Source: a virus
Length of the DNA: 64,000 bases
Virus record (IMG/VR): IMGVR_UViG_3300033182_001206
Coordinates: 1-64,000 of that record
Strand: one strand, 5' to 3'
Shown here: in pieces, positions 1 through 64,000 of the stretch
Position numbering within the stretch: position 1 is the first letter of the stretch
Layout of the letters: every line of letters starts with the position of its first letter
Position numbers and translations under genes: made by a program
Notes under the pieces: model-generated
Databases searched by the model: none
What the model was told of the DNA's origin: nothing
The model's input: only the letters and a program-made list of their open reading frames with translations

Positions 1-189
1 ATGGAAGACTGGGGCACGTTCCCTTTTGAGCCAGGTGGTATTTTCAAAATCAACACACACTACAATCACGCAGTGTGGAATCGCAGCAACACGCCTCGCA
101 TACACATGATTGTAGACGGCGGCATGGGAGATTACTTCAAGGATCGCTGTGTAGAAAGCTACAAAAGACGTGCCGGTTGGATCGATTAA
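1..189 (+). CDS. Asp/Asn beta-hydroxylase-like 2OG oxygenase, C-terminal end (5' truncated)
   Basis: Only the last 62 residues are in the window, and the reading frame is open to the left edge, so the ATG at base 1 may be internal. The tail carries a pattern FEPGGIFKINTHYNHAVWNR followed by RIHMIVDG, which resembles the second half of the double-stranded beta-helix of the aspartyl/asparaginyl beta-hydroxylase family: a distal iron-binding His, then the Arg that holds 2-oxoglutarate. Members hydroxylate Asp, Asn or small-molecule substrates using Fe(II), O2 and 2-oxoglutarate. The 3' end overlaps the next gene by 20 bases. Family assignment from a fragment, so moderate confidence; substrate unknown. 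Confidence 0.55.
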   Translation: MEDWGTFPFEPGGIFKINTHYNHAVWNRSNTPRIHMIVDGGMGDYFKDRCVESYKRRAGWID

Positions 190-1291
190 TTGCTGGTATG
201 CATGGAATGCAATATGCACAAACACACAGGGTGTGGTAAAGCCTTGCTGTGTGTATGAAAATCAACAAGACGAAAAATTCACAGGCGACTGGAAGCAGGC
301 AGCAAACACAAACGAAATGCAGGAAATACGCAGCCAGCTGATACGAGGACGTTGGCCGCGTGGATGTACAGAATGTGCAGACAACGAGTACATGAATACG
401 CCCAGTATGCGTACTCGTGCACAATTCAATCTCAATTACAATCACTATCATCGAACACAAGTAGATCGCACAGTGTATGCTGATTTCAAATTTGGAAATG
501 CATGCAATCTCATGTGTACAACCTGTGGCGGGCACAGCAGTCACGGAATACTTTGGGAGTGGGCCAACAGCAATCCTGATGATTGGAATGAACAAACCAA
601 CAGAGAAAATTTTGCAGTGATGCGCTGGGATACCAAATGGTTCAAGCAGATTGATGTTGCAGCCAATCCTGACTTGCTCACAGTAAAATTCACGGGCGGT
701 GAACCTTTTGTAAATCCACACGTAAGACAATATCTACTGCAACTGATCAGTGAAGGTCGCACAGATCTTGAACTGGAGTTTGTAACCAATGGATATGATA
801 TAAACGACAACTGGCACACCATACTGGAACAGTTTCGCAAAGTAACATTGAACATCAGTGTAGACGGTGTAGAATCCATTTACAATGTTACAAGATACCC
901 TGCAACATGGAATAACTTTATAAATAAATTCTGGGCACTGGCTACACTCAGTTATCAAACAAACATTGTAACAACTGTGAGCAGTCTAAACGTGTTGAAC
1001 TTGGTTGATATTCACGAATACTTTGAGGGTTACTCGGTGGATTTCAATAACATGGTAGAACGACCACAGTGGTATGATCCTCGCCACTTGCCAGATCAGG
1101 TTATACGCAAAAGTGTTGCAAGAATTGAAGCAAGCGGGCACCGCGAATTGCGCCCGGTTGTTAGAAAATTGTTGACTAGCAAGCATGATCCTGTTATAAT
1201 AGAAGCAATGAAAAAGGATCTCCAAGCTAAGGCAAAGTATAGGGGGTTGTCACTAACGACACACGATCTTGAAGTATTGGAGTACATATGA
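170..1291 (+). CDS. Radical SAM protein with N-terminal twitch-type cysteines
   Basis: 373 residues from a GTG start that overlaps the upstream gene by 20 bases. The radical SAM cluster motif CNLMCTTC (Cys112, 116, 119) binds the 4Fe-4S cluster that cleaves S-adenosylmethionine, and GGEP lies at 176-179. Before the core is a cysteine module, Cys8, Cys26-Cys27 and Cys66/Cys69, in the pattern C-x4-W...G-x-V-x-PCC then C-x2-C. That is the layout of radical SAM proteins with an N-terminal twitch domain, which probably holds an auxiliary iron-sulfur cluster. First of three such genes here; substrate unknown. The stop overlaps the next start as ATGA. Confidence 0.88.
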   Translation: MPVGSINCWYAWNAICTNTQGVVKPCCVYENQQDEKFTGDWKQAANTNEMQEIRSQLIRGRWPRGCTECADNEYMNTPSMRTRAQFNLNYNHYHRTQVDRTVYADFKFGNACNLMCTTCGGHSSHGILWEWANSNPDDWNEQTNRENFAVMRWDTKWFKQIDVAANPDLLTVKFTGGEPFVNPHVRQYLLQLISEGRTDLELEFVTNGYDINDNWHTILEQFRKVTLNISVDGVESIYNVTRYPATWNNFINKFWALATLSYQTNIVTTVSSLNVLNLVDIHEYFEGYSVDFNNMVERPQWYDPRHLPDQVIRKSVARIEASGHRELRPVVRKLLTSKHDPVIIEAMKKDLQAKAKYRGLSLTTHDLEVLEYI

Positions 1292-1503
1292 ACATAACAC
1301 CTGCAGAACAAGCACAAAAACAAGCCGAAGAAGCAATGGATGGTTTCATCTTTTGGAGTAAACGTGTTACACTGTGGGGTGCTTTCTTTTTATGTATTGT
1401 TGTATTTGCTTGTAACAATGGTGTTGAAACAGGACCAAATGCAACAGGCAGTGGCTATAATGGCGAGCAATACGCTCCGAGTAATTTGAGTGTAAAAGAA
1501 TGA
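1288..1503 (+). CDS. Small single-pass membrane protein, unknown function
   Basis: 71 residues. A charged, Ala/Glu/Gln-rich N-terminus (1-20) is followed by a hydrophobic segment around residues 28-43 (VTLWGAFFLCIVVFACN) that could be one membrane helix, then a polar Gly/Asn/Ser-rich tail. It overlaps the preceding radical SAM gene as ATGA and the next small gene also as ATGA, so all three are probably translated together. I do not recognise the family. Being wedged between two radical SAM genes, it could be a partner or a substrate of them, but nothing in the sequence proves that. Confidence 0.6.
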   Translation: MNITPAEQAQKQAEEAMDGFIFWSKRVTLWGAFFLCIVVFACNNGVETGPNATGSGYNGEQYAPSNLSVKE

Positions 1504-1730
1504 AATGGCTAATTTTTATCGTAATGGCAACAGCAGATCCATTTGCAATTAAAACACTGAAGTTTGACAACAGAAATGAATGTGTAGACTATGTGAATGA
1601 ACCCAGCAATGCCAGCACACTTGCTATAGAAATTATTGCCATAGCAGGATTCAATGACGAGTTACTCAGTATTCAATGTTTACCAGAAAGCGAAATAAAA
1701 GAACGTGTCGATGAAGAAGAATCTGCCTAG
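1500..1730 (+). CDS. Small protein with hydrophobic N-terminus, unknown function
   Basis: 76 residues. The first 14 residues (MKWLIFIVMATADP) resemble a short signal peptide, with possible cleavage near the Ala-Thr-Ala, followed by a polar, acidic domain with two cysteines (Cys28 and Cys60) that could pair if the protein is exported. It starts inside the previous stop (ATGA) and its end overlaps the next radical SAM gene by about 20 bases. No family recognised. Like its neighbour it belongs to a translationally coupled string with radical SAM genes. Confidence 0.55.
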   Translation: MKWLIFIVMATADPFAIKTLKFDNRNECVDYVNEPSNASTLAIEIIAIAGFNDELLSIQCLPESEIKERVDEEESA

Positions 1731-2940
1731 CGATACATTTTGTGTATTGCCATGGATGCATGTGGCAACAAATGCAAGCGGCACACTGAGAGTGTGCTGT
1801 AATAGTACACCTGGCAAAAACGGATTGGAACACCCAGCTGGTGGCAAGTACAAACTACACAAACACGATTTGCGTGAAGCATGGAATTCACCTACACTAA
1901 CCAAAATTAGACAACAGTTTTTAGATGGTGAACGTCCAGAAATGTGTGCTCGTTGTTTTCGTGAAGAAGACTCTGGTGTAAAAAGCGCAAGAGAAAGTTG
2001 GAACGAAGGTTGGTATGACGATTCTGTGGACTACAACACAGTGAATCCTCCTGTACGTGCACAGTATGTGGACCTGCGTTTGGGCAACTTGTGCAATCTC
2101 AAATGCAGAATGTGCAATCCTTATGCCAGCAATCAATGGGTAAAAGAATGGAACAGCATAGGCACTGAACGCTACAATGAAGCGCCATTGGATGATGCCG
2201 AGTTGGAAAGACTAGACGGCTGGAGCAAAGAGTGGCCAAACAAAAAGTATGTTTGGGAAAACTTTATGAATGTTGCAGACACCATTGAAGAAATATATCT
2301 CACAGGTGGTGAACCAACACTGGCACTGTCACAGTTTAGACTGTTTGACTTTCTAATAGAACGTGGACTAAACGAAAACATCACACTCAAGTACAACACA
2401 AATCTTACAAATATTCCACAGCGTATGGTAGACTATTGGGATCGTTTTCACAAAGTAAAATTGAATTGCAGCATTGATGCTGTAGGTGATTTGAATAGAT
2501 ATATACGCTATCCGACAAATTGGAAACTGGTGGAAAAGAATCTAGCACGATTTTTGGAGATGGAAAAAACCAGTGGTGTACGTGTGGGCATACATACCAC
2601 TGTACAAATCTACAACATACTGCATCTAGATAGTTGGTTTGATTGGATACAGCGCAGAGGCAAGTCGGTGTACTTGAATATTCTAAATCATCCTGAATAT
2701 TTGAACATACGTGTGTTGCCCACTGAATTGAAACAGCTGGCCACTGAACGATTGGAATCCTACATACCTAGTGTTGAAAAACTAGACAGTGTGCTTGATT
2801 ACATGTGGGCAGAAGATTGGTCAGACAGATGGCAAGATTTTGAACGCTATACACACACAATCGATTCCAGCAGAAATGAAAATATACTTGACGTAGTACC
2901 GGAATTTGACAAATGGATCAACAAGACACCTGGTGCATAG
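1711..2940 (+). CDS. Radical SAM protein with N-terminal twitch-type cysteines
   Basis: 409 residues from ATG 1711 (a GTG at 1705 is the alternative start). Radical SAM motif CNLKCRMC at Cys128, 132, 135; GGEP at 199-202. N-terminal module: Cys11 in FCVLPW, Cys29-Cys30, and Cys79/Cys82 after a DGERP turn. This is a paralogue of the first radical SAM gene, with the same order of cysteines and a similar NCSIDAVG strand in the core. The start lies within the preceding small gene and the end overlaps the following radical SAM gene by 28 bases. Substrate unknown. Confidence 0.9.
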   Translation: MKKNLPSDTFCVLPWMHVATNASGTLRVCCNSTPGKNGLEHPAGGKYKLHKHDLREAWNSPTLTKIRQQFLDGERPEMCARCFREEDSGVKSARESWNEGWYDDSVDYNTVNPPVRAQYVDLRLGNLCNLKCRMCNPYASNQWVKEWNSIGTERYNEAPLDDAELERLDGWSKEWPNKKYVWENFMNVADTIEEIYLTGGEPTLALSQFRLFDFLIERGLNENITLKYNTNLTNIPQRMVDYWDRFHKVKLNCSIDAVGDLNRYIRYPTNWKLVEKNLARFLEMEKTSGVRVGIHTTVQIYNILHLDSWFDWIQRRGKSVYLNILNHPEYLNIRVLPTELKQLATERLESYIPSVEKLDSVLDYMWAEDWSDRWQDFERYTHTIDSSRNENILDVVPEFDKWINKTPGA

Positions 2941-4013
2941 AACCATATAGGCAGATACATTGGGACAGCAACGGATACAAAGGTCCTTGCTGTCTTTTTA
3001 TACGCAGCACCGGCGACTATGACCCTGTGGAAACCAAGCGTCTAATGAATGCCGGAAGACCAGTGCGTGGATGCAAACAATGCTATGCACAGGAACAGCG
3101 TGGCAGCAACAGCATGCGTTTGCAGAGCAACGAAGAACACAGTGCAGCCGAAGACATTGAAGAACTGTTTATTACATTGGGCACTGCATGCAACATGGCA
3201 TGTGTGTTTTGTAATCCCAGTCGCAGCAGCGGTGTTGCACAAGATATGCGTCGAGGCAGTGACAATCTGTACATAAACAATTTCTTTCAACAACAGTTGA
3301 GTTACGAACCACGAAATCAAAGCTGGTACAAGAGCAATGAATTTTGGAATGAACTACAACTGTTGGTCAAGCAGCACCCAATCAAAAAAATACATTTCTC
3401 CGGTGGCGAACCGTTTTTGAACAATAGGCTGTACAGTTTTCTCAATAGATTGCACAAAGATTTACAGATTGTGATTACAACAAACGGCAGCTGGAACGAA
3501 AACATACTGCATGTACTCAGTGAATTTAGACAACCGCATTTGGATATCAGTATAGACGGTGTAGGAGATTATTATGCTATTCAACGATATCCTTATACAT
3601 GGGATTGGTTTCAAGGGCAGTTTGAAATGCTAAAAGAATACGGAGCCAACTATGAAATAGATTGGACAATGAGCTTGGTGCCAAATGCACTAAACATTAT
3701 GAACATTGTACAGTGGTGTGAATTTGCAGGTCCTCGCAGCAATGTAAACTTTCTAAATGATATGCCGCACATGGGTGTATGGAATTTACCAGACAGTGCA
3801 AAAAGTCGTGCACGTGAATTGATGGATCATCCAACAGTGTTGGACTGCTTTGATCAAGCAGATTGGGAAGGTATTGTAAACGAATTTGACGAACCACAAA
3901 AATTTCCAGAAAAATTACATCAATTGGTAGAACACTGGAATATCACTAGAAATCAAGATATATGGAACACAGTAGGATGGCATCCCAATGAAGAAAATAC
4001 TAATAACAGGTAA
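2913..4013 (+). CDS. Radical SAM protein with N-terminal twitch-type cysteines
   Basis: 366 residues. Radical SAM motif CNMACVFC at Cys93, 97, 100, and SGGEPF at 163-168. The N-terminal cysteine module is shorter than in the two upstream paralogues: Cys8, Cys26-Cys27, Cys54 and Cys57. Core strand LDISIDGVGDYYAIQRYP matches NISVDGVESIYNVTRYP of the gene at 170-1291, so the two are close paralogues. Overlaps its neighbours by 28 and 26 bases. Three such enzymes in a row suggest successive or alternative modifications of one type of substrate; the substrate cannot be told from sequence. Confidence 0.88.
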   Translation: MDQQDTWCIEPYRQIHWDSNGYKGPCCLFIRSTGDYDPVETKRLMNAGRPVRGCKQCYAQEQRGSNSMRLQSNEEHSAAEDIEELFITLGTACNMACVFCNPSRSSGVAQDMRRGSDNLYINNFFQQQLSYEPRNQSWYKSNEFWNELQLLVKQHPIKKIHFSGGEPFLNNRLYSFLNRLHKDLQIVITTNGSWNENILHVLSEFRQPHLDISIDGVGDYYAIQRYPYTWDWFQGQFEMLKEYGANYEIDWTMSLVPNALNIMNIVQWCEFAGPRSNVNFLNDMPHMGVWNLPDSAKSRARELMDHPTVLDCFDQADWEGIVNEFDEPQKFPEKLHQLVEHWNITRNQDIWNTVGWHPNEENTNNR

Positions 4014-4545
4014 TCCTGAATCAGGATTAGCACGTAGTCTAGCAGGAGTATTTCCGCTTGCTGATTTTGTAAGCAGAGCAACAGGAGATAATCTCAGCGA
4101 TCCTGATGTAAGAGAACGCATTGCACAACGTGCACTGGACTATGATGTGTTTATAAATAACAGTGCACTATGGCGCTTTGAACAAACACTGATACTAGAG
4201 TCAGTATGGAAGGCTGCCGAAACGGCTGGAAAAACGCTACATATTGTGTGCGTAGGCAGTACTACTGATAGAGCAGCCAAGGGCAGCAGTTGGATATATC
4301 AACAAGAGAAAAAAGCATTGCGCAGCTATTGTAATCAATTGGCATTGCAAAGTGTTTGGAAAGAACGAGCAGTTCCTAGAGTAAGTCTTGTCAGTTTAGG
4401 AACACTGCACAACAATCAAGAAAAGCATCCTAACAGACGTGTTATGCACACAGACGATGCAGCAAGTTATATAAAATGGATAGTAGAGGCACCAACCAAT
4501 GTCAATATCAATGAACTCAGTGTTGACCCAATTCAACGAAAGTGA
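3988..4545 (+). CDS. SDR-like Rossmann-fold protein
   Basis: 185 residues. The N-terminus KILITGNPESGLARSLA is a nucleotide-binding beta-alpha-beta turn; VFINNSAL corresponds to the NNAG segment of short-chain dehydrogenases and IVCVGST to the strand with the catalytic Ser. A candidate Tyr-x3-Lys is YQQEKKAL. It is shorter than a standard SDR (about 250) and lacks the C-terminal substrate part. Probably an NAD(P)-dependent oxidoreductase or epimerase-like enzyme acting on an unknown metabolite. It overlaps the radical SAM gene upstream by 26 bases and the P-loop gene downstream by 47. Confidence 0.65.
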   Translation: MKKILITGNPESGLARSLAGVFPLADFVSRATGDNLSDPDVRERIAQRALDYDVFINNSALWRFEQTLILESVWKAAETAGKTLHIVCVGSTTDRAAKGSSWIYQQEKKALRSYCNQLALQSVWKERAVPRVSLVSLGTLHNNQEKHPNRRVMHTDDAASYIKWIVEAPTNVNINELSVDPIQRK

Positions 4546-5563
4546 CAGCAGCTTTTGGGATTGGCAACGATATTATATAGATAAAGAACACACAATTGTG
4601 AGTTACATGCCCGGCACCGGCGGCGAATGGATGTGTGGATTTTTGGCAAGTCATGCAGCATTGTCACATCAAAACACAGATATGAATCCTCAGCGTGTGA
4701 GCAGTCACAACCGCTGGAGAATCAAAGGCAGCAACATCAGCCATATGAGCAACAAATACAGAGACGAGTATTGGAACGAAGAAGAAATTTGGGATGGTAG
4801 CGAAGCATGGTTCAAGACCGCAGTTGGTCGTGCAATTGAATGGGGCACAGAACAAAACTTTAGACGCAACTTGGTTCTAAATCAAACCAATCAAACCATT
4901 ACTCGCAGTCACGAAGCATGGCAAGAAATTGCAGTATGGCCGCAGCAGTATCGTAGATTCAGAGTAATTACACTGATCAATGATCCAGAAGCAGGCACAT
5001 GGGATCAGTTGTGCAGCAACATTGCAAAGAAAATTTGGCTACATGAATACGAAAACGACGAAGACATGTGGGATGAGTTTGAAAACAAGTGGAGCAAGGC
5101 TGTAAAGCAACACCCTGAGGTACTGGGTAGAGAACGTGAAATACGTGAATTTATGGAATACTTGGGTGCACCTTACACATGGGTAAAAATACAATATGCT
5201 ATAAAAATGGCCATCAATGAGTTGGATCATGATAGAACAATGGACAGCCTACGAGGACATTGGGACGATGGTGTTGGAGAACAAAAGCTCAACGACTATA
5301 GACTGCCATTGCCTGTAGAAGAATACAAGTTGGATTTGCTGGCACTGCTGCAAACACAAGACTACGATGGTAAGTACTTAGAAATGTGCGAGTTTATGGG
5401 TATTGATAGACACAGTAAACATGACTTTGAAACCCTATGCGACTTTTATTTTGGCGATGACGCAAAAAATATTATTACCAGTGAACATTTGAAAGAAAGA
5501 TTGGAGGCGGTGTCAGACCATGCAAGATCATACAAGAGACAGACCACTAGAGCATTACTTTGA
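4499..5563 (+). CDS. P-loop protein, sulfotransferase-like, unknown function
   Basis: 354 residues from ATG 4499 (ATG 4511 is also possible). Near the N-terminus is TIVSYMPGTGGEWMCGFLAS, a strand followed by a glycine-rich loop and helix. It resembles the PAPS-binding loop of sulfotransferases but without the usual Lys/Arg-Ser/Thr signature. A close relative with YLEFAPGAGGDMFSMLAGS lies two genes downstream (6347-7210). The rest is rich in Trp, Asp and Glu with no domain I recognise. The two P-loop genes flank a ParB-like gene and all three are nested by overlaps of 25-44 bases, suggesting joint function. Confidence 0.6.
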   Translation: MSISMNSVLTQFNESDSSFWDWQRYYIDKEHTIVSYMPGTGGEWMCGFLASHAALSHQNTDMNPQRVSSHNRWRIKGSNISHMSNKYRDEYWNEEEIWDGSEAWFKTAVGRAIEWGTEQNFRRNLVLNQTNQTITRSHEAWQEIAVWPQQYRRFRVITLINDPEAGTWDQLCSNIAKKIWLHEYENDEDMWDEFENKWSKAVKQHPEVLGREREIREFMEYLGAPYTWVKIQYAIKMAINELDHDRTMDSLRGHWDDGVGEQKLNDYRLPLPVEEYKLDLLALLQTQDYDGKYLEMCEFMGIDRHSKHDFETLCDFYFGDDAKNIITSEHLKERLEAVSDHARSYKRQTTRALL

Positions 5564-6371
5564 AAACAAACACGCAGGCACAAAAGATTGGCTGATCAGT
5601 GTACCTATCGAGGATGCAGTACCACTGGATGGTGGTAAAGAAATGCACATACGATTGCGCAGTATTATGCGAAACAGTCGAGATTACACAGACTGGTTAC
5701 AGATTGATGCAACAACTGCTGAACGTATCAGCGGCGGTACTGACGAATTCTTTTTACACAAAGCTGCTATACTGGCAGACAGTATAAACAAAGACGGATT
5801 GTTTGCACCAGTTCATGTACACTGGCATTACAAACAAGGACAAATGCGGCATCCCAGCAACGACAAAATTGCAGTTATTTGTGCAGGATTGGTACACAGT
5901 ATCAGCAAGGTAAGAGTACTGTGGAGAGAAGTCAGTTGGCACAATGATCTATTTCCAGATCACGATTTCAGTGGCAGCAACAATTGGCTGATGCGTTATG
6001 AAAAGAAATTGATTGACGACGATGCAAAGTACAAAGCCATGTACAGAAGCGGATTGGACGGCAGCAATTTAATATTTGAGTGTGCAAATTATCGATATAT
6101 TTGGGAAAACTATCCAAACAATGTTTGGGGAAAGCTGAAACCATTTTATGAAAACTATGCAGGTGCACATGATTTTATTGCTGAAAAAGCCAAGATACTG
6201 GATACCACTTATGTAGTAGGAGTAGTAGACAGCTATCATAGAAAACAAATGTCAATCGAACACCCTACAAGAAAACTGGGCGATATTTTCAGTGTTGGCA
6301 AACACGGCATTGAAATGCACACAGAAACAGTGAACAAAAGTTGGACATGGGAAGAACTGAAGATTGGCTAG
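5520..6371 (+). CDS. ParB/sulfiredoxin-like domain protein
   Basis: 283 residues. A central block reads SINKDGLFAPVHVHWHYKQG then MRHPSNDKIAVICAGLV (about residues 88-130). The order 'x-DG-x2-P-hydrophobic strand-loop-HP(G/S)-x-(D/N)-(K/R)' resembles the nucleotide-binding core of ParB/Srx-fold domains. The same block recurs in the genes at 22344-23270 and 23873-24739, so these are a three-member family in this window. It sits between two related P-loop genes with overlapping ends. ParB-fold proteins include CTPases, nucleases and kinases; which activity applies here is not known, and the fold call itself is inference from a short motif. Confidence 0.5.
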   Translation: MQDHTRDRPLEHYFENKHAGTKDWLISVPIEDAVPLDGGKEMHIRLRSIMRNSRDYTDWLQIDATTAERISGGTDEFFLHKAAILADSINKDGLFAPVHVHWHYKQGQMRHPSNDKIAVICAGLVHSISKVRVLWREVSWHNDLFPDHDFSGSNNWLMRYEKKLIDDDAKYKAMYRSGLDGSNLIFECANYRYIWENYPNNVWGKLKPFYENYAGAHDFIAEKAKILDTTYVVGVVDSYHRKQMSIEHPTRKLGDIFSVGKHGIEMHTETVNKSWTWEELKIG

Positions 6372-7210
6372 GACTGGGTCCTAAGCGACTGGTATATTTG
6401 GAATTTGCACCAGGTGCCGGTGGAGACATGTTCAGCATGTTGGCTGGTAGTACCAGCAAAGGCACATTTGGTTTTGGCAAAAGCAGTGTAAACAAACGAC
6501 AACAACGGCTGGTAGCCAGTGGATTGAACCTGCCAGACAAGCGTATGATTTCTGGTATACAGTTTGCCGCTGAACACTTTACACGTATTCCTGTTATGCA
6601 GAACTATATACAGACTATGCTGATCAGTGCTGTGGGTTTGAGCATGTATGCCAATAGAGATCATCTTCAAACAAAAACGAAGTTCTGGGACGCATTGGCA
6701 AATTCACACACCATATGGGCAGCAGGACACCCCGGCGGAAACATGCTGGAGCATCACAATCGCAGTTGGGTATCAGCATGGCGACAGGGTGTTGAGTCAA
6801 TTGGTTGGAGTTATTTGCCTGTGCATGTGGTGTGCAACAGCTATGACAGTTTTCTATGGACCTGTTGTATTGCGCACAGTGCAAGGTTAGCGGATCAAAC
6901 ACATGAAACAGTTGAACCATTTATTGCCAAACAAGCACACTGGATAGACACTGCCAGAAGAACTGTAGAAGCAGATACACTGCAAATTGATTTTGTACAG
7001 CTGGTATTGGACAATAAACCAGACGAACTGCTGGCATGGATAAAACAAAATATAAATCAAGACATCAATGAATCAGTGTATTATGAAATATTTGAAAACT
7101 ACAGAGACATGCGCTATCAACATTTTTTGGACTGGAAAGAAAAGTTTGCAGACCGTCTTGACTTTTGGAAAGAAAACTATTATAATAAAATTTCAAACCC
7201 GAAAGGATAA
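6347..7210 (+). CDS. P-loop protein, sulfotransferase-like, unknown function
   Basis: 287 residues from ATG 6347 (TTG 6341 possible). Residues about 15-37 form a strand plus glycine loop, LVYLEFAPGAGGDMFSMLAG, related to the loop in the gene at 4499-5563. Later segments such as TIWAAGHPGGN and YLPVHVVCNSYDSFLW look like the beta strands of a sulfotransferase or kinase core, and the C-terminal part is helical and acidic. It overlaps the ParB-like gene by 25 bases and is followed after 6 bases by a radical SAM gene with its own Shine-Dalgarno (AAAGGATAA). Enzyme class uncertain. Confidence 0.58.
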   Translation: MGRTEDWLGLGPKRLVYLEFAPGAGGDMFSMLAGSTSKGTFGFGKSSVNKRQQRLVASGLNLPDKRMISGIQFAAEHFTRIPVMQNYIQTMLISAVGLSMYANRDHLQTKTKFWDALANSHTIWAAGHPGGNMLEHHNRSWVSAWRQGVESIGWSYLPVHVVCNSYDSFLWTCCIAHSARLADQTHETVEPFIAKQAHWIDTARRTVEADTLQIDFVQLVLDNKPDELLAWIKQNINQDINESVYYEIFENYRDMRYQHFLDWKEKFADRLDFWKENYYNKISNPKG

Positions 7211-7216
7211 TTACAC

Positions 7217-8374
7217 ATGGGCGACTTGAAATGGAGCGAGTATGACTTTACTAAAACGCCGTATGAAGATATTGTACGTGTGGGTCAGCGCACTATGCTT
7301 TATCGCGATATGTTTACAGTTAGTTGGCTACTTGGTAGATTCTGCAACTACAGATGCAGTTACTGCTGGCCCTATGCAAGAAGCGACCGTAAAGACCATC
7401 GTCCTACCGAGCTCTGCTTGCATACAGTGGATGATATCAAACGTCAAGCCCGAGAGCGAGGTTTCAATTCTTTTCACTTCTCCTTGTCAGGAGGAGAACC
7501 TACATTCCATCCTGGATACTTGGACATCTTGGCTCACTTGGCAGCAGATGTAAACAACACAAACTATACCAGTGTGCACATGACCAGCAACATGAGTCGA
7601 CCAATGAAATGGTTTGAAACCTATGTTGATCACAGTGCAAAGTTTCATAGAGCAAGTATCACAGCAAGTTTGCACACAGAACACCTAAATACACAAGAGA
7701 AGATGCAAGGGTTTGCAGACAAACTGATCTTCTGTCAGGAGCATGATGTACAAGTTACAATCAATATGGTCATGGTTCCGGAATGGTTTGACAGAGACTG
7801 GGAAAACGCACTGTTCTTCCATGAACAGGGAATTAATGTTACTCTCAAGCCCCAAAGCGATCCAACGGCCTCCCGTGTTGTGGATGGGTATACTGACGAA
7901 ATGCTGGCACGTATGCGCAACGGAATGCCGCAACGAGGATTCACAGAAATCAAAAACAAATACGTGACTAGACCCAAGCCTACATTCCACAAAGTACCGG
8001 ATCCTATTTACAGCAACTTTGATGCAGACGATGTGCCGCAGCACTTTCAAGTTGAATTCAAAGACAGCAAGCACAAAGAATATTACATGGATCAAGCAGA
8101 ACGCTTCAATGCATTCAACTTCAATCAATTTGAAGGCTGGGAGTGCAGCAGCGGAATGCGCAGCATCATTATACGTGAACCAGACGGCAGTGTCAAGCGC
8201 AGTTACAGTTGTAATGATGAACCGTTGGGCAATATCGAAACAGGGTTTGAACTGTTCAAAAAGCCCACAGTGTGCACAACCAAAAGCTGTGTAAGCAGCG
8301 CAGACAGCAAAATACCAAAGCGCCGTGCAGGCACAAAACTTCCGCTATTTCCCGGAGATGAATCATACAAATGA
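7217..8374 (+). CDS. Radical SAM protein, N-terminal core and C-terminal cysteine extension
   Basis: 385 residues. CNYRCSYC at Cys43, 47, 50 and SGGEPTFHPG at 91-100 give a textbook radical SAM core at the N-terminus, unlike the twitch-first proteins nearby. The C-terminal 70 residues hold Cys in WECSSGM, SYSCNDE, TVCTTKSC and a GNIETGFE stretch, as in SPASM-like auxiliary cluster domains. The whole arrangement resembles radical SAM proteins of sugar or nucleotide modification clusters. It starts a new ribosome-binding site (AAAGGATAATTACACATG), and a TATAATAA box lies near 7182-7189. Next gene overlaps as ATGA. Confidence 0.9.
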   Translation: MGDLKWSEYDFTKTPYEDIVRVGQRTMLYRDMFTVSWLLGRFCNYRCSYCWPYARSDRKDHRPTELCLHTVDDIKRQARERGFNSFHFSLSGGEPTFHPGYLDILAHLAADVNNTNYTSVHMTSNMSRPMKWFETYVDHSAKFHRASITASLHTEHLNTQEKMQGFADKLIFCQEHDVQVTINMVMVPEWFDRDWENALFFHEQGINVTLKPQSDPTASRVVDGYTDEMLARMRNGMPQRGFTEIKNKYVTRPKPTFHKVPDPIYSNFDADDVPQHFQVEFKDSKHKEYYMDQAERFNAFNFNQFEGWECSSGMRSIIIREPDGSVKRSYSCNDEPLGNIETGFELFKKPTVCTTKSCVSSADSKIPKRRAGTKLPLFPGDESYK

Positions 8375-8634
8375 GAAGATTTATTAGGAGTGCCCAGCGC
8401 AAGGAAATCAGCGGCACAGTTTATTATCACGAAAAAGAATGGGACATTGAAGAACAGTTTGCATGGTGGCCCGTATTACTGACCAATGGAAGCTGGTGTG
8501 TTTGGAAAAAATATTACATTGTAACAATTGATAGAAATGTAGATGCTAGACACAGATGGATAGATGTGCAAAAACTTTCGTATGATGAATATTTTTGGAA
8601 AGTGATGAGCGGTGAAATTCCTCAATCTAAATGA
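8371..8634 (+). CDS. Small protein rich in Trp and basic residues, unknown
   Basis: 87 residues, basic N-terminus (MRRFIRSAQRKEISG), then a short aromatic-rich fold with WWPVLLTNGSWCVWKKYYIV. No membrane helix, no metal-binding pattern and no family I know. ATGA overlap with the radical SAM gene upstream and a 23-base overlap with the asparagine-synthase-like gene downstream suggest co-translation. It could be a carrier or accessory subunit, or a peptide substrate, but this is guesswork from position alone. Confidence 0.55.
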   Translation: MRRFIRSAQRKEISGTVYYHEKEWDIEEQFAWWPVLLTNGSWCVWKKYYIVTIDRNVDARHRWIDVQKLSYDEYFWKVMSGEIPQSK

Positions 8635-9949
8635 CGATTTTGACCTATTGCTGGCAGACAGTGTAGAACTGTGGCACTGGGGCAAAGCCAACATGGATTG
8701 GCACGAAGTGTTTGAATCCTGTCGTGAAGGTGTGTTTCCACAAGACATCAGAGGACGTTTTGCATTTTACTATCGTGATCAACACAATGTGTTCATGTGT
8801 GTAAATCATGTAGCAGAAAAACCACTGTACTACACAGAGGATCGTTGTTTTGCATATCTCAACCGCTGGGTGTTGGATACAGAATTAGAAAAAAATGATG
8901 CTGTACATGAAGCACAACTGGGACTGTTGGGATTCTGTTACACCATTGGCGAGCACACTCCGTACGAACAAATACGCAGAGTAAAACCCGAACACTACTA
9001 TCACAATGGTGTGCAATATCGTTACAGTGATGTGAGCAGACCACGTGGCTATATTTGGGACGACGAGCTGTATAGACATTTGTTGAACAGCAGTCTTGAG
9101 CGTGAACTTGCAACACAGATGCAGGCCAGCATGCTGTTCAGCAGTGGCAGAGACAGTGCAGTGATTGCCAGTGCACTTGCCCAAACACGATTGAATAGAA
9201 AAGTAGATTTCTACACAATATATCATGAATCAGGCACACACAATGAAGTAGACGATGCTATGTCAAATGCATATCAGCTGGACATTGCACCAGTTGAACT
9301 ACGTGCAAATATAACCAGACCGTTGGATGCAGGATATGAATTCAACGACAGTGCATGGCATGTGAAGTATCAAACACTCAGCAGATACAACATCGACGGC
9401 TTGATCATCACTGGAGAAGTAGGAAACTGCATGAGCTATGGTGAAACTGGCAAACGTCTAAACTATTTCACCAACTGCTATGGAAAGATCAAACCAGAAG
9501 AAATTGCCAGCATGATCTGTTCTCATGTGGAAAACTTCAAACAAACCTGTACAAACACCAGCACATTTTCAGATCAGTTTCTACGTGACTCAGTGCATGC
9601 ACCTATAGCTTGGCAAATGATTGTGGACGATGTAGCTGATGATTTGAACAGATGGGGATTTCATTACAGCAAAGATCTTGATTACAAACGCAACTGTATC
9701 ATCAATGCAGGCAGTTTGCATCACAAGGTATTTAGACTGAGAGGATATTCACAGGACACTGGTAGACAGTATTTTCATCCGTTGGCAGACTACTATGTAA
9801 TGGAATACACATTGGGACTCAACTGGTTTGAACGTGAACAGCATGACACTGCCAAATGGTATTATCAACGTGCATATCAACAGAGCGGACCTTTTGCTAT
9901 TGCTGCATGGAACAACAATGTCAGAGGATTGGGTATAAAATGTCAATAA
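8612..9949 (+). CDS. Asparagine-synthase-like amidotransferase
   Basis: 445 residues from GTG 8612. SSGRDSAVIASALA (177-190) is the PP-loop SGGxDS signature of asparagine synthase, which adenylates a carboxylate with ATP; KVDFYTIYHESGTHNEVDDA follows as the second nucleotide-contact region. The first 150 residues resemble the Ntn glutaminase domain (FVEKPLYY-like VAEKPLYYTED at about 67-77), but the N-terminal catalytic Cys2 is missing: the protein begins MKFLNLND. It therefore probably uses ammonia, or makes an amide by another donor, as in beta-lactam and lasso-peptide cyclase relatives. Product unknown. Confidence 0.82.
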   Translation: MKFLNLNDDFDLLLADSVELWHWGKANMDWHEVFESCREGVFPQDIRGRFAFYYRDQHNVFMCVNHVAEKPLYYTEDRCFAYLNRWVLDTELEKNDAVHEAQLGLLGFCYTIGEHTPYEQIRRVKPEHYYHNGVQYRYSDVSRPRGYIWDDELYRHLLNSSLERELATQMQASMLFSSGRDSAVIASALAQTRLNRKVDFYTIYHESGTHNEVDDAMSNAYQLDIAPVELRANITRPLDAGYEFNDSAWHVKYQTLSRYNIDGLIITGEVGNCMSYGETGKRLNYFTNCYGKIKPEEIASMICSHVENFKQTCTNTSTFSDQFLRDSVHAPIAWQMIVDDVADDLNRWGFHYSKDLDYKRNCIINAGSLHHKVFRLRGYSQDTGRQYFHPLADYYVMEYTLGLNWFEREQHDTAKWYYQRAYQQSGPFAIAAWNNNVRGLGIKCQ

Positions 9950-10410
9950 GATGGACTGTGCCCAGTAAGAATTTTGTACTGCTGGGATCGCACACACAAG
10001 CACAAACGTTTTTGGAAACAGTGTATCCGTATTATCCGGACTGTCTTGTACTCACTGCGGATAAAACCTATCCAGTGTTGGAAGATGCATACAACGATGC
10101 TTGGCAACTGTGGCTCAATGATAGAAAGTTGCGCATTGCAGTGTTTGGTAAAAACCATTTTGATACTTGTCCTGCACCAGCCACAGATCATATCTGTGTT
10201 ATGGACATGCTGATGAGTCATGCAGAAGTAGGACGCTACACAGATTACAACAAACAGAGTAGAATAAAATTTGAACCTGCACATGTGGCCATGCTGTTGG
10301 ATCATTTCTTTTCACAGCGCGGTAACAAACCAGGTTACAGTGCAGGCGGTGGACAACAGCGTCAACGATACAAAAAGAGCAAGCGGTCATGGACAAAAAA
10401 TTTATTGTAG
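9940..10410 (+). CDS. Unknown protein of 156 residues
   Basis: Starts at ATG 9940, inside the end of the asparagine-synthase-like gene. It begins with a strand-turn FVLLGSHTQAQTFLETVYP, then DCLVLTADKTYPVLEDAY and LRIAVFGKN, which suggest an alpha/beta fold, and ends in a basic Gly/Gln/Arg/Lys-rich tail that could bind nucleic acid or another protein. No family recognised and no catalytic motif seen. Its end overlaps the methyltransferase gene by 22 bases. Confidence 0.6.
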   Translation: MSIRWTVPSKNFVLLGSHTQAQTFLETVYPYYPDCLVLTADKTYPVLEDAYNDAWQLWLNDRKLRIAVFGKNHFDTCPAPATDHICVMDMLMSHAEVGRYTDYNKQSRIKFEPAHVAMLLDHFFSQRGNKPGYSAGGGQQRQRYKKSKRSWTKNLL

Positions 10411-11030
10411 AAAACTATCAACCCATGCTTGAACATTTCAAGAGACTGGTTGATCCAGATATGAAACACGGTCCGGAAAAATACATTGAGTACTACGGAC
10501 AATACTATTGGGAAAAACTGTTGCTGATTGAATGTGCAGATCTCAAACCTCACAGCGAATGCTTGGATATCAGCACTGGTGTTGGACTGTTGCCATTGAT
10601 GTTGCGCAGTCAAGGACACAGTTGCGATGCTACAGAAGCTGCGGGCGAGTATAACATTGACAGCAAAGACAACACTGAAGCATATGCACTGTACAGAAAA
10701 ATGAACGGTGTGAACACTACAGAATTCAGCATACTGCGCAACGGCACTTGGCGTGGAGAATTGCCCAATAAAAAATACGATGTGATATTCAGCAGTAGAA
10801 TTGTATGGGACAGAGGATTTGGCATTGAACAGTATCATCGTTTGTTTGATTATCTTTTTGAACACACAGATCGATTGGTGTTGAATTTCAATCATTATTG
10901 GCATCCAGATACAACACCCAAAAAACCTCATCTACAATGGTTGTACAAGCATGCCGCTGATATACAAAACGTAACTGGAATGAATTGTGTGTTCGATAAA
11001 TACACATATCAAAAAGAGGAAAGCCAATGA
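10389..11030 (+). CDS. SAM-dependent methyltransferase-like protein
   Basis: 213 residues. CLDISTGVGLLPLMLRSQG is a class I SAM-binding motif (acid-x-G-x-G form, with Thr in the loop), followed by ATEAAG at the end of strand 2 and KKYDVIFSSRIVWDRGFG as motif IV. The C-terminus has LVLNFNHYW for strand 5. Probably a methyltransferase of the biosynthetic cluster; target unknown. ATGA overlap with the next small gene, whose presumed late promoter lies within this gene at 10995-11002. Confidence 0.7.
   Translation: MDKKFIVENYQPMLEHFKRLVDPDMKHGPEKYIEYYGQYYWEKLLLIECADLKPHSECLDISTGVGLLPLMLRSQGHSCDATEAAGEYNIDSKDNTEAYALYRKMNGVNTTEFSILRNGTWRGELPNKKYDVIFSSRIVWDRGFGIEQYHRLFDYLFEHTDRLVLNFNHYWHPDTTPKKPHLQWLYKHAADIQNVTGMNCVFDKYTYQKEESQ
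10995..11002 (+). promoter_or_regulatory. Late-promoter-like box GATAAATA
   Basis: GATAAATA matches NATAAATA, the T4-type late promoter box. It ends 24 bases before ATG 11027, the same spacing as other boxes in this window, and a Shine-Dalgarno AGAGGAAAG stands between. It could give the 102-residue gene and the desaturase a late transcript independent of the long operon. Confidence 0.5.
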
Positions 11031-11335
11031 GTGTAACATATTACAGAAAATTCTTAGGAGTTGGACCATATGCAACAAGAGAAGCATACCTTGCTGATCT
11101 AGATCCAGACAACAACTGGCTAAACTTTGCCAATGCACAGGTTACGGCTGGAAATATCACTAGTTATGATTACAAACTTGCTGTGGCACAAAATGCAATA
11201 TATGGCGCATGTACTTGTCCAAGTGATGCTGCATGGGATGCAATGTTGATTGCTGAAGCAAGTGCAGGATTCAATTTCAAGAACCAGTTCAACGCTATCA
11301 CAGTAACCGAAGCAGAATACACAGCAGGCGCATGA
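11027..11335 (+). CDS. Unknown protein of 102 residues
   Basis: A compact, mostly polar protein with many Ala, Tyr, Asn and Asp. Features include YATREAYLADLDPDNNWLNF near the start and a CTC pair at about residues 63-65. No transmembrane helix or known motif. It has a good ribosome-binding site (AGAGGAAAGCCAATG) and a late-promoter-like box upstream, so it is probably strongly expressed late in infection. ATGA overlap with the desaturase gene suggests stoichiometric co-translation. Could be a minor virion protein; unproven. Confidence 0.6.
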   Translation: MSVTYYRKFLGVGPYATREAYLADLDPDNNWLNFANAQVTAGNITSYDYKLAVAQNAIYGACTCPSDAAWDAMLIAEASAGFNFKNQFNAITVTEAEYTAGA

Positions 11336-12090
11336 CCTACGGATCAAAAATTAGAACACTGTTGTTGACAAACTTTGTGCTTGCTGCATACACTGTGTAC
11401 TACTGTGTTTCTTATGAACAGTATTGGATCTTGTGGACAGGGATTGCGTGGGCAGTTTTCAGCATAGGTGTAGGCACGTTTGGCGGATGGCACAGATACT
11501 GGAGTCATCGCAGCTATGAAACAGGACCTATACGTGAAAACATCATGACATGGTTGGGCATGCTGAGTCTAACTGGTGCTCCTATTACTGTGGTTGCAAT
11601 GCACAGATACCATCATGCCAACAGCGACCAAGCAGTAGATCCGCACAGTCCGCAAAATGTGCCTTGGTACAAACTGATACTGGGCTACTATCAAACTTTT
11701 GAAACTTCACCAAGAATTGTGCGTGATGTGATACGCAACAAACAAATGAAGTTTGTGCAAAAGAACTTTTTCAAGCTGTATACCGGCGGGTTGATTGTTG
11801 CTGCACTGTTACATCCTGTGCTTGCAGGTGTGTTGTTTTCATTTCCATGCGTGTACTGCTACATTGCAGGCATAGGTGGCAATGCTATAATGAATCATAT
11901 ATTTGGCTGGCAAGATCATGACAGCAAAGACAACAGTAAAAACAATGTGCTGTTGGCCATATTGAGTTTAGGCGAAGGTTGGCACAACAATCATCACTAT
12001 CGTGCCAGCAGATACACCACCAGTGAAGCATGGTGGCAAATAGATCCAGTGGGTTTATGGATAAAATACTGTTGGGCTACTAAGGTTTAG
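11332..12090 (+). CDS. Fatty-acid (acyl-CoA delta-9 type) desaturase
   Basis: 252 residues, integral membrane di-iron enzyme. The three histidine boxes are intact: HRYWSH (His54 and His59), HRYHH (His91, 94, 95) and HNNHH (His218, 221, 222), plus NHIFGW around 188-193. Hydrophobic stretches at about 8-25, 31-50, 72-90 and 150-185 would cross the membrane. Enzymes of this type introduce a cis double bond into acyl chains using O2 and an electron donor. It is slightly shorter than bacterial homologues (about 300) but complete in motifs. In a phage it could tune host membrane fluidity. Its 3' end overlaps the convergent gene by 11 bases. Confidence 0.9.
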   Translation: MTYGSKIRTLLLTNFVLAAYTVYYCVSYEQYWILWTGIAWAVFSIGVGTFGGWHRYWSHRSYETGPIRENIMTWLGMLSLTGAPITVVAMHRYHHANSDQAVDPHSPQNVPWYKLILGYYQTFETSPRIVRDVIRNKQMKFVQKNFFKLYTGGLIVAALLHPVLAGVLFSFPCVYCYIAGIGGNAIMNHIFGWQDHDSKDNSKNNVLLAILSLGEGWHNNHHYRASRYTTSEAWWQIDPVGLWIKYCWATKV

Positions 12091-13045
12091 TAGGACACAT
12101 CTGTTCAATTTCATACTTGCTGGGACTTTTGTGTGGATAATCATAATTTTTTTCATCCCAATATTGACCCAAGTAGTGTTGACTGTTTTCAATCCACTGG
12201 TTCATACGCTGTGCAATATTGTAATGGCTTTTGATACCCGGACGTCTACAGTCTCTGGCTAGGTCAACTACCCAAGTAAATGGTTCTTGCAAGTATGTGA
12301 TATTTTTACGAGGACGCAATCTTCGTATCCAAAGATGTCTCCACATGCGACTGGGCTCCCATGCAAACAACACAGGCACTCCTAAACTGTCCAGTGCATC
12401 TAAAAACGTTTCCGTATACTGTCTATTGTTTTCCATGTACATTGCAGCCATAGCACGGCGCCAATATTCTGCATCATTTCTGTGTCTGTTTTGTTCAAAC
12501 AAATGCAGATACATGTAGTCTGCTTCAGTGAAAAAACGTGGATTGCTGATAATAATGTGTGTGGGATTGTATTCAGTTGCCCAGTGTTTGATAGGTTCCC
12601 ACATGTTTACAAGACTGTGATACGGCGATAGGTTTATGTGCTTGCCGTGTGTCAAACTGGTATGACACAGTTCATATGGTATGCCCATTCCAAATGTACT
12701 ACACTGTCCTGCATGCAATACACGTGTGTCTGCACGAACATCACTGGGTCTATGATTGCTGCGAAATCCGTTGCGATCCAATAGATAATGCACTTCTTCT
12801 CTAGTCCACACACGGTCTTGTACAACATGGTCCAGTTTGTAATCCATGCCCATGCAGCCTATCCAGCCCTGTTCTTCATGCTGCTGAAAATAATATTCGT
12901 TGTCGCCGCCATACCATCGACTGTCCCACATGGGTTCCAGTGGCTGCTCTGGATAATAATCTTCAAAGTCTAGGTCAGTGTGGTTAGCACTCTGCTCAAA
13001 TAGTTCTTTTTCTAAAAAGTATTGTTGATAATCTTTTCTATCCAT
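12080..13045 (-). CDS. SGNH-hydrolase-like protein with Cys in place of catalytic Ser
   Basis: 321 residues. Residues RNGFRSNHR then VLHAGQCSTFGMGIPYE align with INSAGFRGKEF and AVFGDSFVFGIGVEN of the SGNH protein at 19973-20665, so they are paralogues, but the GDS box reads GQC here. The next block, PTHIIISNPRFF, matches strand 3 (PTHIVVMWTYGY). No clear C-terminal D-x2-H is visible. Likely a diverged esterase/acyltransferase fold that acts on glycans or lipids, or a non-catalytic relative. First-translated neighbour upstream is the acetyltransferase gene, joined by TAATG. Confidence 0.6.
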   Translation of the reverse strand: MDRKDYQQYFLEKELFEQSANHTDLDFEDYYPEQPLEPMWDSRWYGGDNEYYFQQHEEQGWIGCMGMDYKLDHVVQDRVWTREEVHYLLDRNGFRSNHRPSDVRADTRVLHAGQCSTFGMGIPYELCHTSLTHGKHINLSPYHSLVNMWEPIKHWATEYNPTHIIISNPRFFTEADYMYLHLFEQNRHRNDAEYWRRAMAAMYMENNRQYTETFLDALDSLGVPVLFAWEPSRMWRHLWIRRLRPRKNITYLQEPFTWVVDLARDCRRPGIKSHYNIAQRMNQWIENSQHYLGQYWDEKNYDYPHKSPSKYEIEQMCPTKP

Positions 13046-13581
13046 TATAGTTCCGCTACGGCATAACAGTTTGCATCGCTGGTATCAGTGCCAAAAAATT
13101 CACTACGCTGTTCAAATCCTGCTGCGGTATATGCACGTAAACTTTCTTTACGTGGCATGGTCCACACTGTGTTGCAGTTTTCCAATCTTGCTTTTATCAA
13201 CAAACGGCGCAGCAGCATTTGTGCAATACCGTTGCCTCTATATTCTTGTTTTACATACAGTCCTCTGCTGCGATATACGTTTTCTGCTGTACGATGTCCA
13301 CTGTTACAACCAATCAATTCCAAGTTGTCAGTGTCTCGTTCTTTTATATACACAGCCCAAAATGTAGGCTCATACTTTTCATATATGGTCATATCAATGT
13401 TTTTAGCATCTGTCATACTGCTCATTGGACGAATATCCTGTCTACCCGGCCATAGATATCTACTCCACATGTCGTGTACAGCTTCAAAGCTGGTTTCTAT
13501 GATTTCTAATTGACCGCAATCACGACAGAATTCGCTGCCATATTCCATACAGTCGTTGCATCTAGGATCATGTGTTAGCAC
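13045..13581 (-). CDS. GNAT acetyltransferase with N-terminal zinc-ribbon-like cysteines
   Basis: 178 residues from GTG 13581, chosen because GGAGATGG stands just upstream (TTG 13599 is the alternative). Four cysteines near the start, C-x2-C...C-x2-C in RCNDCMEYGSEFCRDCGQ, could bind zinc. The GNAT core follows: YVKQEYRGNGIAQMLLRRLL is motif A, which binds acetyl-CoA, and SLRAYTAAGFEQRSEF is the motif B region. It should N-acetylate an amine, perhaps an amino sugar from this cluster. TAATG coupling to the SGNH-like gene downstream, 14-base overlap with the methyltransferase upstream. Confidence 0.8.
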   Translation of the reverse strand: MLTHDPRCNDCMEYGSEFCRDCGQLEIIETSFEAVHDMWSRYLWPGRQDIRPMSSMTDAKNIDMTIYEKYEPTFWAVYIKERDTDNLELIGCNSGHRTAENVYRSRGLYVKQEYRGNGIAQMLLRRLLIKARLENCNTVWTMPRKESLRAYTAAGFEQRSEFFGTDTSDANCYAVAEL

Positions 13582-14215
13582 GTTTCCATCTCCAAACAAT
13601 CATTGGACGAACCAATGTATCACCTTTTGCCAGACTCATTGCAATACCTGGATCTCTTGTGGCCACTTGATGTTGTATTGCCAAATCCTCTTCATCCATC
13701 AGAGCAGTATCTGTGTATCCAATTTCCAAATCAGTTGGAGCAAAACCGTATTTTTTACCCCAGTAGTTTATGGTATCTGTGGTCCAATCAAGTTCACTGT
13801 TTTCAGGATGCACATGGCATACCACTGTACCAGTATCACTAACCAAATAAGCAAAAGCTGCCATCAATTTTTGTACCCAAGCTGAGCCACCGTAGTTGAG
13901 AGGCCCAAAACACAATACCCAATCTGCTGCACCTTCTTGAAATACACAATTGCGCCGGAACGTGTCAATGTCCTGTACAATGTCTACACCAGGCAAGTCG
14001 GCAACATCAACACCAATTACATTTGGACACACTGATTTGAATTCATTGCTGCCGCAACCCAAATCAATTACCAAATCAGGATTGCTAGCAGTGATTTCTT
14101 CGGCAAGTGCACGACCGCTCAATTGACGATACAGTGCAAGATTGCGCTTGGCTACCTCATGTGGTGCTTCAAATCTTTCTTTCAGTTGTTCACAGCGTTC
14201 CAAGTATGTGGTCAT
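13568..14215 (-). CDS. SAM-dependent methyltransferase (four-member local family)
   Basis: 215 residues; ATG 14215 overlaps the upstream stop as ATGA. LVIDLGCGSNEFKSVCPNVI is SAM motif I with the unusual GCGSN-x-FK continuation, then GVDV at strand 2 and WVLCFGPLNYGG at motif IV. The same GCG-x-N-x-(F/Y)K and G-(P/S)-(L/F/I)-N-x-G blocks occur in the genes at 14212, 16620 and 19013, defining a paralogous set. Shortest of the four with a divergent C-terminus. Acceptor unknown; being next to sulfotransferases and an acetyltransferase suggests a sugar or glycan. Confidence 0.8.
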   Translation of the reverse strand: MTTYLERCEQLKERFEAPHEVAKRNLALYRQLSGRALAEEITASNPDLVIDLGCGSNEFKSVCPNVIGVDVADLPGVDIVQDIDTFRRNCVFQEGAADWVLCFGPLNYGGSAWVQKLMAAFAYLVSDTGTVVCHVHPENSELDWTTDTINYWGKKYGFAPTDLEIGYTDTALMDEEDLAIQHQVATRDPGIAMSLAKGDTLVRPMIVWRWKRANT

Positions 14216-15162
14216 GCAGGTTTTCTCCACCACCAGTTGTAACGAGGGCGTACACCATCGTGCATGTGTCTATCATAACGACTGTCTTTGAGTCTGCGCC
14301 AGTATTCGTTTTGCACTTTGATGTGTGCATCTTTGAGACCTTCTTGGTATTCCAGAGGATCCCACATGTCACTGTTGTCATGTTCTCTGTCCAACCATTT
14401 GTTGAATTCGTCAATGGGTGTGTCGTCTGGATTGAAACGCACCATGTAGTCTTCCAGCTGTGGCCAACTCAACTGACGTAGGTCTGTCCATTCAGTGATA
14501 ATTGGCGAACCATGTGTGCTCTGTTCGACCCATCCGGGCACACTCAAATGCGGATCGCACAGTTCCCAACCAAACTGTTCAGTAAAATCATGTACTGCTT
14601 GACGTGTCCAAGGATAGTGAATAATACCACGACTGTTGAATCCTGTGGCATCGCTTTTACGACCCGGACGTGCATGTCCGCATACAAGTCCTCCGGGTTT
14701 TAGTTTACGATAGCACAATCCAATCAAGTGTTCTTGTTCCTCTTGTGTGCCAAAATTGAATGGTCCTACACAGCGTATGGCGTCCACTGTGTTGTCTTGG
14801 AACAATTCCAGTGCATCATCGACATCCATTACCAGATCAACTCTGCCTTCGTATGGCAACAAGTCAATACCAATCAATCCCTTGATATGTTCTTTGAACA
14901 AACTGAATCCACATCCTAAATCCAACACAAGATCTGGATCCAGTGCATTGATTACTTTTGCTGCTGGAAATCCTGAACCTGTTTTGGTGTGCGATGTGGT
15001 TCTGATAATGTCACTGTGTCCAGTGCTAAAGTGATTGCGCAACTGTTCAAGTCGCATGTGTCTTGGCCAATTGGCCACTTCTTCAGGATCAAACTTGTTT
15101 TTCAGTTGGCTGAATGTGTTCATGTATCTTTCTGCTTGTTCAGCGTTTGCTTGTTCATTCAT
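14212..15162 (-). CDS. SAM-dependent methyltransferase (four-member local family)
   Basis: 316 residues. Motif I VLDLGCGFSLFKEHIKGLIG, IDL at strand 2, CVGPFNFGTQEEQEH at motif IV, and KLKPGGLVCGHARPG at strand 5. A helical region of about 50 residues precedes the core, and a 110-residue C-terminal part holds IIHYPWTRQAVHDFTEQFGW, which pairs with LCYPWTKSCIKEFGEMHGF of the 16620 paralogue. It ends in a Trp/Arg-rich tail similar to that paralogue (WWWRKPA versus WIWQKPD). Coupled by ATGA both to the gene before and the gene after it. Confidence 0.82.
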   Translation of the reverse strand: MNEQANAEQAERYMNTFSQLKNKFDPEEVANWPRHMRLEQLRNHFSTGHSDIIRTTSHTKTGSGFPAAKVINALDPDLVLDLGCGFSLFKEHIKGLIGIDLLPYEGRVDLVMDVDDALELFQDNTVDAIRCVGPFNFGTQEEQEHLIGLCYRKLKPGGLVCGHARPGRKSDATGFNSRGIIHYPWTRQAVHDFTEQFGWELCDPHLSVPGWVEQSTHGSPIITEWTDLRQLSWPQLEDYMVRFNPDDTPIDEFNKWLDREHDNSDMWDPLEYQEGLKDAHIKVQNEYWRRLKDSRYDRHMHDGVRPRYNWWWRKPA

Positions 15163-15917
15163 TTTGATAATCTATCCTCTAGGTATCTTGTGTTTATGTT
15201 TAGCCCATCAAACAGTTGGGGTATTAGTTCTTGATATGGTTTTTGTGCTCGGTGGAGAGCTGCAACCAGTTCATTGTAATTCTCGCAATCCTGTTCCCAA
15301 TTTTTTTCTTGGTATGTGAGTTTTGGACGAACACGTGTTTGTTGCAAAGGGTAAACATCGCTGATGTTCAACCAATTTGCCAGTTCAAGCGGATCAGTGG
15401 GCATTCCTTCATAGCATACTACTTCATCGTATACAACATCATCGCTGATGATTCCAGTGTAAATCAATTGTTCAATATAACTTTGGCACAGTTTGACAAA
15501 ATGAGCAACTGGTATTCGATAACGTTTACGGTCTAGTTTCAGTGCATGTCCTGTTTGTATTGCATTACTTATTGATCTATAAATTTGGTTGCTGCGAAAC
15601 ACAAATATATTATAATCAAAAAGGTCAACATAGTCTTTCCACATATCCGGATGCTGATGTTTTAGACACCAGCCGTGTTCGTGATGATGTTTTACCATAG
15701 CACGTGGCTGGTCTTGTACTTCGTCGTGTATAAATTCCAATCGCATCATTCTACGGCGTATGTCTATTGGCGGCTTTCCAACTAAATTACTGTCGTCGTC
15801 GCTCCAATGCAACGGTTCATCAAACATAGCTTCTGGACCTAATGCATATACGTCAGCCAGTGTATGCATCAAGTATGTGGTTCCGCATCTAGGAAATCCC
15901 CAAGAATGTATTCTCAT
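15159..15917 (-). CDS. Sulfotransferase-family protein
   Basis: 252 residues. The N-terminal WGFPRCGTTYLMHTLADVY is the 5'-phosphosulfate-binding loop of PAPS-dependent sulfotransferases. IFVFRSNQIYRSISNAIQTG (about 107-126) matches the 3'-phosphate-binding region with R and S. A conserved EVVCYEGMPTDP follows, as in the next gene (EVIAYEDLPTDP), so the two are tandem paralogues. Likely transfers sulfate to a sugar or lipid. A His run (KHHHEHGWC) at about 74-82 recurs in the neighbour. Overlaps both neighbours. Confidence 0.82.
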   Translation of the reverse strand: MRIHSWGFPRCGTTYLMHTLADVYALGPEAMFDEPLHWSDDDSNLVGKPPIDIRRRMMRLEFIHDEVQDQPRAMVKHHHEHGWCLKHQHPDMWKDYVDLFDYNIFVFRSNQIYRSISNAIQTGHALKLDRKRYRIPVAHFVKLCQSYIEQLIYTGIISDDVVYDEVVCYEGMPTDPLELANWLNISDVYPLQQTRVRPKLTYQEKNWEQDCENYNELVAALHRAQKPYQELIPQLFDGLNINTRYLEDRLSK

Positions 15918-16638
15918 TTGTAAATGCCAGTTTTATCATTTGTGGATTGAGTTCATAATCACTTGTAATTAGATTTGGTATCAATGAGGTAACATCACTG
16001 ATAGCTTCTTGCAATTCTGGCCAATTGGTTATGGCCTGTTTATAATTGGTACGACGATACGGATTCAACAGTTTGATGTTTTTTGTGATTGGAGGATGAA
16101 CATTGAATATGTTTAGTGTGTGCAGCATGTCCACCGGATCGGTAGGAAGATCTTCGTACGCTATTACTTCATCAAACTGATGACGTCGATATACAAGGCT
16201 TTGTAACAGATCTCCGAGATAGCTTTTGTATATAGCAACAAATTCTTCTACATCTACAATAAATCTATCATTTCTCCAATCACCTAAACCTTGCATAATA
16301 CAATGACTCAATGACCGATACATTAGATTTTTTCTGTATAAAAATATATTATAGTTATACAGACCATCGTACCATTGATATGTATTAGGCTTTAGTTTTT
16401 GTATACGTGTTTCATGTCTATGATGATGTTTACATATAACTGTTGTTTCATTGGTTATTTGATTGGTAACCTCAATGAAACGTTCTGCAACTTCCTGGTC
16501 TGATTCATATTTGGTGTTCCATAATGGTTCATCTAATTCTACATCAGGCTGATATGCCTGTTTCAAACTGTTGAACAAGTATGTGGATCCACAACGGGGG
16601 AAAGCCCAAATACAAATTTTTAATCCGGTTTCTGCCAT
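15889..16638 (-). CDS. Sulfotransferase-family protein (tandem paralogue)
   Basis: 249 residues from ATG 16638 (GTG 16650 possible). IWAFPRCGSTYLFNSLKQAY is the phosphosulfate loop; CKHHHRHETR and FLYRKNLMYRSLSHCIMQG match the upstream-neighbour sulfotransferase; EVIAYEDLPTDPVDMLHTLN completes the shared pattern. The first-translated order in the operon is methyltransferase (16620-17471), this gene, then the second sulfotransferase. Substrates unknown; two copies with different C-terminal halves suggest two different acceptors or positions. Confidence 0.8.
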   Translation of the reverse strand: MAETGLKICIWAFPRCGSTYLFNSLKQAYQPDVELDEPLWNTKYESDQEVAERFIEVTNQITNETTVICKHHHRHETRIQKLKPNTYQWYDGLYNYNIFLYRKNLMYRSLSHCIMQGLGDWRNDRFIVDVEEFVAIYKSYLGDLLQSLVYRRHQFDEVIAYEDLPTDPVDMLHTLNIFNVHPPITKNIKLLNPYRRTNYKQAITNWPELQEAISDVTSLIPNLITSDYELNPQMIKLAFTNENTFLGIS

Positions 16639-17471
16639 ATCCAAAACCACCTTTGTCTTATTGTTTGTGCAGGCGTGTCTGGCGCCGTCTGCCGTCTATT
16701 TACTTCATTTTGTATTGCAACCCATTGCGAGTACATGTCTCCGTCTTGTACTTCTTCTTCATATGGACGATTACCATCTACGGTGCGCTCCCACGGTTCA
16801 ATTGCTGCCAGTCGGTGCAAAACTTCATCTGTGAGTGTGCTGAGATCTGTACCATCCAAATCTGGTTCCATCACAACATCAAACCCGTGCATTTCTCCAA
16901 ATTCTTTTATACAGCTTTTGGTCCAAGGATAGCACAGTCCACGATTTTCTCTCCACGGATCCACATCAATGTGACCCCAGTTTGCTGGTTTTACCAATGC
17001 AATCAATTTGCCACCCGGACGTAATAATCCATGCATGGTGGTGATCATTTCATCAATTTCCTGTGTATCACCGTGATTTAGCGGACCAATTGCAGTGATA
17101 AAATCAAAACTATCGTCTTTGAGTTTGTGCACTGCTTCACGCAATGACCATCTTAGATCGCCGTTACCCCATGTACCAGGTTCAATGCCAATGATGTTTT
17201 TGATTTTGCCTTTGTAAGGATTGCTACCACAGCCTACGTCCAATACCTGTGCATCAGGATTTTCTGCGTTGATATAATCAACCAACCATTGTCCGCTGTA
17301 TTTGCGTGTGTCAAATGTAAACTCAGCAGTCCATGCATCGTAGCTTTTTTCATAGTTACGTGCAGTGTGTTGCCAACGAACTGACTCGGGCAAACGCCAC
17401 CAAGTGGGCATGTTGATTTCGCCAGTTACATTCCATTTTTTTCTAAAACGTTGTTTACCTAATTGTATCAT
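16620..17471 (-). CDS. SAM-dependent methyltransferase (four-member local family)
   Basis: 283 residues. Start ATG 17471 follows the upstream stop by one base; longer reading through 17576 would overlap the previous gene by 100 bases and is less likely. Motif I QVLDVGCGSNPYKGKIKNII, GIEPG at strand 2, FDFITAIGPLNHGDTQE at motif IV, LLRPGGKLIALVKPANWG at strand 5. C-terminal CYPWTKSCIKEFGEMHGF and IWQKPD tail link it to the 14212 paralogue. Probably the best-conserved member of the set. Acceptor unknown. Confidence 0.83.
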   Translation of the reverse strand: MIQLGKQRFRKKWNVTGEINMPTWWRLPESVRWQHTARNYEKSYDAWTAEFTFDTRKYSGQWLVDYINAENPDAQVLDVGCGSNPYKGKIKNIIGIEPGTWGNGDLRWSLREAVHKLKDDSFDFITAIGPLNHGDTQEIDEMITTMHGLLRPGGKLIALVKPANWGHIDVDPWRENRGLCYPWTKSCIKEFGEMHGFDVVMEPDLDGTDLSTLTDEVLHRLAAIEPWERTVDGNRPYEEEVQDGDMYSQWVAIQNEVNRRQTAPDTPAQTIRQRWFWIWQKPD

Positions 17472-17472
17472 A

Positions 17473-17829
17473 TTATTCCTTGCTAACGCTTTGTAAATGC
17501 ATCCAACCTGTGTCTTCGTGACATGCTCCTTTGCAAACCGGCGAACAGGTTTCTTCGTAGTCCCAACTTTGTGCATTCCAGTGTGTCATAAAAGCATCAT
17601 GCTTGAGTATTTTTTCCCATCCGTGCTCACGCACATCGTTCCAATCTTTGGGCAGATTGTCAATGTAGGAATCGCCTGTTTTGCCAAACTCAGCAAAAAG
17701 ATTTTGATAATAACAACAGGGCCATATGCGAAAATTTACATCGCAGTCTATTTCTGCACTGTCCATTGCAGCACAGCGTACACGCCCTTGCAGTTTAGTC
17801 AACTTCGATGTCGAGCAGTCTTCCGACAT
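17473..17829 (-). CDS. SPASM-like cysteine domain, second half of a split radical SAM protein
   Basis: 118 residues. Cysteines are arranged C...DCDVNFRIWPCCYY...TCSPVCKGAC, with DWNDVREHGWEKILKHDAF before the last group. This is the pattern of the C-terminal SPASM domain that binds auxiliary iron-sulfur clusters. It lies directly after the radical SAM core gene 17795-18487, in a frame shifted by one, with a 35-base overlap. Either the two halves are now separate, translationally coupled proteins, or a frameshift (real, programmed or a sequencing error) has split one gene. ATG 17829 itself has no strong ribosome-binding site. Confidence 0.7.
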   Translation of the reverse strand: MSEDCSTSKLTKLQGRVRCAAMDSAEIDCDVNFRIWPCCYYQNLFAEFGKTGDSYIDNLPKDWNDVREHGWEKILKHDAFMTHWNAQSWDYEETCSPVCKGACHEDTGWMHLQSVSKE

Positions 17830-18487
17830 GTTCTTTTCCTTCTTTGCTGGTCAACAAGCCATAGTTGCCTCTGTTGATTTTTACATCCAATGCAATATCC
17901 AATTCAGCAGCAGTTTCAATGACCTGCTCAAGTTCGTGCCAATTGTGTTCAAATACCAAAAAGTCCCAGTGTGTGAGCCTTGGATGCTCTTCAGCACAAG
18001 CAAGCATGTTGTTCCATGCACGATCAAAATCTACATTTATTCTATACTTGCTGTTGGTTTCGTCTGTGAGTCCATCAATTGCAAAAATAAAACGCAGGTC
18101 GCCATATTCAGCATCTTCGACTTTTTCATAAATTTCTTGATACCACTCGGGTGTACGAATACCGCCATTGGTGTTTATAATACATTGCCAACTGACGCTG
18201 CAAGCATGCATGATAAAATCTTCAATTTGAGGATGCATCATTGGATCGCCATGCTCGCCGCAGAAGTTGATCATTTTATCACTCCAGTCCACTCTGTCTA
18301 CCACACTTTTCCACACAGGCAAACTCATGTGCTGCAAAGTGATAAAATCTGCCAGTTCCAATGTACCAGCGTTGGTGCGTGGACACGTTGGACACTTGCT
18401 TTGACAGTAGGTGGTAATACAAAAGTCTACCTTGTTGTGATCCATCCAGTTGTTGAATCGTCGAGTTGGTATTAGTTGTGAACTCAT
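17795..18487 (-). CDS. Radical SAM core protein, first half of a split gene
   Basis: 230 residues. CQSKCPTC (Cys28, 32, 35) is the cluster motif, preceded by Cys23. GEHGDPMMHP replaces the GGEP region as in several SPASM enzymes. CIINTNGGIR and LRFIFAIDGLTDETNSKYR are core strands; the sequence ends soon after the sixth strand (LDVKINRGNYGLLTS), just where a SPASM domain should begin. That domain is in the next gene in another frame. Overlaps the 2OG oxygenase upstream as ATGA. Together the pair resembles radical SAM enzymes that modify sugars or peptides. Confidence 0.82.
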   Translation of the reverse strand: MSSQLIPTRRFNNWMDHNKVDFCITTYCQSKCPTCPRTNAGTLELADFITLQHMSLPVWKSVVDRVDWSDKMINFCGEHGDPMMHPQIEDFIMHACSVSWQCIINTNGGIRTPEWYQEIYEKVEDAEYGDLRFIFAIDGLTDETNSKYRINVDFDRAWNNMLACAEEHPRLTHWDFLVFEHNWHELEQVIETAAELDIALDVKINRGNYGLLTSKEGKEHVGRLLDIEVD

Positions 18488-19065
18488 TGACTTCTCAAAT
18501 TTATCATAATACTGCGTCTATCTACTGGACGCTCAATTGTTTTTACGCTGTGCCATGTGTCTGGGCCTGCTAAAAATCCCCAAGCACGATTGCGTTCAAA
18601 TGGTATTTGTGTTTCAGGTGGTTCGCCTACCCATGCACCAGTGTCTGCCAACTGAGAATTTCCAAAATATATTTGCAATGTGCCATAACCCAATGGTGAC
18701 ATTGTAGGCTTCATGTCTCTGTGTGCACCTTGACTGAATCCTTCTCCGTCCACATGCACACTTACATCTACTCTACAAGGCACTGAATCTGGCCAGCCCA
18801 GTGTTTGCATCAGCCATGGTTTCAGTTGCACATACCATATATCTCTAAAGCCCGACAAACCGGGACACATATGAGTTTGTCCTTCCGGGTAACAATCCTC
18901 ATGTGCATTCAGCAGTGTTTCCTGCCCGAACTCATATGCGTACAGTTCTTGTTCGACTTGTGTGTAAACTGATTCAGGCAAAAAGTTTTTCCAAGTGGCA
19001 TATCTAAAAGGACTAGATACCCAACTCACCTCGCCGAACCCAATGGGCATAGAAGCGTATTCCAT
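18484..19065 (-). CDS. Fe(II)/2-oxoglutarate-dependent oxygenase
   Basis: 193 residues. GAHRDMKP supplies the H-x-D iron ligands (about residues 123-125), and TWHSVK the distal His, followed by RPVDRRSIMINLRS with the Arg that pairs with 2-oxoglutarate. LGYGTLQIYFGN and RAWGFLAGPDTWHS are strands of the beta-helix core. It should hydroxylate an unknown substrate; T4-like marine phages commonly carry such genes. ATG 19050 is an alternative start. ATGA overlap with the radical SAM gene downstream and a 53-base overlap with the methyltransferase upstream. Confidence 0.82.
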   Translation of the reverse strand: MEYASMPIGFGEVSWVSSPFRYATWKNFLPESVYTQVEQELYAYEFGQETLLNAHEDCYPEGQTHMCPGLSGFRDIWYVQLKPWLMQTLGWPDSVPCRVDVSVHVDGEGFSQGAHRDMKPTMSPLGYGTLQIYFGNSQLADTGAWVGEPPETQIPFERNRAWGFLAGPDTWHSVKTIERPVDRRSIMINLRSQ

Positions 19066-19687
19066 TACCGTTTGTTTCTCTATCCTGTGCTAGTTCAACC
19101 ATTTCGCAGTTGCATCGTGTGGCAGCTTGTGAAAGTTTTTCTGGGCTCCATTCAAAAAAGTCAATCCATTCAGCACCCGGTCTGTTGTGCGTTACACCTG
19201 GATTCACTCTCAGGAAAATGTGTCCGCTTTCTTTGCACATGCTTACCAGTTTCAATGTTTGATAGTATATGCTTTCTTCGCTGCCAAAATTGATACTGCC
19301 CAATGCCAGTACAACATCAAATTCTTTTTCAGGTTGAAATTCCATAATACCTACATTTTCGTCGGCATTGGTATTGTATGGATCAATACCCCATAGATTT
19401 TGTATCTTGTCTTTGAATAAGTTGTATCCGCAGCCTACATCTAGTACCGACTCTGGATTGAGTGCATTGACTCGATCTATCAAGCTCATACCAGTTTGTC
19501 CGAAGTGTTCAGTGGCTTTTACTGCACCGTCACGTGAACCTTTCCACGCACCGTTTTCACCAAAGTACTTGTACATCAACTGTTCGTCAAGATTTTCCAA
19601 TAAAGGCAACATCAGTGTTTCGTCGGGCTGTACTCCAAATGTTTCCATGCACCAATCGTGTAGGGCCTTTGCAATTTTTCTATTCAT
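19013..19687 (-). CDS. SAM-dependent methyltransferase (four-member local family)
   Basis: 224 residues. VLDVGCGYNLFKDKIQNLWG is motif I in the local GCG-x-N-x-FK form; IDPYN at strand 2; FDVVLALGSINFGSEES at motif IV; SGHIFLRVNPGVTHNRPG at strand 5. N-terminal 70 residues are helical with WKGSRDGAVKATEHFGQTG, a segment likely to cap the substrate site. Relatives of this single gene are common in T4-like marine phages. TAATG junction with the small gene upstream. Confidence 0.83.
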   Translation of the reverse strand: MNRKIAKALHDWCMETFGVQPDETLMLPLLENLDEQLMYKYFGENGAWKGSRDGAVKATEHFGQTGMSLIDRVNALNPESVLDVGCGYNLFKDKIQNLWGIDPYNTNADENVGIMEFQPEKEFDVVLALGSINFGSEESIYYQTLKLVSMCKESGHIFLRVNPGVTHNRPGAEWIDFFEWSPEKLSQAATRCNCEMVELAQDRETNGNGIRFYAHWVRRGELGI

Positions 19688-19983
19688 TAGTCATCCATTA
19701 TAAGTTTTACTGACGCTCCCGGGCCAGCTTTACTTGGTAAATCACCATATTTTTCCACATAGTCAGTGATAATAGCTTGGTACCACAAATGGCTATTGTG
19801 TGGTGCTGCTTTATTATACTTATACAATTCATTACTGGTACTGCCAATCGCACCGCTGCTGAGTGCACGTGCACTTTCACGTTGCAGTTGTCTAGTGTCC
19901 CACGTGTCAAAATTCAATTCAGTTTTGGCTGCTGGTTCCTGTTTTGCTCGTGGCTGGTTACTCCAACTGATGTTATTCAGCAT
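19687..19983 (-). CDS. Unknown small protein (98 residues)
   Basis: A polar protein with an Asn/Gln/Lys-rich N-terminus and a helical middle (RQLQRESARALSSG). It ends with a short LPSKAGPGASVKLIMDD. No signal peptide, membrane helix or cysteine; no family recognised. It is flanked by TAATG to the methyltransferase gene and an 11-base overlap with the SGNH gene, so it is a genuine member of the operon. Function unknown. Confidence 0.55.
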   Translation of the reverse strand: MLNNISWSNQPRAKQEPAAKTELNFDTWDTRQLQRESARALSSGAIGSTSNELYKYNKAAPHNSHLWYQAIITDYVEKYGDLPSKAGPGASVKLIMDD

Positions 19984-20665
19984 TGATCTTTTCCTTTAGA
20001 TGTTGTGCAACAGCATCATGCCAGTCTTGACCTGGATGCTTGCCGTCGCTGCCCGCAGTGTAGTTTCTAGGATCAAATATATGATTGTTGGTTTCTGTCA
20101 AGTGTACACCTGCTAAACGTGCAGCCTGTTGTACCAGCAATTGATTCTTTTGCCAGTTGTAGTAATCGTATGCATCGTTGCTGCACTCTGCAAGTGCATA
20201 GTCTATGTGTTGGTGTTCGCCTTTGAACTTGCGTTTGAATTCATATGTGTTGCCCGATTCAGTTACCCATTCACGTCTATAACCATAGGTCCACATCACT
20301 ACAATGTGTGTGGGTTTGTAATAGTTTAGATAGCCAATCACACGTCTTGCTATAGCGTCATTGCTAGTAGCAGGCACGCCAAGATTATCAACATCAAGTT
20401 GAGCTGCAAAACAGTTCTCAACACCGATCCCAAAAACAAAGCTATCGCCAAACACAGCAGAATTTCCATCGAACTCTTTTCCTCTAAAACCTGCACTGTT
20501 TATCCAGTAGCGAATATCATCGCCTGCCAGCCTAGGGCCACACTGTTGCCAACCTGGCTGCTCTTTGCCCACTGGATATTCTGTAAACCAATCATAATCA
20601 CGTGTTACACTGTGCGGCACAGAGCCTTGACTGTTGTAAATTTCTTCAATTTTGTTTTTGATCAT
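19973..20665 (-). CDS. SGNH/GDSL-family hydrolase
   Basis: 230 residues. VFGDSFVFGIG (Ser75) is block I, with the catalytic serine; PTHIVVMWTYGY holds the strand after block II; SDGKHPG (Asp207, His210) is block V with the catalytic Asp and His. There is no signal peptide, so it acts in the cytoplasm or on the virion. SGNH enzymes remove or transfer acyl groups on sugars and lipids. Paralogous to the GQC-bearing protein at 12080-13045 over the first 130 residues. ATGA overlap with the gene upstream. Confidence 0.8.
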   Translation of the reverse strand: MIKNKIEEIYNSQGSVPHSVTRDYDWFTEYPVGKEQPGWQQCGPRLAGDDIRYWINSAGFRGKEFDGNSAVFGDSFVFGIGVENCFAAQLDVDNLGVPATSNDAIARRVIGYLNYYKPTHIVVMWTYGYRREWVTESGNTYEFKRKFKGEHQHIDYALAECSNDAYDYYNWQKNQLLVQQAARLAGVHLTETNNHIFDPRNYTAGSDGKHPGQDWHDAVAQHLKEKINAE

Positions 20666-21621
20666 TTGATTCCAATAATGGTAAATCTTTTGTATAGGTA
20701 AGTTTCTAACTCTCCTGCATATACCAAGTCAGTCATTGGATATTTTGCACGTGCTGAATTCACAGTGTGTACACAATTGCTGTGTTGCGGATTATCAAAA
20801 TAATCATTTGTTTGCAAACACACAGGTGTACCTTTGGGCAAATTTATAAACCATTCGTCTGACATGTGTTCGCAGCTGGTGTTGATCACAATATTGGGTC
20901 TAAAGTTTACACTGGTAGGACTCAACTGCGGTCTTTCAACATTGAAACGCACAGTACGCTTGTCTACATCCCATTGTAATCGATTCACATCTGCTGTGGC
21001 TGCTTTGAATCTCCAGTTTTCTTTGTAGCATTGTTGTGCATTGAAGTTGTCAGCCACTTCCCAAACCTCTGGGTCCACATCCAAACTGATGATCTGTTTT
21101 ACATCAAAACGTTCAAACAGGAAGTATGCAAATGTGTTGTACCAACCGCCGTACATGAGCACGTTGCCCATTTGCTTGTCTTCCACAATGTCTTCCAGCT
21201 TGTCCAGCATCCACATTTTGCTCTGTATCTGACCTCTACTGAAATGATCATTCATGTTTACAATGTCGCCACCATAACGATCGCTCCATTGATTGATAGT
21301 GTCAAACAGTGGTTCAGGAATACAGTGTGCAATATAATTGATCAGTTTTTTGTGTGTGATCCACTTGGTCCAGTCAATGTGTCCATGCAGCAGTATGTTT
21401 ACAAACTCTTCACTTAGTGCAGTGCTGCCTCTGTTGACTTCATCCAACAACAGTTCTTTTACTTTGTAAGGATTGCCATAGAATACAGCATTCCTAATGG
21501 CTGTGAACTTTTCCAAATGCGGGCTGTTGGTTCTCTGCAGGTATTCGTCTAGGCCATTGACCCAGTGATATTTTTTTGTAATTTGATCTTCTATTTCTTG
21601 CGAATAGTATCCAGTGCTCAT
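20662..21621 (-). CDS. Methyltransferase-like Rossmann protein
   Basis: 319 residues. The N-terminal 150 residues are helical (KELLLDEVNRGSTALSEEF and so on). From about 155, NVLMYGGWYNTFAYFLFERF then IISLDVDPEVWEVADNFN look like SAM motif I (with GGWY in the loop) and strand 2 with an acidic end. NIVINTSCEHMSDEWFINLP is motif IV, and PVCLQTNDYFD strand 5. The missing GxGxG makes catalysis less certain. Related proteins are found in T4-like marine phages near glycosyltransferases. ATGA junctions on both sides. Confidence 0.65.
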   Translation of the reverse strand: MSTGYYSQEIEDQITKKYHWVNGLDEYLQRTNSPHLEKFTAIRNAVFYGNPYKVKELLLDEVNRGSTALSEEFVNILLHGHIDWTKWITHKKLINYIAHCIPEPLFDTINQWSDRYGGDIVNMNDHFSRGQIQSKMWMLDKLEDIVEDKQMGNVLMYGGWYNTFAYFLFERFDVKQIISLDVDPEVWEVADNFNAQQCYKENWRFKAATADVNRLQWDVDKRTVRFNVERPQLSPTSVNFRPNIVINTSCEHMSDEWFINLPKGTPVCLQTNDYFDNPQHSNCVHTVNSARAKYPMTDLVYAGELETYLYKRFTIIGIK

Positions 21622-22322
21622 ATAGCTTCTTCAAACTTTTCTGTTAGCCAATCGAAGTCATTGATGTGTTTCAATGCATCAGGATTGTTAGCATATGTTT
21701 CGCCAAAGTCTCTGCCTTGTTCAGCACCCAACAGTGCATATTCACCGTATGGTCTCTTTGCTCCACGTGTGCACCATACATCCAATCTATAACGATCATC
21801 CAGTATGTCATTGTTGTGCACACAAGCACTGCTGAGTTTTACACACTCGCGGAAAGCACTTTTCCATGTGTTGAACGGATCAGTGTTGAATGCTGTAACA
21901 TTACTTATCTGAAACTTTGGCACGAACGGACAGCCAATGCTGGTTGTCATGTCCACACTCCAATCTGTGAGTTCTAAAAACGGACGACGAGGGAACAGTT
22001 TTACCGCACCATATCCATATATTAGATCATTGATAGGGTTGCGTGATCGCCAGGTAAATACACAGTCGGTTTCAGGAACACCAGGATATGCATCCTTGTT
22101 CATATCGGGTGTGAATTTGAAAGTGAATTCTTCTTCAATGACTGCATCAGCATCCACTACGTAAAAGTGACCAGTGTTGGCTTTTTCAGCAGCAGCTTTG
22201 TGTGCATTGAAGATGCCCTTTACACCGTCGATGCGCTGTGCATGCGGTGCAAACAATTTCAGCAGTTCGTAGTTTTCGTCTGCATATCGTTCGCGATAAC
22301 TAATATAAAATACGTCTAACAT
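21618..22322 (-). CDS. GT-A-like glycosyltransferase
   Basis: 234 residues. VFYISYRERYADENYELLK is a first strand and helix shared with VFISYDEPNADENYAHLL in the gene at 49943-50932. GHFYVVDADAVIEEEFTFKF carries a D-x-D motif that would hold the metal and NDP-sugar; GVKGIFNAHKAAAEKA precedes it. The shared ending DFDWLT confirms the paralogy. Probably a glycosyltransferase of the GT-A fold. First gene of the leftward unit that starts at 22322, with GAGGATCC before the ATG. Donor and acceptor unknown. Confidence 0.7.
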   Translation of the reverse strand: MLDVFYISYRERYADENYELLKLFAPHAQRIDGVKGIFNAHKAAAEKANTGHFYVVDADAVIEEEFTFKFTPDMNKDAYPGVPETDCVFTWRSRNPINDLIYGYGAVKLFPRRPFLELTDWSVDMTTSIGCPFVPKFQISNVTAFNTDPFNTWKSAFRECVKLSSACVHNNDILDDRYRLDVWCTRGAKRPYGEYALLGAEQGRDFGETYANNPDALKHINDFDWLTEKFEEAI

Positions 22323-22343
22323 AGGGATCCTCTAATTATATAG

Positions 22344-23270
22344 ATGCGTACATTTCAGCAAAATACCAATGATCGAGTCAAAGAAGGATACATTGATCAC
22401 TTTCTTGACTGGAGTTCAAGTACACACAATGCTAAGTATATAACAGGAACAGTCACAAGTCAAGAGTTTACTGACATACTCACAGGCGGGAAAAACGTGC
22501 TTGCTGACTTCACTCGTATCATAGACAATTTTCTCAACGTGAGTGTGGAGAAAAAACGACTGTTTTACGAAATGGGTCCAATGAAAGTCACAGCTGAAAA
22601 TCCAGATGAAGATCTGCGTCATTTGTACAGACTGTTCAAAATCTATTGGTTGGGCAAGAACATTGATCGCAATGGTATTACTTCGCCTGTGCAACTACTT
22701 AGCTTTGGCTTTCCCACTGTGAACTGTCATCCTGGCAGCGACAAAAGACATGCTATTATGTTTTTGGCCAAGCCTACCACTGTGCCATTTGTGTACATTG
22801 ACTACAAAGGCTGTGATTATAAATTTTATGAACAGTGGGACAACTGGTGGGAATGCACCACACGTGAACAGATTATAGCAGCATTTCCCAACTTCTATCA
22901 TAGAACACATCATTGTGTGTACGAATGGATAGACATGTGGAAATCAGGTTGCAGCAGTCACAACACACCAGTGCACAATGGCATAAAAAAATATCATAAA
23001 AAAGCCACACAAGAATGGAACTATTGGAGAACAAGAATTGGTGTATGGCACCTCAGTTATTATGATGCTATACACAGACACGGCATGAACGATGATAGAG
23101 ACATGCTGTGGGATATACAACTGCAAGACACACGCACACTGTGGATTGGAGATCAGAGATTTGAAAAAATAAGCGGAGTATGGACACCAGACAATGGAAA
23201 CTTTGACAGCTATGCAAAACCACTCAACCCAATTGACAAATATACTGCCTACAGTGCATGTTGGGTATGA
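22344..23270 (+). CDS. ParB/sulfiredoxin-like domain protein
   Basis: 308 residues, opening a rightward unit back to back with the glycosyltransferase gene (21-base gap containing TTATATAG). The block NIDRNGITSPVQLLSFGFP then VNCHPGSDKRHAIMFLA (about 112-150) is shared with the genes at 5520 and 23873, and a strand VPFVYIDYKG follows. N-terminal 100 residues are helical; C-terminal half is aromatic and rich in His and Trp (YHRTHHCVYEWIDMWKSG). Fold call by motif resemblance only; the HPGSDKR segment is the best candidate for a nucleotide or phosphate contact. Confidence 0.5.
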   Translation: MRTFQQNTNDRVKEGYIDHFLDWSSSTHNAKYITGTVTSQEFTDILTGGKNVLADFTRIIDNFLNVSVEKKRLFYEMGPMKVTAENPDEDLRHLYRLFKIYWLGKNIDRNGITSPVQLLSFGFPTVNCHPGSDKRHAIMFLAKPTTVPFVYIDYKGCDYKFYEQWDNWWECTTREQIIAAFPNFYHRTHHCVYEWIDMWKSGCSSHNTPVHNGIKKYHKKATQEWNYWRTRIGVWHLSYYDAIHRHGMNDDRDMLWDIQLQDTRTLWIGDQRFEKISGVWTPDNGNFDSYAKPLNPIDKYTAYSACWV

Positions 23271-23898
23271 CCACAGGCACACAGAAATGTATGATCTGTG
23301 TTGTCGCAGTCTGAAAAGACACACAGAAAACAATGTGCACATCTATGCAAATTGCGGATCGCACATTCCTGGATACAACAGAGCAGCGGCAGCAAACGAA
23401 AGCACCAGCTTTGTGTACAGCAGATTTCTAGTGCCGTACCTGCAGGGCTATCGTGGCTGGGCGGCATTTTGCGATGGTGATTTTTTGTGGCAAGACGATA
23501 TACGAAAACTTTTTGCAGCAGTAGATGATCAATATGCTGTAATGGTATGTCAACATGACTATGTGCCCAAACCAAATCCAAAAGCATTTGGACACGTACA
23601 AGAACCATTTCCAAGAAAAAACTGGAGCAGTCTAATACTGTGGAACTGTGCTCATCCTGCAAACAGATTGCTCACACTGGATTATATAAACTTTGCACAA
23701 CCGTGGCAGTTGCACAGATTTGTACATCTACAGGATTCAATGATTGGCAGCATAGATCTGCGATGGAATTGGTTGGTAGACGAATATGCTTACACCGAAA
23801 CTGCTGGTGCGCTGCACTATACCAATGGCGGACCGTGGTGCGGCATTGAGACTGGACAAGACAAACAATACTATGAATACAAAAAACAATTGGGCTAA
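23194..23898 (+). CDS. GT8-like glycosyltransferase
   Basis: Up to 234 residues. TVHVGYDHRHTEMYDLCCRS is the typical first strand and helix, SRFLVPYLQGYRGWAAFCDG then DFLWQDDI holds the D-x-D at which metal and NDP-sugar bind, and SSLILWNCAH is the following strand. Homologues usually begin about five residues before HVGYD, so the true start may be ATG 23212, TTG 23233 or GTG 23254, reducing the 77-base overlap with the upstream gene. It ends 26 bases inside the next gene. Probably adds a hexose to a glycan. Confidence 0.75.
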   Translation: METLTAMQNHSTQLTNILPTVHVGYDHRHTEMYDLCCRSLKRHTENNVHIYANCGSHIPGYNRAAAANESTSFVYSRFLVPYLQGYRGWAAFCDGDFLWQDDIRKLFAAVDDQYAVMVCQHDYVPKPNPKAFGHVQEPFPRKNWSSLILWNCAHPANRLLTLDYINFAQPWQLHRFVHLQDSMIGSIDLRWNWLVDEYAYTETAGALHYTNGGPWCGIETGQDKQYYEYKKQLG

Positions 23899-24739
23899 CG
23901 AAACAGATCCCAAAGCCATAAACCTGCTTACCTCACACAAGGACGACAGTGTGGTACAGGATTATTTAGACAACAGTGGTAACCAACTGTTGCTAGGGCG
24001 ATTGGATTATCGCATGATGCACACTGTGACCTATTATACAGAAACACACAGTGTAGAACACAAAATACGACGACATCTCGAGAGTAGCAGCATAGACCAA
24101 TATGCACAAGAACGCTGGGGACATTTTCACAATCATGAAGCATACTATTTTATGCACAAGATGTGTTTGATCTCCGGCGACCTTTATAGAAATGGACAGC
24201 TTGCTCCATTGCAAATGCAAGCTGCATGGGAACATGGCAGAGAATGCATAGGGTTCAGACCGCATCCTGGTAGTGACAGAGAAGTGTTCATCAGTGTGAT
24301 GGCAAGGTTAGGGCTGCTACCAGAAGCTGTTCCAGTGCAGTTTGAAATATATCCTTGGATGCAAGATTATCCTATCAATCCAGCATTTCATCGTGTGCGC
24401 CCGTTGCTACAACAGGTAACAACACGAGAACAAATGCGTGAATACTATCTCAACTGGGACCTCACACAGTTTTACAATGTGCATTGGGATAGACAATATA
24501 TCATAGACGGAGGCCCAGGGTTCATGCGCAACTTTATGAAAAACATGAACACCATTGAGGGAGACATATCTGGACAACACTTGGAACTCAAAGCATTGAC
24601 CTTTAGGATTGAATTGCGTGACACACTGGAACGCTTTTTAGATGAATATCGCGAGTTTGATGATAGAATTGAATTTGGTGCTTGGACCATGTGGCATCGC
24701 AAAAATCTATTAGAATGCGATGCTAGTCGGCTGTGGTAG
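23873..24739 (+). CDS. ParB/sulfiredoxin-like domain protein
   Basis: 288 residues from ATG 23873. The block LYRNGQLAPLQMQAAWEHGR then GFRPHPGSDREVFISVMARL (about 108-150) matches the genes at 5520 and 22344. Next comes PVQFEIYPWMQDYPINPAFH. The first 100 residues are helical with many His and Tyr; the C-terminal 80 are acidic. Together with the gene at 22344 it encloses a glycosyltransferase, as the 5520 gene is enclosed by P-loop proteins. Function unknown. Its 3' end overlaps the convergent gene by 17 bases. Confidence 0.5.
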   Translation: MNTKNNWANETDPKAINLLTSHKDDSVVQDYLDNSGNQLLLGRLDYRMMHTVTYYTETHSVEHKIRRHLESSSIDQYAQERWGHFHNHEAYYFMHKMCLISGDLYRNGQLAPLQMQAAWEHGRECIGFRPHPGSDREVFISVMARLGLLPEAVPVQFEIYPWMQDYPINPAFHRVRPLLQQVTTREQMREYYLNWDLTQFYNVHWDRQYIIDGGPGFMRNFMKNMNTIEGDISGQHLELKALTFRIELRDTLERFLDEYREFDDRIEFGAWTMWHRKNLLECDASRLW

Positions 24740-25025
24740 TGTACTCGCCTTTACGTTGTGCATGAAATTCAGTTACATACGGTACAGGTTGAATCACATA
24801 TTCTTCTTCGTGATTGAATCCCAAATGCTGTAGTTCGTTTTGAATGTTATCACGTACAAAAATAAAGTCCATTGGACGTTTCACATCCTTGTCAGCTTCT
24901 TGCACCCAAATAACCACCTGCTTTGTTTTCTTTACCAGTTCGCAAAATGTTTTTGTATCGTCTTCTGTCCAAGGTTGATATGCTCCAAGCATAGCAACTG
25001 TAGGGTGTTTCCAATCGAATTGCAT
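24723..25025 (-). CDS. Degenerate cytidylyltransferase-like small protein
   Basis: 100 residues. TVAMLGAYQPWTEDDTKTFC then VVIWVQEADKD resembles the opening of nucleotidyltransferases of the HxGH class (G-R-(F/Y)-Q-P-x-H-x-G-H), including the spacing to the second strand, but both active-site histidines are replaced (TEDD). RPMDFIFVRDNIQNEL looks like the helix that follows. If the resemblance is right, this is either an inactive relative or uses different residues. Ribosome-binding site AGGAGATAAC is strong. Last gene of its unit; function unknown. Confidence 0.5.
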   Translation of the reverse strand: MQFDWKHPTVAMLGAYQPWTEDDTKTFCELVKKTKQVVIWVQEADKDVKRPMDFIFVRDNIQNELQHLGFNHEEEYVIQPVPYVTEFHAQRKGEYTTTAD

Positions 25026-25033
25026 GTTATCTC

Positions 25034-25162
25034 CTATTCATAAATGTACGGATCGCTGTCCGCAATCTTTTTTATCAGTTCTCTGCGTCTACGGCGTTTG
25101 ATAAAATGTGATTTTACAAACGGCACGTAACACAATATACGGTCTTCTATCCAGGTAAGCAT
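25034..25162 (-). CDS. Short basic protein (42 residues)
   Basis: Fills the otherwise empty gap between the carbamoyltransferase and the gene at 24723. ATG 25162 lies 16 bases inside the end of the carbamoyltransferase gene, the style of coupling used throughout this window. The product starts MLTWIEDRILCYVPFVKS and carries a run of five arginines in FIKRRRRRELIKK. A ribosome-binding site for it is not obvious. No family recognised; it could bind nucleic acid or membranes. Confidence 0.5.
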   Translation of the reverse strand: MLTWIEDRILCYVPFVKSHFIKRRRRRELIKKIADSDPYIYE

Positions 25163-26673
25163 ACTTTCACTCCATATTCAGCAGTCCATCGCAGTGCATC
25201 TTCGCGTGTATTTACAAGAGGTTCGCCTTTGACATTGAGACTGGTGTTCAGCAGCATAGGACATCCTGTGCGCCGATACCACTGTTCCAACAAATCACGT
25301 ACAGGCCCAACTTCCAAGCCCACAGTTTGTACTCTACTGGTATTGTCATAGTGCACAATAGCAGGAAACAAGTCAGGAAACTTGCATGTAGCTACATATT
25401 GCATAAACGGTGATCTTTCAACTGGCATGTCAAAATAGTGTCTTGCATGCTCTTCCAATACCATTGGTGCAAAAGGTCTGAAACTTTCTCTCTGCTTGAT
25501 ATGATTTACACGATCTTTTACATCATGGCCGCGAGGATCAGCGAGTATACTACGATTACCAAGAGCCCTAGGGCCAAACTCAGCCTGGCCGGAGGCAACA
25601 GCGGTAATTTTATTTTTCTCAAGTTCTTGAAGAATTTCATCTGTAGGATACTCCCCTTGTATGTTATGCCCTGTGAATGCATGAGTGAACGGCATGTGTT
25701 TGCCAAGATGTGCAAGCACAGTGCCAATAGCATTGCCAGCATCACCTGGATTTGGCATGATCCACACATTAGAATAACGTGCAGGAGCCAAACTGTTGGC
25801 CACACAGTTGAGCACACAACCGCCCATCAATACCAAATTTTTGCTGCTGTAGTGTGTAGCACAATGATGCAGCATGCCTGTGAATATTTCTTCGTATATG
25901 CGCTGTGTAGCGGCTGCAATGTCTGCATAATCCTGCGGTGTGTTTAGATCAGATCTCCAACCTCTACAACCCCTGTGCAGGTTCAATTTGAAACGCACAC
26001 TGGGATCATCCTTGTTGGGAAACTTTTCAACGAAATCAGTCACCATCTGATCATACAGTCTGTGCGGATCGCCAATAGCAGCCATGCCCATCAGTATATA
26101 TTCATGCTCTTGCGGCTTGAGGCCCAATCGCTGTGTCATGGCACTGTACCATATACCCACACTGTGTGGATAGCATTGCGAATAACGCTTCTTCAGTCGA
26201 TCTCCTGAACCTTCCCATATGCTCATGGTTTCCCATTCACCTATGCTGTCTACAACCAACACTGTAGCGTCTTCATAAGGCGATGTATAATAACCTGCGG
26301 CTGCATGACTGTGATGGTGTGTGGTGTAGTGCATGCGAAATGGATACATCGGCCCATCCATACCAATCACACGTTGATCAATTTCATGAGACAAACACTG
26401 TGACATGTAAACACTGGGCAACATTTTGGTAAAGGCTGTGTGATATTGTTTTGCCCACAACTGTCTTGTTTTCTTTAGCAGTGGTCGTTCGTACCAATGA
26501 ATGTGTTCTGGAAATCCATATTCCAGTGCTTCTTGAATCAAGTCAGGGTGCAGGTCCGGATCATTTTTGATCCTGCTGTAGCGTTCACTGTGTGCTGCGA
26601 ATTCCAACCCATCATCACTGAATACTGCGATAGCAGCATCGTGACTTTGAGCTGTAACTCCCCATCTAATCAT
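25147..26673 (-). CDS. Carbamoyltransferase (NodU/CmcH/TobZ family)
   Basis: 508 residues. The family has an N-terminal YrdC-unrelated Kae1-like domain that makes carbamoyl transfer from carbamoyl-adenylate. HHHSHAAAGYYTSP (His119-121, His123) is the metal-binding histidine motif, VLVVDSIGEWETMSIW the ASKHA strand turn, and VLMGGCVLNCVANS, FGPRALGNRSILADPR, ESFRPFAPMV and MLLNTSLNVKGEP the C-terminal signatures. Slightly short compared with the usual 570 residues but all blocks are there. It would O-carbamoylate a sugar, consistent with the neighbouring sugar nucleotidyltransferase. Confidence 0.92.
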   Translation of the reverse strand: MIRWGVTAQSHDAAIAVFSDDGLEFAAHSERYSRIKNDPDLHPDLIQEALEYGFPEHIHWYERPLLKKTRQLWAKQYHTAFTKMLPSVYMSQCLSHEIDQRVIGMDGPMYPFRMHYTTHHHSHAAAGYYTSPYEDATVLVVDSIGEWETMSIWEGSGDRLKKRYSQCYPHSVGIWYSAMTQRLGLKPQEHEYILMGMAAIGDPHRLYDQMVTDFVEKFPNKDDPSVRFKLNLHRGCRGWRSDLNTPQDYADIAAATQRIYEEIFTGMLHHCATHYSSKNLVLMGGCVLNCVANSLAPARYSNVWIMPNPGDAGNAIGTVLAHLGKHMPFTHAFTGHNIQGEYPTDEILQELEKNKITAVASGQAEFGPRALGNRSILADPRGHDVKDRVNHIKQRESFRPFAPMVLEEHARHYFDMPVERSPFMQYVATCKFPDLFPAIVHYDNTSRVQTVGLEVGPVRDLLEQWYRRTGCPMLLNTSLNVKGEPLVNTREDALRWTAEYGVKVCLPG

Positions 26674-26842
26674 TTTTCAGTATCCATAATTTACTACAAT
26701 AATAGCATGCTGCCCAAGGTTTGTCAACACTGACTCGTATGGTGAATCTAGGATGATCTGGATTGTCGCATTCAGTGGTTGTGGGTTCTGTTACGTATAC
26801 CCGTTCCTTTTCAGCAAATAGTTGTTCACGTGTCTTTTTCAA
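26666..26842 (-). CDS. Small zinc-finger protein, zf-CHCC (NDUFS6-like) type
   Basis: 58 residues from TTG 26842, which leaves a 17-base overlap with the upstream gene (TTG 26899 is possible but would overlap 74 bases). Cys25, His30, Cys46 and Cys49 in ECDNPDHPRFTIRV...ACYYCSKLWIL match the zf-CHCC pattern, in which C, H and a C-x2-C bind zinc, and HPR plus the aromatic residue after the last Cys are also typical. In bacteria and mitochondria this domain is tied to complex I assembly or stands alone. Its role in a sugar operon is unknown. Overlaps the carbamoyltransferase by 8 bases. Confidence 0.7.
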   Translation of the reverse strand: MKKTREQLFAEKERVYVTEPTTTECDNPDHPRFTIRVSVDKPWAACYYCSKLWILKND

Positions 26843-27254
26843 AACTGTCCTTGCATATACCAAATATACCTGTGGTGTCGGGTACGGGTTCTGAGTCAAA
26901 GGTCAACCATATGGCATTTTTGGTGCGCAAATGATTTCCTGGATAGCACCATATGTGTCCACTGCGTGTAATGGTGTAGTCATCTTCTTGATGCCAGAAA
27001 TAGTTGGCATTGGTTCGAGTCAACAGTTCCAGTGCGTGTGTGTTTTTTGCATGTGTCCACACACCCGGACGCTGTATAAAATTTGTGTCTGCTGGTTCTC
27101 GAGGTTCATCATGTCCAAAGTACAATATACCTCTGTGTCCTATCACGTCTACTTCAACGTCATAGTGTTGATACGCATGTTGCAAATACTCCAGTGTGTT
27201 TTCAGCACTGCTGTTTACACCTGCGATGTTGCCTCTATGTGCTATTTTTCTCAT
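26826..27254 (-). CDS. Short glycerophosphodiester-phosphodiesterase-like protein
   Basis: 142 residues. KIAHRGN (His6, Arg7), AENTLEYLQ (Glu18), VEVDV (Glu34, Asp36) and GHDEP (His48) are the substrate and metal-binding residues of the GDPD TIM barrel. The remaining barrel is about half the usual length, a shortened form also known from capsule and surface-polysaccharide gene clusters. Probably a phosphodiesterase acting on a glycerol- or sugar-phosphate, or a regulatory relative. It overlaps the nucleotidyltransferase gene by 20 bases. Confidence 0.78.
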   Translation of the reverse strand: MRKIAHRGNIAGVNSSAENTLEYLQHAYQHYDVEVDVIGHRGILYFGHDEPREPADTNFIQRPGVWTHAKNTHALELLTRTNANYFWHQEDDYTITRSGHIWCYPGNHLRTKNAIWLTFDSEPVPDTTGIFGICKDSFEKDT

Positions 27255-28065
27255 TGTATGCTTGTAAGTCCTCTGGTGTACCTACACCGTGCATGCTGTC
27301 CACATTGAAAATTCTTACATCTCTTGCAAAATGATTCAGTGTATAATTCATTATAGGACACACATAAAATTCGCCATTGGTACGATCGTTAGCTGCCATC
27401 ATTAGATCAATGCTGGACCACATGTCATTTGGATACAACCATGTGTACACACCTGCTGTAGCATGTGTACTGATTGCTTGTTTTTCTGCAACACGTTCCA
27501 CAGTACCATCATCGGCAGCAAGAGCATAACTCCATTTTGGATCTTTTTCAGGACACTCAAATGTCATTATGGCACCATCACTGTTGCCCAACACCTCGTC
27601 GTATGCATCTATATCAAATTCAATGATCTGATCACAATTGACAACTGTGATACAAGGCTGTCCTTTTCCAGTGTTGCCAGTGTGCAACTCAAGATGTTCA
27701 CGTGCTGCTAGCAAGGTTGCAGCCGCTCCTTCTGTTTCTTCGTCGAGCACAATAACAGTTGGTGCTCGTGGTGCAGTAGGATCATCACTATTACGTTCTC
27801 CTGGTACCATTCCAAACGCTTCAAAGATACGACTGATTATATTATAAGGTGGCGCTGCATGTTCTGCTCTAACAATAAAAACATAGCTGTGCACATTATC
27901 AAAATTCAATGATTCAAGTGCTGCTTGAAACATAGGCTTTCCATCTACTTCGATTAGCGGCTTTGGTGTGTCTATGCCTGCTTCAGTAAATCTACTGCCA
28001 GCACCAGCCATTGGCATTATAATAATATGTCTACCAAATCTGTCTTTTTCTTGTGTCTGTAACAT
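27235..28065 (-). CDS. Sugar nucleotidyltransferase (NTP_transferase family)
   Basis: 276 residues. IIMPMAGAGSRFTEAG (G21-x-G-x-R) is the NTP-binding loop, PKPLIEVDGKPM the second contact, and TVVNCDQIIEFDIDAY supplies the metal-binding Asp. PEKDPKWSYALAADDGTVER and GVYTWLYP complete the family pattern. It transfers NMP from NTP to a sugar 1-phosphate, giving the activated donor for the cluster. Clear Shine-Dalgarno AAGGAGAAAACTC before ATG 28065 and a late-promoter-like CATAAATA 20 bases further up. Which sugar is not evident. Confidence 0.87.
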   Translation of the reverse strand: MLQTQEKDRFGRHIIIMPMAGAGSRFTEAGIDTPKPLIEVDGKPMFQAALESLNFDNVHSYVFIVRAEHAAPPYNIISRIFEAFGMVPGERNSDDPTAPRAPTVIVLDEETEGAAATLLAAREHLELHTGNTGKGQPCITVVNCDQIIEFDIDAYDEVLGNSDGAIMTFECPEKDPKWSYALAADDGTVERVAEKQAISTHATAGVYTWLYPNDMWSSIDLMMAANDRTNGEFYVCPIMNYTLNHFARDVRIFNVDSMHGVGTPEDLQAYNEKNST

Positions 28066-28085
28066 GAGTTTTCTCCTTGCAGTGC

Positions 28086-28093
28086 TATTTATG
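28086..28093 (-). promoter_or_regulatory. Late-promoter-like box CATAAATA
   Basis: On the minus strand, CATAAATA followed 20 bases later by ATG 28065 with an AAGGAG ribosome-binding site between. The box overlaps the stop codon of the upstream gene. It matches the T4-type NATAAATA and would drive the nucleotidyltransferase to cytidylyltransferase-like genes (28065 to 24723). Confidence 0.55.
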
Positions 28094-28811
28094 TATACAG
28101 TTTCTCAAACTGCTGCATTTGGGTCACAGTTTGCCCAGGTTGATGAAATTCTTTGCGCAAACAATATGTCTCTCTCAGGCTCAAACACTGATGCACTTCG
28201 CTGCGATACCAACCGACTGTGTGCATCAATGCATATATGCCCTGCGGCGATACATGTTCCAAATTGGGTATACGACCGCTCTGAGCCAGTGCAAAAACCT
28301 GTTGTAAATTTACAGTGTTGTAAGTGGCTGCTGCACACTCACCCGAAACCAAGTAAAATATATCATTCCAAAATCCAATGCCTTCAAATCTCAACACTGG
28401 TGCAAGTATATTTGCAGTACTGTTTCGTTGACCAATTTCGTCTAGGATTTCTCTTGTGGTTCTAGCAGGATCAAACACTATGTCATATCTGCTTTTTATA
28501 ATCCAATCGTATTGTTCAGGCTGAGGTATGCTGTCAATTACTGCACACAGTGCAAAATGCTGCGGTCCAATATAATGAAAATGGGTATCGTGTTGGGTTT
28601 GCAATTGGTCAATTTGCTCTACAAAATCATCAGTGACCACTGTGCTCACAGGCTGATACACCTGTTGTACCAACGCTGCATCCTCATAACAATGACAGTA
28701 TATGTCCACAGTGTGACCTCGATTTCGCAGACGTTCAATCACTGCCAATTGTGAAACTGCACATTCTTCTACGTAACGTGTTTGTGCACTTATGGTCCAA
28801 GCTATTTTCAT
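28089..28811 (-). CDS. Glycosyltransferase-like protein (SGQ/SAQ-x-R family)
   Basis: 240 residues. AWTISAQTRYVEECAVSQLA begins a strand-helix shared with AYTISGQPRFVRECAQSHRD in the protein at 30056-30985; VDIYCHCYE matches VDVYLQSW, and WIIKSRYDIVF matches IVIKARYDCAI with the R-x-D acting like a D-x-D. C-terminal VGWYRSEVHQCLSLRE agrees with TAGWYIPQIF. Such proteins are found in viral and bacterial glycan clusters as glycosyltransferases of the GT-A type. Donor unknown. Starts 35 bases from the divergent PhyH gene. Confidence 0.68.
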   Translation of the reverse strand: MKIAWTISAQTRYVEECAVSQLAVIERLRNRGHTVDIYCHCYEDAALVQQVYQPVSTVVTDDFVEQIDQLQTQHDTHFHYIGPQHFALCAVIDSIPQPEQYDWIIKSRYDIVFDPARTTREILDEIGQRNSTANILAPVLRFEGIGFWNDIFYLVSGECAAATYNTVNLQQVFALAQSGRIPNLEHVSPQGIYALMHTVGWYRSEVHQCLSLRETYCLRKEFHQPGQTVTQMQQFEKLYT

Positions 28812-28819
28812 TTTTACCT

Positions 28820-28827
28820 ATAAATAT
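28820..28827 (+). promoter_or_regulatory. Late promoter box TATAAATA
   Basis: Exact match to the T4-type late promoter box on the plus strand, in the divergent gap between the genes at 28811 (-) and the PhyH gene (+). It lies 19 bases before ATG 28847, and this spacing is the reason for preferring that start over ATG 28826 or ATG 28832. Confidence 0.65.
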
Positions 28828-28846
28828 GTTTATGACAGCACACAAC

Positions 28847-29524
28847 ATGATAAAAAACAATGGTTATGCCATACTGTATGATTTGATACCTCGCAATGAA
28901 ATTCGTAGACTCAACGAACTGTGCGATCAAACAGTTCCCAATCGCGGTGAACGCAAAGAGCATGGATGGACTGGTCGAAGAATTGCCTGCGAAACACCAC
29001 CTGAACAATTTGTACACTATTGGAGCGATAACCTTACAACGGATCAAATTCCACTGGTTCGTCAACTGGTTGAACCTTTTGTATCAGATGTATTTAGTGG
29101 AGAAAAATACACTTGGCTGAATCAAGACTTTCATGTGGTAAATCCTGGCAGCAACTATCAGCTGGCACATGTGGATACACCACAACGACACAAAGTATTC
29201 AGTAAAATAACAGAATTGTTGGGTTTGCAGATAATTGTAGCACTGGATGATTTTACAGTGCAAAACGGTGCGACAGCATTTTTACCAGGCAGTCATCGTC
29301 AAATATGGGAATGTTGGGATAAACGCACCTGGGGACAATATGATTCACTGCTGAAAGATGCACCTAGATTTGTAGCACCAAGAGGCAGTGTACTGATGTA
29401 TCACACAAACACACTGCACAGCACCATGCCCAATTACAGTCTCAAGCCACGTAGAGCACTGCTGATAAACGTGCTGCACAGCAAAATTGTAAAAACTGTT
29501 CAAGACATAGAACGCAATTTATAA
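28847..29524 (+). CDS. Phytanoyl-CoA-dioxygenase-like (PhyH) Fe(II)/2OG oxygenase
   Basis: 225 residues from ATG 28847 (ATG 28826 and 28832 also in frame). AHVDTP holds the H-x-D iron ligands (His108, Asp110), LDDFTVQNGATAFLPGSH is the family signature, and TLHSTMPN the distal His191, with RRALLINV carrying the 2OG-binding Arg. It is a paralogue of the gene at 37577 (identical DDFTV-x-NGATAF-x-PGSH, HSTMPN). PhyH enzymes hydroxylate lipids, sugars and antibiotics. Stands alone between two oppositely directed units. Its 3' end overlaps the HAD gene by 25 bases. Confidence 0.85.
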   Translation: MIKNNGYAILYDLIPRNEIRRLNELCDQTVPNRGERKEHGWTGRRIACETPPEQFVHYWSDNLTTDQIPLVRQLVEPFVSDVFSGEKYTWLNQDFHVVNPGSNYQLAHVDTPQRHKVFSKITELLGLQIIVALDDFTVQNGATAFLPGSHRQIWECWDKRTWGQYDSLLKDAPRFVAPRGSVLMYHTNTLHSTMPNYSLKPRRALLINVLHSKIVKTVQDIERNL

Positions 29525-30084
29525 ATCAAATCTTGGCTGTTGTCAACCTCAATTACCTGTGCACCTGTTGCACGTGCTGCCTGTATACCCACTGGCGAAT
29601 CTTCGAATATAACAGTTTGATCAGGTTCAACACCTGATATTTCCATTGCACGATGATACATCCATGGATCAGGTTTGGCAGGTCCATAGTCTCTGCTGAA
29701 CACACTTTCAAACTGCCACAGTTGCAACACATTCATACATTTGAAAACAAATTCACTTCTGCTGTTGCTGCACAGACTCAAACGATATTTTATATACAAA
29801 CGATCAAAAAGATCTTTCAGCTCTGGATTGAATTTTATATATTCTTCTACATGTGCTCTGGTGTGTTCTTTTTTTATTTGATCCACTTTGTCTGTTACAG
29901 CATATCCACGGTTCTGCAAATATCGTATTTTCTCAGTGGTAGGCAATCCTTCTACTTCTTGATCTGTGTATTCAGCTTCAGGACAAACCTGTTTTACTGC
30001 CCAACGAAATCCTGCTTGATGCAGTTCTTTGCAATCTACCAATGTGCCGTCTAGATCAAATATTATTAGCTTTGTATTTTTCAT
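29500..30084 (-). CDS. HAD-family phosphatase (beta-phosphoglucomutase-like)
   Basis: 194 residues. IIFDLDGTLVD (Asp10 nucleophile, Asp12 acid/base) is motif I, RLSLCSNSRSEFV motif II with Ser, GPAKPDPWMY carries the motif III Lys, and VIFEDSPVGIQAARATGA motif IV. The cap domain between motifs I and II is helical (C1 type). It would dephosphorylate a sugar or polyol phosphate, fitting a sugar-nucleotide pathway. Overlaps the glycosyltransferase-like gene by 30 bases. Specific substrate unclear. Confidence 0.87.
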   Translation of the reverse strand: MKNTKLIIFDLDGTLVDCKELHQAGFRWAVKQVCPEAEYTDQEVEGLPTTEKIRYLQNRGYAVTDKVDQIKKEHTRAHVEEYIKFNPELKDLFDRLYIKYRLSLCSNSRSEFVFKCMNVLQLWQFESVFSRDYGPAKPDPWMYHRAMEISGVEPDQTVIFEDSPVGIQAARATGAQVIEVDNSQDLIYKLRSMS

Positions 30085-30985
30085 TTTTTACCATTTCTAA
30101 ATCAAATTTGTCCCATGCTTCTTTGCTTTGCTTGATATCCCAGTTGTGATCAGCATGCCATCGTCTGTACAATTGATATACACCGTCGTGTTGATGCGGC
30201 CATTGTTTTACTTGTGCAGCATGTTCACTGAAAATTTGAGGAATATACCATCCTGCTGTAGCCCGCAATTTTCCTCCTGTAACCTGTCGTCTTATGGTTT
30301 CATTGTCCCACAGTTGTCGTTGTGCATATTCCACAGTTTGTTTACTGTAGTTGGTAACCATTGCTCGGTGATTGCCAATTATAACCAAGTCTCGTATGTT
30401 GGGTAACCCATATGCACCAATTCGTTCTACCAACATGTCTGGTATAAACGGATCGACTTCATCGGTGCGTGTGCTCATTGCAGCATATCCATGACCAGGA
30501 CCGCGAACAATTTGTTTTGGACGCAGTATTGCACAATCGTATCTTGCTTTTATCACAATGTCATATTCAATGAACGTGTCCTGTACAGCTTGTGCATTTA
30601 TACTGTGTGCATAAATTTGTGGATGAATACTCCACGCTTCTTGATTTCTTGTGTCGATACCAATTGCATCAAATGCACTGCGTCTTTGTATGCTCCATTG
30701 ATGATAATCCAGCACTGCGACTGTGGGCCGATATTTTCCAAATTCGTTTTGCAGTATTCGCATCACAGTGGTTTTGTCAAACTGCTCTGTGTCACCAACT
30801 CTTTGGCCTCCCAGTGCTTGATTCTGTGGACGTTTGGTGTGTTCAGTGTTCATCCAACTTTGCAAATACACATCCACTTGCCAGCCTGAATCCTGGAATG
30901 TGTTTATTACATCTCTGTGACTTTGTGCACATTCCCTAACAAATCTAGGCTGTCCGCTGATTGTGTATGCTAAACGCAGTGTCAT
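30056..30985 (-). CDS. Glycosyltransferase-like protein (SGQ-x-R family)
   Basis: 309 residues from ATG 30985, which overlaps the upstream stop as ATGA. AYTISGQPRFVRECAQSHRD, WQVDVYLQSW, YDIVIKARYDCAIL and TAGWYIPQIFSEHAAQVKQW are shared with the 28089-28811 protein. It is longer in the middle, with an insertion (RRSAFDAIGIDTRNQEAWS) and a longer C-terminus ending in a basic helix. Probably a GT-A glycosyltransferase using the sugar activated by the fused nucleotidyltransferase next to it. Confidence 0.68.
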   Translation of the reverse strand: MTLRLAYTISGQPRFVRECAQSHRDVINTFQDSGWQVDVYLQSWMNTEHTKRPQNQALGGQRVGDTEQFDKTTVMRILQNEFGKYRPTVAVLDYHQWSIQRRSAFDAIGIDTRNQEAWSIHPQIYAHSINAQAVQDTFIEYDIVIKARYDCAILRPKQIVRGPGHGYAAMSTRTDEVDPFIPDMLVERIGAYGLPNIRDLVIIGNHRAMVTNYSKQTVEYAQRQLWDNETIRRQVTGGKLRATAGWYIPQIFSEHAAQVKQWPHQHDGVYQLYRRWHADHNWDIKQSKEAWDKFDLEMVKNEKYKANNI

Positions 30986-31749
30986 CTTCTTTCGATATCT
31001 TCCTCTACACACTCAGTGCCGTACTGTACCTCAAGCACATGACAAGGTTTGTCAAAAGGATTGTATGCTCTATGCCAGTCTTCTCTGTGTATAACGTATT
31101 TTTGATGCTGTTTTAGTACAATAGTTTCGTCTCTGCCCAGGTTAGTAGATATAACGTCACCGTGTTCTATATCCATCTTCAATGCGCCATCCAACACATA
31201 CCAATGTTCGCTTCTGTTGTAATGTCGTTGATCGCTGAGACTGCAACCTGGGTTGATCACCAGTTCTTTGACTTTTACTGTGCCTTTGTCATCTAGCACA
31301 CGCCAATAACCCCAATCACGCACAGTCTTTTGTGTTTTCCATTCGTCCAGTATCCAACTGCTTGAATTCTTTTTATCATCGCCACCTACACCAAATGCAA
31401 ATTCTACATTGTCGTAGATCATTTCTGGAATATTATCTGCTGTTCTATCTCCACCATTGGCGAAAATCACCCGGCCGGGATTAGTACTCAGCACTTGAAA
31501 AATAGCGTTGGTGCTGTCATTGTTATCGTCGTTGAACGCAATCACTTGATCCACACATGCAAGTTCTCTGATAATTGCTGCACGTTCTTCAAAGGGCATA
31601 AACGGGCGACCTTTTTTGCGTGTCAACCACGCATCACTGTTTATACCCACTATTAGTCTATCTCCTAATTCACGTGCTGCTCGGAAGTAAGAAATATGTC
31701 CACTGTGTAACGGATCAAATCCTCCAGTGACCAATACTGTCGTAGTCAT
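30982..31749 (-). CDS. Cytidylyltransferase fused to a sugar-isomerase-type cupin
   Basis: 255 residues from ATG 31749. The first 130 are an HxGH-class nucleotidyltransferase: VLVTGGFDPLHSGHISYFRA (GGFDPLHSGH at 9-18) and the MPFEERAAII helix, like HldE/TagD-type enzymes. The last 110 are a beta-barrel cupin like the phosphomannose isomerase of type II enzymes: KELVINPGCSLSDQRHYNRS, EHWYVLDGALKM and VIHREDWHRAYN supply the metal ligands. One chain could isomerise and then activate a sugar phosphate. A box AATAAATA lies 28 bases upstream. Confidence 0.85.
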   Translation of the reverse strand: MTTTVLVTGGFDPLHSGHISYFRAARELGDRLIVGINSDAWLTRKKGRPFMPFEERAAIIRELACVDQVIAFNDDNNDSTNAIFQVLSTNPGRVIFANGGDRTADNIPEMIYDNVEFAFGVGGDDKKNSSSWILDEWKTQKTVRDWGYWRVLDDKGTVKVKELVINPGCSLSDQRHYNRSEHWYVLDGALKMDIEHGDVISTNLGRDETIVLKQHQKYVIHREDWHRAYNPFDKPCHVLEVQYGTECVEEDIERR

Positions 31750-31751
31750 TG

Positions 31752-31759
31752 AATAAATA
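31752..31759 (+). promoter_or_regulatory. Late-promoter-like box AATAAATA (rightward)
   Basis: AATAAATA on the plus strand, ending 27 bases before the TTG start at 31787. A mirror-image box on the other strand (31778-31785) is 28 bases from ATG 31749, so the divergent pair of genes has a symmetrical promoter region. Confidence 0.45.
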
Positions 31760-31777
31760 CCTATATCATTATGTGAG

Positions 31778-31785
31778 TATTTATT
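31778..31785 (-). promoter_or_regulatory. Late-promoter-like box AATAAATA (leftward)
   Basis: AATAAATA on the minus strand, 28 bases upstream of ATG 31749 of the nucleotidyltransferase-cupin fusion. Mirror image of the box at 31752-31759. Confidence 0.45.
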
Positions 31786-31786
31786 A

Positions 31787-33355
31787 TTGAACAAGAAACC
31801 TGACAGACATCGTATTATACAATGGTTCATTGGAGAATTAGACGGCGAAATAGTTCCCAATCTTTTTCCATGGAATCGTGTACACCCGGATCACAGCAAT
31901 TTGCGAGAGGTATTCAATGAATGGAACAGTGGCGAATCACGCTCGCTGTCACGTTTGACCAGTTGGGCACGAGAAGAGCCTATCATTGGTTGGAGTCGAT
32001 ACACAGAGGAAACTGAATACAGAATCATCGGACGTGACCAATTTGATCATAGAGAAATGAATGTGTTTCCTATACGCTTTCGCAATCATGAAGATCAACT
32101 GTTTAGAAATCCAATGGAATGGCCCATTGGGCATTTACCAGACTACGTGTTGGATTTTCTAAGACAGCATCATCATATACGAATAATGTATCATGAACCA
32201 CACGAAGCAAAACAGATTGAACAACAAGAGTTTGCCACACTGCCTGCACTGCAAATAATGCATCAATGGAAACGATTGCACAATAAAACACTGTATGTAA
32301 ATTCGTCAGGACAGCAACAGGATAGATTGAATAAAATAGCATGGAATCCATACTATAGCAGAGCAAATAGATTGGTAAGCATACTCAACAGTGACCATTG
32401 GCTGCAAATGAATTACAACGGCAATAATCGAGAATGGTTGAGAAGACGAGATGCTTATCGTGATAAGCATAATCTAAATCGAGCGGAAGATTGGTATAGA
32501 CGTAAACCTGATTTTGATACTGGAAGATTTTTATTTTTAGGAGGCAGGCCCAGAGTAACACGCTACTGGGCATTGAATCAGTATATGAAAGCATTGCCAG
32601 AATCCAGGTTGTTTGCAAGCATGCATGGTGTCAACAGAAGAGTAGATCCAGAAAATGGACAATTGCTCAATGAAGATGCAACCACTGAATTGATGCACAG
32701 CTTTTTTACAGCAATGAAAAACAAAGTAAAGCGATACAATACCAGCGAGGATTATTTGTTTACAGAAGAACAACAAGCGGAGATGATTGAATTTGCACAA
32801 AGGTGTCCTATAAACACATTCAGTGAAGAAACTCGCGAGGCTCCAAAAGAATATTACATGCGACAGTTTTATAACCTATGGCCAAATCCACGTTACTATC
32901 GTCATATATTTGTAGACCTGTGTCATGAAACTTTCAGTGAACGTCCGTTTGAAAACACCATATTTGTAACTGAAAAAATACAAAAACCCATGTATGCATG
33001 TAGACCTTTTGTACCATTTGCCAATCCAGGATTCCTCAAATATCTAAGACAGATAGGATTTCGTACATTCAGCGATTGGTGGGATGAAAGCTATGACGAT
33101 ACTGAAAACAGAGAAGAACACATGGATAAATTGCTTGCTACAATTAAAACCATAAACAGTTGGAGCCGAGAAAAATGCACAGAGGTTTATGCAGAAATGC
33201 AAGAAACACTGATACACAATCATAATCATTTGCTGTGGTATGCAAACAATGCGCCACGCACTTGGATAGAATCAGTGCGTGAGCATTTCATTCAAGATAG
33301 AGATCCCGATCAATGTATAAAACCTACTGAGCAGGATCTTCAGCAGCTACTTTGA
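31787..33355 (+). CDS. Fucosyltransferase-like (GT10-like) glycosyltransferase
   Basis: 522 residues from TTG 31787. The C-terminal third has FENTIFVTEKIQKPMYACRP, PFANPGFLKYLRQIGFRTFS and WWDESYD, the pattern of GT10-like viral glycosyltransferases, where the VTEK region binds the nucleotide sugar. N-terminal 350 residues are rich in Arg, Trp and Tyr with the acceptor domain presumably here; GRFLFLGGRPRVTRYWALNQ marks the start of the C-terminal Rossmann half. The paralogue is at 44670-45941. Ends 32 bases inside the convergent methyltransferase gene. Confidence 0.68.
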   Translation: MNKKPDRHRIIQWFIGELDGEIVPNLFPWNRVHPDHSNLREVFNEWNSGESRSLSRLTSWAREEPIIGWSRYTEETEYRIIGRDQFDHREMNVFPIRFRNHEDQLFRNPMEWPIGHLPDYVLDFLRQHHHIRIMYHEPHEAKQIEQQEFATLPALQIMHQWKRLHNKTLYVNSSGQQQDRLNKIAWNPYYSRANRLVSILNSDHWLQMNYNGNNREWLRRRDAYRDKHNLNRAEDWYRRKPDFDTGRFLFLGGRPRVTRYWALNQYMKALPESRLFASMHGVNRRVDPENGQLLNEDATTELMHSFFTAMKNKVKRYNTSEDYLFTEEQQAEMIEFAQRCPINTFSEETREAPKEYYMRQFYNLWPNPRYYRHIFVDLCHETFSERPFENTIFVTEKIQKPMYACRPFVPFANPGFLKYLRQIGFRTFSDWWDESYDDTENREEHMDKLLATIKTINSWSREKCTEVYAEMQETLIHNHNHLLWYANNAPRTWIESVREHFIQDRDPDQCIKPTEQDLQQLL

Positions 33356-34517
33356 CAATTTCAAATTTTGGTGTGCAGAAAACCAAATCCACTGTTTTTT
33401 CTTTTTCTACAAAAATATCCCTAAATCCAAAAGGCATGACCAAAAAGTAATCAGCATCTTTACGTGCTTCATCTTCGTGTACAATAGGAATACCTGTGCC
33501 CACTAGATAACGACCAATTTTGTCTGGGTGGATTTCTGCTGCGCCAGCAACTTGATCTCCTGTGATATCATAGAACTGTGCAATGGTATTGCCTTTTGTG
33601 CTTGCACCGTAAATGTAAACTTTTTTGTTTTTCTGTTTACAGTCTTCAAGAAAGTTTTGCAGGTCTGCTTTGTTGTCATACAGGCCTTGTACAAATGCTT
33701 CTAGATCGTTTTCTGGTTCTGTGTATTCTGCTGGTTGTGTTGTTTCCGTGTGTCCAATCCACAATTGCCAGCTGCCACCATTGATATCGTTTTCAATTAC
33801 ACGTGCAATGGTAAGTCCATGATCGCCAAACAGTCGTACCAAACTGTCCCATGTGTAGTAAAGGATATGTTCATGGCAGATGTTGCCCACATCATTGATA
33901 CGTACCATCTGCGGCATACCCATGAACTGCACTACAAACAACCCGTCTGATGCCAACACTGCTTTTACATCATCCAAGAACTGATGAGGATTTTCTAAAT
34001 CGTAAAACATAGCAATCGCTGTGATAATTTTTGCATTGGCTTCGCCAGCATGCTTTCTATAAGTTTCAAAATTGAAAAAGTCATTTATTGCAATGTCTGC
34101 GTTTGCTGCCAAATCCTCTTGAATGGTAACTGCTGGATCAACACCCACGGTGCGAATTCCTTCGGGGTACATGCTCAGCAGTGTACCGTCGTTGGCACCA
34201 ATATCCAGCACAGTGTCACCGGGCTGTAGTCCAGCATATGCAGCAGCTCCTTCTGCAATTTCACGCAAATTGTTTACAATTTTTTTGTTGAGTTTACTTT
34301 GATACCAGTAATCTCTATAGATTTCTTCGTCGATGGTTTCCCGTAACTGCACAAGAGTACAATCTTCGCAGCGCAACAATGTCATAGGAGCCTTTCCTCT
34401 ATGTCCATCTGGTGTTGCAGGAAAATCATTTACATACATTTCTTCAACTGCATAAATTTCCGACAGGTCTTCGCTTCCGCAAATTCTGCATGTGTGTCTT
34501 TCTGTATAACTTAGCAT
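33324..34517 (-). CDS. Zinc-containing SAM-dependent C-methyltransferase of sugar type
   Basis: 397 residues in three parts. Residues 10-53 hold C-x2-C pairs (Cys10/13, Cys50/53) that bind zinc; TVLDIGANDGTLLSMYPEG (about 102-120) is the SAM motif; NDVGNICHEHILYYTWDSL has the catalytic Glu-His pair; KKVYIYGASTKGNTIAQFYD begins the C-terminal Rossmann-like domain. This is the architecture of NDP-sugar C-3 methyltransferases used to make branched deoxysugars. It is full length. TAATG junction with the epimerase gene upstream indicates a shared sugar pathway. Confidence 0.9.
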   Translation of the reverse strand: MLSYTERHTCRICGSEDLSEIYAVEEMYVNDFPATPDGHRGKAPMTLLRCEDCTLVQLRETIDEEIYRDYWYQSKLNKKIVNNLREIAEGAAAYAGLQPGDTVLDIGANDGTLLSMYPEGIRTVGVDPAVTIQEDLAANADIAINDFFNFETYRKHAGEANAKIITAIAMFYDLENPHQFLDDVKAVLASDGLFVVQFMGMPQMVRINDVGNICHEHILYYTWDSLVRLFGDHGLTIARVIENDINGGSWQLWIGHTETTQPAEYTEPENDLEAFVQGLYDNKADLQNFLEDCKQKNKKVYIYGASTKGNTIAQFYDITGDQVAGAAEIHPDKIGRYLVGTGIPIVHEDEARKDADYFLVMPFGFRDIFVEKEKTVDLVFCTPKFEIVKVAAEDPAQ

Positions 34518-35476
34518 TATTGATTTCTCCTGTGCAATTGGCTGTCAATCCAATTGTATGTTCGTGTGATTCCTTCACGCAAACTTTGTCTAGGTTCCCA
34601 GCCCAGTGTTTCTCGGGTAAATGTTAGATCGCAACTGCGTCCCAGCGGACCAGTGGGTGCATCCAAATTGTAAGTGAATTCTACATCTTTACCGGCAATT
34701 TCTGCTACCAGTCGATAAAAATCAATTACTGATATTTCTTCTTCGCTGCCTAGGTTTATAGGCGTGTTTATGTCACTCATGGTGAGATTGAAGATGCCAT
34801 CTACCAAATCTTCCACGTGTATATATGTTCTTATTGCTTCGCCAGTTCCCCATACTTCAATGGGCTCTGTTCCGTCATATGCACTGATCTTCCTACAAAT
34901 AGCTGCTGGTGCTTTTTCTCTGCCGTCATTGTAGCTGCCCTGTTCACCATAGATGTTGTGAAATCTACCAATACGTGCCAGTATTCTGCCTTGTAGTTCT
35001 TGTTCTTGCAGCATCATTTCGCTGTACAGTTTTTCCCAACCGTAGCCTTCATCTGGATTAGCTGGATGCCACATGTCTTCTCGCAGACGTACAACATTGT
35101 TTGGATCTTGCTGAAGATCTGTGTTGTACACACAAGCACTGCTAGCAAAAAAGAATCTCTCCACACTGTTCTCAATAGCACCATCCATGACATTGATAGT
35201 GATCAACATGTTGTCACGCATTTGGTCTGCTGCGTGAAATGCAGTAAATCCAACACCGCCCATGTTGCATGCCAAGTGAAAAACAACATCACAATCTTTA
35301 TATAAATCTGTACGTGGCACTGTGAGATCGTGTACATAAAAATCTTCCCACAGTTCTAAACCTCTGTATTCTGGTAGCTTTTTGTCAATACCACGTACTG
35401 CATATCCTTGTTTGCGCAAATATTCACTGAGGTGTCCGCCTATAAAGCCACCTGCGCCTGTTACTGCTGCTCGCAT
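34517..35476 (-). CDS. GDP-mannose-3,5-epimerase-like NAD-dependent epimerase
   Basis: 319 residues from ATG 35476, which has GAGAGGA six bases upstream; ATG 35482 touches the same ribosome-binding site and is less likely. VTGAGGFIGGHLSEYL is the NAD loop, FHLACNMGGVGFTAFH is diagnostic for GDP-mannose 3,5-epimerase (the NMGG strand), FFASSACVYN the Ser strand, and GYGWEKLYSE the Tyr-x3-Lys. GRFHNIYGEQGSYNDGREKAPAAICRK supports the same group, though one segment exceeds that family only slightly. It would make GDP-L-galactose or a related sugar. Overlaps the sulfotransferase by 16 bases. Confidence 0.87.
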   Translation of the reverse strand: MRAAVTGAGGFIGGHLSEYLRKQGYAVRGIDKKLPEYRGLELWEDFYVHDLTVPRTDLYKDCDVVFHLACNMGGVGFTAFHAADQMRDNMLITINVMDGAIENSVERFFFASSACVYNTDLQQDPNNVVRLREDMWHPANPDEGYGWEKLYSEMMLQEQELQGRILARIGRFHNIYGEQGSYNDGREKAPAAICRKISAYDGTEPIEVWGTGEAIRTYIHVEDLVDGIFNLTMSDINTPINLGSEEEISVIDFYRLVAEIAGKDVEFTYNLDAPTGPLGRSCDLTFTRETLGWEPRQSLREGITRTYNWIDSQLHRRNQ

Positions 35477-36360
35477 GCCCATTCCTCTCTTATTTCTTTG
35501 ATACGTTGTCTAATGTTTGCTTCATCATACACAACACGAAATCTTTTTTTGAATTCTGGATCTTCGCTGACTTTTTGATTTCCTTGGTTGCTGCGTCTAA
35601 ACATACTAATACCACAGTTATGCCATAGCCATCTATAGTTTTCTTTTAGCAAATCATTGCTGTAGTCTTTTATGACAAAATGTTCATATTTTTTGCTCAT
35701 GCGCTGTGCCCACGCTGTCCAAAACAGTTCATCTTGGCAAAACTTTTTGATTGTACCGTTGCCGGTTATCCATTCAATATCTTGGATGTCAGTGGCTTCT
35801 GCATAGGTTTCTTCTTTGTTTTCGTCTGTGTAGTTCCATATATTGGTTTGTCTGCTGCTGTTGCCGCTGATGATAATATCTGCAATGGGCCGGTAACAGT
35901 ATATGAACAGATCCGAATGACGTACACAGTTTTCCATTGTGTCGTCCCAATAGGTCATTTGTCGCAGTGTGTCATCCCATTTGGCGGGCTGAGGATCAGG
36001 CCATGTAACACTGTGATCCAATATCAATTTGGTAACCCAGCGTTCTTGTGTGCTGTACAGTTGTTCAAATCTATCTTCAACCGTGCGTTTGAAAGCAGGG
36101 CCGCCTTTGGTGAAGTCATCGGTTTTTTGAGGATACATTCTCCAGTGTACACCTGGTTCAGCTTTGGGACCATGATATTTTTGATTATCTACCTGTTTGA
36201 ATTCGCCATCTTGTGTTATTTCGCCAGTATATGGTGCATCAGCATTGCTCAGTGCATTTGCAAAAAAACTAGTGCCGCTGCGAGTAGGTCCTGCAATCAC
36301 AATACGATTGAACTTTCGAGTAGCCAAGCTACTCAAATGATTCCATTTGGTTTTTCTCAT
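35461..36360 (-). CDS. Sulfotransferase-family protein
   Basis: 299 residues. RIVIAGPTRSGTSFFANALS (about 19-38) is the PAPS-binding loop, and HSDLFIYCYRPIADIIISGN (about 146-165) carries the Arg and Ser that contact the 3'-phosphate. The middle portion resembles the family's helix-strand pattern, and the end is a charged helix (RQRIKEIREEWACEQQ). Probably sulfates a sugar in the envelope or virion glycan. It is unlike the tandem sulfotransferases at 15159 and 15889 outside the loop. ATGA with the gene upstream. Confidence 0.8.
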   Translation of the reverse strand: MRKTKWNHLSSLATRKFNRIVIAGPTRSGTSFFANALSNADAPYTGEITQDGEFKQVDNQKYHGPKAEPGVHWRMYPQKTDDFTKGGPAFKRTVEDRFEQLYSTQERWVTKLILDHSVTWPDPQPAKWDDTLRQMTYWDDTMENCVRHSDLFIYCYRPIADIIISGNSSRQTNIWNYTDENKEETYAEATDIQDIEWITGNGTIKKFCQDELFWTAWAQRMSKKYEHFVIKDYSNDLLKENYRWLWHNCGISMFRRSNQGNQKVSEDPEFKKRFRVVYDEANIRQRIKEIREEWACEQQ

Positions 36361-37511
36361 ACTTGTACAGGTCCTGTTATTTCAGTGTTTATCACAGTGC
36401 CTTGGGGATTCAACATGCTGTTGCCCCAGCTGTTCTTTCTGCTGTGGTTCCATTCTATGTTGGGCCAATTTTCAAAGCCAGCGACAACTCTACCCAACGG
36501 CGGCGGTTGTAGTATACTCAAATCATGTGGCATACCATAGCTGTCAAGCCAGGCTCTTGCTGTGTCTGTGTGCCACCATTTTGCATACATTTTACTGGGC
36601 ATGATTGTGAATCCGCCGTTGATGTGATCAAAATTTTCAATGTCCCATTCCATTGGATCATCAAACTCATGATAACACTGAAAATAATCTTTTCCAGTGA
36701 TGCTTTTGCAAAAGTATACATCATATGCATCTGGATCATAATCACAATACTGCTGCATGTTTTTTCTTATTTTAGGAGAAAAATATCCTTTGTGACCATT
36801 TTCATCATAGGTGTCCCATTCAACTTCAAGATATTCGCAATTGCGTATACCGTGCAGTTCCAGTTGTTCTGTGCCACGTTCGTTTGCACTTACATCTTCG
36901 TAAACGTGCACATACTTGTTGATGCGTTCCAGTGTGTGATGAAATTCTCTGTTGAACGGTGTAGGACCCAACCACCAAGGTTTGCGATAATCAAAATTGC
37001 CATTGTCACCACGAAGTTCTTCAGGTACATCGTCACCAGGACGCAGTGTTGTTTCTGTCCATGAAAAATAGTCTCTAATTTGATTGTAAAGATCTACCTC
37101 TGGATTGTGATGATACTTGAGTGCCAACAACTGTTCTCGTGTAGCACCATGCCAACGCCAGGCTTTTCTGCTGGCCAATCCAGTTGTAAAACAACGGTGG
37201 ATTGCATTTGTATCACTCCAAGTCATGCCTTCAAATGCACGATAGGGAAATTCAAACCCAAACTGTTCTTCCAGTGCATCAATACTGTTGTTGATTTCTT
37301 GTACAGCATTGCGTTTGATATCGCCAAGTCCGCTTTGGCCTTGTCTATTGATACCATGATAAAACAACAATCCTAGTCTACTTAGAAAGTTGTTGCCCAC
37401 TGTTTCTTTGACTGTGTTGTGAGTATCTATCCATTGATCAACCAATGGATTATCAATAAGTTCAATTTCGCAGACTGTGCCTGCTTCAAATTCTACATGT
37501 AAGGTTCTCAA
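36357..37511 (-). CDS. Unknown protein, LGKD/E family (three members here)
   Basis: 384 residues from TTG 37511, with AAAGGAAG ten bases upstream and a TATAAATA box before that. It shares with the genes at 41220 and 43712 an N-terminal strand (LHVEFEAGTVCEIELIDNPL), an (I/V)HR(C/W) turn, a central T/LGK(D/E)(F/Y) segment followed by aspartates (SITGKDYFQCYHEFDDPMEW) and a C-terminal AWLDSYGMPHD with PPLG. About 60-70 residues longer than its relatives. Trp- and Asp-rich, no signal peptide, no catalytic motif known to me. First gene of its unit. Confidence 0.55.
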   Translation of the reverse strand: MRTLHVEFEAGTVCEIELIDNPLVDQWIDTHNTVKETVGNNFLSRLGLLFYHGINRQGQSGLGDIKRNAVQEINNSIDALEEQFGFEFPYRAFEGMTWSDTNAIHRCFTTGLASRKAWRWHGATREQLLALKYHHNPEVDLYNQIRDYFSWTETTLRPGDDVPEELRGDNGNFDYRKPWWLGPTPFNREFHHTLERINKYVHVYEDVSANERGTEQLELHGIRNCEYLEVEWDTYDENGHKGYFSPKIRKNMQQYCDYDPDAYDVYFCKSITGKDYFQCYHEFDDPMEWDIENFDHINGGFTIMPSKMYAKWWHTDTARAWLDSYGMPHDLSILQPPPLGRVVAGFENWPNIEWNHSRKNSWGNSMLNPQGTVINTEITGPVQV

Positions 37512-37538
37512 TATAGACTTCCTTTATTGTTCAGTATA

Positions 37539-37546
37539 TATTTATA
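37539..37546 (-). promoter_or_regulatory. Late promoter box TATAAATA (leftward)
   Basis: Exact TATAAATA on the minus strand, 27 bases before TTG 37511, with the ribosome-binding site AAAGGAAG between. It supports the TTG as the true start of the leftward unit 37511-33324. Confidence 0.68.
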
Positions 37547-37576
37547 TTGTGAAAAAGTCAAGCGGTAAATATTGGT

Positions 37577-38299
37577 ATGGATCTAAAAGAACGCATTCTC
37601 ACCGATGGCTGGATCATTATGGAACGGTTTTTAGATCAAGAACTAGTTCTACAGTTGCAAGAGTTGGTGCAACGTTTACCCGGAATAAAAGGCCAAGCAC
37701 TGAGCGGCAGATGGTATCATCAAGGTCAACGTCCAGATGATTATCGCACAGCTATTGAGGAGGGTATTGACTGGGCACACTACTGGACTGCACAGCTTCA
37801 AGGTGAGGAATATGGAGAAATTGTACAGGTAAAACAACAGTTGGCACCCGTGGTAGATCAACTGCTGGATCAGTGGCACTGGTGGTGTGTGGATTATCAC
37901 GTGGCCCGTCCTGGCAGTGATTATGTGCACAGTCACATGGATACACCCTATCAATTTGAACCGTGGGCACAGTATCGCAGTTTATTGGGTGCACAAATAC
38001 TCATAGCTGTTGACGATTTTACAGTGGAGAATGGTGCAACTGCGTTTGTGCCTGGAAGTCATTGCGATGAGTTTGACATTGACAAAATCAACAAAAAATA
38101 CTATAATAAGTATCTATTAGAACACAGTCAACAGTTTGTTGCACCAGCTGGCAGTGTGTTGCTGTATCATCCTCGTACACTGCACAGTACAATGCCAAAC
38201 ACCAGTGAACACAGCAGATCAGCATTGCTGTTGAATGCAGTGCATCACAACATTGTAGAAGGTCTCAAGCAATACGATCGTGACTGTTTCGTAGGATAA
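37577..38299 (+). CDS. PhyH-type Fe(II)/2OG oxygenase
   Basis: 240 residues. HSHMDTP supplies His120 and Asp122, DDFTVENGATAFVPGSH the family signature, TLHSTMPN His203, and SRSALLLNA the 2OG-binding Arg214. Paralogue of the gene at 28847. Start ATG 37577 is preceded by GTAAATATTGGT, and there is no strong Shine-Dalgarno. It leads a rightward unit of sugar-nucleotide genes, so it probably hydroxylates a sugar or lipid intermediate. Three bases separate its stop from the epimerase start. Confidence 0.87.
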   Translation: MDLKERILTDGWIIMERFLDQELVLQLQELVQRLPGIKGQALSGRWYHQGQRPDDYRTAIEEGIDWAHYWTAQLQGEEYGEIVQVKQQLAPVVDQLLDQWHWWCVDYHVARPGSDYVHSHMDTPYQFEPWAQYRSLLGAQILIAVDDFTVENGATAFVPGSHCDEFDIDKINKKYYNKYLLEHSQQFVAPAGSVLLYHPRTLHSTMPNTSEHSRSALLLNAVHHNIVEGLKQYDRDCFVG

Positions 38300-38302
38300 A
38301 AT

Positions 38303-39187
38303 ATGAAAAAAAGAATATTGGTAACCGGCAGTGCTGGGTTTATTGGCAGACATTTGGTCCACAGCCTTGAACAAGATTATGCAGTAGTTCATGCTGATCT
38401 ACTCACAGGTACAGATTTGTGTGATCCTCAAGCTGTGGCTGAGTTACCTGATGTAGATTTGATTTATCATTTGGCAATGGTGAACAACACCAGTGCATTT
38501 TACACACAGCCTTACACTATTATACAAAACAGTGTGTTGCCGCTGCACAACATACTCAAACGATATCCGGGTGTACCTACGGTGTACACCAGCAGCAGCG
38601 AAACATATGCAGGTGGATTTGCCTTGGGCACAGTGCCAATTCCAACACCAGAAACAGTGCCATTGACCATTGATGATATTACCAATCCTCGGTGGAGTTA
38701 TGCCAGTAGCAAAATACTAGGCGAAAGTCAAGTGATAAGTGCAGGTGTTGAATTTGGCACACCATGGCGTATTGTACGCTATCACAATGTATACGGACCA
38801 GGACAGCGCAATCATTTTTTACCAGAATTTATTGATCGTTGTTTAGAGGGTAGATATGAACTATACGGACACAGTGCAACTCGCAGTTGGTGTTACGTCA
38901 CAGATGCTGTAGCTGCTACACTCCGGGTTGCTGAATCAGGAGAGGATGGTAACATATATCACATTGGTGCTGAAAATGAAGTTTCAGTACTGGAGGTTGC
39001 ACAACAAATAATGAAAAAACTGGGCTGCGAAGGGGAACTAACGCTGCACCCGGAACCCGAAGGAAGTGTACAGCGCAGATGCCCAGATATACAAAAGATA
39101 AAACAACTAGGATACAATCCGCAGGTAGATGTCAGCACAGGATTGGATCAATTATTGGAGAAAGATTATGGTATTATCAGTAAGTGA
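38303..39187 (+). CDS. NAD-dependent sugar epimerase/dehydratase
   Basis: 294 residues. RILVTGSAGFIGRHLVHSLE is the NAD loop, IYHLAMVNNTSAFY the strand 4 region, VYTSSSETYAGG the Ser strand, WSYASSKILGESQ the Tyr-x3-Lys pair, and RYHNVYGPGQRNHFLPEFID the substrate loop. RSWCYVTDAVAATL and NIYHIGAENEVSVLEVAQ complete the extended SDR. Slightly short compared with typical 310-340 residues. It would epimerise or dehydrate an NDP-sugar. Overlaps the thioredoxin-like gene by 20 bases. Confidence 0.87.
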   Translation: MKKRILVTGSAGFIGRHLVHSLEQDYAVVHADLLTGTDLCDPQAVAELPDVDLIYHLAMVNNTSAFYTQPYTIIQNSVLPLHNILKRYPGVPTVYTSSSETYAGGFALGTVPIPTPETVPLTIDDITNPRWSYASSKILGESQVISAGVEFGTPWRIVRYHNVYGPGQRNHFLPEFIDRCLEGRYELYGHSATRSWCYVTDAVAATLRVAESGEDGNIYHIGAENEVSVLEVAQQIMKKLGCEGELTLHPEPEGSVQRRCPDIQKIKQLGYNPQVDVSTGLDQLLEKDYGIISK

Positions 39188-39671
39188 CAGCATGATGGGG
39201 AAACAGGCATTTTATCCTGCAGAGCAGGGTGAAGTAAATTTGGTTATGATTATTTGCAATCATTGTCCATATGTGCTGTTCAGAATGCCAGCGATCAGTC
39301 AACTGGTCAAAGACTACCGAGATCGTGTACGCTGTTTTGCAATCAACAGCAACGACCACAGTCGTTATGCAGAAGATGCACCAGAGCTTATGCCCGAATT
39401 TCAAGAAAAATGGGATCTGCAATGTGATTACATACACGACAGCGATCAGAGTATTGCACGTGCATACGGAGCAGTGTGCACACCAGAATTTTATGTGGTT
39501 GATAGAGACGGTGTGATTGTGTATCACGGAGAATTGGATCCTGCTCATACCAGCAACGATCTTGTGCCCACTGGCAGCAGTTTGCGTCATGCATTGGATC
39601 TAACACTAGCAGGTAAACCCGTCACATGGGAACCCAATCCCAGCTTTGGATGCAGTGTAAAATGGCGATAA
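39168..39671 (+). CDS. Thioredoxin-fold protein with CNHCPYV motif
   Basis: 167 residues from ATG 39168. LVMIICNHCPYVLFRMPAIS holds the C-x2-C redox pair of a peroxiredoxin/thioredoxin-like group with NHCP. FAINSNDHSRYAEDAPELMP and AYGAVCTPEFYVVDRDGVIV (cis-Pro loop TPEFYV) are matching segments, and the last WEPNPSFGCSVKW has another Cys. Cytoplasmic, reduces disulfides or peroxides. The reason for its place in a sugar operon is not clear; it might keep the iron-sulfur or di-iron enzymes reduced. Confidence 0.8.
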   Translation: MVLSVSDSMMGKQAFYPAEQGEVNLVMIICNHCPYVLFRMPAISQLVKDYRDRVRCFAINSNDHSRYAEDAPELMPEFQEKWDLQCDYIHDSDQSIARAYGAVCTPEFYVVDRDGVIVYHGELDPAHTSNDLVPTGSSLRHALDLTLAGKPVTWEPNPSFGCSVKWR

Positions 39672-40441
39672 GAAAAAGTCATAGATTTCGCAGCGGAGAT
39701 TATGCTGCAAGCAAACGCTGGGACCAAAACGGAGACTGGCGCAACTATGGTGACATAGAAGATTGGAAAAAACGTGCCACTGTGAGAATGAGTGCTATTA
39801 GCAGCCACGGACAGGCAGAGGCTGTGGATCTTCTCAGCACAGTTGAACATGTAAAAACCGCAGGACTAGCAGGCGACTTTGTAGAATGCGGTGTATACAT
39901 GGGAGGCAGCAGTGCAGAAATGATATATGCTGCTGGATTGCTGGACATGGACAAAAACATGTGGATGTACGACACTTACGATGGTGTTCCTGAACCCGAC
40001 GAATCAGACACCATAGAGTTTGGCAACAAACAAATAAGAAGCACACTGGAATGGTGGCGAGAAAACAAACAAGATGAAAACGGCGAAAGTGCTTGGTGCT
40101 ATGCTACACTGGAAGATGTACAACAAAACATTCAAGAATTCACTGAAGGTTGCGGATATCGTGGTTCAGTACGTTATGTAAAAGGATTGGTACAGGATAC
40201 AATTCCCCTGGAAGCACCTGAAAAAATCAGCATATTGAGAGTAGACGTTGACCTAACAGAACCTACCATGCACGTGTTGAAATGGCTGTATCCACGTGTT
40301 GTATCGGGCGGACACATTATATTAGACGACTATGGAAAGTTTCCCAGCGTAAAAGCTGCGGTGGACGAGTTTTTGGATACAAAAGGAAATCCATACATTT
40401 ACCGAGTAAATTACAATTGTAGGCATATTGTAAAACCATGA
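39662..40441 (+). CDS. TylF/MycF-type sugar O-methyltransferase
   Basis: 259 residues from ATG 39662. GDFVECGVYMGGSSAEMIYA is SAM motif I of the macrocin O-methyltransferase family, MYDTYDGVPEP the loop after strand 2, ILRVDVDLTEPTMHVLKWLY a metal-binding D-x-D, and GGHIILDDYGKFPSVKAAVD the C-terminal strand with the paired Asp. These Mg-dependent enzymes methylate sugar hydroxyls. It overlaps the thioredoxin-like gene by 10 bases and the next gene as ATGA or nearly so. Target sugar unknown. Confidence 0.87.
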   Translation: MAIRKSHRFRSGDYAASKRWDQNGDWRNYGDIEDWKKRATVRMSAISSHGQAEAVDLLSTVEHVKTAGLAGDFVECGVYMGGSSAEMIYAAGLLDMDKNMWMYDTYDGVPEPDESDTIEFGNKQIRSTLEWWRENKQDENGESAWCYATLEDVQQNIQEFTEGCGYRGSVRYVKGLVQDTIPLEAPEKISILRVDVDLTEPTMHVLKWLYPRVVSGGHIILDDYGKFPSVKAAVDEFLDTKGNPYIYRVNYNCRHIVKP

Positions 40442-41223
40442 AGATAGGAATAATTGGATTAGGTGTTGTAGGTAGTGCATGTCGTGCAGGTTTTGAACGA
40501 TTGGGCTACACTGTGAGTGTGCACGACATAGCACTAAAAACCACAATTGAATCAGTCATGGATACTGAAATTGTTTATGTTTGTGTTCCTACACCCAGTA
40601 ACCCAGATGGAAGTTGTAATACAGACATTGTGGTCAGCGTTGTTGAGAGTTTAGCAGACTACCAGGGTGTGATTGCAATCAAAAGCACAGTATCGCCAGG
40701 CACTACACAACAGTTGATTGATCAGTTTGGTGACCATATTGTGTTTGTGCCTGAGTTTCTCAAAGAACGCAGTGCTGAATATGATTTTGTTTTTGATCAC
40801 AGACTGCTGCTGGTAGGCACAGAAAATGTAAATCATTATTATCTAGTACAGCGCAGTCATGGTGCATTGCCACAGCAAACACAGCGTGTAAGTCCAACTG
40901 AAGCAGAATTCGTCAAATACTATCACAACAGTTTCAATGCATTGCGTGTGGTATTTGCAAATGTATTTTACGAAATGACAACCAGCATGGCGGCCAACTA
41001 TGATACAGTAAAACAGGCTGCACTTAGTGCAGGCAATGTACCAGATGAATATCTTGATGTCAAGCCCGAACTGCGTGGATATGCAGGTGCATGTTTGCCA
41101 AAAGACGTGCTGGCATTGCAGCACTTCTGCGACAGCAACAACTTGGCTTTTGAATTGTTTGATGCCATGCACCGAGAAAACGAAAAATTCAAAAAAACTG
41201 TATACAAAGGAATGAGATTATGA
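40438..41223 (+). CDS. Shortened UDP-glucose/UDP-sugar 6-dehydrogenase
   Basis: 261 residues. MKIGIIGLGVVGSACRAGF is the NAD loop, CVPTPSNPDGSCNTDIV the strand 4 to helix region, FVPEFLKERSAEYD the acidic substrate loop, FVKYYHNSFNALRVVFANVF holds Lys160 and Asn164, and GYAGACLPKDVLAL the catalytic Cys219. All catalytic residues are present, but the sequence ends after the dimer helix: the C-terminal UDP-binding domain (about 150 residues of a normal 400) is missing. It may bind substrate differently or work with a partner. ATGA junction with the next gene. Confidence 0.86.
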   Translation: MKIGIIGLGVVGSACRAGFERLGYTVSVHDIALKTTIESVMDTEIVYVCVPTPSNPDGSCNTDIVVSVVESLADYQGVIAIKSTVSPGTTQQLIDQFGDHIVFVPEFLKERSAEYDFVFDHRLLLVGTENVNHYYLVQRSHGALPQQTQRVSPTEAEFVKYYHNSFNALRVVFANVFYEMTTSMAANYDTVKQAALSAGNVPDEYLDVKPELRGYAGACLPKDVLALQHFCDSNNLAFELFDAMHRENEKFKKTVYKGMRL

Positions 41224-42164
41224 AACTGCAGGTAACGCTAACTGATGGAACAGAATTTGGTATTGATCTAGTGGAGCATGAATTTGTACACGAATGGGCT
41301 CGTCGTGTTGTACAGTTTCCCATAAAGAAAACTCACCGTACAAGAATAACCGGCTACGGCAGTGGCAGTGATGAACGTGACAGCAACATGTACCAACAAC
41401 GATGTGCAGAACTGATTGCAGGATTGACCCGTCTGCGTGATGATTATGCAGTCACAGTGCCCGATCAATATTTTTCGCCACCCGCTGCTGATGCTGACAG
41501 TGCAGCAAAACAGAATTACTGCAACACTGTGCATCGTTGGGTTGTGTTTACACAGAAAAATTGGCCACATCCAGATGGCAATCAAAGTGCAATTGAACTT
41601 ATCCACAACAACAAAGATCATAATATACCCGGCGGATTGTTCAACACGCTAAATGGAGCAGTGCACACACTGGAAGGCACTTACAGAAAGCCCAGAGAAA
41701 GTTTGTTGGATCCCGCATTGGTAACTGAACAATGGTACTGGGATACTGAATTTGTTCATGAAAACTGGCGAGACAGATACTATGTGAGAAAAGAATGGGC
41801 GGACTTTAGACCCGGTATTGAATCATTGTTGACCAACAGACATCACACTGTTTGGTTTGCCAAACGCATATTGGGCAAAGACTTTAGAGAAGTGTGGATC
41901 GACGATGACGATCCTACACAACCAGAAGTTGTCAATTTTGATGATCACTTGCAATATGCGTTTGAAATTGATCTAAACAATAGACAACAGTTTTATAACG
42001 GTTCAGCATTTAGAAAGTGGTTGTCCGATTGGGACATCAAATATCAAAAAAGCAGAATGGGCAGAGTTCCCATTGGCAATGTAGACTGCAATCAAACACA
42101 GTTACAGGAAAAAATAAATGACCTCACTATCCAAATCGCAAAATTGCACATTGATGACGCCTGA
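41220..42164 (+). CDS. Unknown protein, LGKD/E family (three members here)
   Basis: 314 residues. N-terminal LQVTLTDGTEFGIDLVEHEF, then TVHRW, then FAKRILGKDFREVWIDDDDP and VNFDDHLQYAFEI, then AFRKWLSDWDIKYQKSRMGR with VPIG, all in the same order as the genes at 36357 and 43712. An acidic DDDDP stretch is a candidate metal site. No family recognised. It lies between the UDP-sugar dehydrogenase and the cupin isomerase, so a role in the sugar pathway or in carrying its product is likely. Confidence 0.55.
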   Translation: MKLQVTLTDGTEFGIDLVEHEFVHEWARRVVQFPIKKTHRTRITGYGSGSDERDSNMYQQRCAELIAGLTRLRDDYAVTVPDQYFSPPAADADSAAKQNYCNTVHRWVVFTQKNWPHPDGNQSAIELIHNNKDHNIPGGLFNTLNGAVHTLEGTYRKPRESLLDPALVTEQWYWDTEFVHENWRDRYYVRKEWADFRPGIESLLTNRHHTVWFAKRILGKDFREVWIDDDDPTQPEVVNFDDHLQYAFEIDLNNRQQFYNGSAFRKWLSDWDIKYQKSRMGRVPIGNVDCNQTQLQEKINDLTIQIAKLHIDDA

Positions 42165-42513
42165 TTTCTTCGAAGATCATCGAGGCACAATACGCAGTTT
42201 TTTCCCAGATGAACAGTTGGTTGAATACAACCTAATGGTAACCAACCAAGGCACTGCTCGTGGATATCATTATCATCCTCATTTCATTGAATACATGTTG
42301 ATTGTACAAGGAGAATGTTTGTTCAAAGAATACAGCAACGACACTGTGTACAACACTGTGTTGAAAACTGGAGATAGCATACGTATTCCCATTGGCACTG
42401 CACACACATTTGTAGCACTAACAGACTTTAGATTTGTCAGCCTGTTGACCAAACGCTGGAATGACAGCAACCCACCAATTGTAAAGATAGACGAACATGG
42501 CAAACCCATTTGA
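42118..42513 (+). CDS. WxcM/RmlC-like cupin, dTDP-sugar isomerase or epimerase
   Basis: 131 residues. DHRGTIRSFF, EYNLMVTNQGTARGYHYHP and EYMLIVQGECLFKEY are the first beta strands with HYH metal or acid residues; GDSIRIPIGTAHTFVAL is the second cupin motif. Similar to QdtA/FdtA and RmlC enzymes that isomerise or epimerise 4-keto sugars. Starts 47 bases inside the end of the upstream gene, and its stop overlaps the aminotransferase gene by 17 bases. Substrate should be the keto sugar made by a dehydratase; the dehydratase itself is not clearly in this window. Confidence 0.83.
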   Translation: MTSLSKSQNCTLMTPDFFEDHRGTIRSFFPDEQLVEYNLMVTNQGTARGYHYHPHFIEYMLIVQGECLFKEYSNDTVYNTVLKTGDSIRIPIGTAHTFVALTDFRFVSLLTKRWNDSNPPIVKIDEHGKPI

Positions 42514-43105
42514 ACTGGTATCGGAATTTGAAAGACAAATAGCAGAGTACTGCGGCGCACCATATGCTGTTGCCACAGACTGTTGTACTCATGCACTATA
42601 TCTAAGTCTTTATTACTATAAACAAAAGCACAACATACAACATGTAGTACTTCCTAAAAACACCTATGTCAGTGTTGCTATGCAGGCCCGTCATCTAGGA
42701 TTAGAATTGGAATTTGAATCAGTTGAATGGGAGGGTGCTTATACCATTGGCAACACCTGTGTAGTAGACAGTGCACCACGTTTGCACAGAGGATGCTATC
42801 AACCAGGCATGTATCAGTGTCTCAGTTTTCAATTCAAAAAAATACTCAGCACCGTGCGCGGTGGCATGATACTCACCGACGATGAAGAATTTTACAACTG
42901 GGCACAACGTGCAACTCACGATGGCAGAGACATGACCATACCGTACGAAGAAGACCGTATAACATTTTTAGGGTGGCACTATTTTATGACACCCGAGACT
43001 GCCGAACTGGGATTATCACGTTTACAGGTATTGCCCGATCACAATGACGACTGTGCAGGCAGTTATACATACCCAGATATCAGTTATGTGAGGGATTTCA
43101 ATTGA
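42497..43105 (+). CDS. Shortened DegT/DnrJ/EryC1-type sugar aminotransferase
   Basis: 202 residues. QIAEYCGAPYAVATDCCTHA is the N-terminal family start, VVLPKNTYVSVAMQARHLG the second block, VVDSAPRLHRG the PLP-contact Asp, and QCLSFQFKKILSTVRGGMIL has Lys115 as the expected PLP-binding residue. Normal members are about 370 residues; the C-terminal domain that completes the active site in the dimer is mostly absent. Might still work as a dimer or be a remnant. It would convert a 3- or 4-keto sugar to the amino sugar. Confidence 0.8.
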   Translation: MANPFELVSEFERQIAEYCGAPYAVATDCCTHALYLSLYYYKQKHNIQHVVLPKNTYVSVAMQARHLGLELEFESVEWEGAYTIGNTCVVDSAPRLHRGCYQPGMYQCLSFQFKKILSTVRGGMILTDDEEFYNWAQRATHDGRDMTIPYEEDRITFLGWHYFMTPETAELGLSRLQVLPDHNDDCAGSYTYPDISYVRDFN

Positions 43106-43728
43106 AAAACATTGTGATCATAACACCAGCAAGATGTGGCAGCAGTTGGCTAACCACAGCATTTGAACAGCATCTTGGTTATAACAATTTCAATGCAGTT
43201 CTCAGTAGCAGTGTAGCAGAACAAGAAATTAGAATTGCAGGCAAAAAGATTCTAGTAAGTGGAAAAAGCACTGAAGAAAAAATTCAACTGTTGGAACAAC
43301 ATCAACCCTTTGTTGTAAAAGTATTCACAGACGAAATGATTGATCTTGAACTGTTGCCTGACAACACAGAATACATTTGGTTGTATAGAAAAAATCTAGC
43401 AGAACACTGTTTGAGTTTTTGGCGGGCAAAAGAAACTGGTGTGTACAATTTGGATCGCAAACACGGCGATGTCAACTATGTTGCACCCACAGAATTGCCC
43501 ACAGATGAATATTGTGCACACTATGTAAAACAGTATCTCCTGCCCAGTAAATATGCATATGAACAGTATCAGGATTGGTTCTGGACAGAAATCTCATATG
43601 AAGAACTGTTCACTGATAATCCTTGGGGATTTGCACAGGACAATGTGAACAGCAGTATCAAACTGAACACCTATACTGAGGCAGAACTGGAATATGTAAG
43701 GAAACGCATTGATGAAAATACACTTTGA
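43102..43728 (+). CDS. Sulfotransferase-like P-loop protein
   Basis: 208 residues from TTG 43102, preceded by GAGGG and overlapping the previous stop (TTGA). IVIITPARCGSSWLTTAFEQ is the phosphate-binding loop. YIWLYRKNLAEHCLSFWRAK fits the 3'-phosphate region. The end is charged with no special motif. It is close in style to the phage sulfotransferases at 15159 and 15889 in the RCGSS/RCGTT loop. Acceptor unknown, likely a sugar of the same cluster. Confidence 0.75.
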   Translation: MKNIVIITPARCGSSWLTTAFEQHLGYNNFNAVLSSSVAEQEIRIAGKKILVSGKSTEEKIQLLEQHQPFVVKVFTDEMIDLELLPDNTEYIWLYRKNLAEHCLSFWRAKETGVYNLDRKHGDVNYVAPTELPTDEYCAHYVKQYLLPSKYAYEQYQDWFWTEISYEELFTDNPWGFAQDNVNSSIKLNTYTEAELEYVRKRIDENTL

Positions 43729-44692
43729 AAATGGGCAGACAGCACACATTGAATTGCTGAAAAATGCATGGGTTGATTATTGGCGCAGTGTTGTGCAGCC
43801 ATTGGAAGAGCGTGGCAAAAGAATTCACACATGGAATGAACAGTTGTGGCCACGTGAAGGTGCGCTAACAGAAAAAGAAGAAGCCATACAGCATGAACAA
43901 ACTGAATTATTCAATGCAAATGTGGATAGGCTTGCAGCGGATTACGGAATACAGTTTCCTGGTAAAATGTGGGTAGGGCAGGATCAACTGTGGTTGAACA
44001 AAATACATCGCTGGGTAACACACGGTGCACACACAAAAGCAGTCTGGAATCTACCCAATGCCAGTCATGAAAGCATAATAGCCAGCAAACGAGGTCACTG
44101 GAGAGATTATCAATGGCAACAGGATCACCAGTATAGAGAATTTGAAATTGCCGAAGAAAACGTAGCCGCAGTTACAAAGATTCTATTTGACATGAACTGC
44201 GAAATTCACGAATATGAAGAAACTATTCGCAGTCCTCGTGTGAACCAATTGAGAGACATGGGATTTGAACCCACAGACGGATATCATTTGATACAAAGAT
44301 ATTTTGACGACAGCAGACCAGGATACGCAGACTGCTATGATATGAATCCAGACTGGAGAAGATTTTGTTCACACGACGATTACGATCTTTGGATGCCGTT
44401 TGCTGTGTTGGGGAAAGAATATTACACTACCTGGATCAACATTGATTCGCCAGCACATTTTGACGTTACCAACATTGACAAAACTTGGTTTGCTGGATTT
44501 GAATTCCAGCCTAATAATTTTATGAATCGAGTTCTCACCAGCAATCAATTTCAAAGTTGGCTAACAGTGCATGGTATTCCAAGAGATCCACAGTTGATTG
44601 CAAAATTGCCACTGGGCACTTGTACAAACAAAGCCGATTTGAATCTTGTGGAATGTGTGCGCAGTCAAGTTACACAGGTTGAGTTTGAGTAA
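43712..44692 (+). CDS. Unknown protein, LGKD/E family (three members here)
   Basis: 326 residues from ATG 43712, with AAGGA upstream (TTG 43709 is next to it). KIHFENGQTAHIELLKNAWV, KIHRWV, FAVLGKEYYTTWINIDSP and VTNIDKTWFAGFEF, then FQSWLTVHGIPRDPQLIAKL with PLG, match the genes at 36357 and 41220. It has more Trp and His than average for this window. Ends 23 bases inside the convergent glycosyltransferase gene. Unknown function. Confidence 0.55.
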   Translation: MKIHFENGQTAHIELLKNAWVDYWRSVVQPLEERGKRIHTWNEQLWPREGALTEKEEAIQHEQTELFNANVDRLAADYGIQFPGKMWVGQDQLWLNKIHRWVTHGAHTKAVWNLPNASHESIIASKRGHWRDYQWQQDHQYREFEIAEENVAAVTKILFDMNCEIHEYEETIRSPRVNQLRDMGFEPTDGYHLIQRYFDDSRPGYADCYDMNPDWRRFCSHDDYDLWMPFAVLGKEYYTTWINIDSPAHFDVTNIDKTWFAGFEFQPNNFMNRVLTSNQFQSWLTVHGIPRDPQLIAKLPLGTCTNKADLNLVECVRSQVTQVEFE

Positions 44693-45941
44693 ATTGATTC
44701 AGCATGTCAATGATTGTGCGTCTTTGTTGTTCTAAAAACACTGTTTCAAACACCTGTTTGTTGTGCTGATTTTGTTCATGTACAATTTCTTTGACAAATG
44801 GTGTTATTTCGTCGTTTTCCATTCTTCTAATAAATTCTTGTAGTGCACTTACAGCATAATCAATTCTGTCTACCATTTTGGGCACTGTGTCATAGAATTC
44901 ATCAACCAACCAACCCCATGTTTCAAAGCCATACTTTTGCAACTGTTCCACTGTGCCTTGTTGCCCTACCCAAATAGCAGGATGCTCGTACAAAAAAGGT
45001 CTGTATGCTGCTTCACTTAGAAACAATGCACCGCCTTCGATTTGAGTTTCAGTGATCACACTCAGTGCTGTACGATTGTAAAAAGGAACACTGCTCAATG
45101 TGGTATCACTGCCTGCACAGTAGTTGCCCTGCTGATCTTTCACATCCAGTGTCAGTGGCAATTCCCAACTGAGATCTGCAAACTGTTTGAACATGATTTC
45201 TTTTTCTACATAATCATCTTCATCTGGTGTATACAATTCATCGCTGTGCTTTTCCCAGTGCTGACACCATGCTTTTGCTTTGTCCAAAAAACCCCAGTTG
45301 AACATCCTATCAGGACAACTGTTGAATCCTTTTTCCAACATACCGTGTCTGTACAAATGCCATATCCAGTGCAATCTACCCGGCTTCATCCAGCGTTGCA
45401 TACAAAGATAACTGCGATCAAATTTACGTTGGTTGTATGGTATCAACTGATCGTAAAATTCAGGAATGTCTTTTTCAATTTGTCTATGAAATACATGACT
45501 GTACACACTGAGTCCAGCACACTGAATTTCTGGATGATGCTGTCGTTGTTGTACACGCAGGTCGCCGCTGAGCCAAGCTACATTTGCATAAGGTATTTGA
45601 TTTTCATCGCAAAACTGTTTGAGTATACCGTCAACGTCCACTTGTTCAGCAATTGGATATGTGTCGGTGGGCGAAAAACTTTCTTGTGCAGTACAGAAAA
45701 CAATTGTGCATTTTCCAATACGTGCATCAGCAATTGCAGTGCGATTCAACAGAGTTGTAAAGTTTCCTTGATAAAAGTCTTTGCTGGGACTTTTGGTGTA
45801 GTCTCCGCTTATTTCTACCCAATGAATATATTTTTCGTCGCTAGGAGCACGTTGTTCAATTTTCAACTGTGAAAAGAATCTTGTCATGTAGTTGTCACTG
45901 AACATGCGATCCTGTACAATCGTTGGTATTGTGTTATGCAT
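44670..45941 (-). CDS. GT10-like glycosyltransferase
   Basis: 423 residues. The end carries LSVITETQIEGGALFLSEAA then YRPFLYEHPAIWVGQQGT, LQKYGFETWGWLVDEFYD, aligned with VTEKIQKPMYACRPFVPF, LRQIGFRTFSDWWDESYD in the gene at 31787. The first half has CTIVFCTAQESFSPTDTYP and RSYLCMQRWMKPGRLHWIWH. It follows the twitch radical SAM genes of this operon with an 8-base overlap. Donor unknown; by relation to GT10 proteins probably a deoxyhexose. Confidence 0.6.
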   Translation of the reverse strand: MHNTIPTIVQDRMFSDNYMTRFFSQLKIEQRAPSDEKYIHWVEISGDYTKSPSKDFYQGNFTTLLNRTAIADARIGKCTIVFCTAQESFSPTDTYPIAEQVDVDGILKQFCDENQIPYANVAWLSGDLRVQQRQHHPEIQCAGLSVYSHVFHRQIEKDIPEFYDQLIPYNQRKFDRSYLCMQRWMKPGRLHWIWHLYRHGMLEKGFNSCPDRMFNWGFLDKAKAWCQHWEKHSDELYTPDEDDYVEKEIMFKQFADLSWELPLTLDVKDQQGNYCAGSDTTLSSVPFYNRTALSVITETQIEGGALFLSEAAYRPFLYEHPAIWVGQQGTVEQLQKYGFETWGWLVDEFYDTVPKMVDRIDYAVSALQEFIRRMENDEITPFVKEIVHEQNQHNKQVFETVFLEQQRRTIIDMLNQFTQTQPV

Positions 45942-47247
45942 AGTTGGTCCAAATGTATTCTAGTTCTGGGAACGCAGAGGGTGTATCTTCGTTTCTCAAC
46001 TGATCAATCAGTTTAGTTTGATTGACCATGTCACGCAACACACTTTCATCCAGCTGCTCGCTGTTCATAAATCCAATAGTGTTGTTGATAGTATCAATCA
46101 CTGGATTGAGATGATAATCAGGAAATGCATCAGATAACCATTGAATATGATCACGCAATACCTGTTCGGCATCCTGTTTCATATGCGGCGGCAATGCTTT
46201 CAAATTATAAAAGCTGGGATTTTCCAATATGTTGAAAAACATGTCGTTTGGTTTTAGCCATTCACGTTTGATCCATTTTTTATGTAGATCGCAAATGGTA
46301 AACACACTCATGATTTGCAGCGTAGGAGCAATCCCAAATCGCACATGAGGTGCTTCTTCTTTGACACGCTTTACATGTTTTTCTATAGTGGGCCACACTG
46401 TGTCTTTGCGTATATTTTCAGCTCTAGCACCTTCAGCATCTATACTTGCTGCACAGTATACATTTTTGAATTTGCTCCAAGTTTTGATCACATCCATGTC
46501 TTTGTAGTGCATTTGCATGAAGTTCGTACTGTAACGCAGATAAACATCGTACAATTCAAGTTCATCCAAACGTTTGAGAATACGATAGTGTTCTTCCATG
46601 ATCATTGGTTCGCCGCCAGCAAAATAAAGTTCTTGCACATAGGGCAAATACTCATCCAATCGATCCAACAGTGCTGTACTGTCTTCTACTCCGTGAACAA
46701 TAGCTTGGTTACGCTGTGTTTTGTATCTATATTCTTCGTGCTGTTCTGCCAGTTCTTTTGCATCGTTGAACCAACGACTGCTGCTGAAATGTCCACACAT
46801 TTTACAGCGCATGTTGCAAATATTACTAAAACGTATATCCCAATATATGGGCTTGCTGTCTGTGCTGGTGCCATCTTCTTCTGTGTTCAGTACCCATTGT
46901 TTACTGGGTTGATGATATTTGCGCACACTGTCTGTGCGCAGGCTCCATGTGCCGCTGCTTTCTTTGCTGTAACATGCTTGGCAATGTGGAACTTTTTTAT
47001 CCTCCCTCATGCGCAATCTCAGTTTGCGCATTTCTTCACCGTTCCAAATTTCATCAAAAGTTTGATTGTTGATGTTGCCCAGTGGACGGTTCCAATCTCC
47101 TACACAGCAAGGCAATACATCACCAATGGCACTAACATGCAGGTGACTCCACAGCAGAGGACAATATGCATCAGTTTCGTCAACCACCTGCTGCCAATCT
47201 GCACCGCTTTCAATCAGTGCATTTACTTTGCTATAATCTGCTGGCAT
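45934..47247 (-). CDS. Radical SAM protein with N-terminal twitch-type cysteines
   Basis: 437 residues. Cys29 in AYCPLLW, Cys47-Cys48 in VLPCC, and Cys89/Cys92 form the N-terminal module; the radical SAM motif CNMRCKMC is Cys144, 148, 151 and GGEP follows in YFAGGEPMIMEEH. Between the twitch module and the core is an unusual insertion rich in Thr, Ser and Asp (about 115-135). SIDAEGARAENIRKDTVWP is the core strand. Paralogue of the 1711 protein. Overlaps neighbours by 8 and 17 bases. Confidence 0.9.
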   Translation of the reverse strand: MPADYSKVNALIESGADWQQVVDETDAYCPLLWSHLHVSAIGDVLPCCVGDWNRPLGNINNQTFDEIWNGEEMRKLRLRMREDKKVPHCQACYSKESSGTWSLRTDSVRKYHQPSKQWVLNTEEDGTSTDSKPIYWDIRFSNICNMRCKMCGHFSSSRWFNDAKELAEQHEEYRYKTQRNQAIVHGVEDSTALLDRLDEYLPYVQELYFAGGEPMIMEEHYRILKRLDELELYDVYLRYSTNFMQMHYKDMDVIKTWSKFKNVYCAASIDAEGARAENIRKDTVWPTIEKHVKRVKEEAPHVRFGIAPTLQIMSVFTICDLHKKWIKREWLKPNDMFFNILENPSFYNLKALPPHMKQDAEQVLRDHIQWLSDAFPDYHLNPVIDTINNTIGFMNSEQLDESVLRDMVNQTKLIDQLRNEDTPSAFPELEYIWTNYA

Positions 47248-48745
47248 CTTCTAAACCTTTTCTAAACATGTCTTCGTACTCTGGAAATACACTGCAAAAA
47301 TCAGTGCCTCTGCGCCGATCTAATATATCAATGTACCTTGCAAAATTAGCACGATGCATGACACTTTCTTCTTCAAATCGATCATATTCATAGCCTGCGT
47401 AGAATGCGTTGTCCACAACACGGCCCATTTTTTCAGCTTCAAAGTCATAGAAATTTCTGTTGTCTTCACCAACAGTCAAATTACTCATCATGAATTCATA
47501 TTGATCCCACACACGTGGCATGGTCCATGCTTTGTCTGGTGTGCCCACACTCATAAACGGAGGAAAGTGCAACGGACTAATATCAATGTGTAGACTGCAA
47601 GGTTTTTCTCCTCTTACAAACCAATCGCCTTGACCAGTGGATTTCATAAACTCTACATATTGATTGTAACGTCCAATCATCGATCCATTGTAACGATTGT
47701 ATCGCTGCTTTACTTCCAACACACGCTGTAAAAATGTTTTGAAACTGGGTATACTCATCAAACTGTAAGTAACCATGATCGTGTTGTCAACCTGAGGATG
47801 GTTTTCAATAAGATACATCAGTCTATCCCACAGCAGATTGAAGTCCAATCCACTGCGAATGTATTCTGCTTGCTCGCCCCAGCCGTCAATACTGGTATAC
47901 AATGTGATCTTTTTTACACAATTTTGATCTTCGTTGCGTTTGATAAAGTCCAGCAGTTTTTGCCAAGCTGCTTCTGGTGCATTCAAGTTTGTGTTCAGTG
48001 CAAAGTCCAGCTCGGGTCGAGGATCTTGTTCCAAATCCTGCATCAATCTAAATGTATCTCGACTCATAAGAGGCTCGCCGCCTGTGATACGCAAATACTT
48101 GATGCTGTTTTTCAATTCAGGCCACCATTTCCAAAATGCTTCAACATATGGATTGTATTCACGTTGGGGAATAGGTAACTGATCAATACTTTTGTACCAT
48201 TCTAAATCATGATAGTTCCAGCTTCGTGTTCGCTTTTTGACATCAAACAGTGTTATACGTTCATGTGCTTCTTGTTCTTGCTGCCATTTGCTGCTGAAAT
48301 GCGGGCCGCAGTATGAACATTTTAGATTACACGCATTTGAAAAGCTCACTTCAACATAATTAGGAGCATGACTTTCTCCTAGTCCGCTGCTGCGAATTGT
48401 GTCAAATCTATCTGCAAATAAATTTGCACTTTTTAGATATCTGTCACTGATAGCATTTTCATTGTTGTCTTCCATTTTGTAACAATAGTTACAAGGCTCT
48501 GGTCTTTCGCCACGTATCATTGCAGCACGTTGATTCAGCTTCTCTTCACTGTTGTGAATTGCCATATAATTGGACTCAACTTCTTCAACGCTGATTTTAT
48601 GCGGTGCAGGGTGGTGACAACTGTGCGTCATTCCGTTGTGCAAGTGCATGGTGACTTGATCCCATTTGGCCAAGCAGTAACCAGAACCAACGTCATTTAG
48701 ACGCTGCTTCATATCCAGTGCACGTTGTAGTTCATTTTCATTCAT
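47231..48745 (-). CDS. Radical SAM protein with N-terminal twitch-type cysteines
   Basis: 504 residues, the longest of the set. Cys24 (YCLAKW), Cys43 (CHH, where the second Cys of the usual CC is His), Cys85 and Cys88 form the N-terminal module; CNLKCSYC (Cys139, 143, 146) is the cluster motif and ITGGEPLMSRDTF the GGEP strand. TLYTSIDGWGEQAEYIRSG is the SID core strand. Extra C-terminal 120 residues contain a GEKPCSLHIDISP segment. The His substitution suggests a different auxiliary cluster. Overlaps both neighbours. Confidence 0.9.
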   Translation of the reverse strand: MNENELQRALDMKQRLNDVGSGYCLAKWDQVTMHLHNGMTHSCHHPAPHKISVEEVESNYMAIHNSEEKLNQRAAMIRGERPEPCNYCYKMEDNNENAISDRYLKSANLFADRFDTIRSSGLGESHAPNYVEVSFSNACNLKCSYCGPHFSSKWQQEQEAHERITLFDVKKRTRSWNYHDLEWYKSIDQLPIPQREYNPYVEAFWKWWPELKNSIKYLRITGGEPLMSRDTFRLMQDLEQDPRPELDFALNTNLNAPEAAWQKLLDFIKRNEDQNCVKKITLYTSIDGWGEQAEYIRSGLDFNLLWDRLMYLIENHPQVDNTIMVTYSLMSIPSFKTFLQRVLEVKQRYNRYNGSMIGRYNQYVEFMKSTGQGDWFVRGEKPCSLHIDISPLHFPPFMSVGTPDKAWTMPRVWDQYEFMMSNLTVGEDNRNFYDFEAEKMGRVVDNAFYAGYEYDRFEEESVMHRANFARYIDILDRRRGTDFCSVFPEYEDMFRKGLEDASRL

Positions 48746-49946
48746 TGAATGCTCGCTTTGCGTTGTTTACAAGAGCAGTTAGGTTACCCAGGCCAACTCG
48801 AGGATGCTGGAATATAGGATTGGTTAGTTCACGTAAAAATTCTCTGTGTTCAGGATGCGAATCTTTCCATATACAATGCTGTTCGTATTCTTCTGGCTTC
48901 CAAGTTCCCCAGTCAGTGACAAGACTGAAACACACCTGTTCTGCATTGGGGAAACGTTCCAAACACATTTCAGCATACTGAACCATTTCTTTGTAGTTAT
49001 CACGCTGCACAACAAAATCATAATAGATACGGAAGTTGGGGTACTGCTCACGCTTTTTGTCCAAGAAATCGCAGTTGCTCAACAACAATTCCCAGTTGCC
49101 ATTCAATCGTGTTTTGCCTTCGTATGTTTCTTTTGTACCTGCATCCAAGCTGATACGACAACTGCCCAAGTTGTTGTGTATTTTGCTGATGCTGTCCCAC
49201 ATCTTAGGAGTGAACATCACCCCATTGGTTTGCATGTTTACAGTGAGATTAGGGAAATCTTTGCCGTTGATTTTCCACAGCATTTCTCTATAAATTTTGC
49301 TGGCAAACGGATCGCCGCTGCCGGTTACAAAAATACTGAAACTTCTGTCAGTGGGTTCACTGAACAGCATATCAAAAATTTTGTCATTGATTTGTTTGCG
49401 TCTGTCGTACATGGGTCCTTCGGTAAACAGTATTTTGTCTACTCTGCAGCTAGGACATTTTAGATTACAGCTTTCATCGTTGCTGAAGTTGATATTGGTA
49501 GGAAGTTCAGCACTGACAGTGCTGCCTGTTTCCAATGCTTGAATTTCATGCGGCCAGAATTTTTTGGGATTGTTCTTTACCCATTCAATATCAGGAAGAT
49601 TATTGCTGGCTATTTCAGGACAGAAGCTGTGTTGACAGTATCCCCATTCTCCACTGAATACTTGATCTCTCAGTTTTTGAGCACGTTCACCGTTCCACAT
49701 TTCTTCCAATGTGTCTTCCATAACATTGCCAATGCTGTAGGGCAACCAACTTGGACAACACATCCATGCTCTACCATGCATGTCAATTTCCAGCCATGTG
49801 TACAATTTGTTGCAGTATTTTCCTGCAAGATCTTTTCTGCCAGTGGTCATACCAACAGTGTCTTTGATCCAGACTCTACCAAAGAGAGGATCATTGTAAT
49901 GGCCGTCTGCTTCTATGCTAAATGGACGTTGACTTTCGGAACTCAC
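48738..49946 (-). CDS. Radical SAM protein with N-terminal twitch-type cysteines
   Basis: 402 residues from GTG 49946, which overlaps the upstream stop as GTGA. Cys45, Cys63-Cys64 and Cys104/Cys109 (C-x4-C rather than C-x2-C) form the twitch-like module; CNLKCPSC (Cys160, 164, 167) is the cluster motif; FVTGSGDPFAS replaces GGEP; RISLDAGTKETYEGKTR is the SLDAG strand. The GSGDP form also occurs in radical SAM enzymes of glycan clusters. Next to the glycosyltransferase gene at 49943, itself next to virion genes. Confidence 0.9.
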   Translation of the reverse strand: MSSESQRPFSIEADGHYNDPLFGRVWIKDTVGMTTGRKDLAGKYCNKLYTWLEIDMHGRAWMCCPSWLPYSIGNVMEDTLEEMWNGERAQKLRDQVFSGEWGYCQHSFCPEIASNNLPDIEWVKNNPKKFWPHEIQALETGSTVSAELPTNINFSNDESCNLKCPSCRVDKILFTEGPMYDRRKQINDKIFDMLFSEPTDRSFSIFVTGSGDPFASKIYREMLWKINGKDFPNLTVNMQTNGVMFTPKMWDSISKIHNNLGSCRISLDAGTKETYEGKTRLNGNWELLLSNCDFLDKKREQYPNFRIYYDFVVQRDNYKEMVQYAEMCLERFPNAEQVCFSLVTDWGTWKPEEYEQHCIWKDSHPEHREFLRELTNPIFQHPRVGLGNLTALVNNAKRAFNE

Positions 49947-50932
49947 TTATCATCTTCCAGTGTGTATTGTACGCTGTCCTCACGTATAAATGCACCCATT
50001 CTAGCAGGGTTTGTGTAAACTGCTTTGAAAAATCTACTGCCATCTTCGTCAAGGTCTGCAATTGGCAAGTCCAAGTGACGCTTGATTTCTACACCTAGCT
50101 CTCGACTACGTGCACGTACAGCTTCTTTGTTCCAACGAACACCAGTGTTTGCACAGATTTCTCCATCTGGGTCTTCAAAGTCCGGAAACAGTTCTGTGTT
50201 GAAAAAGTTTGTGAGCCAATCAAAGTCGCGTACATTTTTCCAGTCCCATTCGGTTCTAGTGATGTTGGTCATGTATGTTCCCAGTCTGGCACCGTACATT
50301 GCCCAAATACCATTTGGACTATCTTCTCCTACACTCATCCAGGTAAACAGTCTCTTCAAGTTTGTTTTGTGCACAGTTTTCAGTCGTTCCGGATCTACAA
50401 CATCGCCACCTTCCAGTGTCATTTTCACACCTTCGCGGAAACCAGCACGCCAGGCTTGCAATGGGCTACCATTGTTCATAACATCACAATAGATGTTGTT
50501 CATTTGCACATAGTTGATGTTCCAACAAAAGTCAACCTGTGCTGCTGCATTGTTTGGGTCTGCTGCTTCATGTGTGCGCATCTGCTGCACAACATGCTTG
50601 GGCCACATTTTGATACCACCGTTGCCGTACACCAAACCATTGATTGTGTTTTTGCCTGCCCAGCTAACAACGTCATTAGCACCTATTAGACTACTGTCAA
50701 ACTCTACATTGAAAAAGTCTGGGCGAACCTTGTTGTCTGCATCAATGGTAATAAATCTATCCGATTCTGCCATTGCTGCTGCTGCCTTGTGTGCGGCATC
50801 ACTGCCCCATACACCGTGACTGCGCATTGCCCAAGGACAAATTTCCAGCAGGTGCGCATAGTTTTCGTCTGCGTTGGGTTCGTCATAGCTAATGAATACT
50901 ATGTCGAATTCATTGATTGATGTCATGCTCAT
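49943..50932 (-). CDS. GT-A-like glycosyltransferase
   Basis: 329 residues from ATG 50932 (ATG 50926 possible). DIVFISYDEPNADENYAHLL, GSDAAHKAAAAMAESDRFI, then FITIDADNKVRPDFFNVEFD with the D-x-D, SWAGKNTINGLVYGNGGIKM and NVRDFDWLTNFFNTELFPD match the shorter gene at 21618. The extra C-terminal 85 residues include SRELGVEIKRHLDLPIADLD. It precedes the radical SAM gene and follows a hypothetical gene in a transcript that starts among virion genes, so it may glycosylate a virion protein. Confidence 0.72.
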   Translation of the reverse strand: MSMTSINEFDIVFISYDEPNADENYAHLLEICPWAMRSHGVWGSDAAHKAAAAMAESDRFITIDADNKVRPDFFNVEFDSSLIGANDVVSWAGKNTINGLVYGNGGIKMWPKHVVQQMRTHEAADPNNAAAQVDFCWNINYVQMNNIYCDVMNNGSPLQAWRAGFREGVKMTLEGGDVVDPERLKTVHKTNLKRLFTWMSVGEDSPNGIWAMYGARLGTYMTNITRTEWDWKNVRDFDWLTNFFNTELFPDFEDPDGEICANTGVRWNKEAVRARSRELGVEIKRHLDLPIADLDEDGSRFFKAVYTNPARMGAFIREDSVQYTLEDDK

Positions 50933-51890
50933 GTGTTTCGCCTATTACTAAATTTGGATATTGGTGTACTATCTTGTACTTCTCTGGAAGATGCAGCGAC
51001 CGATACTGCACTGTTTTACCAGACAAGTCTCTACTGTTGATATCCAGACTGCCAATAAATCTCTGATCTATGTTATCTTCTATTGTAGCATCTACAAAGA
51101 ACAAATGCAACCTTTTATTTGGCAAAGTCTTGTAAAGATCCTTGCTGCCGCGTATGTAAAAAGTTCCATTGCTGCGCCTAGTTACCACAATGTGATTGAT
51201 TTCTTCTAACTTACTTATGTTGATGCGTCTTTGATTTGTGTTGTATGCGGGTACATATTCGTCACCTATATCATAACCATAACTGTCAAACAGTCGCATG
51301 GTGTAGATGTCAATGTCACTGATATCCACATAACGCTCAATGCTGTGTTTTAGTCGCACAGCCACAGTGTTTTCTCTAACCAATTCCAATGGATCAATGA
51401 TGATTTGATTGATTAGAAAGTCTGGATTGTTGCGCTTGGTAATGTACAAGTTCATCTTGCTGCCCTGTGGGTTGGTAAGATCATTCATCTTGATTCCCCA
51501 CAACAGTTTCTGTTTTGTTTGATAGCTGACGTTTACAGTAACAATATTATCTTGCGGATACAGCTTTATGTTGATATCATTGCTAACACGATTTTTAGGA
51601 ATTTTGTACAATAGATTTTCAGGTGCACGTAATCCTGCTACATCTTTTTTGTGCATAAACGCAGGTTCGTTGGTTTCATCATCGTAGTGCACACACCACC
51701 AGGCGCTGTTTTCTTTGCCGCTGATAATTTTACTGCACACAGCGTTTTCTGTTATTACGTAAGGATTCGTAGTTTCTGGAACCAACTTCTTTGATATTTT
51801 TACAATGCGGCCGTCGGCATCATTGTAATAGACAAAAAACTTACGCTGCTTCTTTTCTTTGGGAATTTCTGTAACGGTCTCGAATTCCAT
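50910..51890 (-). CDS. Unknown beta-rich protein, probable virion-associated
   Basis: 326 residues. A basic start (IPKEKKQRKFFVYYNDADGR) is followed by a succession of beta strands with aromatic and Ile-rich segments (NIVTVNVSYQTKQKLLWGIK, INHIVVTRRSNGTFYIRGSK) and no catalytic motif. No cysteine clusters, and no membrane helix. Its position between tail-fibre genes and glycosyltransferases, and its size, suit a structural or assembly protein of a T4-like marine phage. Overlaps neighbours by 23 and 50 bases. Confidence 0.5.
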   Translation of the reverse strand: MEFETVTEIPKEKKQRKFFVYYNDADGRIVKISKKLVPETTNPYVITENAVCSKIISGKENSAWWCVHYDDETNEPAFMHKKDVAGLRAPENLLYKIPKNRVSNDINIKLYPQDNIVTVNVSYQTKQKLLWGIKMNDLTNPQGSKMNLYITKRNNPDFLINQIIIDPLELVRENTVAVRLKHSIERYVDISDIDIYTMRLFDSYGYDIGDEYVPAYNTNQRRINISKLEEINHIVVTRRSNGTFYIRGSKDLYKTLPNKRLHLFFVDATIEDNIDQRFIGSLDINSRDLSGKTVQYRSLHLPEKYKIVHQYPNLVIGETHEHDINQ

Positions 51891-52692
51891 TGAATAGTTC
51901 CTCGTCTAAAAAATCATCATTGATATATGCAAATGACTGGCTTTGTAAAAAGTTGTCAATCTTTAGTTGTCCTGTATACCAAACATTCAATATATCAGTC
52001 CACAAGTTGTTTTTGAAGTTGTACATTTCTGTATAACTGAGAACTTCTAGGTTTGTGTGCAAATTATCTGTATAACTGTCCAACAGGCTGTTGGTAATGC
52101 TGTGCAGCAAATCCGTTTGCGGCCAGGTTGGTATATGTTCTGGCTTGAGTATGGTTTTGTACATTTCTCTCCAATGATGACAAACCACATCAAACATCTT
52201 GAAGTATGCATGACTGTTGTCGCTGTTGTCAAAGTACCACATTCCGTCATTGAGATTTGCCAAATTGTTTTCGAACCATACTTTTCTATTGTCGGGCAAA
52301 TAGGGCATTGCTCTAAATGTTTTTACTTGCTGCGGAAAACACACACTGTATGTGCTTAGGGCAGCCCAGTGATATTGTAAATTTTCCAACAGTAGAACAT
52401 CACTGCGCAGTACAATATTTTTTTCAAATGGTGTTGCATGAAACAGTTGCCAATCATTGAGATTCCAATGTACACTTTCTCCAGCAGTGTTGCCGTATGG
52501 AAATTCAATGAGATAGTCTGCACATTCTTCATACTTGCTGGGGAAAGCTCTTATGTTTGTTACAAATATTGCAACACTGGTATCAGGGTTGGAGAGTTTG
52601 GCTTGCATTGCACAAGCTGCTGCCCGACGATAACTGCTTTGATTGCCTCCGCCGTTGATTACAAATCCTTGTGGTTCTTGACTGTCAATCAT
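51841..52692 (-). CDS. GT8-like glycosyltransferase, paralogue of the next gene
   Basis: 283 residues. Segment LFHATPFEKNIVLRSDVLLL (about 86-105) aligns with VFWLTPFERTILMDIDYIVQ in the gene at 52696; both contain the TPFE-x-x-I pattern followed by a D at the end of a strand, as in GT8 enzymes, but the second Asp is Val here (SDVL instead of DID). GYFDNSDNSH and MWYFDNSDNSHAYFKMF are another shared block. Possibly a glycosyltransferase with altered metal site. Overlaps the hypothetical gene by 50 bases. Confidence 0.55.
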   Translation of the reverse strand: MIDSQEPQGFVINGGGNQSSYRRAAACAMQAKLSNPDTSVAIFVTNIRAFPSKYEECADYLIEFPYGNTAGESVHWNLNDWQLFHATPFEKNIVLRSDVLLLENLQYHWAALSTYSVCFPQQVKTFRAMPYLPDNRKVWFENNLANLNDGMWYFDNSDNSHAYFKMFDVVCHHWREMYKTILKPEHIPTWPQTDLLHSITNSLLDSYTDNLHTNLEVLSYTEMYNFKNNLWTDILNVWYTGQLKIDNFLQSQSFAYINDDFLDEELFNGIRDRYRNSQRKEAA

Positions 52693-52695
52693 TGT

Positions 52696-53586
52696 TTATT
52701 CCCATTGGTTCATCATGCGACCCAGTGCACGTTTGTTCATAATATGGATGTCTTGCTTTTCAATTTTCACCAGTATATTTTTCCATGGTTCGTCTCTGTC
52801 ATGTGCTAAAAACACAAAATGGTCTGCACTGTTGCTTTCTACAATATCGTCTTTTTGATCCACATTCAGCATGCGATTACCAGGTAGGTTTGTAACAAAG
52901 TCTCCAATTTGCATACCATCTAGTATATGACTGGCAATGCTTACACAAAAGTCTGTTCTAAACAGTTTGCTTTCGAACCCGTACAAGAACTTGTAGTAGT
53001 CATAGTTGTCTGCAATGTGTGCCCATGTATCAAAGAACATGCGGCTTTCATTGCTTTGATCAAAATAAATCACTGTGCTCCACATCATTGGAATACCATT
53101 TTCGTGTAGCCAGCGTTCTTTGAATCTTGGATATTCGTATCTTAGGTAACGTGCATCTTTGAACATCTGCACTGGATTGACATTGTCCTTATCAAACACT
53201 GTTTCCAATGCATTGGTTTGCACAATGTAATCAATATCCATTAGTATAGTACGTTCAAAAGGTGTTAGCCAAAACACTTTGTGCTTGTTTCCGTTTTTGA
53301 AAGGTGCACTGAATTCAGTCCACGGTGAATCATAGTGTGCTCTGTAGTTTTGATTTTCTGGTGTGTTAGTGGTAACAATGTAATCAAATATTTCATCAAT
53401 TTCAGCCGCACTGTACACACTGCGGAGATAACCTTCGCCAGCTTCGTCTGTGATTAGACAAGTGTTGTTGTGTGTTGTAAAATGTTTCTTTACTTGTTCT
53501 GCTGCTAGTACACTGAAATTGATGTAGTCTAGTTGATCATTATTGTATGCAAAGAAACAAACACCTGTTCGGGCTAGTTTGTCCAT
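52696..53586 (-). CDS. GT8-like glycosyltransferase
   Basis: 296 residues from ATG 53586 (TAATG with the gene upstream). TGVCFFAYNNDQLDYINFSV opens the fold, VFWLTPFERTILMDIDYIVQ carries D-I-D as the metal-binding D-x-D, and MWSTVIYFDQSNESRMFFDT matches the acceptor strand with aromatic residues. HILDGMQIGDFVTNLPGNRM is near the end. Proteins of this type in marine T4-like phages lie by virion genes. A role in virion glycosylation is inferred from position. Confidence 0.65.
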   Translation of the reverse strand: MDKLARTGVCFFAYNNDQLDYINFSVLAAEQVKKHFTTHNNTCLITDEAGEGYLRSVYSAAEIDEIFDYIVTTNTPENQNYRAHYDSPWTEFSAPFKNGNKHKVFWLTPFERTILMDIDYIVQTNALETVFDKDNVNPVQMFKDARYLRYEYPRFKERWLHENGIPMMWSTVIYFDQSNESRMFFDTWAHIADNYDYYKFLYGFESKLFRTDFCVSIASHILDGMQIGDFVTNLPGNRMLNVDQKDDIVESNSADHFVFLAHDRDEPWKNILVKIEKQDIHIMNKRALGRMMNQWE

Positions 53587-53930
53587 TACCAATCCATTAG
53601 TTTTTTGATATTCCGTGCACGTTTGATTTTTTCGTTTTCAGCTTTGTATTCATTCATTGCTTGGTGATATGCACTTTTCAATTGATCCAACAGCTCTTGT
53701 GGATTTTCCAGTTCAACTGGATTGTTTTTATCATCTTCGACAATTAGACTTTTATCAAGTTCAATCATTGTGCTTAGAAATGCAATCATTGTAGGTGTTG
53801 CAGTGAATGCACTTCCTTTGTAATGCACTGTTCTAATAGTGTTGATACGATTTCTAAGATTTGTTTTTTGATTAGCAAGTGTTACACGATAGTTGCTAAA
53901 TTCTAATGCTTTTTCTAAGCGTTCATCCAT
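53586..53930 (-). CDS. Conserved small protein of T4-like marine phages, helical
   Basis: 114 residues. MDERLEKALEFSNYRVTLAN and NPQELLDQLKSAYHQAMNEY are helical, with NNPVELEN in the middle, and the pattern recalls a small protein family common in T4-like cyanophages whose function is unknown. Strong ribosome-binding site (AGGAGAAAG) nine bases before ATG 53930. Leads the unit that runs to the glycosyltransferases, with an AT-rich box at 53957-53966. Overlaps the next gene by one base (TAATG). Confidence 0.6.
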   Translation of the reverse strand: MDERLEKALEFSNYRVTLANQKTNLRNRINTIRTVHYKGSAFTATPTMIAFLSTMIELDKSLIVEDDKNNPVELENPQELLDQLKSAYHQAMNEYKAENEKIKRARNIKKLMDW

Positions 53931-53956
53931 GCGGGCTTTCTCCTGGAGTTTGCCAA

Positions 53957-53966
53957 TATTATATAC
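53957..53966 (-). promoter_or_regulatory. Possible promoter box GTATATAATA
   Basis: On the minus strand, GTATATAATA ends 26 bases before ATG 53930, in the 61-base gap after the structural gene at 53992. It differs from the NATAAATA late box by one position, but the spacing is the same. Weak call. Confidence 0.3.
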
Positions 53967-53991
53967 TTATGTTTAGTGAATGTCAAGCAGT

Positions 53992-55164
53992 TTACACGTC
54001 ATCACTGCTGGTTAGACTGTTTTGAATAGTGTGACTGCTTGGTGCATAATCTGTTACATCAAATTCTGCTGTTGCTGCACAGCCGCCAACGCCACCAGTT
54101 GCAGTTTGTGTGTCTGCAATAATGTAACCCAAGCTCTGTGTGAGTGTACCATCAATGGTGATTGTGTCTGGCGATTGCATGTAAACTTTCAAAGAAACAG
54201 TTGCGCCGTCATCCTTGTATTTTCCGTAAACACTGATTTTGCTTACAGCATATTCGCTACCATATGCAAGATAACCTGTACCGCCGTATCCTCGGTTGTA
54301 TGTGTCTTCGCCAAACACACCACCACTGAAATAGTTACCATCCAAGTATCCGCTGCCATAGTAACTGCTAGGGCCGCCTGTTGAATATGCATTACCAAAT
54401 GTATAACTGTACAGCAATTGATATTCTGTGTCGTTCAATCCGTAGAAGCCAACATCTGCTGCTGCATAACCGCCAGTACCGCTTACAACAACATCATCGC
54501 TCAACAGGTGTATTGTTCCCATGTGTGCCAAGTTGCTGGCATACCTGCTGCCTTCTACTGAGTTAGCACCAGTGATGTCTATGTCCAGTGTAATGGCACC
54601 TGCACTGTTGAAAAAATAACGTGCTTCAGTGTAGCTGTCAAAACTCACATCCAGTTCACTTACCAATATGTTGGTCCAACTTTGAGTACGTGTAACTGCG
54701 CTCAACACATTGCTGTTGGCGTTGTCATCGTCCATTGTGTTTTGACCTTGGATTTGAGCACTGCGTGAATCACTCAATCCATCGTCGATCACAGTAGCAC
54801 TGAATCTGTTTGTGACTGCATTTATATCTGCTGCCAGTACCATTGATTCAATTACTTTATAACTTAGATTGGTAGATAATCCCAAATGATCACCACTGGC
54901 ATTTGCTCTAGCAACCAGTTGGTTCATGTGAGAACACTTGACTAGGTCCCCTGGGTTAGCACAATCTACATGTCCTGTAACACGTTGATCATCTAGTCCA
55001 TCCAGTTCAAGTGCTGGTGTTTGTCCCCAACCATAACGGTGATTGGTTTTATCTGTATCAGTTATAGCCGCCGTAGAGTAGTTGTCAGCCCAGTATTTGT
55101 TTACTTGGACAACTGCATCGTTGAACTCGCTGGCTGTAATTTCATCTCCCGGCGACCTAGTCAC
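53992..55164 (-). CDS. Probable tail-fibre or structural protein
   Basis: 390 residues from GTG 55164, with GGGAG ten bases before. N-terminal TRSPGDEITASEFNDAVVQV is a helix, followed by a Thr/Ser/Gly-rich beta region, and in the C-terminal half a Gly/Tyr-rich stretch (YGSGYLDGNYFSGGVFGEDT) typical of phage fibre proteins. Cysteines are few (GHVDCANPGD, KCSHMN, VGGCAA). No enzyme motif. Two bases separate it from the next virion gene. Likely a virion surface protein; the exact role is unknown. Confidence 0.65.
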   Translation of the reverse strand: MTRSPGDEITASEFNDAVVQVNKYWADNYSTAAITDTDKTNHRYGWGQTPALELDGLDDQRVTGHVDCANPGDLVKCSHMNQLVARANASGDHLGLSTNLSYKVIESMVLAADINAVTNRFSATVIDDGLSDSRSAQIQGQNTMDDDNANSNVLSAVTRTQSWTNILVSELDVSFDSYTEARYFFNSAGAITLDIDITGANSVEGSRYASNLAHMGTIHLLSDDVVVSGTGGYAAADVGFYGLNDTEYQLLYSYTFGNAYSTGGPSSYYGSGYLDGNYFSGGVFGEDTYNRGYGGTGYLAYGSEYAVSKISVYGKYKDDGATVSLKVYMQSPDTITIDGTLTQSLGYIIADTQTATGGVGGCAATAEFDVTDYAPSSHTIQNSLTSSDDV

Positions 55165-55166
55165 TG

Positions 55167-56249
55167 TTACATTCTCCCGACAACAACCTCTACAAGACCT
55201 ACACTTTCAGTGGTCTTGTCTTCAAGTGCTCGTCCTACAACTCTGTACCAATCTTCAGCTTCGCCTTCATGGTCTTGTGGTGCACGTGCTACACCATTTA
55301 CTTCTGATGTAACCAAACGTTGACCTTTGCGTACAGGGCCAATGCATTTTACCGGAACACGACCTGCAATAGCAATGTATGGGTGTGTTTCGTCTGTGCC
55401 TGCGCCAGCATTCAATTCAATGCCCGGCTGTGTACTAACAATGCCAAACACTTCTGGATCCAGTGCTCTGTCGGTTTCTGTGATTTCATTTTCACCACCA
55501 ATGCGTACAACAGTACCAGCTTCATAAGGTGCATCTGCATGATAACGTTCTGCAACGTCGGCATATTCTGCACTGGTAGCTGTACCACGGAATCTAAAGT
55601 TTGTACCGTTGTTTAGATTGATACCTGCACACAATGATGGAAATTCAGTGTTCAACAGTGTTGTACCATCTTCTAAATATTCTGCGTTTGCACCCGATGC
55701 CATTGGTGCCCAACTGGTTGTGTCCATAACAATGATAGCAACAATTTCATTGTTCACAATAGCTTCTAGTGTATCGTGTTGTGTACCGCCTGTGTCGTAA
55801 CGTTTTCTACTTTGCCAACTGGTTGCTCCACCAGTGCCAATTGACAACCAGCTTGTACCGTTGCTTACATAAAGTTGTTCGTCGTCGGTTTTGAAAAAGA
55901 AGTCTCCTGGGTAATGCGGTTCAGTTGCATCAACTGGTAAACTTGTACCGGTTTTTCCGCTTGCCAGTGGGTACCAATCTGTACCATCATAAAAATTTAG
56001 TTTGTGACTGGTGTGGTTGTACCACAATTGACCACGCACTGCGCCGGTTGGTTCGCCTGGTGAGTCACTGTCTGTTTCACTAGCAAAGTTTTCTAGCAAA
56101 CGCAAAAAGTTTTCTGCTACAACTTCGCCATAGTTTGAAAAGTTTTTGCCAACTAGTTTTAGGCTAGTCTCTGTGTTTATTGTAGCATCAGCAATTGTAA
56201 TTGGTGTTGCTTCTAAACTGGTATCTGTGTATGTAATACTATACGCCAT
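55167..56249 (-). CDS. Tail-fibre protein with C-terminal conserved domain
   Basis: 360 residues. The N-terminus (SITYTDTSLEATPITIADAT) and two repeated blocks, RGQLWYNHTSHKLNFYDGTD and GDFFFKTDDEQLYVSNGTSW, are beta-rich, as in phage fibre shafts. The C-terminal 130 residues with YADVAERYHADAPYEAGTVV, VFGIVSTQPGIELN and YIAIAGRVPVKCIGPVRKG are the conserved tail-fibre domain related to Peptidase_G2-like chaperone or autoproteolytic domains. It probably forms trimers on the virion. TAATG with the gene upstream. Confidence 0.82.
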   Translation of the reverse strand: MAYSITYTDTSLEATPITIADATINTETSLKLVGKNFSNYGEVVAENFLRLLENFASETDSDSPGEPTGAVRGQLWYNHTSHKLNFYDGTDWYPLASGKTGTSLPVDATEPHYPGDFFFKTDDEQLYVSNGTSWLSIGTGGATSWQSRKRYDTGGTQHDTLEAIVNNEIVAIIVMDTTSWAPMASGANAEYLEDGTTLLNTEFPSLCAGINLNNGTNFRFRGTATSAEYADVAERYHADAPYEAGTVVRIGGENEITETDRALDPEVFGIVSTQPGIELNAGAGTDETHPYIAIAGRVPVKCIGPVRKGQRLVTSEVNGVARAPQDHEGEAEDWYRVVGRALEDKTTESVGLVEVVVGRM

Positions 56250-56842
56250 TAAAATGCTCCTGCTCTGACTCTAACAGTGTAGATAACCTGTATCTGTCTG
56301 TTGGCCGATTTTTGTATTGGATGGAAAATAATATGAGTTAGCAATTTTCCTGTTGCTGTGTACAGTCCAAGTTCATCAAAGATATAATCACCTGTAAATC
56401 CTGTGTTTGTATCCAATGTATCCTGTCCTGTTGGTTCACCATATTTTAGTGTACAAGTCACAACCAAGTCACTAAACAAGTCACCTGATATGTGTGCTGT
56501 TTCCATGCTGTTGTCACTGTCACTGTCCACAGCTGGATCTTGTTCATCTACAATTTTTTCAAACGTTTTGTTGTGTAATGTACCGGTTGCACTGTTGGTA
56601 TTAGGTGTTAGATAAGTGACATCACCGGATCCATCAACACTGGTACCACCATTTCCAAAATGCATTTTGTTTACAAAATCGTGGTTACCTGACGATTGTA
56701 TATTTCCAAGCAATCTAACAATTGCTTCACTCATATTTTCATAATTGATAGCATTGTGTTGGTCCAACAGGACTTCGCCTGTGTCTGCGTCTTCAATCAG
56801 CACATGACCGTCAATGCTTATGTAAAGTTGTTCTTCTAACAT
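56249..56842 (-). CDS. Conserved virion protein, probable tail-fibre accessory
   Basis: 197 residues. LEEQLYISIDGHVLIEDADT, DQHNAINYENMSEAIVRLLG, FVNKMHFGNGGTSVDGSGDV and DYIFDELGLYTATGKLLTHI form a pattern common in T4-like marine phage structural proteins, ending in IQVIYTVRVRAGAF. Beta-rich, with no signal peptide. TAAATATA at 56864-56871, 22 bases before its ATG, is a weak match to the late box. TAATG coupling to the tail-fibre gene. Exact role in the tail not known. Confidence 0.62.
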   Translation of the reverse strand: MLEEQLYISIDGHVLIEDADTGEVLLDQHNAINYENMSEAIVRLLGNIQSSGNHDFVNKMHFGNGGTSVDGSGDVTYLTPNTNSATGTLHNKTFEKIVDEQDPAVDSDSDNSMETAHISGDLFSDLVVTCTLKYGEPTGQDTLDTNTGFTGDYIFDELGLYTATGKLLTHIIFHPIQKSANRQIQVIYTVRVRAGAF

Positions 56843-56875
56843 AATTCTAACACCTATCTAAATTATATTTAGCCT

Positions 56876-59800
56876 CTAAAAGATCTCGCCTCTGCCACCG
56901 GCTCTAATTATTCTTGCTTCAAAGCTGGTTGCTGGAGCACTATTTGTAATGCTTACACCGTCGTCGTTGTACATTAGTATCAGTGCATCACCGTAACTGT
57001 GCAACTGTCTTGGAACAGGGACTCTAGCAACATAACTTGCATCAAACATCACTGTGCCGCTGCTGTGTGCTTGTGCTGTAGTACCATGCCAGCCACGTTC
57101 ACATCCAATTAGATTGTTGTTTGCAATGGCATGATACTTGATCAATTCATTGCCTATCCATGCATAGCCCGGTTCTGCTGCACCTAGCTGACCTACGTTT
57201 TGTCCTGGATCGTAGAATCTGCCAATGTTGCTTACAGGAATCTCTTTTGCTTCACGTGTTACTGCATCGCTGGTAGTATCTTTGCTGCTGTTTTTAGCAA
57301 CTGTACTAATTATGTTGCCAACATTGTCTTGGAAATAGATCCAGCTTCTACTGTTTGGTCCAACATTGTCGCCACTGGTATTGGTTTGTACACGCAGTTG
57401 CAGTCTTTCAACCACTTCTGCAAAGTATTGATTTCTACCATGCTGTTCAAATCTGTTTAGGAATGTTTGTGCATTGTAAACATAATCCAAATCATCGTCA
57501 GCGTCTGCGAAACTGGAACTCAATGTTACTGTGTGTGCACCGTCCAATTTCCAAATATTTGGCAAGTATGGTTCAATGGTTTTGTTTTTCTCATAGCGAT
57601 GTTCACCACTTACTACACCACGGAATGTGTCACCGATAAAGTAAGGATATTCTGTAGGAGTTGCAAAGTATGCATATGTTCCATCCGGAAACTCTGGTGT
57701 TACACAGTATCTACCATTGTGTTCGTCCAGTGTACCATGTCCACTGGTGTATTCATAATCAGCTGTATAATCGCCGTTGTGATTGCCGCTTGGAGATCCT
57801 GCACCTGGTCGTGCACCAGACCGTAGTGTATAACTACTGGTCATTCTTGTAATTGCACCAGTACCGTCTGTGTTTGTGTATGCATGAGGTCCATAAATCG
57901 GATAACCATCTAATGCCCAGCCAATAATCGGACTGTGTTCATCTGCTGCACCTTCGACCTTGTATTCGTTTGGTAAATCATAATGATAATACACACCTGC
58001 TACTGGAGGTTCGTAATCTCCTATGCTGCACCAAACTGTACCATTGTTTGCATCCATAAAGTCTGCACGTAATCGTGCTTCGTTTCTGTAGTAACCGTTT
58101 GCAACTTCTTCTTTGTCTCTTGGAGACTTCAGTGTTACACCGTTTGTGAATACACCAATTGGTCCATATGCTCTACTGGTTTTGTTTGCTGCTGTGTTTT
58201 GCACAGGCTCTGCAGGTATTTTCCAATTGTAATGTGCAGCGTTTGCAGGAGTTTGATCTGTTGCTAGATCTTCTGCTTCTGGTGCAACCACATCACGTGG
58301 GCCGCCTGAGGCTGCACTTACGCCACTGGTCCTAATGTACACATAGTCTCTATCCCATGCAACACTGCTGACGTTACGCTTCACATCAATCAACTGTTCG
58401 TTGTGCGGTTCTGCTGTGTTAGAAGTAACAATCGCAGTGTTGTCTGTTTTCCATGTTGTAAACACAGGCTCTCTGCGTACCAAATATGTATCGCCATTGT
58501 CGTCTACGTATTCACGCTGTACATCTGCAAATGTCAACGGATGATTTACAACTGCAACATTGTTCTGATCGTTTTGATCACCAATGGTAATACCAGTTTC
58601 GCCTTGATTCTCTGTGAATGTGTTTGCTAGATATTGATTTTCTTTCAGTGTGATTTGTTGCTTGTAACTGTCAGTGATAACCAAACCTGTGCTGTCTGTG
58701 ACAGTGTTTGCTTCAACAAATTTGCTTTTGCCATCAGCACTGTGATCTGTTTTTGCACTGTATGGCTTGTTTTGATCAATGTAGCTGTTCAGTGCTGCAA
58801 AACTGTCGTATGGAATACTACCATCAGTGGTAACTTCACGTTCAAGCTGTGGAACAATGTAACTGCTCTTCATCAACCAACTGTCGTTGTTGCTGTATTG
58901 AATTGCATTGTAAATTGCAGCAAACCAAATGCGGTTGTAGTCACTGTCTGTCAACAAGTCATTGTACAGTATATCCAACAGCTTATCAATTTCTACAATA
59001 GGATCTGCGTCAAATCCGCCATTGTCCCATGCACTGGTATCAAATCCATATCCACCACCAAAACTGTCCCAAATAAAGCTGTTGAATTTGATTGTGCCTT
59101 TTTCTTTGTACACCAAGTTCCAAACGTCATCCCCAGCGTCATACTGATACACACTGTCTCTGCGTATACCATCTGCATGCAGTACATTTTTAGCCAATAC
59201 ATATTCGCCGTCGTACTCGCCTACAAGCTGTGTGCTGGTTCTACTGGTAAGATCAGGAGAGATTCTATCAATTGTTCTGTTTGGATTGCGGAACTGATCA
59301 TAATCTTTGCTCACATAATCTACCAACTGATACCAATCAGTGATTGTGTAATCTTTTGCATGCACAGTCACAGCTTTTTCCAATAGGTCCGCATAGTCGG
59401 GCTTTAGATCCAACAGCGGCGTATTGATCAGCATGTTGTTCAGTTTTACAAATACTTCTTTACGTGCATCCTGTTTGAATCCAAACCAGGTTCTGCTTGG
59501 ACGAACACTTTCGCCAATTAGATCCAATGGGTGTAAATTGTAATCTGGTACACTTTTAGGTACATCCAGCTGAATTGTTTGTTCTACAGCATCTTCGTCT
59601 TTGACATTCCAAACTCTACGCCAAGTACTTCTACTGATCTGCGGATATACTCCTGTGTTTGCTGTCAAACATTGATAGTATGCTTTTTCTTCTTTTTCGC
59701 TGTCAATCACATAACAACGATTGCCCATTTTTCTACCGCCACTTCTGCTGCCAATGTAAAGGTTAGTTGGAGTATCTTTGGTTGGTGTAAAGATCATATG

Positions 59801-62800
59801 CAAATCATCAAAGTTATAAACGTTTTCTACGGCTGCTTGATAATCGGTTACTGTAACACTAACACCGTTGACAAAATATTCAAGTTCTGTGGTCAGAGGA
59901 GAAAAGCCTCTATACATACCTTCATATTCAGTTTGTATAGTTAGAGCTTGCAAATTGCTGCTATCGGTTTGATCGAAAATATAAGTTCTATCACGCTGGA
60001 ATGTAAACACAGTGTGTGCTTCATCGTCTGTGCCATTGAAGAAGAAACCGTCTGTTGCACCTCTACCGTAGTTGTGATTGTCAGTGGTTTTTGCTGCCAC
60101 TGTTACTTTGATAGGCGGATACAAACTGTCAGCATACACTACATCATCTTTGCTGTATGCTGTGGCAGCATCCCATTGATTCTTGAATGTGTGTTGCATT
60201 CTGTTTCTGTTTCTACCAGTGATGCTGTCTGTAAGTCTACGATGATAGTATTCAGGAATAGCACTTTTGTTTTCCACAATACCATGCCAATGGCTGTGCG
60301 TGTTGCCTTCTGTGCTTTTGATTTTGATCTGCAAGAACGTGTCTTTGTTTGCACTGTTTTCAACGTTGCTGGCAATGAAACTGTCCTTGCCTGTTGCTGC
60401 AATCCAATTGATGTTTTGTGCGGTAGGATCACTGATCAAATTTGTCAATTGTAGTACGCTGGTTCTTCTGTTCTGCACACTCGGAATAGTAACCTTGTTT
60501 TTTACCCAGAAGTAATAGAAAGTTTTTTCTGTGTTGGTAGCATTATCATACTCGTTGCTTTCAGTGTAATAGTAAACAGCTTCGCCGTTGACCATTTGAT
60601 AGTATGCTTCACCGCTGGCAGCTTCTCCATCCAGTTCTGCTCCGCCAACAACCTGCTTGAACCATTGATCTGGTGTACTGCTGCTTTTTGTCCATTCGTA
60701 AATGTCAATGCTTGCACCTTCAAACAGTTCGCCCCAGTGTTTGGTTCTGTATTCAATTGTGCTTTGTTCATAGTCAATGTAAATTGCATTTGAAGTGTCC
60801 CACCATACTGTACCAATTTTATCACGTGCCCATGATTGTGCATCGTCAAGGCTGGCATTTAGATCTGAGCTGTTGGTATAGATAGCAGGATCGTTTACAT
60901 CTTTGAAATCAATGTCAGCATCTGCCAAGCCAGGTATAATGCCTTTCATTGGATCATACACTTCTGCCGAAAGCAGTCTGCGTTCTCCGTTGTGTAGTAT
61001 TGCACTGTTGATTGTGCTTTGGCTCACATGATAGTCGCTTTGTGTACGTTCAGTAGCCCAGTCGTCATTGGTGTCTTTGGCAAACACAGCAAATCCATCG
61101 TTCACTGAATCTACCCAAACCAAGTCGCCAACTTCGAAATTGTAGCCAGCATTGGCATATGCCAAATCACGCTGTGCAGTGGTTGAGAATCTCATAGGAC
61201 GTATTACCAATACTTTAGTATAGTTGCCTTCAGTTTCAATATACTCATCGATAAAGAACGCATTTGGTTTTGTACTGTCCAGTTCTGTAATTTTGTGTAC
61301 ACCATCGATTCGTGGATAGCTGTTGCTGTTCAGCAGCATCACATAATCGCCTACTTGTAGGTTGTGTGCTTTGTTTGTTACGATTTCAGCATCGTTGCCA
61401 GTGCTGGTCAATGTTGCTCCACAAACACGTATTGCATACAGGTTGAGATCCATGACTTTGAGCACGTTCCAGCTGTTGAAACGACCTTGTATCTGTGTAC
61501 CAATTGTGCTGTAAGGCAATGCATTGTCGTCTGCAACCCAAATGTACTCCAACAACGGTTCGTTGATTTCTTGCCATTCATTTTCATCAAACGTGTTACT
61601 GATGACACCAGTTGCAGCACTTCTAGTAACACCCAATGTGTTTGTTGCAATACCCAATGTGTTTGCTGCTGGTGTATTGTTCAATATTGCAGTGCTGTTG
61701 GTGCTGCTGATTACAATTCTATTGTTGATAACTGTGGCTGTAATACCTGTAATATCAGCGTCATTGATAGCTTCTGCAACCAAAATCACATCCAAACTTG
61801 CTGTGCTGCTCACTGTGGTAGCAACACCATTGATTGTACCTGTGACAAATTCATTGCCCAAGTCACTTACTGCTGTTCCGCTCAGTGTCATGTTTGGATC
61901 ATTTACTGTGGCTGTTTTTGTGAGTCTAACTCTGTTGCTGTTCAGTGCTGCAACAATAGGCAGTGCAGCCAGTTCCAATGTGTTGTTGATTTGATTTACA
62001 ATTTCTGTGTTTGTCAACTGTGCAGCATTGTTGGTGTTGATCACTTCGCTACCAGTTGTAGTACCAGCTGTTAGTCCTACAATGCTGTTGGCAGTGCCAG
62101 CACCAATTACCAAATCTTTGTCACTGGCAGTTCTTCCGCTGCGTGTGATGACCAACTGATCAGAAACGTTGCTTGCTGCAATATTAGCAATACTTGCATC
62201 ATTGATTGCTTGTACAACTGCATCAACATCATATGCTGTTGCACCGTCAAAGTTTACAGTGGTTCCTTGAATTATCAATGTTCTATCTGTTGCATCATCA
62301 GGAATAGTAAAGTTAGCAATAGTACCGTTGACGCTGAAGTTAGGATAGGTTGTGGTTGTTACAGTTTTTGCAAATGTAACTGTTACATTGTCCACAATCA
62401 ATGTGTCGCCACCATTGACCACAGGATTCTCAATGCTGTTGATCACAATAGGATCATAACTGGTACTGGTTACAGTGTTGGTTAGATTCACTGTAACACC
62501 ATCAATAACCAATGTACCACCGCTGGCAACAATTGGACTGGTTACTGTACCGTGCCAAACAATAGGTTCACGTGTGGTTTCAAAGCCAGTGCTGTTCACT
62601 GCACACTGCCATACACGATCTGCATATCTAACACGTTCGTCACGTTTGTAACTGATGTCTTTTCTCCACAGTTCAATCTGTGCATATTCTTTGCTGCTAT
62701 CATAGATGCTTGCAATGTCTGCAACATTCAACAGTCTAATGTCAGTTTCAGTCATCAATGGATAACCTGCAACTTTTAGCCAATCTTCAAATTCATCAAA

Positions 62801-64000
62801 TGTGCTGTCTGTTTGATTGTAATAGTTGCTGCCCAATGTGAATACATTTTTGCTGCTCAACGGTGTGACTAGACGCTTGTCTCTTACATTGTAAAGTATG
62901 GTATCGTCGACACTTTGATCAACTCTACCGTCTTCTGTAAAACCAATGCCCTGCGGATTCACCACTGCTTGATCGCTGTCAAATTCAAACTCAATATAGC
63001 TGATACTGTCGCTTGCAAAGTCGCTGCTCTTTACCAGCCATTCTTCGTTGATTTCAAAACTGTCTGTGCTGTGATTTACCAGTTTGTCGTTTCTTGCCAA
63101 GCTGGTTAGATTTTCTTTTGTACCTTTGGTAGGCAATGCAGTCTTGTAATGATCAAATGCATTGTCATCACTGATAGGCATGTGTTCTGCCCATTCTGGT
63201 TTGTTGTAGCCAATGTTAGTAAGTGCAGTTTTTCTCTTTTCGTTGTTCAGCATGTTGCTGTCAATTGAGAATGTGTCACGTTCAACTTCAGCAACACTGG
63301 TTTCAAAGTTTGTTGTAAGCCCTGTGTCGTTTACTAGATAGCCTTTTGTACTTGGACGACCTGTCCAGTAACTGGTTTTGCGGCCTTCTAGTTTGTACTT
63401 TTTGTTTTTCAATCCAAGATCTGTGCTGTATACAATATCACCAAATGCTGTGTGATTGTTCAATACCAACAGGTGTTCGTATTCTACAAAGTTTAGATTT
63501 ACTCTTACAATGTTTTCGCTGTCCACAGTTCTTATCACAGTGTTGTTGCTGTGTCTGTCAACTTTTACTTCGGTGATGCCAATTGCTCTGCTTAGACTGT
63601 CTTCGGCAGTGTCATTTACCAGCACGTCATGATAATTTGTTGCACGAATGTTGTCTAAGAAATAATGATCTTGATTTTCAACTTGCAATTCTTTAGCAGT
63701 GGCAAACACTCGATCATCACCTACTTTTGCCAGTGCTGCCCAATCCAATAGATTTGTAACTTCGTCACTGTGATCCCAAGTTACAAAACGTTTTTGTTCC
63801 AAATATGCAAGATATCCAGCAAAGAAGTTGCTGAGTTCTTGCAGGTTGCTGAACACTGTTCCGTATTGCAAAGTGGTTGCTTTTGTGTCGTATTCTGTGT
63901 AATAAGTGATTTCACGTGTGCCACTGAGTTTCTTTCTGCTTGCACTGCTTTGTGCTGGTGTTACATACGCAAACTCTTTTGGATCATGCACAAATCCGTC
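56876..64000 (-). CDS. Very long tail-fibre-type virion protein with YHYH domain (5' part outside the window)
   Basis: At least 2,374 residues; the reading frame is open to the right edge, so the start lies beyond it (GTG 63991 is probably internal). Most of it is beta-rich virion repeats. Around 57860-58010 is a YHYH-type domain: GVYYHYDLPNE, SPIIGWALDGYPIYGPHAYT, then RYCVTPEFPDGTYAYFATPT. Between about 61590 and 62560 are repeated modules resembling hook-IN motifs. The C-terminus (AHSSGTVMFDASYVARVPVP) is likely the fibre tip or attachment end. A homotrimer attached to the tail is likely. Host recognition is an inference. Confidence 0.85.
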   Translation of the reverse strand, partial: DGFVHDPKEFAYVTPAQSSASRKKLSGTREITYYTEYDTKATTLQYGTVFSNLQELSNFFAGYLAYLEQKRFVTWDHSDEVTNLLDWAALAKVGDDRVFATAKELQVENQDHYFLDNIRATNYHDVLVNDTAEDSLSRAIGITEVKVDRHSNNTVIRTVDSENIVRVNLNFVEYEHLLVLNNHTAFGDIVYSTDLGLKNKKYKLEGRKTSYWTGRPSTKGYLVNDTGLTTNFETSVAEVERDTFSIDSNMLNNEKRKTALTNIGYNKPEWAEHMPISDDNAFDHYKTALPTKGTKENLTSLARNDKLVNHSTDSFEINEEWLVKSSDFASDSISYIEFEFDSDQAVVNPQGIGFTEDGRVDQSVDDTILYNVRDKRLVTPLSSKNVFTLGSNYYNQTDSTFDEFEDWLKVAGYPLMTETDIRLLNVADIASIYDSSKEYAQIELWRKDISYKRDERVRYADRVWQCAVNSTGFETTREPIVWHGTVTSPIVASGGTLVIDGVTVNLTNTVTSTSYDPIVINSIENPVVNGGDTLIVDNVTVTFAKTVTTTTYPNFSVNGTIANFTIPDDATDRTLIIQGTTVNFDGATAYDVDAVVQAINDASIANIAASNVSDQLVITRSGRTASDKDLVIGAGTANSIVGLTAGTTTGSEVINTNNAAQLTNTEIVNQINNTLELAALPIVAALNSNRVRLTKTATVNDPNMTLSGTAVSDLGNEFVTGTINGVATTVSSTASLDVILVAEAINDADITGITATVINNRIVISSTNSTAILNNTPAANTLGIATNTLGVTRSAATGVISNTFDENEWQEINEPLLEYIWVADDNALPYSTIGTQIQGRFNSWNVLKVMDLNLYAIRVCGATLTSTGNDAEIVTNKAHNLQVGDYVMLLNSNSYPRIDGVHKITELDSTKPNAFFIDEYIETEGNYTKVLVIRPMRFSTTAQRDLAYANAGYNFEVGDLVWVDSVNDGFAVFAKDTNDDWATERTQSDYHVSQSTINSAILHNGERRLLSAEVYDPMKGIIPGLADADIDFKDVNDPAIYTNSSDLNASLDDAQSWARDKIGTVWWDTSNAIYIDYEQSTIEYRTKHWGELFEGASIDIYEWTKSSSTPDQWFKQVVGGAELDGEAASGEAYYQMVNGEAVYYYTESNEYDNATNTEKTFYYFWVKNKVTIPSVQNRRTSVLQLTNLISDPTAQNINWIAATGKDSFIASNVENSANKDTFLQIKIKSTEGNTHSHWHGIVENKSAIPEYYHRRLTDSITGRNRNRMQHTFKNQWDAATAYSKDDVVYADSLYPPIKVTVAAKTTDNHNYGRGATDGFFFNGTDDEAHTVFTFQRDRTYIFDQTDSSNLQALTIQTEYEGMYRGFSPLTTELEYFVNGVSVTVTDYQAAVENVYNFDDLHMIFTPTKDTPTNLYIGSRSGGRKMGNRCYVIDSEKEEKAYYQCLTANTGVYPQISRSTWRRVWNVKDEDAVEQTIQLDVPKSVPDYNLHPLDLIGESVRPSRTWFGFKQDARKEVFVKLNNMLINTPLLDLKPDYADLLEKAVTVHAKDYTITDWYQLVDYVSKDYDQFRNPNRTIDRISPDLTSRTSTQLVGEYDGEYVLAKNVLHADGIRRDSVYQYDAGDDVWNLVYKEKGTIKFNSFIWDSFGGGYGFDTSAWDNGGFDADPIVEIDKLLDILYNDLLTDSDYNRIWFAAIYNAIQYSNNDSWLMKSSYIVPQLEREVTTDGSIPYDSFAALNSYIDQNKPYSAKTDHSADGKSKFVEANTVTDSTGLVITDSYKQQITLKENQYLANTFTENQGETGITIGDQNDQNNVAVVNHPLTFADVQREYVDDNGDTYLVRREPVFTTWKTDNTAIVTSNTAEPHNEQLIDVKRNVSSVAWDRDYVYIRTSGVSAASGGPRDVVAPEAEDLATDQTPANAAHYNWKIPAEPVQNTAANKTSRAYGPIGVFTNGVTLKSPRDKEEVANGYYRNEARLRADFMDANNGTVWCSIGDYEPPVAGVYYHYDLPNEYKVEGAADEHSPIIGWALDGYPIYGPHAYTNTDGTGAITRMTSSYTLRSGARPGAGSPSGNHNGDYTADYEYTSGHGTLDEHNGRYCVTPEFPDGTYAYFATPTEYPYFIGDTFRGVVSGEHRYEKNKTIEPYLPNIWKLDGAHTVTLSSSFADADDDLDYVYNAQTFLNRFEQHGRNQYFAEVVERLQLRVQTNTSGDNVGPNSRSWIYFQDNVGNIISTVAKNSSKDTTSDAVTREAKEIPVSNIGRFYDPGQNVGQLGAAEPGYAWIGNELIKYHAIANNNLIGCERGWHGTTAQAHSSGTVMFDASYVARVPVPRQLHSYGDALILMYNDDGVSITNSAPATSFEARIIRAGGRGEIF
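61590..62560 (-). repeat. Beta-repeat modules inside the long fibre protein
   Basis: Several modules follow each other in the protein: SGGTLVIDGVTVNLTNTVTS, NGGDTLIVDNVTVTFAKTVT, TLIIQGTTVNFDGATAYDV and NGVATTVSSTASLDVILVAE. The latter two are followed by similar AINDA-(S/D)-I blocks and then a strand with LVITRSG or IVISSTN. The pattern recalls the IN motif of flagellar hook-associated proteins. Copies are diverged at the DNA level. Confidence 0.5.

Follow-up and report, generated by a model that had tools for sequence, protein, structure and literature searches.

A conserved gene trio around a putative ParB/Srx-fold protein in the biosynthetic island of a phage resembling T4-like marine myoviruses

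The ParB fold binds CTP, ATP or GTP and is often joined to enzyme domains; the arginine of its P-motif is needed for nucleotide binding, and phage versions of the fold are common and diverse (PMC12704722). SerK (TK0378) is a serine kinase that was formerly annotated as ParB (PMC5120207). Among the first five genes of phage Tonitrus are those for a ParB-like nuclease domain, for a protein with an aGPT-PPlase2 domain and for a 5-hmU DNA kinase (PMC11955845). Pelagimyophages have host-recognition islands in which GT8 glycosyltransferases occur together with radical-SAM cassettes, and a change of the host O-chain is the presumed effect of these islands (PMC7029224). Here we compare these systems with a locus of three adjoining viral genes, A, B and C, whose order is new as far as searched.

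The window, i.e. the whole stretch of 64,000 nucleotides that was analysed, covers positions 1 to 64,000 of IMGVR_UViG_3300033182_001206, a virus record of 75.8 kb in IMG/VR. Baseplate wedge proteins are encoded at the end of the source record (PHROG 10646, E 1e-276; PHROGs 261/43), and the window encodes a virion structural protein of 2371 amino acids. Together with the layout, these genes fit a T4-like marine myovirus. The trio lies in the part of the genome that serves the tail and host recognition, where glycosyltransferases, sugar nucleotidyltransferases and sulfotransferases are also encoded, among the last a Stf0-like protein at 43102. The island further contains SPASM radical-SAM, SDR, asparagine-synthase-like, carbamoyltransferase, C-methyltransferase, cytidylyltransferase/mannose-6-phosphate isomerase-like, PhyH, desaturase, acetyltransferase and GT8-like proteins. 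It fits the pelagimyophage type of host-recognition island: as in the pelagimyophage and cyanomyophage islands, cassettes of GT8-like and radical-SAM genes share one part of the genome with baseplate genes of the T4 type and a gene for a large virion structural protein. In contrast, the trio and the HPGSD family described below are not mentioned in the passages of PMC7029224 considered here, and no gene of the present phage could be named as gp14 or VrlC.

Several gene groups of the island are observations in their own right. At least five diverged SPASM-type radical-SAM paralogs are encoded by this one phage (170-4013 and 45934-49946), and related records as well as the Vibrio phages K566 and K567 have clusters of this kind. 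Four mutually related methyltransferase-like proteins (13568-14233, 14212-15162, 16620-17576 and 19013-19687) lie in the minus-strand part of the island. Three further diverged paralogs, about 20-29% identical, are found at 36357-37511, 41220-42164 and 43709-44692; one of them adjoins the Stf0-like gene, and the one at 36357, the member of the three that was searched, has no Pfam or PHROG match. The adjoining paralogs at 15159-15917 and 15889-16650 carry FPRCG[TS]TYL loops and look sulfotransferase-like by eye, have no Pfam match and are absent from the seven related records compared. In one related record, genes at G016:10416-13877 resemble, by eye, an ABC transporter set of periplasmic binding protein, ATPase and permease.

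All three genes of the trio are on the plus strand, at 4499-7210, where the first-pass annotation had placed them. Gene A (4499-5563, 354 aa) carries the P-loop-like segment IVSYMPGTGGEWMCGFL near its N-terminus. Gene B (5520-6371, 283 aa) encodes a predicted ParB/Srx-like domain at about residues 20-140 together with a C-terminal part, and gene C (6347-7210, 287 aa counted from the ATG at 6347) carries the P-loop-like segment LVYLEFAPGAGGDMF. A near-identical record, IMGVR_UViG_3300017913_001966, encodes A, B and C with 98%, 93% and 95% identity, and the differences fall mainly at third codon positions. The dN/dS values against this close copy are 0.011/0.187 (~0.06) for A, 0.034/0.248 (~0.14) for B and 0.027/0.126 (~0.22) for C. 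From this codon-position bias and these ratios we conclude that A, B and C are real coding genes under purifying selection. The overlaps of 44 bases between A and B (5520-5563) and of 25 bases between B and C had been reported correctly, the latter given the ATG at 6347, the same methionine at which the protein of a distant ortholog starts; a longer version of C from TTG 6341 would extend the overlap to 31 bases. These overlaps had also been put forward as a notable trait of the trio. However, overlapping is the rule among same-strand neighbours in the window (85% of them, and 47% with at least 20 bases in common when longest ORFs are counted), so that the overlaps of the trio carry little information, and we rejected them as the mark of a special unit.

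The trio recurs with its surroundings, as the first-pass annotation had hoped to see for a functional system. The same order and neighbours are found in the near-identical record and in two more distant ones, G015 (85.8 kb) and G016 (80.2 kb), with trio identities of 45/40/32%; these two represent approximately the same phage, so that the conservation of order covers two lineages. Preserved is the series radical SAM, SDR, A, B, C, radical SAM, asparagine-synthase-like. Upstream, on the plus strand, are the SPASM radical-SAM gene (1705-2940) and the SDR-like gene (3988-4545, a weak match) that directly precedes A; downstream, on the same strand, are a radical-SAM gene (7217-8374), whose ortholog in G016 likewise stands right after C, and the asparagine-synthase-like gene (8612-9949). 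In this order the four neighbours are 76, 69, 74 and 56% identical to their orthologs in G016, the SDR-like one at the same place, compared to 45, 40 and 32% for A, B and C. Judged from these identities, the trio is retained but diverges more rapidly than the genes around it. All records compared are fragments; they were gathered via a baseplate protein, and G015 and G016 were added by a three-sequence alignment of B2, a relative of B described below. A further record, G008, ends inside the downstream radical-SAM gene, which makes the absence of the trio there uninformative.

Beyond this phage group the searches returned little. Single-protein searches with the trio proteins matched only the close copy. 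When 50,697 phage records were searched at the DNA level and by tblastn, neither A, B, C and B2 nor the distant counterparts of A, B, B2 and B3 yielded anything useful. Genome scans with the A and B3 profiles gave no relatives, and three diversity-adding scans found nothing beyond this phage group; with proteins as divergent as these, such searches of phage, genome and viral collections pick up fairly close relatives only. Vibrio phage K566 carries radical-SAM/glycosyltransferase clusters, and the B-family profile finds nothing in this phage; such cassettes can thus occur without the trio.

The neighbours also bear on the product of the operon. With SPASM radical-SAM, asparagine-synthase-like ligase and SDR genes surrounding it, the trio could belong to an operon whose product is a modified peptide or a small natural compound, which A, B and C would tailor or supply with a phosphorylated precursor. 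We regard this as rather unlikely, since sugar enzymes are plentiful in the island at large and no precursor peptide was identified among the ORFs tested, small ORFs near 1288-1730 apart.

No match to A, B or C was found in Pfam, PHROG or NCBIfam, and a PDB sequence search with the three profiles returned nothing meaningful. For B, an AlphaFold2 model was built from 11 family members. Its mean pLDDT is 49, with residues 10-50 and 90-175 better than this average. The order of elements is a strand, helices, a long helix at 76-92, two strands at 98-110, a helix at 116-123 and a strand at 130-137. G93..P97V follows the long helix, and HPSNDK occupies 111-116 and is followed by a helix. The best Foldseek match against the PDB is weak (E 0.58), and the leading rows are nearly all ParB (CTP-bound), Noc, sulfiredoxin, PadC, SbnI, pNOB8 ParB-N, Spo0J, KorB and Osa. 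Re-alignment of the model with VIA returned the same set of proteins with Z values of 2.9-4.6. Such agreement is unlikely for a random model, even though the fold could not be proven from these scores by themselves. Because the comparison of this low-confidence model gives almost only proteins of this type, B likely has a ParB/Srx-type nucleotide-binding fold, and the earlier description of the middle gene as ParB-like holds at this level. For B, a helix with a G..P loop is predicted, then two strands, the P-motif loop and a further helix and strand, which would be the succession of ParB-CTPase/Srx proteins. In contrast to these, B and its relatives carry HP[GS]xD[KR] in place of the usual GxxR(R/H), and B has a long C-terminal part, of which the last 110 residues have no assigned fold in the model. 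In HPSNDK, S replaces the G of GxxR and K replaces the R; B2 and B3 have GSDK and GSDR. From the sequence, these substitutions in B could mean lost or altered nucleotide binding.

A role of B as partition ParB in a ParABS system was rejected, since six records contain no ParB_N (PF02195) match up to E 10 (11 of 14 controls match) and no ParA-type gene was found, PF13614 being without a hit in the same number of records, all fragments (14 of 14 controls match). The fold matches nevertheless include Noc, KorB and canonical ParB besides enzymes, and PMC12704722 lists proteins of this fold, DndB among them, that bind DNA or serve as repressors. B could on these grounds be a nucleotide-dependent regulator or a DNA-binding clamp of the DndB, Noc or KorB kind, controlling the island or phage DNA, with A and C as operon members unrelated to it. 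We consider this unlikely. The missing PF02195 and ParA-type matches speak against it, as does the fact that no DNA-binding domain was identified in B, its C-terminal part being unassigned in the model; moreover, three family members of one genome are located in enzyme operons beside transferase-like genes. SerK and SbnI resemble B in setting: they use the ParB fold outside DNA segregation and in a biosynthetic context, and SbnI is among the fold matches of B. The catalytic residues of these kinases could not be matched in B, and no sequence homology to B was detected; an acidic catalytic residue at the kinase position is not demonstrably common to all members of the B family.

On the evidence of its sequence, B is a member of a new family with the motif HP[GS]xD[KR] and three members in the window. 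B2 (22344-23270, plus strand, 308 aa) carries HPGSDK and has orthologs of 57-59% identity in G008, G012, G015 and G016; B3 (23873-24739, plus strand, from the ATG at 23873) carries HPGSDR and has orthologs of 37-40% identity. In each member the motif, HPSNDK in B, follows a helix and a G..xP segment. A pattern for this whole segment is found in 11 of 627 distinct ORFs, all of them family members, and in none of 200 shuffles; it was built from the members themselves, and the shuffles test chance occurrence, not kinship. Kinship of B and B3 follows from a profile-profile comparison, in which the B3 cluster ranks first of 221 clusters with E 4e-8 over 151 columns. B2 is joined to the family mainly via B3-type relatives (phmmer 8e-6), and one family profile recovers all 14 members from six records. 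Searching viral contigs with a degenerate DNA pattern of the HPGSDK box gave one chance match in an unrelated contig. Between B2 and B3 lies a glycosyltransferase gene (23194-23898, plus strand; PHROG 28018, E 3e-35), an ortholog of which scores near the Pfam GT8 cut-off. The cassette of B2, GT8-like gene and B3 has the same order in the window and in G008, G012, G015 and G016, five records in all. The further ParB-like members flanking a glycosyltransferase, which the first reading of the sequence had pointed out, are thus present and conserved.

For A and C, the loops YMPGTGGEW and FAPGAGGDM are both present as described; in a distant ortholog of C the loop reads ISGSAGDLF. Near the N-terminus of both proteins a hydrophobic strand leads into [PAS]G[TSA][GA]G[ED], after which comes a large hydrophobic residue. 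Of 627 ORFs, this pattern, designed post hoc, picks out the six sequences of A and C and no others, and it occurs in none of the shuffles. In A, the segment is common to the window and the 45% identical ortholog in G016, and it is followed by the invariant stretches TITRSHEAW and FRVIT. A classical Walker A sequence, GxxxxGK[ST], was not found in these loops: GTGGEW in A and GAGGDM and GSAGDL in C lack the lysine and the loop-end Ser/Thr. The two proteins had been called paralogous, which the profiles do not bear out: A and C align over 15 columns with E 0.096, and the 12 best matches of A in 221 clusters do not include C. With no profile link, no family match and a model of A at a mean pLDDT of 40, which is unusable, we dropped the designation of paralogous P-loop proteins and keep that of a P-loop-like segment for each.

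Neither A nor C matches sulfotransferase or kinase families; PF00685 matches only the gene at 43102 and its ortholog in a related record (G003). A and C could still be divergent PAPS sulfotransferases that work with the sulfotransferase-like genes of the island, with B as an accessory. By eye, A has a loop before a helix, an R-S-H segment and the strand FRVITLIND, and thus the three motifs in SULT order; a Stf0-like gene is present in the window, and an APS-kinase-like gene in a related phage record. The P-loop-like segment is likewise shared with PAPS sulfotransferases. However, this assignment seems doubtful: profiles link neither protein to sulfotransferases from within or beyond this genome, the 3'-phosphate motif lacks its arginine, and the model of A lends no help. 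Separately, a small protein at L067:3007-3684 (G016:21007-21687) has the loop IIYPGGAGGNF and a later TFIVINSRDP segment; it is a possible link of A-type loops to sulfotransferases, with weak profile scores.

A ParB-like gene beside P-loop and transferase genes also recalls the thymidine hypermodification sets, in which ParB-like genes accompany a DNA-base kinase and an aGPT-PPlase. In line with the Tonitrus precedent (PMC11955845), the trio could be part of a pathway of DNA-base hypermodification, made up of a ParB-like protein, a P-loop DNA-base kinase and a transferase, and the radical-SAM and amide-ligase-like enzymes of the window could act on the base. This appears quite improbable: HMUDK_hel (PF18723) and ADDT (PF18724) were not found in six to eight fragment records, in a comparison whose controls are weak, and unlike in those sets the enzymes around the trio are of the sugar and envelope type, in a tail and host-recognition setting with sulfotransferases.

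The reading that we favor, tentatively and with a probability of about 0.42, is that the trio carries out a step that depends on a nucleotide, in an island that modifies the envelope or glycans, with B as a ParB/Srx-fold nucleotide binder and A, perhaps also C, as its partners. The enzymatic context of the trio would support it, as would the position of B2 and B3, likewise beside a transferase, in five records. A, B and C would then form a conserved sub-module of a large biosynthetic and surface-modification island that adjoins the baseplate genes. B may bind its nucleotide in a pocket formed by the helix and by two loops, GxxxP and HPSNDK (HPGSDK/R). Most likely, the substrate of the nucleotide-dependent step that B would catalyse or gate is a small molecule or sugar, whose synthesis we would assign to the neighbouring radical-SAM, SDR, amide-ligase-like and glycosyltransferase enzymes. 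In this it would act like the ParB-fold serine kinases SerK and SbnI and not like a chromosome-partition ParB. A, and perhaps C, may be partner transferases that hold a phosphate-containing donor via the P-loop-like segment, and the product would most plausibly be a change in the envelope glycan. The most economical reading of the family is that B, B2 and B3 each perform or gate nucleotide-dependent steps beside a transferase-like partner. A more far-reaching version, which we think unlikely, takes the HP[GS]xD[KR] proteins as undescribed phage ParB/Srx-fold enzymes, present in three diverged copies per genome, each with transferases of its own (A and C, or a GT8-like protein), that carry out an unprecedented nucleotide-dependent reaction in the assembly or decoration of surface molecules.

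It is increasingly recognised that the ParB fold serves as a nucleotide-binding module of general use, well outside DNA partitioning. Few phage ParB-fold proteins have a gene context that suggests a reaction, and here a triplicated family is found in conserved enzyme cassettes. This context suggests chemistry run by the virus rather than DNA partitioning. Conserved and without a known match, A and C may be new donor-binding transferases. The B family, twice beside transferase-like genes, offers a testable case for ParB-fold enzymes in the viral remodelling of the host envelope.
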